Assembly: GCF_026151205.1 (NCBI RefSeq)
Contig: NC_087072.1
Coordinates: 21,728,103 to 21,792,102, forward strand
Reading direction: 5' to 3'
DNA length: 64,000 bases
DNA from: Bolinopsis microptera
Lineage: Eukaryota; Ctenophora; Tentaculata; Lobata; Bolinopsidae
In this document: positions 1 through 64,000 of the stretch, one piece after another
Position numbering within the stretch: position 1 is the stretch's first letter
How the letters are laid out: every line of letters begins with the position of its first letter
Made by a program: the position numbers and the translations under genes
The notes under the pieces: generated by a model
Database searches by the model: none
What the model was told of the DNA's origin: nothing
Seen by the model: only the letters and a program-made list of their open reading frames with translations

Positions 1-2251
1 CCAAATAGAAACCATAAACTGGCTTGAAGAATTCCAGCAATAGGAAATGGGATGTTGATAGAGGAATCTATAGTTACAAAATGTCAAGACAAAGCAGTTC
101 ACGGATAAGGAAGCATTTCAGATGCTGTATATTTAGATAACCACGACCATTCCTGGCTCGAACTACTAAATATCAATTAACAACTTGATAGAGGAATCTA
201 CTTAATTTGACATTTGACAACAACACACAAGATCAATCCTTTGTCGCTATGATCTGCTTTGCAAAGTTATTACTTTTTACCTTTATTGGGGGGGGGGGGG
301 GGGGGGGTCGAAGAAAATCCCATCATTCCAGAAACTTTAACTTTGAATAAAACACTTATAAATTATTTAAATACTTGGCTTATCTCCAACTAGGAGGGTT
401 CCAGGAAAGAATATGTAGTAGAGTAGTAACAATGCCTGTAAGATACGGGAAGGATCGCTGGTTGCTAAATTTAGATATGATTAGATCCCCAAGGAACTTT
501 AGAACGATTTTCAGAATATGTATGGAGTTTTTCGGCTCCAATAACTTTTAGATACCAACCACTTGCACTTATACTGAGCCTTGCTGGAGCATTACGATAG
601 AAACATATTTCTGTATAAAACAAATTAAATCTATTCGCTTATTTATATTAGTCGAAATAAGGGCGAGATCAATTACATAGTTTTAGAAGGCGCACTCAAT
701 GAGAAAGGTTAACGAACCTACTTAGTAAGCGATATCATCTTGTTATTTATATTATTCAAGCCCTGCTAGCTGACTCTATACACTTTTAAGTTAAATAAAG
801 AAGAATTTTAATCGAATTTACAAGAATTTACAGATTATTACAGATTATTATAATTAATTAAATGATCAAGGTTTAAGGAATTCAGTTGCTATGGCTTAAA
901 TTACTGTTCGAGGCGAATTTTCTAAGCGAATGTGTAATTAATTGATAAAATCACAATTGTTTTAGAAAGAAAATTGATTTGATTTTGGCGGAATTTTTCT
1001 ATAAAATCGACTTCTACTCACTTTCGTTGTTCAAGCCATCTCCATTTAATCCTAAAAACGAAAGTCTGAGCACGACGTGTCTATCATATTACATATTATT
1101 ATTTATAATGCAAATAACACAAAGTTATTAGTTACATTCCACTACTCCACTAGTCATCAGCCATACGTACAAAATATATCTGAATAACTTATGCTATAAG
1201 TAACATAAGGGACTATGACTTGATAAGAAGGACAGCTTTTATTTGGTTGCAATATTTTAATAGTTTTTACTTAAACTTACTGTTCCTAAAGTTTAACCGA
1301 GCAATTTACTGACGGTACTATATTGAAAGTGTAGAATTTACTGATCATACTAAAGAATTTATGAAAGTAAATAATCAAACTTATGCTTTTAGTTAACTCA
1401 ATCCGCGGCTACCAATCATTCCTTGTTCACTCTATATTATAGTGCTTAAAGAAAATATGTGAGATCGATTATTTGCAGCTGATGATGTTTAAAAAAATAC
1501 TTTCTCACGATAAAATATGAAACTAAGAACTTGTCTTGTGAGGTTCATCTAAAAATAGACCTTTTAGGGGAATACGAATCATGGAATTTGGAAATGTGCC
1601 AGGGAGATAATATTACAACATAAATTATTATTATTATGAATTTTTTAAATGCAAAATACAATCAAGTTCAGAAATCATTTACATTAAACACCGACGACTA
1701 AGATTCCGAAGAAAATGTTGCATTTTATTTTACCTCCTCTATCAACTATTATTCCACAGTTAAGTCGTAAAGAACAGCTTATTTTAAACTTAAAATGGGG
1801 TTTCTGAGGCACCACAAGTGTCCAGAAACCAGGGAAAATGAACAGCTTTAAAGAAAAATTACAAATGAGGCGTTAGAAGAATAATTTCTGGAAAAAGTTC
1901 TAAATGTTTACAAAAGCGAAAAGTAGTCACTAGTTTTCTGTTAAATAGTTAAATCTGGAGTTAAAAGGTAATTCGTAATACGAATTTAACTTTCAGCATA
2001 CAATAAGGACTAAGGACAGAGCTTTAAAACCTCTAACAGTGGAGCTAATCAAACCTTTATCTAGATGCTGATGAAAATACTGATGATATAATGACTTTAA
2101 CGAAGAACTTAACATCTCGTTTGTTGTTTAATCTGCTTTGCAACATTTAAATGTTAACTAATAATTATCAAGATAATCTGTATTATAAGCCACTTTGTGT
2201 GTAGCGGATTGAAGTCCACAACACACTAGGTTTTTGCTAAACGAGACTCAC
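1..2251. other. AT-rich stretch, no exon recognised
   Basis: This stretch lies downstream of the last exon I can define in the tolloid-like gene, which is on the minus strand. Further CUB or EGF exons would be expected here or beyond position 1, but I found no phase-1 acceptor followed by a recognisable CUB or EGF motif. A short direct repeat (TTGATAGAGGAATCTA) occurs near 54 and 185. The remainder is simple AT-rich sequence. Confidence 0.5.
288..307. repeat. poly-G tract
   Basis: An uninterrupted run of about 20 G. It is one of several long G/C homopolymers in the window; others lie near 20050, 37297, 50097 and 53717. Confidence 0.9.
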
Positions 2252-2411
2252 CGACAGCGACGAAGTGAGCGAAGAATCCCTGCTTACTGACACTGGAGTC
2301 AGAGAGGAACTTTACCCAGAGGTTGGGTCCGGTACTGGTGAAGTTGTTTGGAGGTAGATTACCACAGAACCTGCCTAAAAGAGGGGATGTGGGCAGGTCC
2401 CCATCTCGTAC
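2252..2411 (-). CDS. tolloid-like exon 8: second part of CUB domain
   Basis: This exon has no start codon of its own. It runs from acceptor ACTAACTCCAG to donor GCTGTCG|GTGAGT (phase 0 to 1, 160 nt). It encodes [20 protein letters not shown], then the CUB end with [17 protein letters not shown]. Joined to exon 7 it gives SLE-VRDG, the canonical CUB junction (BMP1: YVEVRDG). The last C of the CUB and GFxAxF are present. Confidence 0.87.
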
Positions 2412-5400
2412 CTGGAGTTAGTGAGGTTAAATGAGGGTAAGTGAGGCAAAATAAGTGTGGTATAGATTTTTGAGATTTTTTTATAGATTTTTGAGAAAAA
2501 TTGAAATACGATGAAAAAACATTATTTTCATCTTGGAGCAGTTTATAAATAGGGTCTCTATAATGCTGTTACACTCAAAATGAAGCCTATATAAATAGAT
2601 TATGTCAGTTTCTTTTGTGTAAGTAACAGTGAATAGCGGTATATTCACGTTATTCAGTCAAGATGTAAGGAGATTGCAGTGCTAGGTAAAAATGATCATC
2701 AAATCATTGGAGATCATGATTCGTGATATAGCAACAGAATCGCCACCTAGATAAAATTACGGTAATGCCGTTAAAGACGAAAATGTTGGGTTCGTGCCAT
2801 GCCAAAAATTGTAGACAACCTATTAAATTTCGCAAACTAATCGAAACGGAGCTTTTTAACTTTCTTCCTAAAATAGCAATGTGATAGGTTTAATACTATG
2901 CTTTTTTGCAGAACAAAGACGAGTACGATTAGATAAACAAGGTAAATTAGATGATATGCGGTGTGTGATACTCTGGTAATTACAACTCAGAGCCCTCTCT
3001 TATCAGTTAACGGTAAACAATATAAAGTCCGAGTAATTTCTAATTAAATTTCTGTAAAAACGTAACTCTGGGAGTCTATGTGCTAGTCTAGTCACTTTGA
3101 TTGTTATGCACCTTCAGAGTACATGACGTGATGTGATAGTGTAATGTAATAAGCCTGCAGCACTGCACTGTACATGCAGAAACCTGCAGCCCCTGTCTAA
3201 GTTAGTGCAGGACTGGCCAACAAATCAATAACCAGGACTAGCCAATCTAAATATTTACATATTTGTGGGGGCGCGGTAGGGTTTTATTGTACCTGACTTG
3301 GTATTTTACTATTGAAATTTACTCCCAACTTTTAATTTGAATAATTAATAAGGAACATTCGATAGCCTAGCAGATGAAAAATATTTGTCGAATACAATTT
3401 TTTTTAAACTATTCCCGTAAAAGGTGAGTCCTGTGAAGGTGAGTCTTGTGAAGGTGAGTCCTGTGAAAGGTGATTCCTGTGAAGGTGAGTCCGGTGAAAG
3501 TGAGTCCGGTGAAGGTGAGACACGTGAAAGGTGAGTCCTGTGAAGGTGAGACCTGTGAAGGTGAGTCCCGTGAAAGGTGAGTCCCGTGAAAGGTGAGTCC
3601 TGTGAAAGGTGAGCCCTGTGAAAGGTGAGTCCTGTGAAATATTAGTCCTGTGAAAGGTGAGTCCTGTGAAAGGTGAGTCCTGTAAAAGGTGAGTCCTGTG
3701 AAATATTAGTCCTGTGAAAGGTGAGTCCTGTGAAAGGTGAGCCCTGTGAAAGGTGAGTCCTGTGAAAGGTGAGTTCTGTGAAAGGTGAGCCCTGTGAAAG
3801 GTGAGTCCTGTGAAATATTAGTCCTGTGAAAGGCGAGTCCTGTGAAAGGTGAGTCCTGTAAAAGGTGAGTCCTGCTATAGTTATCTAAAAAAGCACCAAC
3901 CTCCAGAGAGTCGTAGGTGCAATCAGCGTGATGTTCAATATTGATAGTCTCGAAGTTAAGCCGTATAACTTGACCCTCAGTAGCGAATATTCGTGTGATA
4001 CAGTCAATCTTAGCGGGGTAGTTTTCAGGATAGTTCATGCTGTGGAAACTTCCAGCACTTTCTGACGCGTTGTATGTCCAACTGCAGTCTTCCTCTGAAA
4101 ATAAATCACGTGAGGAGGATTGTAAACAAACATCCTCACTGGCGAGTGTAACTAGAGTTGTTACTAACGAGTAGTTTTAGCTCAGAATATACAATGCTTG
4201 TCGTGACAAATCTACACTCCAGCGGCAAACATATTACAATGTCCCTTACAGGGACTGTGTTCCTAGTGCCCAGTTGACTGTCTGGACTCTGGATAATGGT
4301 GGTGATATGAGTGAGGCTGAGCGTGCTTCTTATCCTTTTTTGGCACCGCTTTTACTGTTGAAAGGAAAATTGTAACAATTTCCGTTATTTCTCCTCCTTA
4401 GTCCTAAGAAAAAGTTCACCTGAATATTTCATGATTTCATATTTATTGATTAATCTGCGCAGACATTCCTCTAGCTGACTGCAAAGTAACAACTTTTGTT
4501 TCATAGTTTCTATATTTTGCTAGATGGATTCGATAAAACACGTACTGTTTTTTACAAACATTAATAAGCACGGATCAGTGCACTGACGTGACACTGTTGG
4601 AAGCAATATATACTGAAATACCTTTAACTAGATATAAAGTATAATATAATAATAATATTATGCACTTTTACCCCCTAAGTTCATTATACTAAGGACTGTA
4701 TACTGTATTTCCCTACAGTGAAACCTCCATATAACGGGCCTCTCGGGGAAACAAAAAGTGCAGGTATTAAAAAACCCGGTATGGAGAGGTTCATATGATC
4801 CCGTTTCCCATTAGTACAGTCCAATACATATTTTTGTCTGAAATAATTCGCAACAAAGCGATTTCAACGGAAACTGGTCTACAGAAAGTTCTCAAAATTT
4901 CCTACGTCAGCAAAATCCACAATTACCACTTTTTTACCACGGTCTACGAAAAATAAGAACAACTTTTTCTTTGACAACTTTAATTAGTAAAACAAATATC
5001 TGTAGCCTCCCAGTCTCAAATAACCTGTCAAGTTTCTCACAAAACCCTATAAGCCCTGTATAAGGATGTGATAACGTAGCTAACCTGCATCCTGCACACT
5101 TGTGCGCCATACTGTACGTGAGCACTGAGTACGTGAGTAAAAATTAACGATCATCAATTTGTCATATAATATGCCCATTAAATTTACTCATTTATATAAT
5201 ATATCGCCAATCGATAACTATTTCGTATTTACTAGCAACTGATAATCGACGCGATTAATTTTTCCCATTGAGTCTACTCTATAAAATTAAATTGTCTAGA
5301 AAATAAATTAAAGAGAGAGATGCGCCTGGCATTGGAAATTAACATAGTCTACACGATAAAAATAGTAAAGCCAGTACAGAAGCAAGATCGCGGAATAAAA

Positions 5401-8400
5401 AGCCGTATAAGAGCAAGTGTTAGGAATGAACCAGTATAAAGATTATGATAGCAACTGCAAGACCAATATCAGCAATGAACAGTTCTGACTAAATATAACC
5501 GAATAATACTCACGACACATGTAAAGTCGGTTAGCCTGCAGGATATCCAGAGGAGAGAGTCCCTTCCTCTGCCCTATCTCCACACCCTCTTTAAGGGGCT
5601 TCAGTGTGGTGCTCTTGCCGTTGATACTGAAGAAGGTCTCTCCGTAGTGCATGATACTGTCGTAATCATACTCAACCCCGTAACTGTCTACCTCACTCTC
5701 ATTCCTCTTATCGAAATTATAGCTCACTGATTCCTGAAAATGGGGTTTGAGTTCTGGAAAACTGTCTTTCTCCAACTTCGACTTTTTGTTGATAGATAGA
5801 GGGAATAAAACAAAATTGAAGATTATACAAGATTTAGAAAAAAGAGCCGAAAACTCGACCTCAATATTTTAATATTAAGGTCCGAGCACAACCATGTTTA
5901 CTCAAAAACATTACAAATATGCTAAAACATACGATAATGTCGACTTACATGGTAATTAGGTATAACTTGTATATAATCGTCTCTGTCAGGTCTATTCTGT
6001 TCGTGCCAGAACCCTATGACGTGACCAAGTTCGTGGAGCAATATACCGTGAATCAAACACCCGTGGTCAAGGGCCATCTTCTGGGCGCCTCGTTTCTGTC
6101 TACCCACATATGAACAACACCTGAAATGTAACAGGAACTTTAGTGGAACTTCACTCTTTCTCTCTGGTTCTACCCACATATGAACAACACCTGAAATGTA
6201 ACAGGACTTTAGCGGAACCTCACTCTTTGCTTTTTTGGTTCCGCATACAAAGATACAAGGGAGAAGACAGATGTATTATCTGGGATTTGTATCTCGGATA
6301 CAAACAACCATCCGTTACCGCTGAGAATTGGAAATCGAAGCTTACTAAAATTTCAATAAATAGGGTTTAAGGGCATTACGTATTGGGCATCCGTATTGTT
6401 TCCTACTCCAGGGAGCCATAAATACATTCGGTACTTTTTTACTGTCCGAACCTCATACTATACAGTTTACTTCCTAAGTACTGGCGGGATATTGTACATA
6501 ATATACTGGATATTATGCAGTGTATGAGAGGAATACTAGGATATGTACATATTTGGAATATGTAATGTATTTAAGGTATGTAATTTAATGAGTAATTTAG
6601 TTTTACTTGCTCTCATCAGCAGACAATAATATTGAGTACGGTAAACCAGAACAATTCCACAGCGAGGTGTAAATTAAATTCCTTCTCAAATAATTGTATA
6701 ATCCTATAATTCTAGATATAGGACGCTAACGAAATCACCTCCATCATCACTAACAGGCTAACACAATTTACCCTACGATCCAGAAGTCTCCCGCTCACAA
6801 TGATTTAACACTTAAAACGATTTAAAACCCTTCTAATATAGGGAGACAGTAAGATTGAATCTTTGAAATGAGATTTATATTGCTACCTTTCAATCTGGTA
6901 AGTAAACATTTCTACATTTAAAATCAGGTACGTACCTACGACCTGACTTGATCTGAAGATAATCGTGTTCGGTTGTTCTGGGTATAAACCGTATACACGT
7001 ATTTTCAGCCCAAACTTGCATGGCACGTTGTAACAGGGCTACACTATGTTCTGAAGGGAAAAGAGATTTGGTAATTACTAATTTACACATACTTTACCAA
7101 TTTAATCGTCGATTCGTAGGGAGAATTCTTATCTTCTAAAAGTAGAAAAAACTGGCTGTATGTTCCACAACATATTCATTCATACTGATTTAATCAACAT
7201 TCTGTGGAAAAGATGATAATATTTTCTCCTATGTTATTTTTGAGACATGATCCACCAGTGAAAACAATGAACCATTCCCTGGAACGATTATTAAAGCATA
7301 TGTTAAAGACTAAGTTAAAGACGAATGTTTGATTCACTAAATTTATAAATTTATTACATCGGCTCCGGCTGCATATATTATGTTGAATCAATCTGGTTGC
7401 AATAGAAAAAAAACATATAATTACACTATTCATATCCTACCTTGGAAATCGTTATCTATAATGTAAGGTATGACATTATTAGGCCATATCCGGCTCCTAT
7501 CCTTTACCGCCGCCCTTTTCCGCCGAGATCTGCTTTCTAATACCTGCTCCTCATGGGATAGGATCTGGGGGAAGAGATTTGTCAAAATAAATCTTGGTAA
7601 AATGATCTTGAAAGAAAGTGTTGACATGGTAACACCGGATACCTAGGATCTGTGGAAAAACAAGTGTAGTCATGGTAACACGACATAACATCCGGGGATA
7701 AAACGTGTTGTCATGGTAACACGAGATAGGATCTGGGGGAGAAACACGCGTTGTCAATTGTCGTACTAGATAGTATCTGGGGATTAGGAAGCGTGTGGTG
7801 GGATCATGAGAGAACATTCGAGAGAGTCGAAGTCATTAATCATTATCAGGAATCAAAATAAGGTCCTGTGCACGGAATGTAGCGGGAGATATTATCTAGC
7901 GTGCGGAATGTGGGGCTGTCTGCAGAAGTGTCTCGCTGTGCTCCTGTCACAGAGGACTGGCACGGACACTCACTGGCAAATATGTGGCCCGTACTGCTTC
8001 CAACATATCAGGATTATAACACGTGAAGTGCATGTGAAGAGGGATATTTGTGGCGGTTTCAGGTGTAGGATATCCGGATGCAACTTATAGGTATTACATA
8101 TGATATTATAAGGTTAATCTTGTATTGGGCAATTATTGATACTTGAAGGGATTTCAGCTACTTAAATCAATAAGATCAATAACTTCAAATTATATAGCTT
8201 TATTTGTAACTTGCAAAAGTTATTAAATAATAAATATATTATTACCTTACTATAGTCGTCTGCAAACATAGGCTCACTGTCCACTACTGATGGTATTGCA
8301 ATGTCTCCCAACATATCTGAAACATTTTCAGTTCAACTTCAAGTAGAGATTCCTGGGATATGTAATACAAAAACGGCCAAAATTATAAAATAGTAAAACG

Positions 8401-10291
8401 CAGATCACCAATATTTACTAACGTATAATACAGACATTATTTTTTGTTTAAAGATAACATGAACATAACTTTAAGAAACATTAATATTATGATAAATCTG
8501 CATCTGTTATCTAAAATATCTTACAGTTATAAAATATTTTACAGCAGTACTATCTGATCATTAAGTTTTAGTATGTTATTGTAACAAAGGATAAGTACGG
8601 CACGTTTGTGGGGAATGTTAAAGAATTACAGCACTTCATTCCTATTTCCTAGTTAGGTCAAGGACAATTTGTTTGTACCTTGCAGGAATCGGAATGTTAC
8701 GAAAAATGACACACAAGTGTTATTAATTATAATGATATTACTGACTTATTAGCTTTTATGTGAGAGACACGGAATTTGATTCCCTTCGGACAGTAATGAA
8801 ATAAAGCGGGGGGAATGCAACGTCAATTAATGTCAATTAATGTCAATTAATGTCAATTAATGTCAATTAATGTCAATTAATGTCAATTAATGTCAATGTC
8901 AGTTTTGCAAAATTTTGGAATACTGACATTAATTGACACGATATTTTTCGACCAGAGATTATGTAGTTCTACCATATTGTTAGCACTTTAGAACGTTTAT
9001 ATCATCAATTTATTCACTACTATCACATATAGAAATGTGAAATGTGAAAAAAATTCAGATCATTAAACAATAAAACTAAAATAATACGGTTTCCCGAAAT
9101 TTAATTTTCTTAAATGGACGTGGCCATCCAAGGGCGTGGTTCTCAACATCATCAGAACTTAAAACCCACATTAAACGAAATGCCTTCATGACATTTATAT
9201 TTGAATAACGAATCTTAAACAGCTAACATTACTCCTTCATACTAAAAACGCCGATTCTAAATATTTTACCTGTATAAGAAACCAATAAAATATGGGCGTG
9301 GCCGGTGGGGACCGAAGATGGAAGAGTTGGAAGCTGAAATTTTTTTTGGTGGTCTTTGAACCTAAGGATCAACAGATAAGAACATACTCATAATTATTCA
9401 AGGACATTTTGTTTTTTTGAACCGGTCTAACTTACATAGACGTGAATATCTTGAATATTTATCGAATAATGATAATCTCAAATTTCAAGACATATTAATG
9501 TCAATTAATGTCAATTAATGTCAATAAATGTCAATTAATGTCAATTAATGTCAATTAATGTCAATTAATGTCAATTAATGTCAATGTCAGTTTGGGGTTT
9601 TTATGGAATACTGACATTAATTGACGTTGCATTCCCCCCAATAAAGCTATGGTACTGTTGATACAGAAGATATCCACAGTATATAAAGGATTTTCATTAA
9701 ATCAGTTAGGCAAGATTTATCATATTGACTGCCGTGACAATTCATAGCCAAACATTCTTTGGTTATCATTAACGACTCTTAATATATAATGCTCATAATT
9801 CAAGCTATTCTTTTCTTCAAAATTTCTTCCTGGTGTTTCTAATTTACTCGACGGGCCAATCCAATCCAAAATGTTCGTCACAGGTTTTTCTGTTAAGTCT
9901 TGTTCCCTCGCCATGGCCCCAGCGCCTACAAAGATCCTATTCCTGGTCGATTTATGGACAGTATCATTCACTTCTCATAGACTTAAATTAAACTGAGTGC
10001 GTTCACCGGCAAATCTATTACAAACTGAGATGACTTGCAGGCGGACTTATAGGCGGACAAAGTTATATCAATTTACGAATTATTGAATTAATAACTAAGA
10101 TTCAGGAAGGAATCTAGCAATTCTCGTGATTCATATATTAACAAATCAGACCGATAAACAAATAAAGTATAATACTCACATATATTCTCGAGATCGCACT
10201 GAGAGGCGGCTTGCGAAGCGGCGATGGATAGCAGCGCAGCTAGGAGAAGCAGTGACGCAACTACGTGAGGAGGCGAGGTAAAGAAGAGCAT
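2252..10291 (-). CDS. BMP1/tolloid-like astacin metalloprotease (gene-level, eight exons, 3' end not found)
   Basis: A secreted zinc endopeptidase gene. Joined exons (10291-10180, 8316-8246, 7564-7441, 7050-6936, 6120-5949, 5733-5514, 4094-3901, 2411-2252) keep frame across every junction (phases 1,0,1,2,0,1,0,1). In order they encode a signal peptide, a propeptide with MLGDI (the aspartate-switch GD), the basic site RSRRKR, an astacin domain with [19 protein letters not shown] and the Met-turn SIMHY, and a CUB domain split over two exons. The vicinal CC in CCSYVGR and the motif IWPNNVIPY match the tolloid/BMP1 branch better than other astacins. Family members process procollagen and chordin-like proteins; that role here is inferred. 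BMP1 has further CUB/EGF domains, so the gene probably continues past the window's left side. Intron sizes vary widely, and intron 1 carries a MITE. Confidence 0.88.
3419..3881. repeat. 16-bp minisatellite in tolloid-like intron 7
   Basis: About 30 tandem copies of a 15-16-bp unit, AAGGTGAGTCCTGTGA. A variant unit with AATATTAGTCCTGTGA recurs and suggests higher-order blocks. On the gene's sense strand the unit reads TTTCACAG|GACTCACC, which resembles a 3' splice site. The array starts about 20 bp downstream of the exon 7 donor. Because 16 is not a multiple of 3, read-through gives a 16-residue repeat until a stop at 3706. Confidence 0.93.
3901..4094 (-). CDS. tolloid-like exon 7: first part of CUB domain
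   Basis: Acceptor TTATTTTCAG, donor CTGGAG|GTTGGT (phase 1 to 0). It encodes a CUB start with [20 protein letters not shown], then [20 protein letters not shown] and CTYDSLE. The conserved NYP, C-x-x-x-I, and YDxLE pattern is visible. The exon ends in mid-domain and the 16-bp minisatellite begins about 20 bp beyond its donor. Confidence 0.85.
5514..5733 (-). CDS. tolloid-like exon 6: Met-turn and end of astacin domain
   Basis: Acceptor CCCATTTTCAG, donor TGTC|GTGAGT (phase 0 to 1). It encodes [14 protein letters not shown], where SxMHY is the Met-turn and the Tyr is the fifth zinc ligand or switch residue, and [21 protein letters not shown], which closes the catalytic domain as in BMP1 ([21 protein letters not shown]). 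Confidence 0.92.
5949..6120 (-). CDS. tolloid-like exon 5: zinc-binding motif
   Basis: Starts at CATTTCAG|G and ends TACCAT|GTAAGT (phase 2 to 0). It encodes CCSYVGRQ, then the catalytic [19 protein letters not shown], with the three zinc histidines and the catalytic Glu of astacins all present. The acceptor and exon start are duplicated 70 bp upstream (second copy at 6190); use of that copy would shift the frame and hit a stop. Confidence 0.92.
6099..6238. repeat. 70-bp tandem duplication of the exon 5 splice acceptor
   Basis: Two adjacent 70-bp copies, each containing CCTGTTACATTTCAG and the first exon bases (minus strand). The copies differ at a few sites. The downstream copy in transcription order joins the frame; the upstream copy would read [12 protein letters not shown] and then a stop. 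Confidence 0.9.
6936..7050 (-). CDS. tolloid-like exon 4: astacin domain N-terminal half
   Basis: Acceptor TTTTCCCTTCAG, donor CGTAG|GTACGT (phase 1 to 2). It encodes the helix [18 protein letters not shown] and the strand region up to DYLQIKSGR. This corresponds to the AVFRQAMRHWEKHTC segment of BMP1. Confidence 0.88.
7441..7564 (-). CDS. tolloid-like exon 3: furin site and mature N-terminus
   Basis: The exon starts after CTTCCCCCAG and ends CCAAG|GTAGGA (phase 0 to 1). It encodes [17 protein letters not shown], then the mature start [26 protein letters not shown] is a proprotein-convertase type site; human BMP1 has RSRR at the same place. The acceptor and its flank are repeated four more times upstream (see the 42-bp repeat at 7557-7800). 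Confidence 0.88.
7557..7800. repeat. 42-bp imperfect tandem repeat spanning the exon 3 acceptor
   Basis: Five imperfect units spaced 41-43 bp (the first interval is double) with the core GGATCTGGGGGA and TCATGGTAACAC. On the minus strand four of the five keep CAG|AT after a pyrimidine stretch, so the true exon 3 acceptor is one member of an acceptor array. Confidence 0.8.
8246..8316 (-). CDS. tolloid-like exon 2: propeptide with GD switch
   Basis: A 71-nt exon between acceptor TTTCAG|AT and donor AAG|GTAATA. It encodes [17 protein letters not shown] and ADDYSK. In BMP1 the propeptide has FLGDIAL at this place; the Asp of such GD motifs caps the zinc in astacin zymogens. A donor 5 nt upstream (A|GTAAGG) would break the frame with exon 3, so the later donor is chosen. 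Confidence 0.78.
8808..9639. mobile_element. non-autonomous TIR element (MITE), 832 bp, 8-bp TSD
   Basis: Perfect terminal inverted repeats of 28 bp beginning GGGGGGAATGCAACGTCAAT are flanked by the direct 8-bp duplication AATAAAGC (8800-8807 and 9640-9647). Each end carries a tandem array of TGTCAATTAA (about 7-10 copies, same orientation at both ends) followed by a GGAATACTGACATTAATTGA block. No coding capacity. The 8-bp TSD fits hAT-like transposition, but the termini are not the usual CAGTG. It sits in intron 1 of the tolloid-like gene. Confidence 0.88.
9720..9971 (-). CDS. isolated 83-codon ORF, unrecognised
   Basis: The composition looks protein-like ([28 protein letters not shown]) rather than simple AT sequence. 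No domain is recognised. It lies in intron 1 of the tolloid-like gene between the MITE and exon 1. Phases of exons 1 and 2 join directly, so it is not needed as an exon. It could be a fragment of an unidentified mobile element or chance. Confidence 0.2.
   Translation of the reverse strand: MNDTVHKSTRNRIFVGAGAMAREQDLTEKPVTNILDWIGPSSKLETPGRNFEEKNSLNYEHYILRVVNDNQRMFGYELSRQSI
10180..10291 (-). CDS. tolloid-like exon 1: signal peptide
   Basis: This exon encodes a hydrophobic leader ([19 protein letters not shown]) followed by SQCDLENI. It ends at the donor ATAT|GTGAGT in phase 1. I prefer the ATG at 10291, because A is at -3 and the leader then begins close to the N-terminus. An in-frame ATG at 10342 would add 17 residues in a poorer start context. 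The phase fits exon 2 directly. Confidence 0.75.
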
Positions 10292-10342
10292 TCTACTAGG
10301 GGGGAGAACGGTTGAAATGAGGTTGGAACATGACGTTAACAT

Positions 10343-12411
10343 GTGTCAGTAGGTCGTCTGTCATCTGTCATAGTCAGAAGTCCCAGTATTGTGCCGCGCA
10401 CACGTGCGAGCAATGTGTAGTGTGTGGTCGAGAGTCGTGGGGAGATTATCCTACGTGAAATTATTTTATAAAAGATACGTTTTTAGATGGTTATATGACT
10501 GTAGGTCAATCTAATATAACGGCATAGTTATTATTCATAATATATCCTCCAGTTGGTTTAGTTTCTATAAATAGCTCAGTGGTTTATAAAACACATAAAG
10601 TTTCAATATTCAATATTCGATATTGATTCCTTGCACAAAGGTTATGGAATCTTTGCCGACACGTATTTTAACATTTGAGAGAAATTCGGTGTTAATTCTT
10701 GAGTTCTAGCTTGAAGTTAGCACATTTGGATACATTTTAAAAGATTAGTTTATATTTCAAGTCGATATTCGTTTTACCTAACATTTTAACTAAGTCTGAA
10801 AGTATTGAGAAGGCACCAATGTAATGTACAATGAGCCGGTCCCCACGTCCAGACGACGCAATCATTCACTGTTTTTCGTTACAATACCGCTGTCTAGTCC
10901 TGGACTACTGATATATCTGTTTAAAAAAGAAAGTAGCGCCTAACAAAGTACTGGCCAGGGTCAACCCTGTAAGTAGAAAACTTTAAAAACTGTGATTAAA
11001 TCACTCAGGAACTGTTTACGTGTATTCAGACAAAATATAGATACTCGCCAATCCCAAGGGAATGAGAATTGGGAGAGTTCAGATTGCATTCTCAACCCTC
11101 AACAATTCTCTGGAAAGTAAAAACGGGGGACAAAACGACCATTATGCAACAGCAGTATTTAAAATATGGAGGTCCTTAGCGTCTAAAATTGAGGGTGAGC
11201 CTAGGACCAGCCTCAACGTACGAACACCATGACAGATAGATAACAAGATTAATTTAAAACAGATAGGTGGGGGTATGGTTTGATAATTAAATATACACGG
11301 ATTATATCAGTTCAATACGAGGATTACGTATTCGTTAATCAGGGATTCAATACTTATTACTTATTTCTAGGACACCTGCTGGGGTGAGGCACTGAGACTT
11401 GTAAATCTCATTAGGGAATAACCACATGATGTGACATGGATGTTAAAAGGTGTTGTGGAGGGAGGTGTGTTACTTCGGTGAGAGGTGGAGCTGGGCTCGG
11501 ACATTGGACAGGTTTAACACTATCGTCATGGGAGACGTGTATTAGGGCATCATTTTGCAATGCTCTTCACTACAATAATTATATTCTACAGATCAGATCA
11601 AGTTTATAATGTTTTTATAGTTCGATCAAACTTGACTTAAAAATTTAAAATGTAATCCTCCTTGAGGGTAAAATTACAAAACCTCTAACACTAACAATTA
11701 CACATAAAAATTGACATCTTTCCTACAAAAAGGGGAGGAATTTAATCTATGTTGTCATTAAAAAGTAGGCGTTAGATCATTGATTTATTAACACAGAATA
11801 TAGGACGACTGTTTAAAGAAGTGATGACGATGTTTATGTCATTATTCTAGATTTGATTTCATTTGACCAAGCCCTTCAAAACAGCAGTTAAAGCAGTAAA
11901 AAACTGAGAGGTTAGAGGATAGACCATACCGCTTGTAGTGTTGGGTGTAACTTTATCCCTGATCAATCAAGATATTCAGAGATTAATCAAATCACTGCAG
12001 CATCACCTCCAGATTTAGACCATGCAAAGTGTATTAATTATCTGCTCCCTCATCAATATATATGTGTATATCTCTTTTACTAGGTGGCATTTTCTAGTTA
12101 CCACCCCATGGCTTAAATCTTATTTACAAATCCGTGCAAAGCAACTTGCGGAACAAGAAACGTCTAGAGAAATATTAAAGCGTTTAACAAAAAACACGAA
12201 TCTACTCCGACCACAATATCGTCTAGCAACACTAAACACAAAAAGCTATCAAGGATATATCATAACATATCTTGGAAATGTCGGAAGAAAAAATCCCAGG
12301 ATGAATTTTTTAAATGATATGAAAGGGCGATGATAAACGAGTTAACAAATATATTATACAGACACAAGTTCTGGACAGGTTACCCGCCTAAAGCCTCAAT
12401 TGCAAACTGAA
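10343..12411. other. upstream and intergenic, nothing recognised
   Basis: Holds the presumed promoter side of the tolloid-like gene. Beyond that I see AT-rich sequence and an ORF of 103 codons at 12022-12333 with no recognisable domain. No RNA gene or repeat stood out. Confidence 0.5.
10464..10470 (-). promoter_or_regulatory. possible TATA-like element of the tolloid-like gene
   Basis: On the minus strand TATAAAA lies about 170 nt upstream of the chosen ATG. The match is plausible for a core promoter, but the region is AT-rich and the match could be chance. Confidence 0.2.
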
Positions 12412-13953
12412 TATATGGTCAAGTTCGGAGACAACCTGTACATTTTTTACTTTTTTAGAAGTGTGTGGTGGAGCCAGCTCAACACAGACTGAAACTCCCT
12501 GATTATATGGCTGACAAGACATTTTTCAGGACTTTCTCTGAGTAAAAAAATAAAATTAAAAGGTTGAATGGTTGAGCAGATACAGGTGGTATTAAACAAA
12601 CCCTTAAAAGGTGGAGATTTAAGGTGGAGACTGGCTCTGGTTGAAGAAACTTTTGATTAAGGTGGAAAAGGTTATTGGTAACACAAACTACATCAAATTT
12701 GCAATCTGATGGTTTTATCAATATTTTATTTAAGTGCTCAACCGAGGTGGAGAAATTAAATGCACTTTTCAAAGCTGCTCAACCAGGGGTGGAGAAAGGT
12801 TTAGAGAGTTCTAGGTTAGCTAGAAAGTTGCGTCTCGGCCTTTTCTACTTCCCGTTAAATTTTGTTTTTGCCATTGACGCTCAACAGGGTGGAGATCTTT
12901 CATTAAGAAACAGTAAAAAGCCCGTCAAACATGCCTAAATTCATTGGTTTTATCACTAATTCTAATCTGCTCTGTTAACTGCTACTGTAGGTGATCATAA
13001 AACTGTTACCCCTTCTGTCTTAAAGCAAAGTGTTCTAGCAAATGAAAAAACTATCATAGTTGTGAAAAGGTGCTCAACAAGGTGGAGAAATTGTTGATTA
13101 AACATTAAAACATTAAAAATGCATTAAAACTGGCCCCACCGGGTTGAGTTGAGCTTTGGCAGTTGATTTCTGGAAGAAATAACATTGGGTGACCCTTTAG
13201 CATGTATACAAGTCATCAAACTAGCCATCAACCACTCAACCGCGGTGGAGAACCTTGACTTCTGAGGTCAAATTTACGCCCAAATTTGCCAAATTTGAGT
13301 CTCCACCTATGTTGAGTGTACTTTTCAGCAAGGATGCCTTGTAATATGAGTTGGTAGATGATTTAGAATCATTGGTATTGCAAATGGACTGCCACAGTCA
13401 CTCTACAGCTCCTAAACTACAGAATAACAGATTTTGAACTGCATGTTATGCTGTCTCCACCTCGGTTGAGCCGATTCTGAGGATCCTATTCTATGAAATA
13501 TGATTAGTATAACCCATAATATTAAATATTAGGACTTTGGAGCAATTAAAAAGCATGAGAGGGTTAGTTCTAGTCACTTATATTAGCTCATGTAGTCAGT
13601 GTGCTGCTCCACCTGTGTTGAGCAGACAAACCTGCTCAACCGGCACTTTTTGAGTACCCACCTGTCTTACGTAACTTTAAATTGTGAAATTTGAAGTAAA
13701 TATTTTTTTCATAAGTGATTTACAGCTCCTTTATTTTTGTAATTTTCAGGTGGCCACTGTCTCCACCAAGGTTGAGTTATTTAAATTTTGAACCCAGATA
13801 TCATTATAGAAAGGTTAGGAGTATAATATCTGAAGAGCCTGTACCCCTTGGACTTTCAGAGGAATTATAATTAATTTTACCGTATATGGCAGTGAAATAA
13901 ATGTAATTAGTGACTGATTTTATGTACAGGTTGTCTCCGAACTTGACCATATA
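12412..13953. mobile_element. 1.54-kb TIR element with mirrored 16-bp motif arrays
   Basis: Perfect 32-bp inverted termini (12412-12443 and 13922-13953) contain GGTCAAGTTCGGAGACAACC. A possible TA or TATA target duplication is embedded at the outer edge. The interior carries about ten copies of CTCAACCNNGGTGGAG: forward at 12737, 12778, 12880, 13073 and 13235; reverse (CTCCACCNNGGTTGAG) at 13134, 13301, 13455, 13607 and 13761. Some copies are 15-17 bp. No transposase is visible, so it would depend on another element. The motif copies are probable binding sites for its protein, by inference from other transposons with subterminal repeats. Confidence 0.82.
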
Positions 13954-16900
13954 CTTTCGACCCGATTATCAATTCCGTTAACATAAATTAGTTTTTCCAT
14001 GTTTCCCTTTTATACTCTTCAATCGGAAAATTTCAAAACAGAAATGATACATTAACAACACCCTAAACTAAAACAATTAGATCAATAATGATAGAGAGGA
14101 AAATTAGATTCACAACCTTTTGTGGCTTCGAACCTCCCTTATATAGTTCAAAATACAGACATTAATTACTTCACGCAGCATGACGTCCCTCATTAAATAT
14201 TGACTAAACAAAGCACGTCACAGCTCAGAAGATAGCATAACTAGATAGTAGATACGCGATATTGATACGACAACTATAAGTCGTAAGCCTATTTTGTAGT
14301 GATGACGTGGGGGCTAGTACCTAGCACTAAAGGTAAGTAAGGCGACACAACAATAGTGAGGAGCCGGAAGCGTCGTAAGACTTAACTTTGTAGGGCAGTG
14401 CATGATGCTGTGTGGTGAGGATATGACGTAAGAACGGATGTTAAAGATAGTAGATCACGTGACTACCAGTTCACTTCATTCCTGAGAAAGGAAGTTGGCC
14501 CCCCACATGCCATCACTTCTACGTGACAGGGTACGTAATCTCCGTAAATATATGACAATGTTGCACTTTAGAGGGAGAAACCCTTTAACCCAACCATCTA
14601 GACTGGGTATTGTAGATTTGAGAGACATTGATTTTACTTACTTTCTTTGATCAACTATAATTTTCAATTTGAAATCCAAAATAGATATTATTTGATGAAT
14701 AAGATAATATTATTTTTAGTTGTATGTTAATATTTACCCTTTGATTTTTGAATCATACCCGATAACTTAAAAATAACCACCTAGTCTTTTAAACGTGGCT
14801 TGTGTCATGCGACTTGAATGAAATCGACAAAGTTAAGGGGGCAGGAAGGAAACCTGATGACGCGAAAAGTTTAAAATAATATAAATACGATGATCTGCAT
14901 GGCTTCATTTGTTTTAAACAAGTGAAACAAACGTAACCGGAGAAATTGTAACCCAAAAATATAGCTCAGTTAACCACGGAGTCCATAATTCACAATTATA
15001 AATGTAATTTCTACAAGTTGTTAAATTAATTAATCTGCAAACGCCCCAATTACACCGATTTGTTAAATTATACGACGATAAACTGTTATACCCCTGGCGC
15101 AGAACATTGCAATACATGCCTCATTGATTAACTCTAAGTCTTGAAAAACAGGCGATTGGAGTTCTTTTCGAAAGAACGTCACGATCAAGAATACACGATT
15201 ATAACTTGGTAACAATACGTGTCTTTTAAGTTTCTTTTGAAGGACCCTTTCTTGGAAGAAGAAACTCCCCCGGTTCATTTGACGGACCGTGAAAATAATC
15301 GCTTTTAACTCATTTACCCTTCTCAGCTCTAAATTTACACAAATTGGGAGGCATTACTGTTTAACTCCACTAATCATTAAACGAACTCGCTCATTATAGA
15401 AATAAACAGGATAAGAATTACACAGGCAATTACTCATCTATCTTATGTGAAAAAGTCTAGCAAATCTTCTCGGCTTATTATAAATCATAAACAATCAAAC
15501 GTTCAACATTTCTATATCATTATTTGGTCTGTCTATCAAGCCAAAACAAACGATTAAACGTGATACATATCCTAAAAATGCCTAATAAAACAAATAAGCC
15601 GTCACAAAAAAGGATCAATAAGAAGCACAGAATCTGCAAAACGTTGCCGACTGAAGGCTGCAGTACCCTCGCTCTAACTTCAGTTGATGTATTACATCAG
15701 CTGAAGTAAGAGAGAGGATTAAACAGGAGATGTATGTGTGATAAGGCAACCCTGCCACAGCAGCCTAGTGTTAATAACCTTAAGTTCTCAGCTCTAAATT
15801 TACGCAGTCAAATTGGGAGATATATTGTTCATTAGTGTTACTGGTGACCAGGTTCGTGAGTGGCTGTTGTTTTGAGCGGCATTTGTTGTTAACACACGTG
15901 ATAAGAGACTTTCCGGACGTAGACCTCTAGGTTATCTACAGTAGGGAAATAATTGGAGACGTTTTAAATTTTTTAAAAGCTCAATTAGATTTCCACGCTC
16001 CGAGTGGTACGAAAAGCGGACATAATGCCAACAAAACTAATGCAATTATCAGCTAAACAATATGAGTGTGTTTATACTGTTTACAGACGAAACCCGTACT
16101 ACAGTAAAGTGAAGACTTCAACATAGTGAGAAAAGTTTAAGGGCTTCTTGGATTGTAACATACTAGTATAATGACTGGAGAATTATCATAGCACATCACA
16201 ACTTCACTACTTGGTTGATAAAGGGCTTTCTTGACATTTCCAGGAATTTAAATACCACATGATAGATTTAAAACCCAGATCTCCTCTGGTTGGTATTACT
16301 GACTTTAGGGGGAACACAAAGGAGATCATTTGTCACAACATTTTAACAACAAACGTAACGCCAGTAACTGATATGTTACCCCGTAAACTGAGCACCTGAT
16401 ATAAACTGAGCACCTGATGCCTTATTTCTGGACAACCGGACTAAATTGCTTCAAATTAATTAAAAATTAGCGGCTTGACCTTCCGAGAAATGAGAGCGGT
16501 TTTAATGAAATATTCCGTCAAAAATAATTTTAGTTTTATAAATGAGCCATTAATTAAGAGGTCACGTACTGAGAATGTTCACAAAGGTCGTGATGTTGAA
16601 TGCAAGACATGTCAGCTAGGAGACAGTTAGCCGAACATTAACTGCACTGTAAATTCCCGTTTATGCAACTCAATCAGATTTTAATAATTAAATATTTATC
16701 TATTACTGTTTGACATTTTACAACATGGGCTTACTCTTGAACAAGTAAATTATATATCAGTTGCTGGTTCTTAAACTTATTGAAATATTATTTTTGTCCT
16801 AAGTTAAACAGATAACACTGTTATTCCAATACCTCCATACATGTTACGTATAATAATGGTGATTGTTAAAAACTGAAAATCACTTATTAAATCTGGCCTG

Positions 16901-17816
16901 TAGAAAATTCGAGATATGTGGATTATTCATTATTATTCAAGATATGCGGGTTATTTTACTGCGAGACTCTCCGTAACTCGTACCTGGAATATACTTACTC
17001 TAGTTAGGAAGGTTCTACTCCTCTAGGAGTTTGTGGCTTTGTCTCGATAAATTATCAGTCAAACAGTTGAGTTTTAATCGAACAACAACAATGAAAATAT
17101 ATCAAACGAAAAAACCTGGCCTGTGATAATACAGTAATAAATGTGACTTGAAATGACTATAATAGAGATTTGACATCGGAGCCATAAGATATAATACAGT
17201 TCATGAGCTGTAACAATTAAACTCGCATACGTTTTCACAGGTGAAGTTTTCTGATTACAACTAGACACTTAAACAAGGGTCCTAGCATTTACTAGTCTTT
17301 GTGGAATGCCCTGTTGTCTCAACCCCTTGTCTCAACTAGACTTGAAACCAAAATAAGAAGGCCTGCTAGGGTCGGGCTTTTATTCACGGAACATGACTTT
17401 CAGTTTTAGCTATGATACTATAAAGTATTTACTAGGATTCCATTATGGAATGACTTTGATAGTAACCTTAGTCGACTTTCGGTCGGTAATGTAAGGTTTT
17501 CGGGTCTGGCTTTTGATATAATTTGTACGTGTCTTGAACGGCCCATCACTCATTCCAATAGAACGCTGGGCTGACAACAGCTTCGTGTCACGTTGATACC
17601 TACCAGGACTCTAGAATATGGTCAATAATATGTCAAGTCGGCATAAAAATGAAAAATAATTCCTTTCAGCGACTTTAGCGGGCTAATTTCGAGGGCCTTC
17701 TTTTAAAGCTTTGATATCTTTATTCTTGGTCGTGGCCTGTGATACATAACTACAATATATTCTAATTTAATTGAAATGCATCAACATGTTGATACATTTC
17801 TCAACCTTGCTCTTAA
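13954..17816. other. AT-rich intergenic stretch
   Basis: No gene recognised. Includes a small hairpin at 15678-15706 (listed separately) and a near-perfect palindrome around 17777-17805 centred on ATCAACATGTTGAT. At 16400-16437 a 19-bp sequence containing AAACTGAGCACCTGAT is repeated twice. Confidence 0.5.
15678..15706. repeat. short hairpin
   Basis: CTTCAGTTGATGT and ACATCAGCTGAAG form a 13-bp stem with one G-T pair and a 3-nt spacer. Pairing continues partly outward (CTCTAA against TAAGAG). No context links it to a gene. Confidence 0.6.
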
Positions 17817-17936
17817 AGTGAGTACTGTTGTTTTCTAAAAGTGAGTACTGTTGTTTTCTAAAAGCGAGTACTGTTGTTATCTAAAAGTGAGTACTGTTGT
17901 TTTCTAAAAGTGAGTACTGTTGTTTGAAGCAGTGTA
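17817..17936. repeat. 23-bp minisatellite, five copies
   Basis: Five tandem units of GTGAGTACTGTTGTTTTCTA plus AAA with only a few substitutions. There are no unique spacers, so it is not a CRISPR array. Confidence 0.92.
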
Positions 17937-20460
17937 GATCGACTAATGACTGATCATACTCAACGAAAGTACGAGGAAATCGATGTTAAACATACACATA
18001 ATAATATTGTGTTGTACATTGAAATCAATATTCAAAAAAAGAGTCAATCGCACAATGTACATACTACATTATATATATTCTCTTACGGATAAACATAAAT
18101 TACAGTGAATCAGGTACGCACTCATCCAAAGATTGAATCCAAGTTGAAATCTGATTTACACAGTATTTCCAATGGTCTAATCCGATTTATTGTTGAACAT
18201 CTATAGCGTTTTGAATCAGAGAGGGATTCAACCGATATCATAATATGATATCACCTACCTAGCTATGTCACCTATGTTGAGATTCGTTAAGCTTTAACAG
18301 GGCCATCACATTATGTGAAAATCAACCGATATAATGATGCCTACCATTTACGTGCGTCGTGCTGCAAAAGTGCAAATGATGCGATCTCGCAAATGTTTCA
18401 TTTCAATTGCAAATTTAAACCTAAAAATGCAGAAAATATACGGGAAATTGGGCAATTCCGCAAACCAAACCAAATACCATTAACAGCACTACCAAGGACA
18501 TACACTTAATGACAAGGAACTAAGGAAGATACTTATATAACTCATTAAAGAAAGTGTCGTAACAAGATGTAGCCAGGTTCATAATTTATCGGGAATGCAA
18601 ATGCCTACAGGAAAATGGTGACTAATGACAATCTACAACCCTATTCGCTCAAATTCGATGGAAAAAACACAATTCTATCGAATTTGAAATACGGTTGCTT
18701 TTTCTCGTTTAGTCTAATTATAAAACTTATTTAAGAAACCGATAAGCCGGTAAATAATTAGTCACATTTTTGTTAGGATAGTAAATTGGTTCTGTCGAAG
18801 ATCGAAATTGTTTTAAAAATTTTTAAAAACTATACAGCTATTCAACAAAATAAGAAAGAGTGTTGTCAAGTTACAACTGGGGTAAATGACCTGCTCCAGG
18901 ATTAATGTCGCTCCTTAAAGAACACTTAAACAATAGATTTGTAGTTATGTAAGTGATGTAATTAGTTTATGGAATTATACTAATTCTGATTGTACCTGAT
19001 ACAGTCGCTTTGTTACTGATTAGTTATAAGTCGAGCTGACGTGCCCCAAAATACAGTAAAACCCCGCTTATAAGCTTGCTTTGAATCCTGTATTATACAA
19101 GCACTACTGTAAGGGATCACGTGTCATGAATTCACTCTGTACATCATAAAGTGATAGGATTTCACTGCATCTACCGGATAATTATCTTCCTCTAAACGAA
19201 AACGTTTTACTATCGTACAGAAGTGAGAAATGTTGGTCCAGATGATGTTGCCAAACAATCAGAGAAACAACTATTAAATAACTTTATCAAACTTAATATC
19301 TTTAATTACTCAGCTTGTATCAAATTTTGTATTTTAAAATTATGGTAACTTTTAAAATGTTGTCTTTTAAAAAAATCTTAAATTGTTGGAAATAAAGCCA
19401 CATTTTTGGGAGAAAGATGTTCAGCAAATTTTGAAAAAAATTGCGGGAGAAATGAATTACCCACAGTAAATCGAGGTTTGCAGTAAATCGGGGCGTGGTA
19501 AATCGGGGTTATGGCACATTCTACATATCATAACTTAGCATAGTTTATTGCTTAACATATCACTAAATTTATCAATAAACATATTATGATTAAATCTAAG
19601 GCATACTTTATTCTTATATTTGATGAAAATATGGAATGTAAAACACAAGCAGACTAGTATCAAACCTAACAACATGTAAAATATCAGCAGATATTGCTAG
19701 AATTGATAATTTCTAAATAGTCAAACTTTAAAAGAAATTTAAAACATTTACGAGTCACAACGGTAATGTAACGAATAAGGACTAACTAATTCGACGAATC
19801 AAAACAGGAATGCTTTCATTCACAGCTGTTGTGCAATAGGTGATGAGCAATGATTGTCAAAAGTTTCGTAATTGGCACGAGCCGTGTCTATTTTCTTAGT
19901 CAAAGAGAAATAAAACCATAGAATATAATTACAATAATTACAAACATATTTTTGCAATCCCTAGAAAAAAATAGTTCATACCACAAAAATCAAAAGAATT
20001 GCGTAAGCTGAACTGAAGAACATGATTACCAGGTTAACTTTATACCCCACGCCCCCCCCCCCCCCCCCCCCCACTACCTATAATTTCGGCGAGACAAAAA
20101 CAAATTCGGATTTCCGTTTCCTGCATGAATGAGATGCCAATGGCAAATAAAAGTTAATGTCAGGTGCATCAAGGATCTCTATTATCTACATTAAGAAGAT
20201 TGCATTAAGATCAGATTAAGATCCCGGATCTGGTAGCAATTCGTACTCTGTCTGACGAGGTAAGTCAGTTGCAATCCTGTCTGAGTAAAGAGATTACTTG
20301 GGACTAGACAGTTAAAATTCTCGATCCAGGAATCCGAGATGGAGTTAGATCCTTGCCAAGTCCACTTGTATGATTATAGATAGCCAGAAGAGGTGACAAT
20401 TGGTACCCTGGACCCTCAATTGAGAGCTGCCAAATAATACCGGATGGAAATTTAATTATG
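17937..20460. other. AT-rich intergenic stretch with poly-C tract
   Basis: No gene recognised. A run of about 22 C lies near 20050-20072. A perfect palindrome GATATCATAATATGATATC is at about 18234-18252. At 19053, TA followed by CAGTAAAACCCC resembles a pogo/Tigger-type terminus, but no matching second end was found. Confidence 0.45.
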
Positions 20461-20765
20461 TGTCATAGGTTTGTATCCTCCCTGTTTTCTCTCGAAATTT
20501 AATTTTTAGTTTTTCCGAGTGGAGTGTTATCTATAAGCTGCGTTTATGTGTAATTGTATTGCACAAGCGATTTTTGATTGCACACTGAAAATTAAGTCTG
20601 AAAATTTTTATTCTCCTAGGGTTTTTGATACTTTCAAGATATTATGATCTAGGGATACTTTAGAAGAGATTAATAGGACAAAATTTTGAGAAAGGCCTTT
20701 TTTATTAATTCGATTTTGAAAAACTTGGACCTCATTTTTTGACAAATCGAAAAGTTATTTTTCTT
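20461..20765. mobile_element. diverged copy of the foldback family seen at 23.5-24.6 kb
   Basis: Shares order and wording with one arm of the 23543-24621 element: TTCTCTCGAAATT, GTGTAATTGTATTGC, then GCGATTTTTGATTGC, AGGGATACTTTAGAAGAGAT and TCGATTTTGAAAAACTTGGA. It is degraded by substitutions, with no intact ends found. Confidence 0.6.
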
Positions 20766-21649
20766 GTTAATTCAATATTTATTATCTCATTTATAGTACC
20801 TGCAGTCAGTGACGACTGAGGTTGCAGAAAACAATGTTGCAGGAAGAGGCTATGATTACACAAAAACTTGATTAAATTGCATAATCAAAAGCTTGTATGT
20901 GGTCTCCTTAATCTCTTAGTACTCCCTCGTCAGAATGCGGATATTATGCTGCACCAGTGCTTTCTGTTGGCAATATTAATTAAATAATTTATTACCGGCT
21001 CTTTTCCCTGGAAATCCTCAATTTGACAACGCTGGCAGAGTAGCAAATGCGTGGGGACCTCATAGAAGCTTTTAAAGTAAGAAGTCACGGTTTGACTGAT
21101 TATAAATAGGGGATGTTTAGAATTAGCAGATCCGGTCTTAATCATGTTTCAAGCAACAGATGTAGTAAAATCAAGAATATCCAGAAGTCTTTTTTCCCGG
21201 AGCTAGTTATCCCATGTAACTCTGTGACAGTTGAAGGCTTTGAAGTTAAATTAGACTTGGATTTTAGAAAGATATGATTTCTAAAAGTATTACAAATGAT
21301 TGCTTTTTTTGGGATGTTTCGAATAAAGTTCAAATAAGTAAGAATAAAAAGAGCCAGTTATGTCAGTAACATAAAGAAAAATAATGAATATCTTTGGTTT
21401 CATCCTTATGTGGCAAAGAAGCGTTTTATAAATCTTCATTCCACTGGGAAGTTTGATTAGGTTTTTAAAATAGGATAATGTTTTGATACATTTCTTAAAA
21501 TATTGTATTTGATAAATAATTAATGTTGGTGGGGAAATATTTAATACATATTTTTTCACATAGTGCGATGATATTTTGTAGACATGTGTCATGATGTGAT
21601 GCCATAATTTTTACTTTACTTTGCTTTACTTTGCCTTTTTACTTTACTT

Positions 21650-22780
21650 TACTTTGCCTTCTATCGAATACTCTCCTCAGAGTTCGTGTTAACTCCTCAC
21701 TGTCGGAAGAGTTTGAAAGTTTAATCGGAGCCTTTCAAGGTGACAGTTTATCTGGAAAGCTATTCACACTTATTCTTGCAGCAGCCTTACACCACCTCAG
21801 AGCTGTATCTGGGAGACCAAACCCACCAGTATCAGAACTAGGTTTTCCAACTGAGTGGGACTATTCAGATGATTGTGACTTTGCTGACGAGGACATCGAG
21901 AAACTAAGAATCTTCCTTCCTGCAGTGAAGGAGATTCTCAAAGACTGGAACCTCCAAGTAAATGAAAGTACAACTGAATTCAGTACCTTCTACCTGGCGA
22001 AAAAATCTGACACACTAACGGTCAGCCATTAGCCAATAACGAACCATGACGAAGTAATAAGTCACTAGGTTCCTTACTGTGTACTGAGAAGGACATTCAA
22101 AGAGGGAGAATCCTAGCTGAGATTGCTTTTAAGAACTTTGAAAAAGTATGGTTGTCCGGTTAGAAAATTTCCCTCGAAAGAAAGATGAGGTTATATGATG
22201 ATCAAGTTGTTTCTGTATTGATTTATAACTCAAATAGTTCAGTAAACAAAAATTCAGTTAAACAAAAATTCAATTTTATGCCATTTATTACAGAGTAAAC
22301 AAGTTTACAAAAGTTGGAGTCCTAAGAAAGCAACCATGGAGAAAATGGACACACTTCATCGTAGACACCTCAGGTCCATTTTAAACATCAAATGGCCTAA
22401 AGGTATGATAAGCAACAAAGCATTGTATGAAAGGTGCAAAGTTGAAAAGTTATCCAAGCGTATCGAACACCAGCGGTGGAAGATGTTTGGACACAGTCTC
22501 AGGAGTATGGAGAACACCCCAGCCAAAACGGCTCTCTCTATTGCTATTGAATCAGATAATTTATTCATTGGAAGATTGGGGAGACCTAGAATGAACTTGT
22601 TATCTGTTTTAAGAAGTGATAAGTAGTAGAAATTTGAAAATGGACAACTTGCATGAATTGAATGAAGTTGGAGATATAGCTGCATGCAACAGATGTTGGG
22701 AAAATCTGTTTCAAGGGTACAGTTTACCGCATTAAGGTATTTTTAAGAATCATTTTTGTCGGTAAGATCCTGTTTTATAA
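21650..22780 (+). pseudogene. decayed non-LTR retrotransposon (RT and C-terminus) with (TAA)n tail
   Basis: The 5' part (21650-22032) retains GAFQGDSLSGKLFTLILAAA (RT block before the active site) and DYSDDCDF in place of the YADD box. After frame breaks the 3' part (22336-22626) encodes LDTLHRRHLRSILNIKW-like text, then RWKMFGHSLRS and RLGRPR, typical of LINE C-termini. The element ends near a (TAA)n tail at 22776-22795. A foreign fragment of about 80 bp (22232-22312) sits between the two parts. It is non-functional. Confidence 0.75.
22232..22312 (-). mobile_element. 5'-truncated LINE-2 3' tail inserted in the LINE remnant
   Basis: Nearly identical to the 3' end of LINE-2 at 40978-41055, including the twice-repeated CAGTTAAACAAAAATT block and ATTTTATGCCATTTATTACA. 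Orientation is minus, as for LINE-2. It separates the two coding parts of the remnant at 21650-22780. Confidence 0.72.
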
Positions 22781-22787
22781 TAATAAT

Positions 22788-23403
22788 AATAATTACTTTG
22801 CCTTATGTACTATGAATAGAACAAGAACGTTGGGAATGCATGCATTATTGATTTTACTGCTAACTTACCCGGGCCGTTGGGTTAAGTTACGGTTCAAAAG
22901 AGCAGCTACATTCAGCTACATGTTCCCAATAATGCTTAAAACATGGGTATAGGAAGATTGTGAGGAGAGGGGTTTGAAAAATTGTTTGAAAAACGTTACT
23001 TATTTATAAGATACTATAAAAATCTTAGCTGATCAAAAAGTCGAAATTTGTTGATGAGCACTCGATCATGGCCATAATTAGTGACTTGGGCCGAAATAGG
23101 AAACTGAGGAATGGATAAAAGCGAAGAATGGAATAAAGATAAAAACATAAATATTCAACTCTTTTCTTGTTCAATCAGATTACTCTGGATCTGGTATGAT
23201 AAAAGTAATTATAGCAATAACTGCTACTATTGCACTATTGCAGTTAGCTTACCATAATTTGGATCATTTTTAGAGGTTTGTTGTACTCATCAGCTTGTGT
23301 CAAAATGTTGTACAATCTAACGCACTCAAATTCATTAGTAAGAGCACTAATACATGATGTTAACTCCGTAACACTACAGTTAAAACTATGTCTGTGGACT
23401 TAC
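22788..23403. repeat. 0.6-kb duplicated segment, copy 1
   Basis: Direct repeat of 26799-27409 with the same start (TAATAATTACTTTGC) and end (CTATGTCTGTGGACTTAC). Differences between copies are mostly single-base insertions and deletions. Both copies directly follow the 3' tail of a different LINE remnant. No ORF. Confidence 0.88.
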
Positions 23404-23801
23404 CACTCCAAGTAGCATCAGTGGTTACTGTATTATATCCTGTGATATTTATCAAATCTGTTTCCTGCAGTACCATACCAATTAATAGTTAATACGTCAG
23501 GAGGTGATACGTCAAAGAATAAGATGGAGTACAGACTGAATCAAGGGGCCGGGGGGGGGGGGGGCCGGGGGGGTCTTCATCAAAATTCTCTCGAAATTGA
23601 TTTTATAGTTGTTTCTGATAGAGGGAAGTGATATCTATCAGCTGCTTTTGGTCCCATGGAAAAATATTGTTCCTAGCCAAAATTATCGCTGGTCAAAGGT
23701 CATTGCTTATGTGTAATTGTATTGCGTGAGCGATTTTCAATCGCGCCCTGAAAATCGAGTCTAAAAATCTATCTTCTCTTACATTTTTTGAGCAATCACC
23801 C

Positions 23802-24089
23802 CAGTGGCGTAACGAAGGGCCCCGCTGACCCCGCTGTGCAGGGGGGCGCCGTCTTAGGGGGGCGCCAAATCGTCGTTTGAATGTGGGACAATTTCGAAAA
23901 CTTAACTAAAGTACTAGCAAAACTGCGCGTTTTGCTCTAGATACACACTTTTTTAGAGATTTTACCGGCGTATCCTCTAAAATCACCTAATTTGTTCAAT
24001 TTTAGGGAGGGGCACCAAAAGGGGAGGGGGCGCCAACAGGGGGGCGCCTTTTCGGCAGGGGGGCGCCAACAGGCAACGTTACGCCACTG
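23802..24089. mobile_element. hAT-type MITE, 288 bp, 8-bp TSD
   Basis: Termini CAGTGGCGTAACG and CGTTACGCCACTG are flanked by the 8-bp duplication AATCACCC (23794-23801 and 24090-24097). CAGTGGCGTA ends and 8-bp TSDs are hallmarks of the hAT superfamily. The interior is rich in GGCGCC-type G/C runs. It is nested within the left arm of the foldback element. Confidence 0.92.
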
Positions 24090-24168
24090 AATCACCCTGA
24101 AACTTTCAGGATATGTTCTAGGGATCATTTAGAAGAGATCAATCGAGCCGAATTTTGAGATAAGCCTT

Positions 24169-24264
24169 GTATTGCACAGAGCTTGGTCTACATATTATAT
24201 ATTAAATTATTAACCATTCATTCTGTATGTGCACGAAAATTTATTTCAATCAAAAAAAAACCTT
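24169..24264 (+). mobile_element. short retroposed fragment with A-rich end
   Basis: Interrupts the left foldback arm (absent from the right arm). It starts GTATTGCACAGAGCTTGGTC and ends CAATCAAAAAAAAA, with CCTT on both sides as a possible short target duplication. About 75 bp recur at 35581-35660. Confidence 0.6.
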
Positions 24265-24679
24265 AAAACCTTTTTTATTCGATTTTGAAAATCTTGGACC
24301 TCATTTTTTGACGATTTTTCCAGGTCCAAGATTTTCAAAATCGAATGAAAAAGTTTCTAAGGCCTATCTCAAAATTCGGCTTGATTGATCTCTTTTAAAT
24401 GATCCCTAGAACATATCCTGAAAGTTTCAGGGCGATTGAAAATCGCTCACGCAATACAATTACACATAAGCGCTGAACTTTGACCAGCGATAATTTCGGC
24501 TAGGAACAATATTTTTCCATGGGACCAAAAGCAGCTGATAGATATCACTTCCCTCTGTCAGAAACAACTATAAAATCAATTTCGAGAGAATTTTTGGTGA
24601 AGACCCCCCCCCGGCCCCCTTAATTGGACTGTTGGTTAGTTAGGTTAAGATTGATGGTACAGAACATCCATGTACTGAA

Positions 24680-26798
24680 ATAACATAAGTTATGGAGCAA
24701 GGTGATCCGTAAAAATTGAGCTAGAAAGTTTTGCTATAAGAATCTGGGAATACTAGAAGCCAATAATATACTAACAAAGAGATGAAAAGCACTTGTCACA
24801 AAGGAGTGTACAGAAGAGACAAAAGGTGTTTAAAAATCCCAGCTTCATGGTAGGAATAGATACAAGCAATTAACCCCCTGGGCTGAACCTGGATAATATA
24901 TGGAGCTGGAATTCTTTCTTGTAACGCTGGAGAAATCAAATCCTTGGACGTCCCAAGAACCCGTAAACCTAATGATGTAGAATGGAGCTCATCATCCCAA
25001 GGAGAATGTTGATCGCTATATAAACGTCGCCGACACTTGTGGCCGTGGGCTCCAAGTATAGAGGAGTCGTAAAGAGAGAGTGAGAATGCACTCACCACCT
25101 ATGTATAAAGAGTAGAGACCCGAAACGATTGCTCTGAAGGACTACTTTGTATAAGACAAGATACTCTTAGGTGAAGAGATAGACAAAGATAAATGACCGA
25201 GAAAACACAACGCGAGAAATGACGCAAGGAGAAGATGGACAACAAAGTGATTCCCGACAGTTTCCAAGGCAGATGACTGGGTAAAGCAAATCCGATAACC
25301 TCTTGGAACTGGCCCCACTCAACAAGACTTGAAGAAGTAGACAGAAGGATTGTTGATAGCACCCAAGAACCAAGCACTTAGGGACTAACTATGGTAAAAT
25401 AGATGACAAACACCTGGCACTTCTCCACTCTGCAGACACTGCAGAAATCATTATGAGACAATAATCACATACTGAATGTGTGCCCAAAACTTTCACATAC
25501 AGAAATATAAGTGTCGGCATACAAAGTACAGCCGCATTGCACTGGAGTCTGTGCAAGGATACGGCTTCCTTCTCACGCAAGTAAAAAGTGTACAACACCG
25601 ACCGAGCAGAGAAGGTGTAGGGAGAACGAAAAAGTCAGAAGCTAATGTGGACTTTTCACACCAGTCAGACACGTTATCGAGCCACCATGCTGCAGACCGG
25701 ATCTTCTCCGTGGTAGACAAGTTAACCAACCGCAAGCAACCATCATCGACGTTGCAAGTCCCAGGAGATACCCGATCTTGGATAGAGAGCAAGATAAGAT
25801 TACTAGCTTATCAAGACCTAAAAAGAGATATAAGAAGAACAGGAATTTAACGAAAAGGTTACATTGTCCCAGTGGTGGTAGCGCTTTAGGAACTGTCGAC
25901 CATCAAACCTTTCGTACGCACCTCGATGCAGTCCACTGCAATGCTGAGCAACTCTTAATCTCAGAAGACAGCTCTGCCATTGGATCAGCCCAGAATACTC
26001 AGGATGGTCTGGCATCTAATTGAGTGTTTAATACACCGTAGCTCTTCTTTCAGTTTTAGTTTATTCTGTATCAACTGTATTATATACTTTTTGCCTGGTC
26101 TCCTTATCTCTTCCCTTGCTCCGCAAGTCCTGTCTCTTGGTTTTATACATTATACAACTTGTAACTCATATCAAGTACATATCGAAATTATTGTATTTAA
26201 TTAATATATAATACAGAATTTGAAATTACTCCCTAGATTTGTGTAAAGGATATTTTCGTCTGGACTTTGTTATATACAAATTGTACAGTTATTTTATCTT
26301 GTTTCTCTTCCCTTACTCTGCACGCCCTGTTTCTTGTAAAACCAATTTGTGTTTAGTATTTCGTATATTCTGTATTATTTGTGGATAATTTAGTGATTCA
26401 GTTTTCAGTTATTAGTATTATAGGTGTTTGCATGAATTGCTGTATTAAATACATTCTGTGTCCCAGGCTCTATGTCCCATCTCTTGCCCTGCAAGCCCTG
26501 TTTCTTGTTTATACAACATATTATAACTATTAATAAACTTTTTTTGAGTGTAGATTGTTTTTGAATATCTATTTTTTAATTCATATAATATACACTTTAT
26601 GATTGTTTCGCACATTTTTTCTTCCCTTGCATTGCAAGCCCTGGATCTCTGTTAAAAACATCCACTTTTGAGATACACACAGTCTCTACGACTTTATCCT
26701 CTTGGTGCCCTAGGGTCAGCTACTCCGGCCAGAGGAAAATTACCGGATTGGCCAAGGCTTTGCTCCTAGGCAGTCGAGACCTCTTATTGAACCCGATA
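24680..26798 (+). pseudogene. decayed non-LTR retrotransposon C-terminus with 3' UTR and TA-rich tail
   Basis: With frame changes the plus strand reads a familiar LINE C-terminal series: IYGAGILSCNAGEIKSLDV, RLEEVDRRIVDSTQEP, ETIIHILNVCPKLSHTE, then KYKCRHTKYSRIALESV, LQVPGDTRSWIESK, YQDLKRDIRR and GALGTVDHQTF, ending at a stop at 26023. The 3' UTR (26024-26798) contains four degenerate copies of TTCCCTTGC-x-GCAAGCCCTG (near 26112, 26307, 26474 and 26622) and ends in ATAATAATTAC. Frameshifts and stops make it non-functional. The exact clade is not assigned. Confidence 0.75.
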
Positions 26799-27409
26799 TA
26801 ATAATTACTTTGCTTATGTACTATGAATAGAACAAGACGTTTGTGGAAACAATGCATTATGATTTACTGCTAACTACCACCTGCCGTTGGGTTAAGTTAC
26901 GGTTCAAAAGACAGCTACATTCAGCTAAATGTGCAATAATGCTCAAAACATTATAGGAAGATTGTGAGGAGAGGGTTTTGAAATAATTGTTGAAAACGTT
27001 ACTTATTTATAAGATACATAAAACTCTTAGCTGATCATAAAGTCGAAATTTGTTGATGAGCACTGCGATCATGGCCCATAATTAGTGACTTGGCCGAAAT
27101 AGGAAAACTGAGTGAATGGATAAAAGCGAAGAATGGGAATATAGATAAAACATAACTATTTCAACTCCTTTTCTTGTTTCAATCATATACTCTGGATCTG
27201 GAATGATAAAAGTAATTATAGCAATAACTGCTACAATTGCAACTATTGCAGTTAGCTACCATAATTTGGATCATTTTTAGAGTTTGTTGAACCATCAGCT
27301 TGTTGTCAAAATGTTGAACAATCTAACCACTCAAATTCATTAGTAACGCACTAATACATATGTTAACCTCAGTTAACACTATCGGTTAAAACTATGTCTG
27401 TGGACTTAC
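26799..27409. repeat. 0.6-kb duplicated segment, copy 2
   Basis: Direct repeat of 22788-23403 (see that entry). It follows the TA-rich tail of the LINE remnant at 24680-26798. Confidence 0.88.
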
Positions 27410-29084
<1,675 letters not shown>

Positions 29085-29365
29085 TTTTAAGTCTGAATCT
29101 GTTAAGCAAAACTCAAGCCAAAACTAACCATATACTGGTGCTACTTAATGATCATTAAGTTTGGATACTCATCAGATACAAAGCACAGGAGTTTAACACG
29201 ATTATGTAATAGCTTAATGATGTCAAATAAAGGAACACTCACTCATGCATGTACAAACGCATACATATAGTCAACAAAACGCAACAACTAGAACAAATTA
29301 ACTTAACTTCTTTTGACGTTTATTTTTTCTTCACACCACAAAAAATAAACATAAACTCCACACTA

Positions 29366-30211
29366 CAGGGTGTTCAAGAAAAATTCGACCAAGCGATAAG
29401 AGTTAAACTTTATTTGAGGAGGGTGTGGCAGCCTGGATGACGTGTTTCACAAATTGTCCAATATCAGGCTCATGTTATTGGAGGCGTAGACCCCTGAGAT
29501 ACAGGTGATCAGATCTGTGAAGATTAATTTTTGATGTGATCAATGGGTGGAATTTGACTTAAAAATTTGACCTAAAAATTTGACTTAAAAATGAACTAAA
29601 TCTAGGGTATTTGACAGACTTATAAATGGGCTGCAGTTCACATGACTACTGAACTGATCTGTACATAAATACATAATAGATATAGATTAGAATAGAAGTA
29701 ATAATAATCTCTAAGAAATCTCTGAATAATTCTAGGATCACATATGTATAATGGGACGGGACCCCTTGCCAAACGGGTGGTTCTCGTATTAGAGCAGCTC
29801 AGGTGAGACAAGCGTGTCAGTGTCATGTAATGGAAGCAATACGAGATGCCAAATCGAAATTGAGTTGTTGAGTTGTTAATAAATGACCGTGATCTTGTGT
29901 ATACAATATACATACTGAAAGCTGAGGTCAAATTAACCATTTCGATTCAACATGCAGCAGAGATGTTGTTTGATTAACAGATCACTGCAGCCACCCGATT
30001 TGAGAGTCGTTTCTGTATCAGATTCTGTATAAAATGCACTTAAATTTAAACAGTGACATGTGCTCCGAAGCAAATCCAAGATTCATGATTGATTTTGTAT
30101 ACAGATTCTGGAGCGCAATAGCACATAACTTACTGAGTTTTAAGTTGATAGGTTAAAGCTCAGGCGGGTTATTAGCAAAAATCACTTAGTCACGTTTTTT
30201 GGGACACCCTG
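29366..30211. mobile_element. mariner-type MITE, TA target
   Basis: Begins CAGGGTGTTC and ends GGACACCCTG, each flanked by TA (29364-29365 and 30212-30213). CAGGGTG ends next to TA are typical of Tc1/mariner elements. No transposase frame of useful length. The right end resembles 63000-63293. Confidence 0.68.
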
Positions 30212-30213
30212 TA

Positions 30214-31596
30214 GTAAATACAACTTAGAAGCGTGTAATAAAGATATATGCATTTTAAACACTAATCTAACTGAATAATTTCATGTGTATAACATCATGG
30301 AGCTAGTGAATGCTGTAAAGGATTATACAACATTTGTATTGTACAGTTGGTAGTATAGCATTCTGTTTCCAATAAGTTTAAATAGAATTGAAGTTAGTTC
30401 GCTAAATGAAGTCCCATACAAAGTAACTACAACTCATTCATTACAACCCGTGATTATTAAACGAAAAATAAATGTTAAACATGATTTATAATTTAAAAAC
30501 TGTAAACCACCAACTGAATTATCGCTTAAATTTAAATAAGTATCAAATCAAAAACCATCATGTGCCGTTAAGCAGCAGGGCGCGGCTCACCTGGGCCACA
30601 GCAAATCGGCGAAAATGGGTTCGAAAAATCCAATATTGGCACTCGAGTCCTTGATCTTTCCGATAGTTCACTGGGCCTTTTGAGCTGCCGTCCTTCAGCT
30701 TCTGTCAACTGAAATTACTACTTATCCAAGTTGAGCAATCAGCCGATGCGCGGCTTTTATGGTTATATATGATTATATGTTTAATCTGTAATAAAGATCA
30801 AAATTCAAATTTGTATTCCTTTAAAAAAATTTGTATTCCTTACATTTCCAGATTGCTGATACTTGCACTGTGAATTGAATTATAAAATGTTGTAATACAA
30901 ACAACCACTGCACTGGAAGAAAAGAGTATGCAAATGCAATAGCCAATATGTAACAGATTCAAATAGCTCGAGTTTAATGGTAATTACCTATTATTATTGG
31001 AGTTTGTGATCCATGTGATTTAAATTTCCGTGGTTATATATATTTTGTTGATTATAATGTTATGATAGTATAATTTATTGTAAATTTGTGGTATTTAAGT
31101 ATTGTGTAACGGGATGAAAGTGCTTTAACCAGGTGTAGCCAGTCCACACCCTGGCACCATAATATGAAGCACTTGTTTTAATTCTAAATGAAAAGCTCGA
31201 GAATGTTATATTTCCATCCATGCCATCTATGCTGCTTCAATAGATACAAGTTAAAACACAAAAACAATGACAGAGCAGAAAATGTACCCATCAACCTTCA
31301 AATGTTGATCATTATCATGATTATTAAAACGGATTAAAAGCAGACTAAAACGGAATATATTCCTTGTTCAAAGAGAATACAATCAAGATAAGTCATTTTG
31401 TCAAGATGACTTTAACGGGTTTTACGTCTAGGAAGATGGGTTTTATGATTCTATTGCATCAAGCAGATTATTGCTTCCACAACTCTGGGACCTAACCACT
31501 GGTTTTCTAGTCATCCATTATGTGGAACAAGTCCATTGTCCAAACTAACAGATACAAATTTAAAGCCAATTCAGTTGACATTTACTCAATCACTAG
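30214..31596. other. AT-rich stretch
   Basis: No gene recognised. A short direct duplication of AAATTTGTATTCCTT occurs at 30806-30842. Confidence 0.45.
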
Positions 31597-31840
31597 CAGT
31601 GGCGTAACGTTGCCTGTTGGCGCCCCCGCCGAAAAATGCGCCCCCCTGTTGGCGCCCCTCCCCTTTTGGCGCCCCTCCCTAAAATTGAACAAATTAGGTG
31701 ATTTTAGAGGATACGCCGGTAAAATCTTTAAAAAAGTGTGTTTCTAAAGCAAAACGCCGTTTTGCTAGTACCTCAGTTAAGTTTTTCAAAATTGTCCCAC
31801 ATTCAAACGACGATTTTGCGCCCCCTCAGATGGCGCCCCC
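31597..31840. mobile_element. truncated copy of the hAT MITE
   Basis: Starts with the intact terminus CAGTGGCGTAACGTTGCC and runs in the opposite orientation to the copy at 23802-24089, sharing GTGATTTTAGAGGATACGCC and AAATTGTCCCACATTCAAAC. The far terminus is missing, so the right end is broken near 31840. Confidence 0.85.
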
Positions 31841-32155
31841 AAAGAGACAATTCCAGGTCACAGGTAAAGCAATATAAGTTGTACAGTTTCAACCAGACGT
31901 TAGAAGAATTATTAGCTATGCCAGGACATCATACAACAAAGATAAGAGCAGAGGCGGCTCGTGGGAGCTGGCTGGCAGTTGTGTTGGGTGTCCAATCAAC
32001 GGACTCAGGGGGATGGCCCTAAATGCTGACTGCTGTTCGCCGATGACTGCATACAATACCACAGCAGAAAGTTAATTAATCAACTAAATTATTCTAACGT
32101 ACATTACAGTTACACACAGGGCCTCATCTTATTATGTATAAAGCGAGACGATATA

Positions 32156-33089
32156 CAGGGTGAGTTGAAAATAGTGTGTGGAAAGTAAAAATCGATAATT
32201 TTTTTTATGAAGGAGCAAATTTTGAAAGGTGAATTGCTATCAGTTCATAAACTTCTCTATCAGAAACAACTACCTTACAAGACATATTTATAACGTACGA
32301 AATGCGACGGTTTTCCCGAAATTTCGCCATATTTTCGGACCGCCAAAATTTCGGTCGTCGTAATAGAATCCGTCGCATTATTTTTAGCTCATTCCAATAA
32401 TTGTGGCTTCATCGATTCATTTTGTTCTTGAAAAGTTAGTGATATGATGGTGGGACAAATAAACACAATATTCCATGATGAATTTAATGTCAAGTAATAC
32501 GCTTATCCGAGAATCTTACTCCTTGGAGTACACTGGAGAACAGCGAGAAACTGAAAGAGTCGAGCCGGACCCCTTAAGTATAGAGGAAGATGAAGAAATC
32601 GATTTATAAGTTTCATTTTGTTTCAACATGATTTTACCGATTTTTAGAAAATTTTGAATTTCCTTTGTGTCAGAAAACAAAATGATGAAAAATACCCTTA
32701 TTTTCTGTGACGTCCGAAATGTGACGGTTTTTGTTCAATTTCGCCATATTTTCGGACCGCCAAAATTTCGGTCGTCGCAAATTGGTCCGCCACAAAAAAG
32801 TCTTGTAAGGTAACTAAAAAGTCGATTTTGAGAAAATTTCCATGAAGACCCCCCTGCCCCCATAATACAGTCAAGTCGGCCATAGACAATTGTCTTACAC
32901 GTTATCAATATGTCCTAGCTAATAAAGGACGATGGGTTGAGCAAATTATTAGTTATTAAGTATTTTAATTGTATTATTATAAAAAGTATATATTTTCATT
33001 ACCTAAATATGCAAAAATTAAGTGGAAATTTCATTTGTCAAAAAAATTAGAGCCATTTACTTTCCACACACTATTTTCAACTCACCCTG
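32156..33089. mobile_element. mariner-type MITE with nested repeats, TA target
   Basis: CAGGGTGAGTTGAAAATAGT and its inverse at the right end form terminal inverted repeats of about 40 bp including the flanking TATA. The interior holds two direct copies of a block with CGAAATTTCGCCATATTTTC and GGACCGCCAAAATTTCGGTC (about 32309-32360 and 32737-32782), and a GAAGACCCCCCTGCCCCC end related to the foldback family. Confidence 0.8.
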
Positions 33090-33096
33090 TATATCT

Positions 33097-33382
33097 GTGC
33101 CATTTTACTTGTTACTGACACCACGGCATCAACTTTAACGCGACTTTCTGCAAAAACCGTAAAAGATATGCAACTGAAACTTTTTTGGCTGGATCAAATG
33201 CTTTGATGGCCTCCAAATCAGCATGGAAAAATAAAAAATTGGCCAAGGAATAATGATTTTAGAGCCGAAAATTTGGATCCCCAAGTGGTGTCAAAAACGC
33301 CAATTAAATAGGTAATAATTATTTTAGTATCTTGAGTCTTGACACCGTTTAGGGTTATATTATACGGGTTCCTGCTAGTGTA
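33097..33382 (+). repeat. 285-bp dispersed repeat, copy 1
   Basis: Matches 63303-63585 in inverted orientation, from CTGTGCCATTTTACTTGTTA to CGGGTTCCTGCTAGT. Both copies adjoin a mariner-like CACCCTGTA end. No coding capacity seen. Confidence 0.82.
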
Positions 33383-35114
33383 TGTAATGTGTCACAGGCG
33401 ACAGCAAACAAAAACGGAAACTTATAAAATTGGTGAAATAGGACACCACATGTGTATGACGCCTGGACGCCCTCAATAGCCGCCTCTGGACAAGAGTGTG
33501 CCTCCCAAGAACAGTCCTCTTGTCATCGAGGAACATCGAAGGGGACAAGGTGGACAAGCAATAACCTTATAAAAGTAAAATTTATTCAAACAATTTACAC
33601 ATAATTGTCACAATGACCCTACATAAAAACAACCCTTCAAAAAATCAATATATTCCCTCAAATATTGGGAGAAACATTTGAAAATCACCCTTGGCGTTGT
33701 GGCTCCAAATTCAAATCTAAACTATTTATATTAACAAAGTTCTTTCTCGCACCTCTGTCTCCCCGTAGACAAGCAATAACCTATCATTTGTCAACCTTGT
33801 TCCAAGGATAGACGACCAACACGGCCAAGTGGATGGTATCAAAATATTTTAACAGAGTATTATACAGTTTAGCGTACGAAGAACAAACATAGTTCACATG
33901 ATCTGAGAAGTGTACAAATTTTGAAAAGTTAGTCGTAGCGCTCGATCCTCATTTCACATTGCAAAATGGCGCGCATAATATAAAAATGAAATTTTAATTC
34001 CGTCAGTGTTTTTATGTTACTCAGCCTGCAACATGCAAAGTGCAGGACTGAGGACTATGGATCGATTTTCTATTTTCAACGTATTACAATTTATATCTAA
34101 GGGCTCTTACCATTACTAATTTGCTCGCCCAAACATTTCACGTGACTTTGGTTTTTATGGTTTTGCAGCCTACCAAACGGTTTTACACAAACCCTAATCC
34201 TAACCCAGAAAACCTAACCGTTAGGGGCCGAACCCACTGCGAGCTCTTAATTGTCGCGGTACCTAAATGACTGTACTTTTTCAGGATCAAGTCAAAGTCA
34301 GGCCTGCAGCGACGAGCCCCTTTCTTTCGGATTGTGAAGTGTAATGTTAATGTTTAATGTAGCTGTTTAACGTCGAAAATTGTTAGTTTGTAATTGTTTT
34401 TGAGAAGCAAAATAATTAATCTGAGAAGTGTTTCCAGTTTTATAAAGCTCAGGCATGGGCACCGTATTGTTTATTTAGTTATATTTTATACAATATCTTT
34501 GACCTTTGTCGCATTAAGTTGTAGTACTACTACTAGTAGCGGGGTAGTACTAGTAAATAATGAATACTGTGTTTCGTTTATTCTATAAGTATATAAATAT
34601 TGCATTGTGTATCTTTGTCGCATAGTACATAGTATAAGTTGATCAGTAGCGAGGTAGTTGATACTGTTTCGTGATGTATTTTGATCGTACAATCTTAATT
34701 ATTCGTATTATTATACCGCAATTCCTGTATTTTATCGTCTAAAAGTGAACAATACCAAATTAAAATAAACAAGAGGCATTTATAGCCTTCAATAAGTATA
34801 AATAATCGCACACGATGTACGTGCACACGGGGTTAAATACGACGCAATTGTCAGCACTGCGCGCGCGCACACGTACCATCTTATGTGTGCTGATCTGTAT
34901 GTGCCTATCCTACTTGTGAAACAAGCGCGTCACGCAGTACGCGTAGGCACATGGCTATGTGAATGCTAGCTTGGCGCTGACAATATATCGAATGTAACAA
35001 TATTATATTTCCTAAATGTTACTAGAGCAGGGCGAGGTTAATCTTTATAAGGAAAACAAGTTTTAAATTTTGGTATTTATTAAAAACAATCAAAACATAT
35101 CCTATCATAGAAAT
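33383..35114. other. intergenic stretch
   Basis: No gene recognised. An alternating GCGCGCGC patch lies near 34858-34868. Confidence 0.45.
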
Positions 35115-35167
35115 AAAGCCGTTATAATTCCATGTAACCTCCGGTTACATGGCATTATAACGGCTTT
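35115..35167. repeat. 25-bp-arm hairpin
   Basis: Arms 35115-35139 and 35143-35167 pair with one mismatch and a 3-nt loop (TCC). The arm starts AAAGCCGTTATAAT and ends CATGTAACC. No gene context. Confidence 0.85.
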
Positions 35168-35580
35168 CTAAATGTACTGTTTGCTGGGTAAACTCCAAGC
35201 CCCTGATCAATGCACTATTAGGCTGCTATTATAAATTGATTGTAATAAACACTTAATATCCATTACTCGAGCAGTGATGACAGTGATTGAGCTGCATATT
35301 AATGGCATCCCAATAAAACAACTAATTAAACACTGAAACTAATTTCGAGTGGGATTTCATAAACAAAATACTAGTTTGTATAATTCATACCAAGAAAATA
35401 TTCAAAAAATGAAACAGTATTTGTGGTCGAATTTACCGTATTACATTATGCCTTCTTGCAAATATGTACTATTGGTATTCGATTTCTGATTATTTCTCTA
35501 GGAATATGATTATTATATCTCAATTTGGCTTTAGATAGGGTGCCCCGCTAAAAGAACTGGATTCTTCCAGGAAGCATCCC

Positions 35581-35660
35581 GTGCACAGAGCTTGGTCTAC
35601 ATATATATTAAATTATTAACCATTCATTCTGTATGTGCACGAAAATTTATTTCAATTCAA
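35581..35660 (+). repeat. second copy of the 24.17-kb retroposed fragment
   Basis: Shares GCACAGAGCTTGGTCTACAT and CATTCTGTATGTGCACGAAA with 24174-24252. Here it continues into further sequence instead of a poly-A, so this may be closer to the parent element. Confidence 0.7.
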
Positions 35661-36469
35661 TTTGTGTGGAGAGGCACACCTCAAACCATAAACAAGCTTA
35701 TCTTTGGATTTGAGAGTGACCTGTGCTTAAAACCCCTCATCCATCCACTACGTCAATATGCTTATTATAAAAATATAGAAAGATATAATAATCTAAAATT
35801 ACTTATTGGTCTAGTTTGGTGACACAAGAGAGCCCAGTTGAGTTTGAGTAATTAGGTTGAAGTTTTAAATCATAATTTAATTGAAAGGTTAGCCATGTTT
35901 CATAGCAGAGTGAAATATTATGTGTGCAGAGACGTACCAGATGTAGAATTTTAGATATAATATAAATTAGTAACCATTTGTCTCACATCACGATACTTTG
36001 GAGTACACATTTGTCATGCTTGCTTCAAGCTTTGCTTCAAAAATAAATCCTTGCTATGCAAAAATATGATATGCAGGGTTGGCATAGTAAATCAACACAA
36101 TACTTTGTGACTATTTGGCACAAAGTGACCGTGCACTTTTAAATTTGTGCGCGCCAGGCGAAAAGTGGCATGCAACGTATGTCAAGGACCGTACCCCAGG
36201 CTATTATGTTCGAATAAAGATTCGGCGGAATGACAGGCTGAGCGCCGCCCAGTAAGGCTCACAGTACACAGCATGGCCTCAGCTTGCTAGTTTATGCTAT
36301 TTATATTGCTCGCTCCTGTCACGTTGTCAGTTCTGTTAGTACCGTAGTTAAGTTTTTAAGATCCCCCCTCCCCCCCCCCCAATTTACATAAATTAGTCAA
36401 ATTAGTTGATTGACGATGTAAACCCTTTCAAATCGTTGATCTGCAATCATCTCGAATGCTAGTTTGCGC

Positions 36470-36625
36470 GGCGCGTCAAAGCAGCGAAGTCTCCAAACAA
36501 ATTAAGTGATTTTAGAGGAAATGCTGGCAAAATCTTTTAAAAATGTGTTTCTTGATCAAAACGTGATGTTTTGCTTCTTTTTTTTGAGTTTTTTAAAATT
36601 GTCCCAGATTCAATTTAGCAATTAT
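36470..36625. mobile_element. diverged hAT MITE interior
   Basis: Resembles the interior of the MITE at 31597-31840 (AAGTGATTTTAGAGGAAATG, then AATTGTCCCAGATTCAATTT) with many changes. No termini preserved. Confidence 0.55.
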
Positions 36626-36639
36626 TTTGATTTAATTTG

Positions 36640-37060
36640 GCCAAAGTGTTATTTGTTAACGTTTTCTCCAGTTTCTGTTTTTTATAATCTTGACAGGCTG
36701 TCAATCCATTTTGATTTTGAAAATGACTGTCTTCACATAGAAGAATCCAAATCTCAGAAATACTTAGTATAGGTCTCATGATAGACAACTTATTAAACAT
36801 TCAGGACCATATTGATTATGTGAAATCTTAAGTTGCTAAAAGAATAGGAGCATTATATAAGTCTAAAATGTCCTTCCACTGAAATATAGAAAAATGTTTG
36901 TAAATGCTCTTATGCTCCCTCAATATTATTAGCTGGATATTATATGGTGTAGGGTTGCCAAAACCAAACTTAATTCTTTAGATATTTTGTACAAAAAAGT
37001 AGCAAAAATTGCTCTCAATGTTAAATGGCGTGAACCATCAGTAAATGTGAATCGAGATAT
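36640..37060 (+). pseudogene. decayed LINE RT C-terminal region
   Basis: With several frame changes the plus strand resembles the region after the RT active site of CR1/jockey-like LINEs: SKSQKYLV (for KYLGV), IGALYKSK-like, then AKTKLNSLDILYKKVAKIAL- and NVKWREPSVNV-like. Many stops. Confidence 0.5.
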
Positions 37061-37158
37061 GAAATAAGTAAAACAAAATTTAAGTAAAACAAAATTTAAA
37101 TTTTATTGCCATTACAATGAATAATTATATCATAATAAATATACGTAGACATCCGATA

Positions 37159-37615
37159 AGGGGTCGTTCACATATTACGTAATCAATATTTTAGCAATTT
37201 TTACCCCCCTCCCGTCCCCCCTTCCGTAATCAACCGTAATCAAGACCCAACCCCCCACCCCTCCTGACAGCAATATTACGTAATCATGGCCTGACCCCCC
37301 CCCCCCCCCCCCCCTTGACTTTTTTCCTAGAAAACACTTTTCTCCACGTTTCATCATTGTTATGATATCCGGTCAAGCACTACTTACTATTTAAATAGCC
37401 GTATATTCGATCAATTTCTAAATTTTATCACTATCAGAGTGAAATTGAGTGGAATTTGAATTAAAATATTGTCAAATTGTTATTATTCTAGAGGGTAAAA
37501 AGAAAATTTTGATTACGTAATCAACGGCCAAAACCCCCCTCCCCGTAATCAATTGTAAGCATTTGGAAACCCCCCCTCCCCCCTCGGCTGATTACATAAT
37601 ATGTGAACGACCCCT
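37159..37615. mobile_element. short TIR element (MITE), 457 bp
   Basis: Starts AGGGGTCGTTCACATATTAC and ends with the inverse (one mismatch in the TIR). The interior is rich in C runs and repeats the palindrome ATTACGTAAT several times. No clear target duplication. Confidence 0.75.
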
Positions 37616-38012
37616 CATAAACTTGTTACATTCAGTACAACCCAAGATGTCAGCCGACTAACAAAATTTTTTTTAAAAAGCTAGCATGTTCATAATTTTT
37701 CTAACGAGCATACTTAGGCTGTACGGAAATAGCTTTAATTCTACGTCATATTAAAAACTTTACATCATTTTTGCGATACAAAAATAAATTTTAAAATAAA
37801 TAACTCTTTTGCTGCTTAGGCGCGGCACCGCGCTTGACCCACATGCTATACAGCGTGTAGCAACACAGCGCTGAAAACAGAAAATGAAGAAGCTATAACA
37901 TATAAGCGGAGCGCCGCGCCTAAACCTAAAACCATAAACTTTAAATATTGTCAATCTAGGTAAACTATAGGTAAAAATATAATATTAATCATAAGCTAAA
38001 ATGTACTAATCT

Positions 38013-38690
38013 TTGTATTCTAAATGGGGAACAGAACATGTAGAGACCAATGAACAAGCTGAAGAAGAAAGTACTAACGAACCTATGTCCAATGAACCTA
38101 TGTCGCCCAATATGGCCTCCCCAAATCCTAATAATCAGAAAGTATTAAACTCAACCAATTCTATCAAACCTCCATCATCTTCTTCGAGATATGACTTTCG
38201 GCGCCACATCAGAACAGAGAAACCCTTGTTAAATAGACCTCAAGTCCTAGAAGTAAACATCAATCATAAAACAAGAGTCGATAAGAAGAAAAAATGTAGA
38301 CCAAATGAGAAGGAGAAGATAGATGACATATGTCCTATATGTAAAACCAGAGTTGAATGGCATGTAGATGCTTTGCAGTGTGAGGAGTGCGAGGTTTGGA
38401 TTCATAAGGCCTGCTTGTGTATGAGTGATGAAGAGTATTTTTTTTTTATTTGAAAATTCAATTAATCATTATATATATAAATCAAGCGTTACATTTCAGC
38501 CATGCAAAATTACAATGACATATTTTGATATACTAAATGGTAAATGGTACTGCAATATAAGTTGCTTAATGTTTGGCCGGATGACAACTAAAGAGAAAAA
38601 TAAACTTGATTATATAATAATTAATTCGGCTGAACCAACACATAGCAAGAGCCACATTAACGTTGGGGCCGTCTACCAAATTTGAATGGC
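38013..38690 (+). pseudogene. PHD-finger fragment, probably from a LINE ORF
   Basis: Encodes a low-complexity N-terminus, a basic stretch (RVDKKKKCRPNEKEK), then CPICKTRVEWHVDALQCEEC with EVWIHKACL. After an AT-rich interruption near 38440-38510 the end of the finger, GKWYCNISC, follows in another frame. Cys4-His-Cys3 spacing is recognisable. CR1-like LINEs often carry such fingers; a host PHD gene fragment is the alternative. Stops and frame change suggest it is broken. It is opposite in orientation to LINE-1. Confidence 0.55.
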
Positions 38691-38858
38691 AAACATTAAC
38701 AAGAAATCAAACATATCATAAATAATTATAAGGATTTTGTTCATTACAATTCCGTCACAACTGATAAAGAAAAAAGAAAAGGACAAGCAGATAGGAAATT
38801 GGACGGACAGAATTGTAACCAACAAAAACAAATTTCTGAGACTCATAAGACTGATGAG

Positions 38859-40977
38859 CTAATCTGGCCAGACTGTATCGGCAGCCCAGAGGTACTTGAT
38901 CAGTTTGACCTTAAAAGTAGAAATCCGCTCTGACTGCCGGATACATACTGGTAGACTATTCCATTTCAGCATAGATCTATGAAAAAAGCTATTTCGGAAG
39001 GCATCCGAGCAGGGCACAGTGGTACTCATGTAAGTTGAAGTATCCGACATATCAATTATTTGAGCATTGTGCCTAGTGTATCGGGTGCCCTCTGGACGGC
39101 ATAGGACTATATATGTAGGGAGCGAAACTGGAATTATGCTATTCACTATTTTATAGAAGGTCATAAGATCGTTATAAATAAACTTCTGTTTAACAGGGAG
39201 AATATTTAGTTTCTTTTGCTCTGTAGCAAGTCTATCGTCATTATAACTGGAGTAAGGTTCACCATTGATCCATTTAATAGCCCTCTTTTGGATAGCAACA
39301 AACTGTTGAAGATGAGTTGCAGATTGAGGGGACCATATGACAGAACAATGTTCAAATATAGACCTAATTAACGCTAAATAGAACGATCTTTTCTGCCTTT
39401 TATCAGTAGTGAAATGACATGTTCTCTTAAGTAGTCCAAGTCTAGAGGTAGCTTTGGAAACAAGCGCTTTACATTGTGCACCCCAATTAAACCTGGAGTT
39501 TATTGCGACTCCTAAATCTGACTGAGAGGGCACAAAGTCAATATCACTTCCAGAAAGTTTATAAAAGAAGGTATTGAATGGCAAGTTATCCAGCACGTTT
39601 CTTTGCAGGGACACAGAGAGGGCTTTGCACTTTTGTGGGTGGAACTTCATTCGATTTCTCACTGACCAATCATATAATCTGTTGATGTCATTTTGGATTA
39701 TGTGATGGTCAGGGTAACCAAGGATCTCCCTCCAAATTTTAGTGTCATCTGCATAAAGGGCGATATTGGTGCCTTGAGAGACACAGGAGAACATGTCATT
39801 TATAAATATTACAAACAATAAAGGGCCAAGTATAGAACCTTGAGGGACACCAGACCGAACTGGTAGAGAAGAAGACGTTTGGCCTCCTATCACTACTTGT
39901 TGTTGTCGCCCCTCAAGATAGGACTTAATGAATTTAAGCATTAGTCCATCGACATTAAAAATATTCTTTAATTTACTTAAAATGAGGTCATGCGAAACGC
40001 TATCAAAAGCTTTCGCAAAATCAAAATATATTATATCAGTCCTGGACCTGTTATTCAATGCAAGTGCAAGATTGTCCGTGAAAGGTATCATTTGGGTTGT
40101 GCATGAACGTTCATTAACAAAACCGTGTTGTCGGTCATCCAACAGATCAGAACATGCAGCGTATAATGCAGTCTTTATGCACCTTTCAAAGACTTTCATT
40201 ACAAGAGATGTTAACGAGATAGGCCTGTAGTTCTCAACCGAAGACTTATCGCCCTTTTTGTGCACTGGTACTACAAGTGCCAGCTTCCAATCAGGGGGTA
40301 TGCATCCGCTCGAGAAAGACAGGTTAAATAAAACACTAAGTGGGTATGCAAGGCTTTGGGCACAGTTTTTGAGGACTCTCCCATGAATCCCATCAGGGCC
40401 AGGGGCCTTGTTAGGATTTAACTTTTTAAGAATCAACAGAACATCTTCTCTACTAAACACAAGACTTGAAAAACAATCATCACGAAAATCTATGTCAATG
40501 CCATAATCGCTCTCTTGAGAAAACTGCTCATAAAAATATTCGTTAAAAAGGGCAGCTTGATCAGATGGATTGTTTCGAAAGCGATTATGATATTTGACAG
40601 TTTCAGGGATCCTGGTTGACTTTGATTTAGATTTAACGTAGGTCCAGAATTTCTTGGAGATAAGAGCATCATCAGAGTCATCCTCAACACTGAGTCTCAT
40701 TCTTTCGTCCATCAAATTTTTAAATTTTGTGCGAAATGCACGAAACTTTTGTTTATGAGACTCAGAGTTGCTCCCCTTATGCCTTATTCTCCATTTCTCC
40801 TTATTTCGTAGGAGACGATCACATTCGGAGTCATACCATGGGGGCTGGAACTGAGACTTAATGGTCTTTTTAGGGATCCATCGGTCACAGGCTGCACCGA
40901 GAACTCCTCTGAATCGACTCCAGGCAAGATAAGGATCATTACACTCAAATATACTATCCCAATCGATGCTAAATAAC
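38859..40977 (-). pseudogene. LINE-1 ORF2, C-terminal part with reverse transcriptase
   Basis: Open frame from the junction at about 40977 to a stop at 38859 (the first ATG is only at 40715, but frame continues upstream, including ELFSIDWDSIFECNDPYLAW). RT motifs: NKAPGPDGI, NYRPISLTS, FDFAKAFDSVSHD (motif A), SGVPQGSILGPLLF (motif B), ALYADDTKIW (catalytic YADD), then DLGVAINSRFNWG. This is the downstream half of LINE-1 ORF2; the endonuclease half is at 45140-46260, and the two are separated by the insertion of LINE-2. CR1/jockey-like type. Confidence 0.88.
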
Positions 40978-43900
40978 TCAGTTAAACAAAAATTTCAGTT
41001 AAACAAAAATTTCAATTTTATGCCATTTATTACAGATTAAACAAGTTTACAATAAATCAATTTGATATTTAACGGAATCCTAATTCAATGTGCAGTATGG
41101 TTGTCACTCTTTAAATAGATTAGATATAGGTTGACGGGGCAAAGGAGTGTGCGTGCTGTTCGCTATTGCTCACACCAAACGGCAACCTAGTAAATGTTTT
41201 GTATGAACACCGGTCTCCATCACGACACAAAATTAGGATTGTAGAATTTATTGAATAACTATTAGTGCAGTGGAGGTAGCGGTGTGGTGCATTAATAGAG
41301 TGACAGCCTACTGATTTAGAGTTGTTTTTAAGTGAGCATAATGGGTGTATTTTTGGATCTAATGGCAACTTTAAAATTTGTTCTTTTAATCATTTATTAA
41401 ATATCAGTTTAAAAATATATAAATCTGGAATCTGTTCACTCTGTGAACCAGTCCTATAAAAATTTCAAAAACCCTCCTAAATTAAATATTAAAAACGTCT
41501 CAGTAATGGAAATAGTCATACAATTAAGAAATTATCCAAATTCTTAATATCTACCTAAGAGAAAAATACCTACCTAAGTCAATTTCTACCTGTAATACAC
41601 TAAATATTAGGTTAAATACATAGGTGGTGGAGTCAGCACACATTTACAAAAATCAAAATTGTTTAATAGGAGGAGCCTGTGGGCCGAGATCACTGGATTA
41701 AATTTGATGAAGGGGATTGTTTTCAAATGACAGCTGCATTATGTCATAATCGCTTGTGGTCCATGCCGAATCATTATAAGCATGTTGCAGCTTTAGAAGT
41801 GCCTTTTTCAGGCGACTTTTAGCAAGGCTAATCTTGTAGGAGTAGTCAAAGAGCTTAAGTTTAGGTGCAATTGTGTTCCAAATTTTGGTGGATCTTGATA
41901 TAAAGTCATTAGATGGGAGTTGTGAAATGATAGTGGTTTCCTTTCTAGAAGATGACTGATAATGCTGTTGCAGTGATGCTGGGCACCTTAGTTTTAGTAT
42001 TTTAAAAACTTCCATAAATGTGTGATATGTATATAAATTTTTGAAAGCCAGGATGTTTTGTTGCTTGAAAAGTGGTTTACAGTGCTCTAGTTGGAAGAAT
42101 GTATGGTCAAGTGCCTGGCTGTCAAACTCTCTTGTTCTTGCACATGTAAGGAACTTGTTTAGGTATGCCTCTTTATCACCAAAGAGGACCCGTACACAGT
42201 GCTTCTGAGACAGCCAGATACTTGCTGTCCTAAAGAGTGCTGCATCACCCCAAACTGAGATACAATATGTGAGGTGGGATTCAAATAGTGTGTGGTAGAG
42301 GTCTTTATGGAGTTCCTTTGGTACAGAGTCCCTAATTCTATTTAAGGTGGCAGAGGCATAGTTTAACTTTCGTTTAAGTGCTGTTATATGAGGCCCCCAG
42401 GAAAGCTGTTCGTCAATAACAACTCCAAGAAACTTAGTTGCTTTGGTTTTTTTAATTGGAAAGCCATCAATATGGAGTTGAAGCGAATCTGGCAATTCTA
42501 CTGGTTTACTAGCCTTTGGTTCAAAATGCATATAACAGCACTTTGACATGTTGATGTGAAGTTTGTTAAGGATCATATACTTTTTTATACAGCTTAGCAA
42601 TTTGTTGCCTTTCTCATAAGCTTCTTCTACAGTTTTTCCATCAATAAAAGTGTTGGTGTCGTCAGCAAATAGTATGAAAGTTCCTAAATCCGAGGAATTG
42701 GCAATATCATTTATGTATAGAAGAAAAAGGAGCGGTCCCAAAACAGAGCCTTGTGGAACTCCATATTTAATGATAAGGTTTTCGGATTTTTCATTAAGGA
42801 CTTCTGTATACTGTGTTCTATTTGATAAGTAGCTTTTAATAAGACAGTTTGCATTGCCTCTTATTCCATACCTATCTAGTTTTGTTAGGAGTGTACTATG
42901 GTCGATTGTATCAAATGCTTTACTCAAATCTATAAATATTCCTAGAACATGGTTTCGTTTTTTTATGCTATCTTCAATAATCCTAACAGAGTAGTTAACA
43001 GCATGGCTAGTAGAATGGGACTTGCGGAAGCCAAATTGGTTTTCATCAAGGATATTTTGTGACAGAGCGAAACTGTAGATACGGCTGTATATCACTTTTT
43101 CAAATATCTTACCAAATATAGGCAGTGTAGAGACAGGTCTGTAGTTTCCTACATCCTCTTGGTTTCCTTTCTTAAATATGGGAGTAACTTTCCCAACTTT
43201 CAAAACATCAGGAAATACCCCGCTCATCATGAGTTTGTTGAAATGTTGGGCTAAAACAGGGCAGATTAAATGAGCTGACTTTTTGATTATACGGATCGGA
43301 ATATCACTAGATTTGCCATTTTCCAACTTGGAAATTATTTCCATGAGCTCAGTATGTGAACAGTCAGATAGGAATATAGAGTTATTGTTGGATGGCAGGA
43401 GGTAGTCTTCAAATGTTGAAAATTCAGAAGCCTGTATAGGCAGGTCAGCTATTGATTCATTTAGAGTGGAGGCAATTGAGTTAAAGTATTTGTTGAACTC
43501 GTTTGCAATAACCCTTCTATCTGTTATTTTTCTGTTGTCGATTATAAATGAGGGTTTTATAGTTTTTTTACACTTCCCTCTAAGTTCATTAATGATCTGC
43601 CATGTCTTCTTACGGTCGTGCTTATTTTCTATGATTTGGTTGCAAGAGTAAGTATTTTTTGCAGAGTTAATTACAGATTTGAGGATCCTTCGGTATACTT
43701 TGAAGGTTTGTTCGAGAACATGGTCTCCATCAGGGTTTGCCTTAGTTTTAGATGTAATCCAGTTATCTTTTAATTCATGTTTTTTTTCAACGGCTGCTGA
43801 GATACTATCTGTTATCCAGGGGTTATTGATAGGATTCCGTTTAGTAGTTTTTGGCTTTACAAGTTTGCATGTTGCATCAAGTACACGATCAAATAATTTA

Positions 43901-45145
43901 GTAAAATCCGAGAATTCATGAGAAGTGTTGAGCTTTGAGAGGTCAGTGTTCAGTAGGGTTAGGAATTTATTAAGGTTGGCATTACTGAAGTCGTAGTACT
44001 GGACATGTTTTTCACTTTTTGGACCAACCTCAAATTCGATGTCAGTGAATTCAAATGTTGGAGCATGGTCACCAATTCTATCTGTTATACAACCTGAGAG
44101 AACACAGTTACCAGGGTCATTCGTGAGGATGTTGTCAATACAAGATGGTTTGCAATTTGGTCTCTCATGTGTAGGTATCGAAATAACGGGAGCGAAACCA
44201 TTTCTAAATAAGCATTCTTCAAAAAGAGTATAGTTGCCATGACCAGCATCACCATTCACTTTAAGAAGGTCAACATTAAAGTCCCCCATTATACGTACAC
44301 CAGATTTAGGGAGGAGTTTACATATGTGATCAAATGATTTAAGGAAATTATGAATGTCACCATTAGGAGGGCGATAGATGACCCCTGAGATGAGTGTGAG
44401 CTTGCTGGATGATTGAGTGATCTTAACAAAGATTGATTCAATATCAGGCGTGCAGTAGCCAAGATTTTCTATGACTTCTGCATTAAGGTGATTTGCTACA
44501 TACAGGGCAACACCAGTCCCTTTCAGCTTGTTCTCCTGAGTGACCTGATAAAAACTGTTGTATTGCGGTATTCTGTATAGTTCTTTAAGAGGTTCATCTG
44601 TGTTTGTTTCAGCGATACCAATTACAGAGAAATTTAGTTCAATCCGTTTGAGTTCAACATTAAGACAATCGAAGTTGGTTTTGTTACCATCTAAGTTGAC
44701 AAAGTAGGATGTGAATTTTGAGTGTGTGGATGAAGGATTACATGAGTTTTGAAGCTCCCTGACTACCCTATTAAGATCAGTTGTAGAGTAGCTCTGACAT
44801 TGGTCTAGAACATTCGAAATTTTGTGAATAGTTTCGTCATCACATCCACCTTCATCATCGTAGAATTTATCACCACCATCACTAATCATCCCAGAGAAGG
44901 GGTTGTAGCGTGGTATCACGTTCAGTGAACAAACCTTACATACCCATAGACCATTGGTGGGGCAGAAACCTGCTGCTTTAAAACATTTAGTATGAATAGC
45001 TGTCCGACAGGCTTCACATTCCAGTAGGGGCTGCCCAATGTTGATGGGCCTTGAGCATGGCTCACAGACCTCCTTAATTAATTTCATGATCATAGTTATG
45101 TGTCGGTTAGGTTGGACCAGTGGATCCAACCCTCTGTGCTGACTC
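40978..45145 (-). mobile_element. LINE-2: full-length-looking CR1-like LINE nested in LINE-1
   Basis: The insertion splits LINE-1 ORF2 between SEVSRE and LFSIDW. The 5' end lies about 50 nt before the first ATG. The 3' end carries a repeated TTTTTGTTTAACTGAAA block and no long poly-A. The shared GAG at both junctions could be a minimal target duplication. A truncated second copy of its 3' end lies at 22232-22312. Confidence 0.82.
41698..45093 (-). CDS. LINE-2 ORF: PHD finger, APE-type endonuclease, reverse transcriptase
   Basis: One uninterrupted frame of about 1,131 codons from the ATG at 45093 (open slightly upstream). Order: Cys/His PHD-like finger (CEPCSRPINIGQPLLECEAC ... GLWVCKVC), APE-type endonuclease (IGIAETN, GVIYRPPNGD, MGDFNVDLLK, IGDHAPTFEF), RT (NYRPVSTLPIFGKIFEK, FIDLSKAFDTIDH, YGVPQGSVLGPLLF, LFADDTNTF with FADD as motif C, FLGVVIDEQLSWG) and a C-terminal domain. 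The endonuclease nicks target DNA and the RT copies the RNA at the nick. Intactness suggests recent insertion. PHD fingers are known in CR1-like elements. Confidence 0.92.
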   Translation of the reverse strand: MIMKLIKEVCEPCSRPINIGQPLLECEACRTAIHTKCFKAAGFCPTNGLWVCKVCSLNVIPRYNPFSGMISDGGDKFYDDEGGCDDETIHKISNVLDQCQSYSTTDLNRVVRELQNSCNPSSTHSKFTSYFVNLDGNKTNFDCLNVELKRIELNFSVIGIAETNTDEPLKELYRIPQYNSFYQVTQENKLKGTGVALYVANHLNAEVIENLGYCTPDIESIFVKITQSSSKLTLISGVIYRPPNGDIHNFLKSFDHICKLLPKSGVRIMGDFNVDLLKVNGDAGHGNYTLFEECLFRNGFAPVISIPTHERPNCKPSCIDNILTNDPGNCVLSGCITDRIGDHAPTFEFTDIEFEVGPKSEKHVQYYDFSNANLNKFLTLLNTDLSKLNTSHEFSDFTKLFDRVLDATCKLVKPKTTKRNPINNPWITDSISAAVEKKHELKDNWITSKTKANPDGDHVLEQTFKVYRRILKSVINSAKNTYSCNQIIENKHDRKKTWQIINELRGKCKKTIKPSFIIDNRKITDRRVIANEFNKYFNSIASTLNESIADLPIQASEFSTFEDYLLPSNNNSIFLSDCSHTELMEIISKLENGKSSDIPIRIIKKSAHLICPVLAQHFNKLMMSGVFPDVLKVGKVTPIFKKGNQEDVGNYRPVSTLPIFGKIFEKVIYSRIYSFALSQNILDENQFGFRKSHSTSHAVNYSVRIIEDSIKKRNHVLGIFIDLSKAFDTIDHSTLLTKLDRYGIRGNANCLIKSYLSNRTQYTEVLNEKSENLIIKYGVPQGSVLGPLLFLLYINDIANSSDLGTFILFADDTNTFIDGKTVEEAYEKGNKLLSCIKKYMILNKLHINMSKCCYMHFEPKASKPVELPDSLQLHIDGFPIKKTKATKFLGVVIDEQLSWGPHITALKRKLNYASATLNRIRDSVPKELHKDLYHTLFESHLTYCISVWGDAALFRTASIWLSQKHCVRVLFGDKEAYLNKFLTCARTREFDSQALDHTFFQLEHCKPLFKQQNILAFKNLYTYHTFMEVFKILKLRCPASLQQHYQSSSRKETTIISQLPSNDFISRSTKIWNTIAPKLKLFDYSYKISLAKSRLKKALLKLQHAYNDSAWTTSDYDIMQLSFENNPLHQI

Positions 45146-46260
45146 CCTAGACACCTCAGAATTCAGGCCCCTAAAATTACCTTTACTATAATTAAAGATC
45201 TTTCTTTTAGGCTGCTTAATATACTTGGTCTTAATATCAATGTCAAATGTGATACAAAAGTGGTCGGACATACACATTTCGTTTTGATCTAAAACTTTAA
45301 CATTCTTAATAAGGTTTTGAATGTTAGTGAACACAAGATCTAAGGTGTTGCCTGACTTGTGAGTAGGGGAGCTAATAAGTTGTGTATGTCCGAGGTAGGT
45401 CATCAGTAAGGTCATCAGTGAGAAAATTAACAAAGCTAGAATGTAGCTGGCAAGATGACTGACCATCTGGCCAGGAAATCGAAGCCAAATTAAAGTCACC
45501 TACCAGAATGTGCCTTTGCAATTTTCTGGCAGATGCTAAAGTAACAAAATGTTTCTTGAAAGATTCAAAATTATCTAAGCCAAGCGTTCCTACTCTATAA
45601 AATGTTGATATACAAAAGTTTCTTCCACACTGAGTCTTAATTATGATGGATAATAATTCAGCTTGAACACTAACTTTAGAGAACTTTAGAGAACTTTAGA
45701 CTCGAGATATCAATGTCTGTTCTATGGGCAATCAGAACACCACCACTGTTTTTTCTGAATTTCTTGGGCTGGGTTGCATCCACTGGATGCGATCTTAAGG
45801 ATCGGTCAAGCCTAAATACTTTGTATTTGTCAGGGAGCACCTCATTACTGAGAATGGAATTTTTCAGCCATGTCTCGTTTAGAATAATGATGTGAGGCTT
45901 ATGTTTGTAGATATAACCATGGAATTCATGTATCTTGGTCATATTTAGTGGTGGTGTTCCTGATGCTAAATCGCGTGTATTTAGGAAACCATGGACATTA
46001 TTGTAAACAACGGATAAATTTGGTCCAGGGTTCAGTAAGGAACAATTACAAATTACTATCAGGGAAATATTAAGGAGAGATAGAAAAACCAGACCACACC
46101 TAGACATGACCCCAAGCCAGCTGCTGGTTATACCGAAAAGTAACTTAACAGTCTGTTTCGGTGACATGGTAGGTGACAGTTCGGTTTTTGTGGTAGATAG
46201 CTCAATTTTACAGAAATTGCAGCTAAGGCTGTCCCAATGCCCCCTCCCCCCTATACACAA
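45140..46260 (-). pseudogene. LINE-1 ORF2, endonuclease part, broken frame
   Basis: Reads NNVHGFLNTRDLASG, PHIIILNETWLKNSILSNE, NSGGVLIAHRTDI, RHILVGDFNLASISWPD, THKSGNTLDLVFTN and SDHFCITFDI, an APE-type endonuclease series (NxR-like start, ETW, GDFN, SDH). Two frame breaks are visible. One, near 45676-45700, is caused by extra copies of TTCTCTAAAG; the other, near 45405-45425, by a repeat of ACTGATGACCT. The frame ends at the LINE-2 junction. Confidence 0.85.
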
Positions 46261-46764
46261 GTTTAAAGTGTCTGAGAAAAATGGTACAAAATATTACCAT
46301 AAAGTAAAGATTTATGGATGACCTCAAACATGGTACAGAGTGTATTTTAGGTTGTAGGGGAGCACCAGGGAGTATATTAGCATCGATAGTCAAAGAAAAT
46401 ATATACAAAATAACATAAAAATAAAATATACCCAATAGAGCACATAACATATGACGAGACAGAAGACAGGACAACAAATTTTCCCCATTACCTCTATTAC
46501 TTTTACTGATGATAACATACCTAGAAAACATACCAGTTGCAACACGGTGTTGTTGAGCCGATATTCCCATGGAACTTTAAAGTATATTATTAACAGAATT
46601 GTGTCTCGCCGTTGTGTTTTGTTAGGTATTGTGCTATAATATGAAGTAACATACATTATGCTATCACTTCGTTTGAATACATATAAATAACATCCAAATG
46701 ATCAGATCCAATAGGATACTGATGCAGACAATGAAAAATTTAAATATTGAATTGAATTACCACA

Positions 46765-48276
46765 TCAGTATCCCAATGGATTAAACCACTTTGAGTGTAT
46801 GATTCTGAGATAGAACTTTGCCAACACTGGCATCCCAGCCTTGGGGCTGGGATGAATGTCATAAAAGCCCCTATTGTCACATTTAGGAAATAATCTCTCG
46901 TTTCTGTTTCCATAGCGGTCTAAGAAAGCCCAAAAAACATCAAGGTAAAACAGTTTATGCCTAGAGCAGCGATCAAAGATCAAATTATTCATAGCACAAA
47001 CATTACCAGGGATTTTATCTTGTCCGTTCGGGTGGACTGGTGGAATAGCTTGTACAAAAACACGTGCATTTGGATAAAGTTTTTTTGCTGTCTTCATAAG
47101 GTCACTCACAGGGGTCTTGAGATGATTGACACCCTGGGTACAGTACCGGATGTCGTTGGCACCGAAGCTTAAGAACAGTTTCTTTACCTGCACAAGAGGG
47201 TTCTTTGTATGAAAGGCCTCAATAGATTTCTGTATAGCTGAGATCTTAAGCCCACCCTTAGCTATGTTGGTGACAGTTTCTTTACCTCTACTGAGGCGAT
47301 CAGCGTCCAATCGAGCAGCAAAGGAGTCACCAGCAATGAGGATGATAGACTTCTGGTGTTTTTGAGAGTCTGTGATGGGAGCTTTTGGGGGTACCTTATT
47401 AGGACTGTCGGATGTAGGAGAGGGAAGAATAGGAGATGAAGGGGAAGAGAAAGGTGTGGTTAACTTTCTGAAGGAGAGACTATACCTCCAACAAATTTCA
47501 TTGTCAGAAGGTGCAACTCCTGGGGCAATCCTGTGCCTCATGACTTGCTGTGCACCAGGCTTCATGATGTTCAGTGTGCCATTGGTGGCAGGAAGGGTGA
47601 AGTCTGCGTTAATCAACTCTTGGGCTGGCCTTGACCTAGAGGCCCTAGTTGTGCGTTGTTCTACTTGGGTTGTATCGAGCACAAACTCAAGTGACCGCGG
47701 AGCCCCTATTGAGTAAGTGCAAATGGAGCTGGACTGTGATATTATTAGGTCTTCATCGTCTTTATGGAGGCTTAACTTAGCTTGCTGAGTGTCGTACCTA
47801 GTAACAAGGCAAGCATCCATGTTGTTGGTGGTGGAGGGGAGGTCATTAATAAGTCCCATCAACTTAAAGATGCTAGGGAAGTTGTTGATGGGATGTGGCT
47901 TGTTGACTATGTTACCAAAGCAGTAGTCTTCTGATGAAGGGCTTAGCCATAGGGTGTGGACTTTATTAGATTTGCCTTCAAGATTCATTGAATCTAATTC
48001 TTCTTTGATTTTCTGGAATAGATTTTCATCCATTCCAGGGAGAACTGGAACGTGCTCTACGAGCGTATGTGGGCTATACGAGACATTTTGAACAGAAGTT
48101 TCCTTCTTCGTTTTCTTTTCCTTCTTCTTTTCATCTATACGTACTATTTTAGAAGCAAGCTTTTTCTCTTTCAGACTGTCCAGGATACTCTGAGTAAGGA
48201 GGGTATGCATGTGTTGCTTTACTTCAAGAGATAAGTTTTGCAGTAAGGCGAGGAAGTTGGCGGGCAGTGTTGGCAT
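46765..48276 (-). CDS. LINE-1 ORF1: AlkB-like 2OG-Fe(II) dioxygenase fused to SGNH hydrolase
   Basis: 503 codons from ATG, intact. Residues about 40-60 are a Lys-rich stretch. Residues about 105-272 are AlkB-like: CLVTRYDTQQ, LSLHKDDEDL (H171 and D173 as iron ligands), YSIGAPRSLEF, GTLNIMKPGAQQVMRHRI (H249), RYSLSFR (R264 and R270, the R-x5-R for 2-oxoglutarate). A Pro/Ser linker follows. Residues about 310-495 are an SGNH/GDSL hydrolase: IAGDSF (catalytic Ser), KGG, FGANDI and YDIHPSP (Asp and His). Esterase and PHD domains are known in CR1-like ORF1 proteins; the AlkB fusion is unusual. AlkB enzymes demethylate alkylated nucleic acids, so a role in protecting the element's RNA is an inference. 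It is the first ORF of LINE-1, transcribed leftwards. Confidence 0.9.
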   Translation of the reverse strand: MPTLPANFLALLQNLSLEVKQHMHTLLTQSILDSLKEKKLASKIVRIDEKKKEKKTKKETSVQNVSYSPHTLVEHVPVLPGMDENLFQKIKEELDSMNLEGKSNKVHTLWLSPSSEDYCFGNIVNKPHPINNFPSIFKLMGLINDLPSTTNNMDACLVTRYDTQQAKLSLHKDDEDLIISQSSSICTYSIGAPRSLEFVLDTTQVEQRTTRASRSRPAQELINADFTLPATNGTLNIMKPGAQQVMRHRIAPGVAPSDNEICWRYSLSFRKLTTPFSSPSSPILPSPTSDSPNKVPPKAPITDSQKHQKSIILIAGDSFAARLDADRLSRGKETVTNIAKGGLKISAIQKSIEAFHTKNPLVQVKKLFLSFGANDIRYCTQGVNHLKTPVSDLMKTAKKLYPNARVFVQAIPPVHPNGQDKIPGNVCAMNNLIFDRCSRHKLFYLDVFWAFLDRYGNRNERLFPKCDNRGFYDIHPSPKAGMPVLAKFYLRIIHSKWFNPLGY

Positions 48277-48282
48277 CTTGTT

Positions 48283-48779
48283 GTGGAGTGTGGGAGGATC
48301 GGGAGGAGACTGGGTGATCCGGATAAGAGATCAACAGCAGGATGTTTCAGTGGCACCGTTGTAAACCCTAGCAATCTGGATCTGAAACAGTTAATAGGCC
48401 AGAGATTTATAGTTCAGAGTGAAAAAAATTTGAATTATAATGAACAGAGGTGTTGTAAAGAACTCAAGAACTGTATAGCAGAAAAAAGAATGCAATACTT
48501 ATCTAAAGGAGAAGTAGCTAAAAGGAGTTACTAAATTTCAAACATCACTAGATCTCTAACAATAAAACTAACCTCGTACCAGACCGCAGGAGCCCTGGTA
48601 GTACAAGACTACCAGGGCAATAGGAAGAAACGATTACCACCTCCACAACCTGCCATCTAACTCAGATCCATCACACCCAGGACACCGGCAGACTTTACTC
48701 CAACGGATTACTCATCGGTAGCCATACCTAGGATATAAAAACCAGTGAAGATGATGAATGGTATTGTGACTGCTGCCAG
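48283..48779. other. junction between LINE-1 5' end and the RLE LINE
   Basis: Contains the presumed short 5' UTR of LINE-1 (minus strand) and the 5' side of the RLE LINE (plus strand). A perfect inverted pair CCTGGTAGT/ACTACCAGG lies at about 48593-48617. Just before 48780 the plus strand reads EDDEWYCDCCQ in frame with the RLE ORF, a possible remnant of a Cys-rich finger. Confidence 0.45.
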
Positions 48780-49474
48780 TTGAATAGATCAAATAATTTG
48801 ACGTGGGGTACCATGGTTGGGGAAGGGTGTATACGGTCAGAACTTACGGGGATATATGATGAAATTATTACGTGGTGTAGGAATTTGTTTATGGTGCCAA
48901 GGGGTAAGAGTGGGGAGAAGTTTATCAAAGAGTTGACACGACTTTTGTACCTTTTTGTGAATAAAACGGCCTGGGAGAGTCTTTCATTGCAGCTAGTCCA
49001 TATATTTATCCCTATTATGTTACAGAAGCCTTCATCTAAGTCAAAAGCTAGAGACAATGCCAAGTACCTGGTAGATAGACTAGAAAAGTGGAAGGATGGC
49101 GACCTCAATTCCCTCATGGATGAAGCTCGTGTCATCCAGGAGAAGCTAAAACGAAGGAAAAAGTCTGAAGATCCATCGAAAATGAAAGGCTTTAGTAGGT
49201 TAATGATGGTGGGTAAAGTATGTCAGGCCATGAAGCTCATCAACAACGAAGACTCAGTTGTTGGGGTACACACATTAAATAGAAAGATAAAGAGTCTATT
49301 ACAAGAGAAACATCCTAAAGCTGAGACACCTCCAGCTGATATCCTTCTACCTATAACAGCGCCTCAGGCACAGTCGGTGATATTTGCTGAAATATCGGCA
49401 GAGCTAGTTGAGAAAGCGGCACTTCATGTTAAGGGCTCAGGTGGCCCAACCCATTTGGATGCAGATGGGTGGAA
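48780..49474 (+). pseudogene. RLE-type LINE ORF, N-terminal part, interrupted
   Basis: Open frame (no ATG needed; frame extends to about 48737) encoding a helical, Lys-rich region ending GPTHLDADGW. It resembles the region upstream of the RT in RLE-type LINEs found in corals and Hydra. The frame is cut at 49474 by the palindromic element; the same protein resumes at 54475 (W-KHILCSKAYGK). Confidence 0.78.
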
Positions 49475-49539
49475 AGGCCTCCCCCAGCCTCGGATCTTAG
49501 GATTAGATTTGCAAAAATTCCTGAGACACAGGTGCAAAA

Positions 49540-49860
49540 GTTAAGACAGCAGAATAATCCTAAGACAGCAGAATAATCCTAAGACAAAATTTAAGAAATC
49601 CTGAGACAGCGAAAAATCCTGAGACAAAATTTAAGAAATCCCGAGACAGCGAAAAAACCTGAGACAAAATTTAAGAAATCCTGAGACAGCGAAAAAACCT
49701 GAGACAAAATTTAAGAAATCCCGAGACAGCGAAAAAACCTAAGACAAAATTTAAGAATCCTGAGACGCGCGAAAAAACCTGAGACAAAATTTAAGAAATC
49801 CCGAGACAGCGAAAAATCCTGAGACAAAATTTAAGAAAACCTGAGACAGCGAAAAAATTT
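49540..49860. repeat. subterminal 40-bp tandem repeats, left arm
   Basis: About seven units built from CTGAGACAGCGAAAAA and CCTGAGACAAAATTTAAGAA. The inverse array lies at 53960-54420. Confidence 0.92.
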
Positions 49861-50096
49861 TAGATACAATTTATACAATAGCCACAAGAATATACATGGA
49901 TATTACATCTTTTAATTTCTTGCAAAGAATATAATAAATACAATATTACTAGGTATAGTAGGAATGTCAATAAGTCAATAGAATTTGTCTGAAACCTCTA
50001 TGTGCCTGCTAATGAAGTGAGTATCCCAGATCATATCTTTACTGGTAGGACTGTATAATGGGGGCCCGATGTTATAGCTTTATAGCGGACATCATC

Positions 50097-50117
50097 TCCC
50101 CCCCCCCCCCCCCCCCC
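50097..50117. repeat. poly-C tract in left arm
   Basis: About 20 C, mirrored by a G run at 53717-53733 in the right arm. Confidence 0.85.
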
Positions 50118-50667
50118 CTTACCCCTTCTTACCCCCAGTTCCATAGCGGATATTATGCCAAATTATTGGACGGAGATCGTCAACTAATATTTCTTCGGAT
50201 ATTTCTCCGGTTTGCAGTTCCATAACCTTATCCGGAGACCATCTACGGTAATTTTGTTGATTCTCACAGAGCAAAGTGCAAAGAAACTGCCGCAAACTGC
50301 TACAATCTCCGAGAAATATACTTATTGAGTTATTGACTAGCTTGCTAAAATTCATCGTCAAATTACCGCTGCTCGAGTTACCTAGCCAGGCCCATTTCAG
50401 TTTTGAGTACTGGAGTCGGTTATCTAATCAAAGCCTAGCTTTTTTGTAACTTGCAAGTGCTTTTGCGGATTGTCGTGGATTTCGGCAACTAGTCGTGGAT
50501 TTCGGCAATATTTTCAGATTATTCTTCAATGTCCTCAAACCTGAGCACTGGGACTACTTAAGTTTTTGCTACTATCTGAATTATTTGCTCAAGCTACTGG
50601 CTCGCTAGGTTCAAAGGTTTATTTCCTATTTATCATGAAAAAAAAATTGTGCTGGGTAAAAGTTTAC

Positions 50668-50745
50668 ACGGTGTTCACGCAGGTTAGAACTCCCGACCTC
50701 GCGCAGAGCTAGCCGATCGCCTGGCCGCTAAGCTACTCGGGTGAT
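50668..50745 (-). repeat. tRNA-like (SINE-type) sequence, left arm copy
   Basis: Minus strand reads GAGTAGCTTAGCGGCCAGGC (A-box-like) and GGGAGTTCTAACC (B-box-like, one base off). It mirrors the copy at 53099-53172. Confidence 0.55.
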
Positions 50746-51461
50746 GTACTCATGAAATTTTTGATGTAATTATATATTTACCCCTTTTTACCCCCAGTTC
50801 CATAGCGGATATTATGCCAAATTATTGGACGAGCAAAGTGCAAAGAAACTGCCACAAACTGCTACAATCTCCGAGAAATTCCCGGAGAGCTTCATCTCCG
50901 TATAACTGTATAATACAGTAGACGGAGCCGGAGAATCATCACCGTAGAAATGGACCTCCGTCTAATAATTTGGCATAATATCCGCTATGGAACTGGGGGG
51001 TTAATCTGATTAAAAGCTACAAAAAATTCCAGAAATGAGATGGCTGGTTAAAACCTACCTTTGGAAAGCTCTGATGAACCTACCCGTGGAGAAATAAACA
51101 CACTTAACTTCACCTCAATGGAGCAATAACTATTTATCGCTTATTACTTCATTTATTTTGGATGTACAGTGTGCTTCGTAACTAATTTATTATTACAAAG
51201 TTTACTTTCTAATAAGCTAAAACGACAACTAATCTTTCGTTTTACTCCCTACTGTACTGGTTTACTCGTCAATCCAGGTATATGAGAATGTGTGAGAATG
51301 GTCTTGAAACTCTGAAAAGAGGGAAGCAGTTTTGGGGACGGGGAGATTGAAGCAGGTGGCCCCCCGGCTTACAATTGACCCCCCATGCAATTACACTGAG
51401 TCAATTGATCTCAGTATAATAACATGGGGGTTAATTGTCGGGGGTCAATTGTCGTACTAAG

Positions 51462-51720
51462 CCCTAGGCTTGCGTCAAGGCGTAACAGATTTGCTGGGCA
51501 CTGCATGAGAGCTTCTGACCAAGTCATCTCCTCTATCCTCCCCTGGCGACTTACCCAGTCCGGCCGTGGAACTGTGGAAGGAGACCACTCACCTTCCTGG
51601 ACGTAGTAGCTCGTGACACTGGGCTCCAGTTGGACGACCTTCGAACTGTTATGTGCGATCAAGACGTGTGGAGGCAGACAGTGAATGGGAGTTCGATCGA
51701 GGATCGCCGAAAGTAAGTAA
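51462..51720 (+). pseudogene. LINE C-terminal fragment at the palindrome centre
   Basis: With frame breaks it reads RRNRFAGHCMRASDQVISSI, LPWRLTQSGRGTVEGDHSPS, then VTLGSSWTTFE- and DVWRQTVNGSS-like. This matches the RFAGHC...W...RG...D...WR C-terminal pattern of many LINE RT proteins. It lies between the two arms and has no mirror copy, so it entered or formed the loop after or during arm formation. Confidence 0.7.
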
Positions 51721-52267
51721 GTTGTTCAATCCCCCAGTACCTTTATTATTATAATTACCCTCCTAGGCTCCTACATCCTACCCGTTTTTGATGCTGTAAT
51801 CTTCCCGTCCCCAAAACCGCTAATTCCCTCTTTTCATAGTTTCAGGACCGTTCTAATACATACTCCTATACCTGAATTGACGAGTAATCCAGTACAGTAG
51901 GAAAGTTAACTTTGTAGCTTTTCAGAAAGTTAACTTTGTAGCTTTTTAGAAAGTTCGGAGTAATCACTCAGGTATAGTATCTCACAACGAAGCCCAATCT
52001 ACATCCAAAATAAATGAAGTTATAAGCAATAAATAGGCAGTTATTGCTCAATTGAGCTGAAGTTAAGTGTGTTTATTTCTCCACGGGCTAGTCCATCGGA
52101 GCTTTCCCAAGGTAGGTTTTAACCAATCTCATTTCATGACTGTTTTGTATCCTTTAATCAGATAAGGGAGGGGAAAGTGATGTCCACTATAACATCAGGG
52201 CCCCCATTATACAGTCCTACCTGTGAAGCTATGATCTGGGATATTCACCTCATTAGCAGGTACAATC
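51721..52267. repeat. diverged extra copy of arm sequence in the palindrome spacer
   Basis: Parallels the right arm at 52380-52760 and beyond: CTTCCCGTCCCCAAAACCGC, GACGAGTAATCCAGTACAGTAGG and GAAGTTAAGTGTGTTTATTT. More diverged than the arms are from each other, so the spacer holds an older or separate family member. Confidence 0.65.
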
Positions 52268-52744
52268 TAGGGCTTAGTACAACAATTAACCCCCATGTTA
52301 TTATACTGAGATCAATTGACTCAGTGTAATTGCATGGGGGTCAATTGAAAGCCGGGGGGCTTACAATAGGGGGGGGGGGTTCATTTGTCGCCCACCTGCT
52401 TCAATCTCCCCGTCCCCAAAACTGCTTCCCTCTTTTCAGAGTTTCAAGACCATTCTCACACATTCTCATATACCTGGATTGACGAGTAAACCAGTACAGT
52501 AGGGAGTAAAACGAAAGATTAGTTGTCGTTTTAGCTTATTAGAAAGTAAACTTTGTAATAATAAATTAGTTACGAAGCACACTGTACATCCTAAATAAAT
52601 GAAGTAATAAGCGATAAATAGTTATTGCTCAATTGAGGTGAAGTTAAGTGTGTTTATTTCTCCACGGGTAGGTTCATCAGAGCTTTCCAAAGGTAGGTTT
52701 TAACCAGCCATCTCATTTCTGGAATTTTTTGTAGCTTTTAATCA

Positions 52745-53052
52745 GATTAACCCCCCAGTTCCATAGCGGATATTATGCCAAATTATTTGACGGAGGTCCA
52801 TTTCTACGGTGATGATTCTCCGGCTCCGTCTACTGTATTATACGGAGATGAAGCTCTCCGGGAATTTCTCGGAGATTGTAGCAGTTTGTGGCAGTTTCTT
52901 TGCACTTTGCTCTGTGAGAATCAACAAAATTACCGTAGATGGTCTCCGGATAAGGTTATGGAACTGCAAACCGGAGAAATATCCGAAGAAATATTAGTTG
53001 ACGATCTCCGTCCAATAATTTGGCATAATATCCGCTATGGAACTGGGGGTAA
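52745..53052 (+). repeat. 0.3-kb inner TIR unit with a 95-codon frame
   Basis: Bounded by CCCAGTTCCATAGCGGATAT and its inverse, with further inverted pairing inside. A frame at 52775-53062 reads EFLGDCSSLWQFLCTLLC, then RRWSPDKVMELQTGEISEEI. Partial copies are at 50146-50330 and 50795-51000 (inverted) and 53521-53710. The frame continues into copies mainly because the copies are similar, so I do not claim a protein. Confidence 0.7.
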
Positions 53053-53098
53053 AAAGGGGTAAATATATAATTACATCAAAAATTTCATGAGTACATCA

Positions 53099-53172
53099 CC
53101 CGAGTAGCTTAGCGGCCAGGCGATCGGCTAGCTCTGCGCGAGGTCGGGAGTTCAAACCTGCGTTTAACACCG
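53099..53172 (+). repeat. tRNA-like (SINE-type) sequence, right arm copy
   Basis: A-box-like GAGTAGCTTAGCGGCCAGGC and B-box-like GGGAGTTCAAACCTG at tRNA-like spacing, with a Ser-tRNA-like long variable region. Flanked by a T-rich stretch. It probably derives from a SINE carried within the palindrome arms. Confidence 0.6.
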
Positions 53173-53959
53173 TGTAAACTTTTACCCAGCACAATTTTTT
53201 TTTTTTCATGATAAATATGAAATAAACCTTTGAACCTAGCGAGCCAGTAGCTTGAGCAAATAATTCAGATAGTAGCAAAAACTTAAGTAGTCCCAGTGCT
53301 CAGGTTTGAGGACATTGAAGAATAATCTGAAAATATCGCCGAAATCCACGACTATTTGCCGAAATCCACGACAATCCGCAAAAGCCCTTGCAAGTTACAA
53401 AAAAGCTAGGCTTTGACTAGATAACCGACTCTAGTATTCAAAACTGAAATGGGCCTGGCTAGGTAACTCGAGCAGCGGTAATTTGACGATGAATTTTAGC
53501 AAGCTAGTCAATAAATAGATTTCTCGGAGATTGTAGCAGTTTGCGGCAGTTTCTTAGCACTTTGCTCTGTGAGAATCAACAAAATTACCGTAGATGGTTT
53601 CCGGATAAGGTTATGGAACTGCAAACCGGAGAAATATCCGAAGAAATATTAGTTGACGATCTCCGTCCAATAATTTGGCATAATATCCGCTATGGAACTG
53701 GGGGTAAGAAGGGGTAAGGGGGGGGGGGGGGGGATGATGTCCGCTATAACATCGGGCCCCCATTATACAGTCCTACCTGTAAAGATATGATCTGGGATAC
53801 TCACTTCATTAGCAGGCACATAGAGATTTCAGACAAATTCTATTGACTTATTGACATTCCTACTATACCTAGTAATATTGTATTTATTATATTCTTTGCA
53901 AGAAATTAAACGATGTAATATCCATGTATATTCTTGTGGTTATTGTATAAATTGTATCT

Positions 53960-54420
53960 AAAGATTTTTCGCTGTCTCAGGTTTTCTTAAATTTTGTCTC
54001 AGGATTTTTCGCTGTCTCAGGTTTTCTTAAATTTTGTCTCAGGATTTTTTGCTGTCTCGGGATTTCTTAAATTTTGTCTCATGTTTTTTCGCGCGTCTCA
54101 GGATTCTTAAATTTTGTCTTAGGTTTTTTCGCTGTCTCGGGATTTCTTAAATTTTGTCTCAGGTTTTTTCGCTGTCTCGGGATTTCTTAAATTTTGTCTC
54201 AGGATTTTTCGCTGTCTCAGGATTTCTTAAATTTTGTCTTAGGATTTTTCGCTGTCTTGGGTTTCCTTAAATTTTGTCTCAGGATTTTCCGCTGTCTTAG
54301 GTTTCCTTAAATTTTGTCTTAAGAATTTTCGCTGTCTTAGCTTATTTTGACATCTCAGGTTCGCTTAAATTTTGTCTCAGCTTTTTTTGCTGTCTTAGCT
54401 TTTCTTAAGCAGTTTGTCTT
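53960..54420. repeat. subterminal 40-bp tandem repeats, right arm
   Basis: About ten units of TTCGCTGTCTCAGG and TTCTTAAATTTTGTCTCAGG, inverted relative to the left array, longer and more diverged toward the outer end. Confidence 0.92.
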
Positions 54421-54474
54421 AGGAATTTTTGCAAATCCAATCCTAAGATCCGAGGCTGGGGGAGGCCTGTGGAA

Positions 54475-56655
54475 GCACATCTTGTGCTCTAAAGCGTATG
54501 GGAAACTTCCTTTTCAACTCTGCGGTGCAATAGCTGAATTTGCAAAGCGTTTGTGTGTAGAGGATGTTAACCCAGAGAGTCTGAATGAGTTTGTGGCCTG
54601 TAGACTGGTACCACTGAATAAGGACCTGACGATAAGAGAGGTAATCCTGGTGTACGGCCGGTGGGGGTAGGAGAGGTTCTTCGGTGTATTGTTGGCAAGG
54701 TGGTTATTGGGGTAATTAAGGATGATATACAAGAGGCTGCAGGACCTCTTCAGTCATGTGCTGGGCTAGAGTCAGGCATTGAGGCATCCATCAGAGCAGT
54801 TAAGAGGACATGGGAAGATCCTAAGACAGAGGCAGTGCTTCTTGTTGATGCTGATAATGCGTTTAACAGGCTTAATCGCAAAGCAGCTATTCACAACATC
54901 AGGCAGCTATGTCCTCCGTTTCACCAATACCTGAAAAACACCTATCAGAAATCAGCCAAACTCATTGTCAACGACACATATTCGTGTGAGATAATTTACT
55001 CTGATGAAGGGGCAACGCAAGGGGATGTGGCAGCAATGGCAGAGTATGCTATCGGTATTCGTCCTCTTATCAACATCCTGGCCAGCGTGACAAAATTAGG
55101 AGAATTGATGCAAGCGTGGTATGCAGATGACTCTGCAGCAGCAGGTACCCTGAAGAAACTCCGGCTGTGGTGGGATTTACTCAGTGTGAACGGTCCTAAG
55201 TTAGGCTACTTCCCTAAAGCAGTGAAGACTATTCTTATCCTAAAAGAAAAATCGCTACTACCAGCAGCCACGTTTTTATTCAGAGAGACTGGTATAGAGA
55301 TCACATGTGATGGGGAGCGTCATCTGGGAGCAGTGATAGGTGGAGAGGAGGCTAGAGAGACATATGTAAAAAAGAAAGTAGAGAAATGGGTGAAGGATGT
55401 AGAAGAGTTGTCAGATATTGCCCTCGATGAACCTCAGGCAGCCCTATCAGGGTATACCAAAGCCCTATGTCATCGGTGGACCTTTGTGATGCGTACCATC
55501 CAAGACACTAAAGACCTCTTCATCCCATTGGAGAAGTGTATAAGAGAAAAGTTCATCCCTGCAATTATTGGTAGGAATGTGTCTGATCTGCACAGGAGAA
55601 TGTTTGCGCTACCTGTAAGATTAGGGGGGCTTGGTATTGTTAATCCAGTAGAGATCGCGGAGAAGGAATACCAGACGTCACTCAAGATAACAGAGGAGCT
55701 GGTTGACCTTATCTATCACCAGGAGACATCCCTGATGAAGTTGGATAAAATTAAGATAAAGGGCAGAGTAGATTGCCTCAAGTTAGTTAAAGAATTACGC
55801 TTGAAGAAGGAGCTTGCTGAGATAATGAGTGAAGTGGATGAGAATACCAGGGAGTCATTGCAGCTGGTACAAGAGCATGGGTCAGGAGCTTGGCTAACAT
55901 GTCTTCCCATTCAACAGCTAGGGTATGCTTACAGCAAGCAAGACTTCAGAGATGCTGTTCATCTCCGGTATGGTTGGGACATCCCTAACACCCCAAGATT
56001 CTGCGATTGTGGAGCCAAGAATGATCACAATCATATCCTCAACTGTAAGAGAGGGGGGTATGTGAACTACCGTCATAACAACGTGAGAGACTCCGTTGCT
56101 GAATACCTTAGGCTGGTGACCAAGGATGTGAGGATTGAGCCCCTTTTAACACCTATAGAATCGGCCAACTTCCAACAAAAGGGCAACAATGCTGATAAGG
56201 CTAGGCTTGATATATCAGCAAGAGGAGTGTGGAGCACATTTGAGAGGACTTTCTTTGATGTGCGCATTTTCAATCCTAAATCGCCTACATATCAAGGAAA
56301 GACCATGCCACAGCTCTACACTCTGCACAGGAATGAGAAAAAGAACCAGTACATGAACCGAGTGCTACAATTGGAGAAAGGGTCATTCGTCCCCCTTGTA
56401 TTTACCACTACAGGAGGAATGGCACCGGAGGCCAAGCGTTTCATAAGGAGACTTGCTGTGTTGATAGCCACCAAGACAAAGGAGGACTACAGCCAGGTGA
56501 TGTGTAACATCAGGACACGCCTGAGCATGGATATAATGAGGAGTGTGCTAGTAGCAGTTAGAGGTGTACGTGGAAAGGCAAAGAAGGCATGGACCGCCCC
56601 TATATCCAACGTCTCCTTCAACCTGATACCTGAGGAGAAGAGCTACGAGGGATAG
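54475..56655 (+). pseudogene. RLE-type LINE ORF, reverse transcriptase and restriction-like endonuclease
   Basis: Resumes the frame cut at 49474 (KHILCSKAYGK). A single frameshift near 54640 separates DLTIRE from NPGVRPVGVGEV; from there the frame is open for about 670 codons. RT: LLVDADNAFNRL (motif A), EGATQGDVAAMAEYAIG (motif B), AWYADDSAAAG (motif C YADD), GPKLGYFPKAVKT. C-terminus: CDCGAKNDHNHILNC (C-x-C-x6-H-x4-C), RHNNVRDS and LDISARGVWSTFERTFFDVR (D-x15-D), the order of RLE-type LINE endonucleases. The clade (for example Utopia- or R2-like) is not decided. Confidence 0.85.
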
Positions 56656-56687
56656 ATGATATCTATTGCTCAGGATTTACGATTGTG

Positions 56688-56741
56688 CTCTGCCAATTGC
56701 ATCACTTGATTTAATTTATTGTATATATGCAATTGGCGGAG
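56688..56741 (+). other. 3' UTR stem-loop of the RLE LINE
   Basis: CTCTGCCAATTGCAT (56688-56702) pairs with ATGCAATTGGCGGAG (56727-56741), a 15-bp stem with one G-T pair and a 24-nt loop, only about 30 nt after the stop codon. LINE RTs often recognise 3' UTR hairpins; that role here is inferred. Confidence 0.6.
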
Positions 56742-57700
56742 TGAACAGGTGTTGAGTAAAAAAAGAAGAAACATTGTCAGTCAGTCGAGAAAATTGTCAG
56801 TCAGGCTATATGGCAGCTTTGTAGATGTTGTGACTATGCTAGTAGTGGTCCCAGGCTTGCGACTGGAATTGCGGTGTTAAATCGATTTAATGGTATACCA
56901 ACGATCCACCTCCCGCTTGTTGTTTGGTACTTAGCATTAATAGTGTTAGCTGTAGCCATTTATAGCAAGAATCTTAAAACCAAAGGGGATGACAAGGAAA
57001 AGAGGAAGGAAAAAGAATAACAGAACAAACAATTAATTAAAGTATTTATAGGAGCATTAGTTATTGTAATTACAAGCTTCAATAATAAATCACTGACTAA
57101 AACTTCTAATTAAAATGACACTTGGTACGCTCGCCCATTTTCACTGGTCAGTCTGAACTTCGGTTTAGCACGTTGTTAAACGAGTTTTGCGAGATAATAT
57201 AGCATGCTGACTTTGTAGGATATTACAATTATACCCGTGCCAGTTCCAAATGTGAGTCAGCGCCTAAACCAAAAGCAGTTGGCAAAAGGAGCCAGTTGCC
57301 TGCAAGAGCTTTACTAGCACCCGATTTACAACTTTTGAAGCACAAACTCACACCTAAAACCGGCCGAGCACAAAGATATGTTATCGCCACGATTGGGTGG
57401 ATTGATTCCCAGAATATTTATCAGCACGCTGCACTAATAATATGAAGTTCATTATCGAACATTAGATAGGCCTGATGCCCAGTGACATAAATTTAAAAAG
57501 GGACTAGGAATCCAGTCTGGAAAGAAAAAACGGCTACCATATATTTTTAAAACGACAACCATAAATTTTTCGGCCGCTCCGGCCGGATAACGATTTCATT
57601 TTACTTTGCTAGTTATATTACAGAGGTTTAGTTATTCATTAGTATAGTTATTAATTCATTAGTATAGTTATTCATAATTGCCAAAAGATTGTGAAAGAAT
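56742..57700. other. LINE 3' flank and unassigned sequence
   Basis: A twice-repeated TTGTCAGTCAG lies at 56774-56806. Short tandem text TTCATTAGTATAGTTATT lies near 57633-57672. No gene recognised. Confidence 0.45.
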
Positions 57701-57771
57701 TCCTTTCCGGGTCTCGAACTCGCGATCTGCTAATGTAGTACCGACGGATTAACCAACTAGGCTACGATTCC
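57701..57771 (-). repeat. tRNA-like sequence, probably degenerate
   Basis: Minus strand has a good A box (TAGCCTAGTTGG) and B box (GAGTTCGAGACCC) at tRNA spacing over 71 nt. The acceptor arms (GGAATCG at the 5' end, GGAAAGGA at the 3' end) do not pair and the anticodon loop lacks T33, so a working tRNA is unlikely. A tRNA-derived SINE head or tRNA relic is more likely. Confidence 0.55.
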
Positions 57772-58711
57772 ATGTACGCTTTTGTAATATTTACATATAG
57801 GTCTTCGCGCGTTCCTGCAACTACCATACTACCATACTACCAAACAGTCCATACTACCATACTGGTAGTAGGAAAATCTTGGATCCTGACAGGAATATCT
57901 TGGATTATTTGGTAACGCGCAAGTTAAGCGCAAGAACTAGGAATCTGCAGGAATCTGGCATTTGCGCTCGATTCGAACATCTTCTCGGATAAATATAGAA
58001 TTAAAGTACAGTGCGCGGCGTTACAGTGTGTAACAACCAAGAGCGACTATTTATATTTTAAAGTTGATTTAATAATTATGTTGACAAAAATTAGTCGGCG
58101 TGGCTATGGAAATTAATATGGCTAGGAATTAGATTCTTAGATTCCTCACTTTATGTCACTGGGGCCTGATGGATCGTTAAACATATATAAAAAGGTTATT
58201 AGAGAATAACTAATGTTTGGTAGTTGGTAATCGATATTAATCAATTATTTAAAATAGTATTTGTGTTTGTTATTATTGTTAACTTTAAATGGATCACTAT
58301 GCAATGAAACACACCAGTTGTTACAAGTAATTATCAAACCCCACAGACAACATGTTTGTGGTACATTCTGAAATAGAACACAATTAGTATATATTATATC
58401 GACTATCATAAATATATAAACCAAATATATAGCAATTCACAATCTCCCGTTCTTTCTTAAAAAGGCTTTGAAAGATTTAAAATATTAAATATAAAATAAA
58501 GGTGTCACAAGAAAGACTATAATCTTTCTAAATATAACTTCCCTCTTTGTGGATACATGCACAACATGTAATAGAAAATCGTTTTAAACGAGCACATTAT
58601 ATAAATCACAAATACCAATATATTCACTCTTTTAACTTCTTTAAGTTTCAAATTATTAAGATTATTAAAATCCTTCACACACAATATTAAAAACTTTGAA
58701 TACAATGTTTA
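57772..58711. other. flank of the copia element, no LTR found
   Basis: CATACTACC repeats at 57823-57870. I searched by eye for a direct repeat shared with 62500-63000 that could be LTRs and saw none. Confidence 0.4.
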
Positions 58712-61700
58712 TTATTGGAATACAATTCTAAACAGTTCATTGTCAAATTCTCCTGACGACAATACCTCCCGTAGCAGTGAAGTTGGAGCTCCAGCTTTAG
58801 TCAAACTATCTGCAAGCTGTTTCTTTGTTGAAATCCAACGAACTGTCATTTCACTATTGTTCACTCGCTGTCTCAGGCAAGCTATTGGTATCCTCAATCC
58901 CTTGTCATCAACATTTTTCGAGGTTTGGATAGCATCATGTAGAGACTTGCAATCAGTCATTACAATGACATCAAGTTTTCCAGATAACATGATCTCACTC
59001 AGCTGAGCTTGGATCAACTCACATGTTTCCACTGCTTCGATCATTGCCCAACTCTCTGCTGCTAAAGTACTTTTACATACTCTCCGGATTTTTCTACTCT
59101 GCCATGTAATGGGGCAAGATTTTCCTGTAAGCGAAACAAGGAAAATTATGAAGCCTCCCTGAGAGCTACCATCCTTCAAGTTTCCATACGATGCATCACA
59201 GAAAACCACTAAGACTGACTCAGGCAACAGTAGTTTCTTAAACCTGAGTGTTAGAGGATTCTTTTCTAAGAACTTTACTGTTTTGTTTACCATTTTCAAA
59301 TCTGCGATGGTCCCTTCAGTCACAGAATTACTAGCAAAACATGTAGCATAAGCTACATCTGGCCGTGTCTGTGTTGATACCCACAACAACTGTCCGCACA
59401 CAGTTCTCAGTTGTTGCTTTTCTTTCTCATTGATTGGGAGCGTATTTCGATTCACTCGGGTGGGGTCGATCTCTATTCTTGAAATCTGGTCTGCATACCC
59501 CAGTTGTGATACCAGAATTCCAGATTGTGTTTGCTTTACATCAAGACCAGTATAAGCAAATTCAACTTCGACCTCCGTACTTAGACGAAACTTCTTCTTC
59601 AGTTCCCCAATAACTTCCCTTTCAAACTTCTTGCTTCCACTGAACATCAGATCGTCAACATGCACAGCAATGATACCCTCGAGTTTTCCTTCATCATACC
59701 AGAACATGAATGACTCATCATATGACGATACCACAACATTTAACTTCACTAGAGTATCACGAAGCTCAACATACCACATTCTAGGTCCGTCTACTAACCC
59801 GTAAATACATTTGTTCAGTTTCCAGATTTTCCTCGTTTCAGCTTCCTTCGGAGGAATAATGAAGACATCTCTTGAAATCTTCTTGCCTTGCAAGAAGGCA
59901 GCCTGAACATCGATGTGTTGTAACTTCCAACTTTCTGTTGCAACTATTGTAAGGAGCAGTCTTATAGAGTCCCTGTTACATGTTGGGGAGTCCTTTCGTA
60001 TGTTGCTACTATTTTCTTGATAACCAAGTGCCACTAAACGAGCTTTAACAGAACCTTCTGCTTTCTTTGTAATTACCCAACGAACACCAACATTGGACTG
60101 TTCGTTTGCATCAACTTCCACGTAAACCTTGTTTACTTTGAACTTCTCAAGCTCTGCTAGCTTGGCATCTACAACTGCTTGGTCATACATACTCACACTG
60201 GACAGCAACACCTCTTCTTCTGTTTCTGGTGACAGGTCATCTCTCCAATTCACAGCAAGCTCATACCAATCCACACATTGGATGCTCTCCTCACCATCAA
60301 GTTGAATATTTACACAGTTTTTGTAACTGCCAGTTGATTTTCCCGCACGGCTATGGATATAAGCTTTATGCCAGATCTCACCATCCTCCTCTGGATACTT
60401 TGGAAGAAACTCCACGTGACTTCTTGCTTTAGGAAGTCCTGATTTGTGCTGAGGTCTGATTGTTGCTGTTGTCTCACTTTCTGTTTCCGGTACAGAAACT
60501 GCTGTTTCCTTAGAGCAAGATGGTTGATCCTCTAGGAAATTTCTCTGCGTCTCTAATGGGGATTTTGGTGAACTTGATACAATACTCGGGTTAGGTTGCC
60601 CAACAACTGACTCTGAGGTAATGGGATATCCTGTTGTTGTATCCCTGGTTAGATGACATGCACTGCACTTATAATACTGATTTCCATGCTTTAAAATATA
60701 TAAATGAGTAATGTCTCTCCCCAGTATAACACCTGGCCCACTCCATTTTGCAGATCCTTTTCTCTTGTACATCACCTTTTCACCGTTGCTATAATACTCA
60801 TCATTGCTTGTCCGAACCTGGCTTTGCAGAGCTCTACGTATCTTGTTGCTACTTTCACACTTTGCAAATGCTTGCCTTGCACTGTGCATTGCATTAACAT
60901 TATCAGCCACGGTTTTACTCACCGTTGTTTCTTCTAAAGCTGGCAGTCTATCATCGATGACATTCGGAAGTGAAGGGTTACGGCCCATTGTCAACTGATT
61001 TGCAGAAAACCCACCAAACATCTGCATGGAGTTTTTCGCACTTAGTGCCCAACACAATGCAACTTCCCAGTTGCATTTTGAATCTTCCTTCGTTTTTACC
61101 ATCATCTCTGTCAGCATCTTATGATGACGTTCTACAATCCCATTGCTCCAAGGGCTCTCGGCAGCTGAATTTTGCACATCCACATTGAATCTTTGACACA
61201 TCTCAGTAAACTCCTCATTGGCGAACTCTCCACCATTATCAGCCATGAATTTCTTTGGATTTCCAAAGATGGATATCCATCCAGAGCAAATTCCTTGGAT
61301 GATTGTCTCTTTCTTCTTATTGTAGATTATTCTAGCTGCTGAATATCTTGTCACCGAATCAATCATATGCAAGATATACACATTAGGAGTGCCAGGAACA
61401 TTCTTAAGGTCCATTGCAACACATTCGTTGAACACCTTTCCTCTTGGGAGACCCACCACTGGTCTTGACTTGGGTTTCTTGTACATCAGACATATTTTAC
61501 AACTGCTGGATACCTCATCAATTGCTTTCATGTATTCTGGTCTCTTAAATCCTGCAGTTTTCAGCAATGTTTTCAGTTTATCACTAGGAGGGTGTGAGAA
61601 TTGTTTGTGGATTTTTTCCACTTTCCTCCTAATCTCCTTTTCGTCAGTACCAAACAAACCTTCTTCGCTGATTGTCATCACCAGATGTGGGGTCTTTCGA

Positions 61701-62488
61701 TCTGGCGGCCCAATGGTCATGCGTCTTTTATTACAAAGAGGAACGCAATAGTGCTTTGATTTAGTTTCAAACAAATCAACACAATCTCCATTGAATCTCA
61801 TTGTATCATTTGTGAAATCCAACACAGCACCAGCTCTCTTTAACGATGCTTTACTGAGAAGCAACGGCAGTTCTTTCTCAACAATGTTTGCTTCTATTCG
61901 AACATCTGTCTTTCCTATTCGCCCAGGGATGATAGTCTTTTCTGTGGAAATGACTTCGAGTCCATCCCCAAATCTAAAAGGCGTCGAGCAAGGTTCACTA
62001 ACCATCATTTTCAGTTGTTTTTCTTCCAGAGTTTCTCTGTAGTGATTCACCCAGTTCCTACCAACAACTGTCTTTGTACATCCGGAATCAATAACTGCAC
62101 ATGCTAATGACTCATATACAAGAGAACCAAGGTTCGTATCACTCATCAGGCACTCTTCAGGAATCTCAACAACATTTTCAGATTCAGACACCACCATGAA
62201 TGTTAAGAATGCACCCTCTGCTTCCATGGCCGTAACATTCTCAGCACCATCTTGTGCGAAATACTGTGCATTATCTGTTGAACTTGAAGAAGCTCTGTTC
62301 TTGCTTGTGCACCATCTTGCAATATGGTTTTTATCGCCACAAGCATAGCATCCAGTATACGCACTCTTTTGTCGATTATACGGATGATGATGATTCCCAC
62401 GTCCTCTTGACATCCTTCTGTAGTTTCCTCGTCCACCTCTTGGGGTTGAGTTGTATGTATAGTTACATTCCTCATGTTCCACCTTCAC
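58712..62488 (-). CDS. Ty1/copia-type gag-pol polyprotein, gag N-terminus missing
   Basis: 1,258 codons, intact; frame extends about 20 codons further upstream to a stop. Order: zinc knuckle CYACGDKNHIARWC (47-60), aspartic protease AVIDSGCTKTVVG (Asp at about 134), integrase with an HHCC-like lead (HKQFSHPPSDKL ... CKICL) and D, D, E residues in VAMDLKN, MADNGGEF and NGIVERHHKM, then RT (VRWVITKKAEGSVKARLVAL, DVQAAFLQGK, AVHVDDLMFSG) and RNase H (FCDASYGNLKDG, ESWAMIEA, MTDCKSLHD). The integrase-before-RT order defines the copia type. No capsid-like gag region and no LTRs were seen, so it is a truncated copy or one retained without them. Confidence 0.93.
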   Translation of the reverse strand: MKVEHEECNYTYNSTPRGGRGNYRRMSRGRGNHHHPYNRQKSAYTGCYACGDKNHIARWCTSKNRASSSSTDNAQYFAQDGAENVTAMEAEGAFLTFMVVSESENVVEIPEECLMSDTNLGSLVYESLACAVIDSGCTKTVVGRNWVNHYRETLEEKQLKMMVSEPCSTPFRFGDGLEVISTEKTIIPGRIGKTDVRIEANIVEKELPLLLSKASLKRAGAVLDFTNDTMRFNGDCVDLFETKSKHYCVPLCNKRRMTIGPPDRKTPHLVMTISEEGLFGTDEKEIRRKVEKIHKQFSHPPSDKLKTLLKTAGFKRPEYMKAIDEVSSSCKICLMYKKPKSRPVVGLPRGKVFNECVAMDLKNVPGTPNVYILHMIDSVTRYSAARIIYNKKKETIIQGICSGWISIFGNPKKFMADNGGEFANEEFTEMCQRFNVDVQNSAAESPWSNGIVERHHKMLTEMMVKTKEDSKCNWEVALCWALSAKNSMQMFGGFSANQLTMGRNPSLPNVIDDRLPALEETTVSKTVADNVNAMHSARQAFAKCESSNKIRRALQSQVRTSNDEYYSNGEKVMYKRKGSAKWSGPGVILGRDITHLYILKHGNQYYKCSACHLTRDTTTGYPITSESVVGQPNPSIVSSSPKSPLETQRNFLEDQPSCSKETAVSVPETESETTATIRPQHKSGLPKARSHVEFLPKYPEEDGEIWHKAYIHSRAGKSTGSYKNCVNIQLDGEESIQCVDWYELAVNWRDDLSPETEEEVLLSSVSMYDQAVVDAKLAELEKFKVNKVYVEVDANEQSNVGVRWVITKKAEGSVKARLVALGYQENSSNIRKDSPTCNRDSIRLLLTIVATESWKLQHIDVQAAFLQGKKISRDVFIIPPKEAETRKIWKLNKCIYGLVDGPRMWYVELRDTLVKLNVVVSSYDESFMFWYDEGKLEGIIAVHVDDLMFSGSKKFEREVIGELKKKFRLSTEVEVEFAYTGLDVKQTQSGILVSQLGYADQISRIEIDPTRVNRNTLPINEKEKQQLRTVCGQLLWVSTQTRPDVAYATCFASNSVTEGTIADLKMVNKTVKFLEKNPLTLRFKKLLLPESVLVVFCDASYGNLKDGSSQGGFIIFLVSLTGKSCPITWQSRKIRRVCKSTLAAESWAMIEAVETCELIQAQLSEIMLSGKLDVIVMTDCKSLHDAIQTSKNVDDKGLRIPIACLRQRVNNSEMTVRWISTKKQLADSLTKAGAPTSLLREVLSSGEFDNELFRIVFQ

Positions 62489-62784
62489 TGATATTGACGC
62501 AGGCGGTGTAACTATTGAGTTACGTTCGATTGAAATATTAAAACACTACGGTACTACATTTCACTAAACAAAACGACGGGGACACAGAAAGGAGAAGGAC
62601 ATTACACATCATACGGACGGAAGCTGCTGCTGAGTTGACGAGTATCTGATTGTATTAATTATGGGTTTCTTGTTCATTAAAATAAGTGTGATCATACTTG
62701 TAAAGTATATTGGGCTGACACAGCTGCTGCAAGGTTAACATTGGGGTCCAAAGCCGGGAGTGTGATACACGTTAAATTCAGTTT

Positions 62785-62985
62785 TTTATGGGCGTGATTA
62801 AAAATCGCTCGCGCAATACAATTACACATGAGCGCTGACATTTGACCGGCAGTAACTTCGGCTAGGAACAATATTTTTCCATGGGACCAAAAGCAGCAGA
62901 TAGATATCACTCACCTCTATCAGAAACAACTATCAATTTCGAGAGAAATTTCATAAAGACCCCCCCTCCCTGCCCCCTTAAGGAT
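62785..62985. mobile_element. single-arm copy of the foldback family
   Basis: Reads like the right arm of 23543-24621: ATCGCTCGCGCAATACAATT, TTCGGCTAGGAACAATATTT, TTCCATGGGACCAAAAGCAG and a GACCCCCCC end. The partner arm is absent. Confidence 0.82.
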
Positions 62986-62999
62986 CTTGACCCTGTAAT

Positions 63000-63293
63000 T
63001 GTATTGTAGTTATTTGGGCTAAAAGTTTTATATGGACACTGGTGACGTGACCTCTAGAAGAGCAGTTTTGGGATTGTGTTAAGCAGCAGCTGTATAAGCT
63101 CTTTAAAAAATCCAATCAAGCCCCAATCTTGAAGAAAAATGTGTGTGCCAAATGAACTGGTACCTAATGAAGTTTTGCCCTGGAATTGTATACATAGATG
63201 CTGGAGCATTACAGCACGTGATTTGCATAGTGTTTAATCTGGGGTAAGTTATTTACAAAAGTCACTCGTTCACCTCTTTTTGAGACACCCTGT
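63000..63293. mobile_element. mariner-type MITE end fragment
   Basis: Ends GAGACACCCTG before TA and shares text with the right part of 29366-30211 (AAAAGTCACTCGTTCAC compared with AAATCACTTAGTCACG). No left terminus found. Confidence 0.45.
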
Positions 63294-63302
63294 ATATTAG
63301 TT

Positions 63303-63585
63303 ATACTAGCAGGAACCCGTCTAACCCTAAAATGGTGTCAAGACTCAAGAGACTAAAACAATTATTACCTATTTAATTCGCGTTTTTGACACCTCTTGGG
63401 GTACCAAATTTTGGGCTCTAAAACTCCTATTTCTTGGCCAATTTTTTATTTTCTCATGCTGATTTGAAGGCCATTAAAGCATTTGACCCAGTCAAAAAAG
63501 TTTCAGTTGTATATCTTTTACGGTTTTTGCAGAAATTCGCGTTAAAGTTGATGCCGTGGTGTCAGTAAAATGGCACAGATAAATA
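63303..63585 (-). repeat. 285-bp dispersed repeat, copy 2
   Basis: Inverse of 33097-33382, from CTAGCAGGAACCCGT to GTCAGTAAAATGGCACAGA. An (AT)n stretch follows. Confidence 0.82.
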
Positions 63586-64000
63586 TATATATATATTTTT
63601 TATGTGCCATTTTACTTAATTTTTATCAGCAGATTTATAAATCTGCTGTTCATTTGTAGTTATTACCTTGCTAGTTATGAGTAAATTTTTGCCTTCCATC
63701 AATTGAGTGCAGCTTTCAGTTTTAAAATTTTCAGTTTATTCAGATTTTTCGTTTTCGATATTGCAAATTTTTAATAAATCATGTTCAGATTATGGTGATA
63801 ATGGATGTAAAGGTACTTCAACCGAATTAACAATCCAACCGTGTGTATGACGTGTCCCAGTAGCCAATCATAATATATATATATATATATATCGTCTCGC
63901 TTTTATATAGTAAGATATAGAAATTATCCTTGGTTTTTTTAAATTTATTCTCAAAATAGGTAAGGTTACCCCAGTATTTAAAAAAAAAGGAGACCCACAG
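63586..64000. other. AT-rich window end with (AT)n tracts
   Basis: Contains (TA)n near 63582-63596 and 63871-63892. No gene recognised. The last bases could begin another element but give too little to name. Confidence 0.4.

Follow-up and report, generated by a model that had tools for sequence, protein, structure and literature searches.

The window, a 64,000-nucleotide stretch of the genome of the ctenophore Bolinopsis microptera, carries a LINE whose first open reading frame (ORF1) encodes a protein made of a helical N-terminus rich in lysine, an AlkB-type dioxygenase and an SGNH hydrolase, fused in that order. Judging from profile matches and residue conservation, we regard this anatomy as close to certain. 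Sequence comparison further establishes that the pairing of AlkB with SGNH recurs in several LINE lineages of the same genome and, with the order of the two domains reversed, in Helitrons.

The ORF1 protein

The features of the element, all on the minus strand, are as follows (coordinates are those of the window).

38438..48730, minus: whole LINE copy, full-length, with a younger LINE nested inside it; ends set from the flanks and from other loci
46768..48276, minus: ORF1, 503 aa (stop codon at 46765-46767)
48049..48276, minus: ORF1 residues 1-76, helical N-terminus with a Lys-rich stretch (KKKEKKTKKE), read from the sequence
47461..48048, minus: ORF1 residues 77-272, predicted AlkB-type 2OG-Fe(II) dioxygenase domain (PF13532, PHROG 21963)
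47350..47460, minus: ORF1 residues 273-309, Ser/Pro-rich linker (6-31% identity to the other rows of its clade)
46768..47349, minus: ORF1 residues 310-503, predicted SGNH hydrolase domain with S318, G342, N374 and H475 (PF13472)
45157..46293, minus: endonuclease part of ORF2, with two frameshifts, from six-frame reading (PF03372 at 0.0068 and PF14529 at 0.0037, both below cut-off)
40995..45156 (lower end approximate), minus: nested LINE of about 4.1 kb, 5'-truncated, its ORF2 (PHD, endonuclease, reverse transcriptase) open; placed by identity to loci L110 and L108
38862..40994, minus: reverse transcriptase part and C-terminus of ORF2 (RVT_1 1.1e-30, over cut-off)

The stop-to-stop frame that contains ORF1 is 521 codons long; the maximum among 200 Markov-1 simulations of the 3-kb neighbourhood was 193 codons. 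The original prediction, made from the letters and their translations, took this protein for an AlkB-SGNH fusion encoded by a LINE ORF1 and proposed a profile search of the 503 residues. That search bears the fusion out, with both domains above their Pfam cut-offs: the SGNH domain is reported from the full-length protein (PF13472, E 1e-9, 39.6 bits against a cut-off of 32.9, residues 322-479), and the AlkB domain when it is submitted alone (PF13532, 2OG-FeII_Oxy_2, E 1.6e-10, 42 bits against a cut-off of 31.2). A scan of the whole protein against Pfam (hmmscan, E up to 1) does not report AlkB. PHROG 21963, annotated 'alkylated DNA repair', also matches the AlkB domain (E 8.1e-11); the NCBIfam AlkB model falls far short (19.5 bits against a cut-off of 267), and phmmer with the single ORF1 sequence returned no AlkB among solved structures. 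The single-sequence AlphaFold2 model of the whole protein has a mean pLDDT of 34. We considered that the AlkB call could be an artefact of short motifs, and the PF13532 match of the domain alone rules this out.

The putative iron- and 2OG-binding residues of the AlkB domain are H171, D173, H248, R264 and R270, in the arrangement HxD...H followed by R-x5-R. Four of these had been named correctly in advance; the second iron histidine had been placed at H249 and is H248. All five are invariant in 43 of 43 rows when the window protein is aligned with AlkBs from viral contigs, which serve here as a yardstick and not as kin of the window domain (52 loci were found, of which 42 were aligned and ten near-duplicate or partial ones dropped).

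The element, its copies and its relatives

The element is a two-ORF non-LTR retrotransposon, in which an endonuclease and a reverse transcriptase (RT) follow ORF1 on the same strand; an endonuclease match lies behind ORF1 in 26 of 30 loci. Its layout, together with an LLNPGP motif that we take as a CR1/L2-like sign, points to a CR1/L2-like placement. The 5' end is at 48730, where matches also start in 20 of 29 other loci (window 48729-48730), and an A-rich 3' tail, seen as a T run on the plus strand, lies at about 38438-38447. At this T run a plus-strand frame breaks off halfway through a PHD-like finger (recognised by eye), and the rest of the finger resumes in the same frame at 48731-48732. 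From these flanking halves and the 5' start shared with other loci, we infer that a full-length LINE inserted into the frame of another element. No clear target-site duplication was found.

ORF2 of the window copy is broken by the frameshifts and by the nested LINE. One frameshift coincides with a 10-bp tandem duplication (45672-45700) in the endonuclease part; in most other copies the endonuclease region matches in one piece, and the RT part of the window ORF2 is 98-99% identical to that of ORF2 frames of 1170-1185 aa elsewhere in the genome. The nested LINE is 99.7% identical to L110 and 98.1% identical to L108 up to window position 45156. Since both of these relatives carry AlkB and SGNH in one frame, both LINEs in the window come from AlkB-SGNH families. 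The family of the nested LINE has a PHD-like finger at the start of its ORF2.

The genome searched was one assembly of 264.65 Mb, in which 13 chromosome-size contigs (15.2-26.2 Mb) account for 258.07 Mb, or 97.5%. ORF1 gave at least 91 matches (85 of 616 candidates scored), and at least 19 copies, the window included, are open over residues 1-503 at 94-100% identity. All 19 therefore keep the N-terminal domain, whose absence from every related intact copy had been raised at the outset as a point that would tell against the fusion. The closest pair among them is 99.8% identical in DNA, and we thus regard the LINE as recently active. A further 27 ORF1 rows among the matches listed, at 37-48% identity, cover parts of both domains; 21 are stop-free and six have one to seven stops. 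Two other readings of the locus fall with the open copies: their number (at least 19) rules out that AlkB is confined to one odd copy and, at 94-100% identity, that ORF1 is a domesticated host gene.

A search with the RT gave at least 64 matches (63 of 6923 candidates scored), and joining ORF1 and RT matches by coordinate yields at least nine elements in which both ORFs are open. A full-length ORF1 accompanies 17 of the 64 listed RT places, a part with the AlkB residues ten, and a 3' part only eight; the remaining 29 have no ORF1 among the (incomplete) ORF1 matches listed. Among the 22 listed RT places whose ORF2 frame reaches 1156 aa or more, ten have a full-length ORF1 (one with a stop), four an AlkB-containing part, five only the 3' part, and three no ORF1 among the matches listed. 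These three start either within the final codons of ORF1 or in the spacer that follows it, and are thus 5'-truncated copies of the LINE. None of the 22 has an otherwise complete ORF1 that lacks AlkB.

More divergent relatives occur in the same genome. Seven further loci (L087-L091, L103 and L104) have the same AlkB-SGNH ORF1 layout with ORF2 close behind, and with the window they make eight rows in seven families, L089 and L090 (96-97% identical) being counted as one. The fusion next to an endonuclease-RT ORF2, which had been proposed as something to look for in related genomes, is thus found in six families beyond the window's own within this one. L087, L088 and L104 have open ORF2 frames of 1147, 1172 and 1178 aa, with endonuclease and RT above cut-off; ORF2 is broken in L089, L090, L091 and L103. 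In the AlkB domain L088 and L089 are 79% identical, and other pairs 28-49%. Compared with the window protein, the seven loci are 28-49% identical in AlkB, 27-54% in SGNH and 6-31% in the linker; the N-termini are 13-34% identical between rows, leaving out L088, which has only five aligned residues there. Full-length Pfam scans of five of these loci detect AlkB in two, L088 and L103, and none in L087 or L091; L104 gives a weak PF03171 match below cut-off. A profile built from the window and viral-contig AlkBs finds AlkB in all seven (7.6e-32 to 6.7e-26), and scores 6.1e-39 on the window ORF1, which is itself a row of the profile.

The substitution pattern of ORF1 shows purifying selection. Over the 19 open copies, with stop-bearing copies left out, dN/dS is 0.22 in AlkB and 0.15 in SGNH, and 0.32 and 0.31 in the N-terminus and linker. 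Between L088 and L089, dN and dS are 0.139 and 0.80 in AlkB, 0.095 and 0.91 in SGNH, and 0.286 and 0.60 in the linker. The near copies L089 and L090 show little constraint in AlkB (dN 0.021, dS 0.03), and for more distant pairs of families the comparison is saturated. The five iron/2OG residues are invariant in all eight rows, across seven families, as well as in 13 of 13 AlkB rows drawn from several LINE lineages.

The SGNH set had been described beforehand as complete-looking. Its blocks are indeed present, namely GDS (316-318), G341/G342, GAND (372-375) and D473-I-H475, and S318, G342, N374 and H475 are invariant in all eight rows. It is, however, less complete than that: the catalytic Asp stands two residues before the His instead of three, Asp-x-His replacing the usual Asp-x-x-His (found in L104 only among the eight rows), and it is not kept, the column reading D, D, D, G, G, G, D, W with the Gly rows being L088-L090. 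A shifted or missing Asp suggests that hydrolysis may be weak or altered. Close to the C-terminus, seven of the eight rows share a tail I/V-H-S-x-W/Y/F-F-N/D-P (window 46768-46800), which is absent from L104.

Searching the genome with PF13532 gave at least 151 places (150 of 587 candidates scored), the listed ones all over cut-off; the window's own family is not among the matches listed. We read 17 of these places, hand-picked for different frame lengths and so not a random sample. Two (L099 and L100) are candidate host AlkB genes with AlkB alone, and in 13 of the 15 others (L092-L098, L101, L102 and L108-L113) a single frame holds AlkB together with an SGNH-like part; L112 has its SGNH-like part in a separate frame, and L113 was read without its upstream part. 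The SGNH-like part scores between 9.8e-7 and 0.008 in L092-L096, L098, L101 and L102, in every case below the curated Pfam cut-off; that of L097 was recognised by eye alone. With a profile built from other families, L108-L111 score from 4.5e-19 to 4.8e-31, and shuffled controls gave nothing at E 1 or better. L096 additionally shows a PHD-like finger that scores below cut-off.

Two of these places, L098:3383-9901 and L101:2303-7999, both on the plus strand, are Helitron polyproteins with open frames of 3388 and 2459 aa. Their domain order is SGNH-like, AlkB, DUF6570 and Helitron_like_N, the last at 3.1e-22 and 2.6e-22 respectively. Comparable long AlkB frames lie at C3:14441692, C12:8338315 and C9:15868177.

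The window clade forms one group both in an AlkB tree and in an RT tree (100/99 each). The RT tree places AlkB-bearing LINEs in four lineages: this window clade, L093 with the nested LINE, L094/L095, and L097, the last on a long branch. The AlkB tree (30 rows, including nine of the 42 viral-contig AlkBs, and built without ALKBH5 or FTO sequences) neither recovers the AlkBs of these lineages as one group nor gives a resolved placement of the window clade against host ALKBH, Helitron and other LINE AlkBs. We therefore claim neither a single nor a repeated capture of AlkB. L087 and L104 fall in different places in the ORF1 and RT trees, in which some forks are weak; exchange of modules is possible, and we do not claim it. 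Beyond the host genome, no relative was confirmed in viral contigs with the whole ORF1, the AlkB region or the RT as queries, nor with the whole ORF1 in genome contigs or phages. The AlkB region alone matched four phage and two plasmid records, at E 1e-3 to 0.3.

Substrate class, function and known systems

We read the substrate class from profiles made of LINE AlkBs only, leaving aside one that was mixed with bacterial AlkBs. Against solved structures, a profile of seven window-clade AlkBs matches ALKBH3 (1.2e-13), ALKBH2 (1.6e-9) and E. coli AlkB (0.0022), while a 13-row LINE AlkB profile matches ALKBH3 (6.8e-32) and then ALKBH2, AlkB, ALKBH8, 6mA demethylases and ALKBH1. ALKBH5 and FTO both have solved structures; neither occurs among the 31 matches of the seven-row profile or the 44 of the 13-row profile up to E 0.1. 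By profile rank the domain appears to be ALKBH2/3-like, and nothing in these matches places it with m6A erasers of the ALKBH5/FTO type. ALKBH3 and ALKBH2, although the best matches among solved structures, are host repair enzymes outside mobile elements.

Two roles had been suggested at the outset, that the enzyme could mend the element's own RNA or could counter methylation by the host. It is the resemblance to ALKBH2/3, and not to ALKBH5/FTO, that leads us to favour repair. ALKBH2/3 and AlkB reverse 1-methyladenine (m1A) and 3-methylcytosine (m3C). Both modifications prevent base pairing and halt reverse transcriptases, and tRNA is treated with AlkB so that it can be reverse transcribed. The best mechanism that we can offer, and one to which we would give an even chance, is that the ORF1 protein clears its own template of such RT-blocking methyl groups (m1A/m3C). 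RNA binding is the role generally assumed for LINE ORF1 proteins, and here ORF1p would coat the RNA of the element, a step that is a guess given the fast-changing N-terminus. The SGNH part might bring the particle to membranes or assemble it, as proposed for the esterase of zebrafish ZfL2-1. The AlkB part, with iron, oxygen and 2-oxoglutarate, would strip methyl groups from the bound single-stranded template, m1A and m3C being the likeliest substrates if the chemistry is that of ALKBH2/3, and the template would be cleaned before the element copies it. The gain would be direct, since an element that needs reverse transcription would have the blocks removed by its own RNA-binding ORF1 protein. 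Helitrons are thought to move through, or to expose, single-stranded DNA, and could profit likewise. We hold it plausible, if somewhat short of an even chance, that AlkB-SGNH is a module common to four or more LINE lineages and a lineage of Helitrons, and that it rids their single-stranded RNA or DNA intermediates of alkylated or methyl-blocked bases. Demethylation of RNA in vitro is documented for the AlkBs of RNA viruses (PMC9289625).

A different benefit would arise if the host silenced the element through a regulatory methyl mark, m6A in RNA or 6mA in DNA, and the AlkB domain erased it, an anti-defence role of the kind proposed for the AlkB of orchid Gypsy elements. The ALKBH5-like protein of these Ty3/Gypsy elements has m6A demethylase activity in vitro (PMC9289625), the 13-row profile has a weak match to a DNA 6mA demethylase (8haz, 5.4e-4), and spread over several element lineages would suit an arms race. 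However, ALKBH3, ALKBH2 and E. coli AlkB (with ALKBH8 next in the 13-row profile) outrank the 6mA demethylases, and with ALKBH5 and FTO missing from the matches up to E 0.1 we consider such an anti-defence role unlikely. It is distinctly unlikely, in our judgement, that the AlkB fold is mainly a module by which ORF1p binds single-stranded nucleic acid, in place of an RRM or arginine-rich motif, with catalysis minor. Pfam gives neither an RRM nor a CCHC match for ORF1 up to E 1, in keeping with that role, but mere binding would not need the five iron/2OG residues that are invariant in all eight and all 13 rows, while the SGNH Asp, by contrast, is not kept.

Repair directed at DNA, either alkylated single-stranded cDNA or the target nicked in the course of insertion, would agree with the ALKBH2/ALKBH3-like profile rank and with the presence of the same domain pair in Helitrons, which move through DNA. 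We nevertheless think it very improbable, given that ORF1p of the LINEs studied so far is chiefly an RNA-particle protein and that the host, with its two candidate AlkB genes, is expected to supply ALKBH2-type repair. That AlkB was captured once by chance and has been carried without use is hardly credible: the near-copy pair L089/L090 shows little AlkB constraint, but passive carriage is contradicted by the dN/dS of 0.22 over 19 copies and by catalytic residues invariant in seven families, and the AlkB domain is also found in other LINE lineages.

ORF1 is the least understood part of LINEs. If the AlkB domain is indeed a repair enzyme conserved within ORF1, chemical damage or modification of the RNA template would be a limit on retrotransposition severe enough to have driven the evolution of a countermeasure, selfish elements would bring their own nucleic-acid repair, and the chemistry of the epitranscriptome would be tied to transposon fitness. 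It would also pose a directly testable substrate question (m1A/m3C vs m6A), and modified RNA could be read with AlkB and reverse transcriptase that are paired in nature. The occurrence of both domains in LINEs as well as Helitrons would clearly exemplify how unrelated mobile elements share domains.

Several known systems share parts of this arrangement. Zebrafish ZfL2-1, which has the type IV esterase ORF1 of CR1/L2/RTEX elements (PDB 4c1b), is likewise a two-ORF LINE with SGNH in ORF1 and an APE endonuclease and RT, and its N-terminus, with a coiled coil and an arginine-rich motif (PMC3905857), is helical and basic like that of the window protein; unlike ZfL2-1, the window ORF1 has AlkB between N-terminus and SGNH. 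The proposed role of the ZfL2-1 SGNH domain is at membranes (PMC4120745, PMC3905857). The window SGNH domain matches 4c1b weakly (phmmer, E 0.15), behind a bacterial-type esterase at 0.032, and in this weak alignment the places of the transposon-specific His191/Ser228 pair of type IV ORF1 esterases are taken by Ser and Gln. Phalaenopsis Ty3/Gypsy elements have an ALKBH5-like ORF2 (PMC9289625) and are thus also retrotransposons that encode an AlkB-family dioxygenase. Those are plant LTR elements with an ALKBH5-like m6A eraser in a separate ORF, whereas we describe an animal LINE with an ALKBH2/3-like AlkB fused in ORF1.

AlkB domains also occur in flexiviruses and other plant RNA viruses, for which a conventional repair role has been suggested (PMC544882). 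There too AlkB lies within a polyprotein of an RNA-using parasite, but host and genome type differ. We know of no SGNH partner of these viral AlkBs. Accessory enzyme domains have been acquired by TRAS and Jockey LINEs, which captured a viral helicase (PMC6338049), and by bdelloid LTR elements with a GDSL ORF3 (PMC5408684), in both cases other enzymes in other places. The words 'AlkB' and 'oxygenase' are absent from the main texts of PMC4120745, PMC3905857 and PMC5408684. Searches of open-access papers turned up no description of a LINE that carries AlkB; subscription papers, preprints and Repbase lay outside the search and may hold an earlier record.

Other features of the window

The plus-strand element interrupted by the AlkB LINE combines an RT-like frame, whose RVT_1 match is below cut-off, with a PHD-like finger. 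It lies in three pieces, at 38010-38453, 48732-49544 and 54347-56655, and is split both by the AlkB LINE and by a second insert. The latter, about 4.8 kb long (49556-54337), has inverted terminal arrays of a 40-bp unit (95% identity, 1276-bp inverted match) and splits the plus-strand RT frame between 49544 and 54347. On the minus strand, 58712-62545 is an open frame of 1277 aa that appears by eye to be a complete Copia-type pol. A 16-bp minisatellite of 28.9 copies (3404-3874) adjoins a CUB-like frame, and an astacin-like frame with the motif SIMHYG lies at 5443-5868, both frames having been recognised by eye. A pure (AG)70 run occupies 28942-29082.
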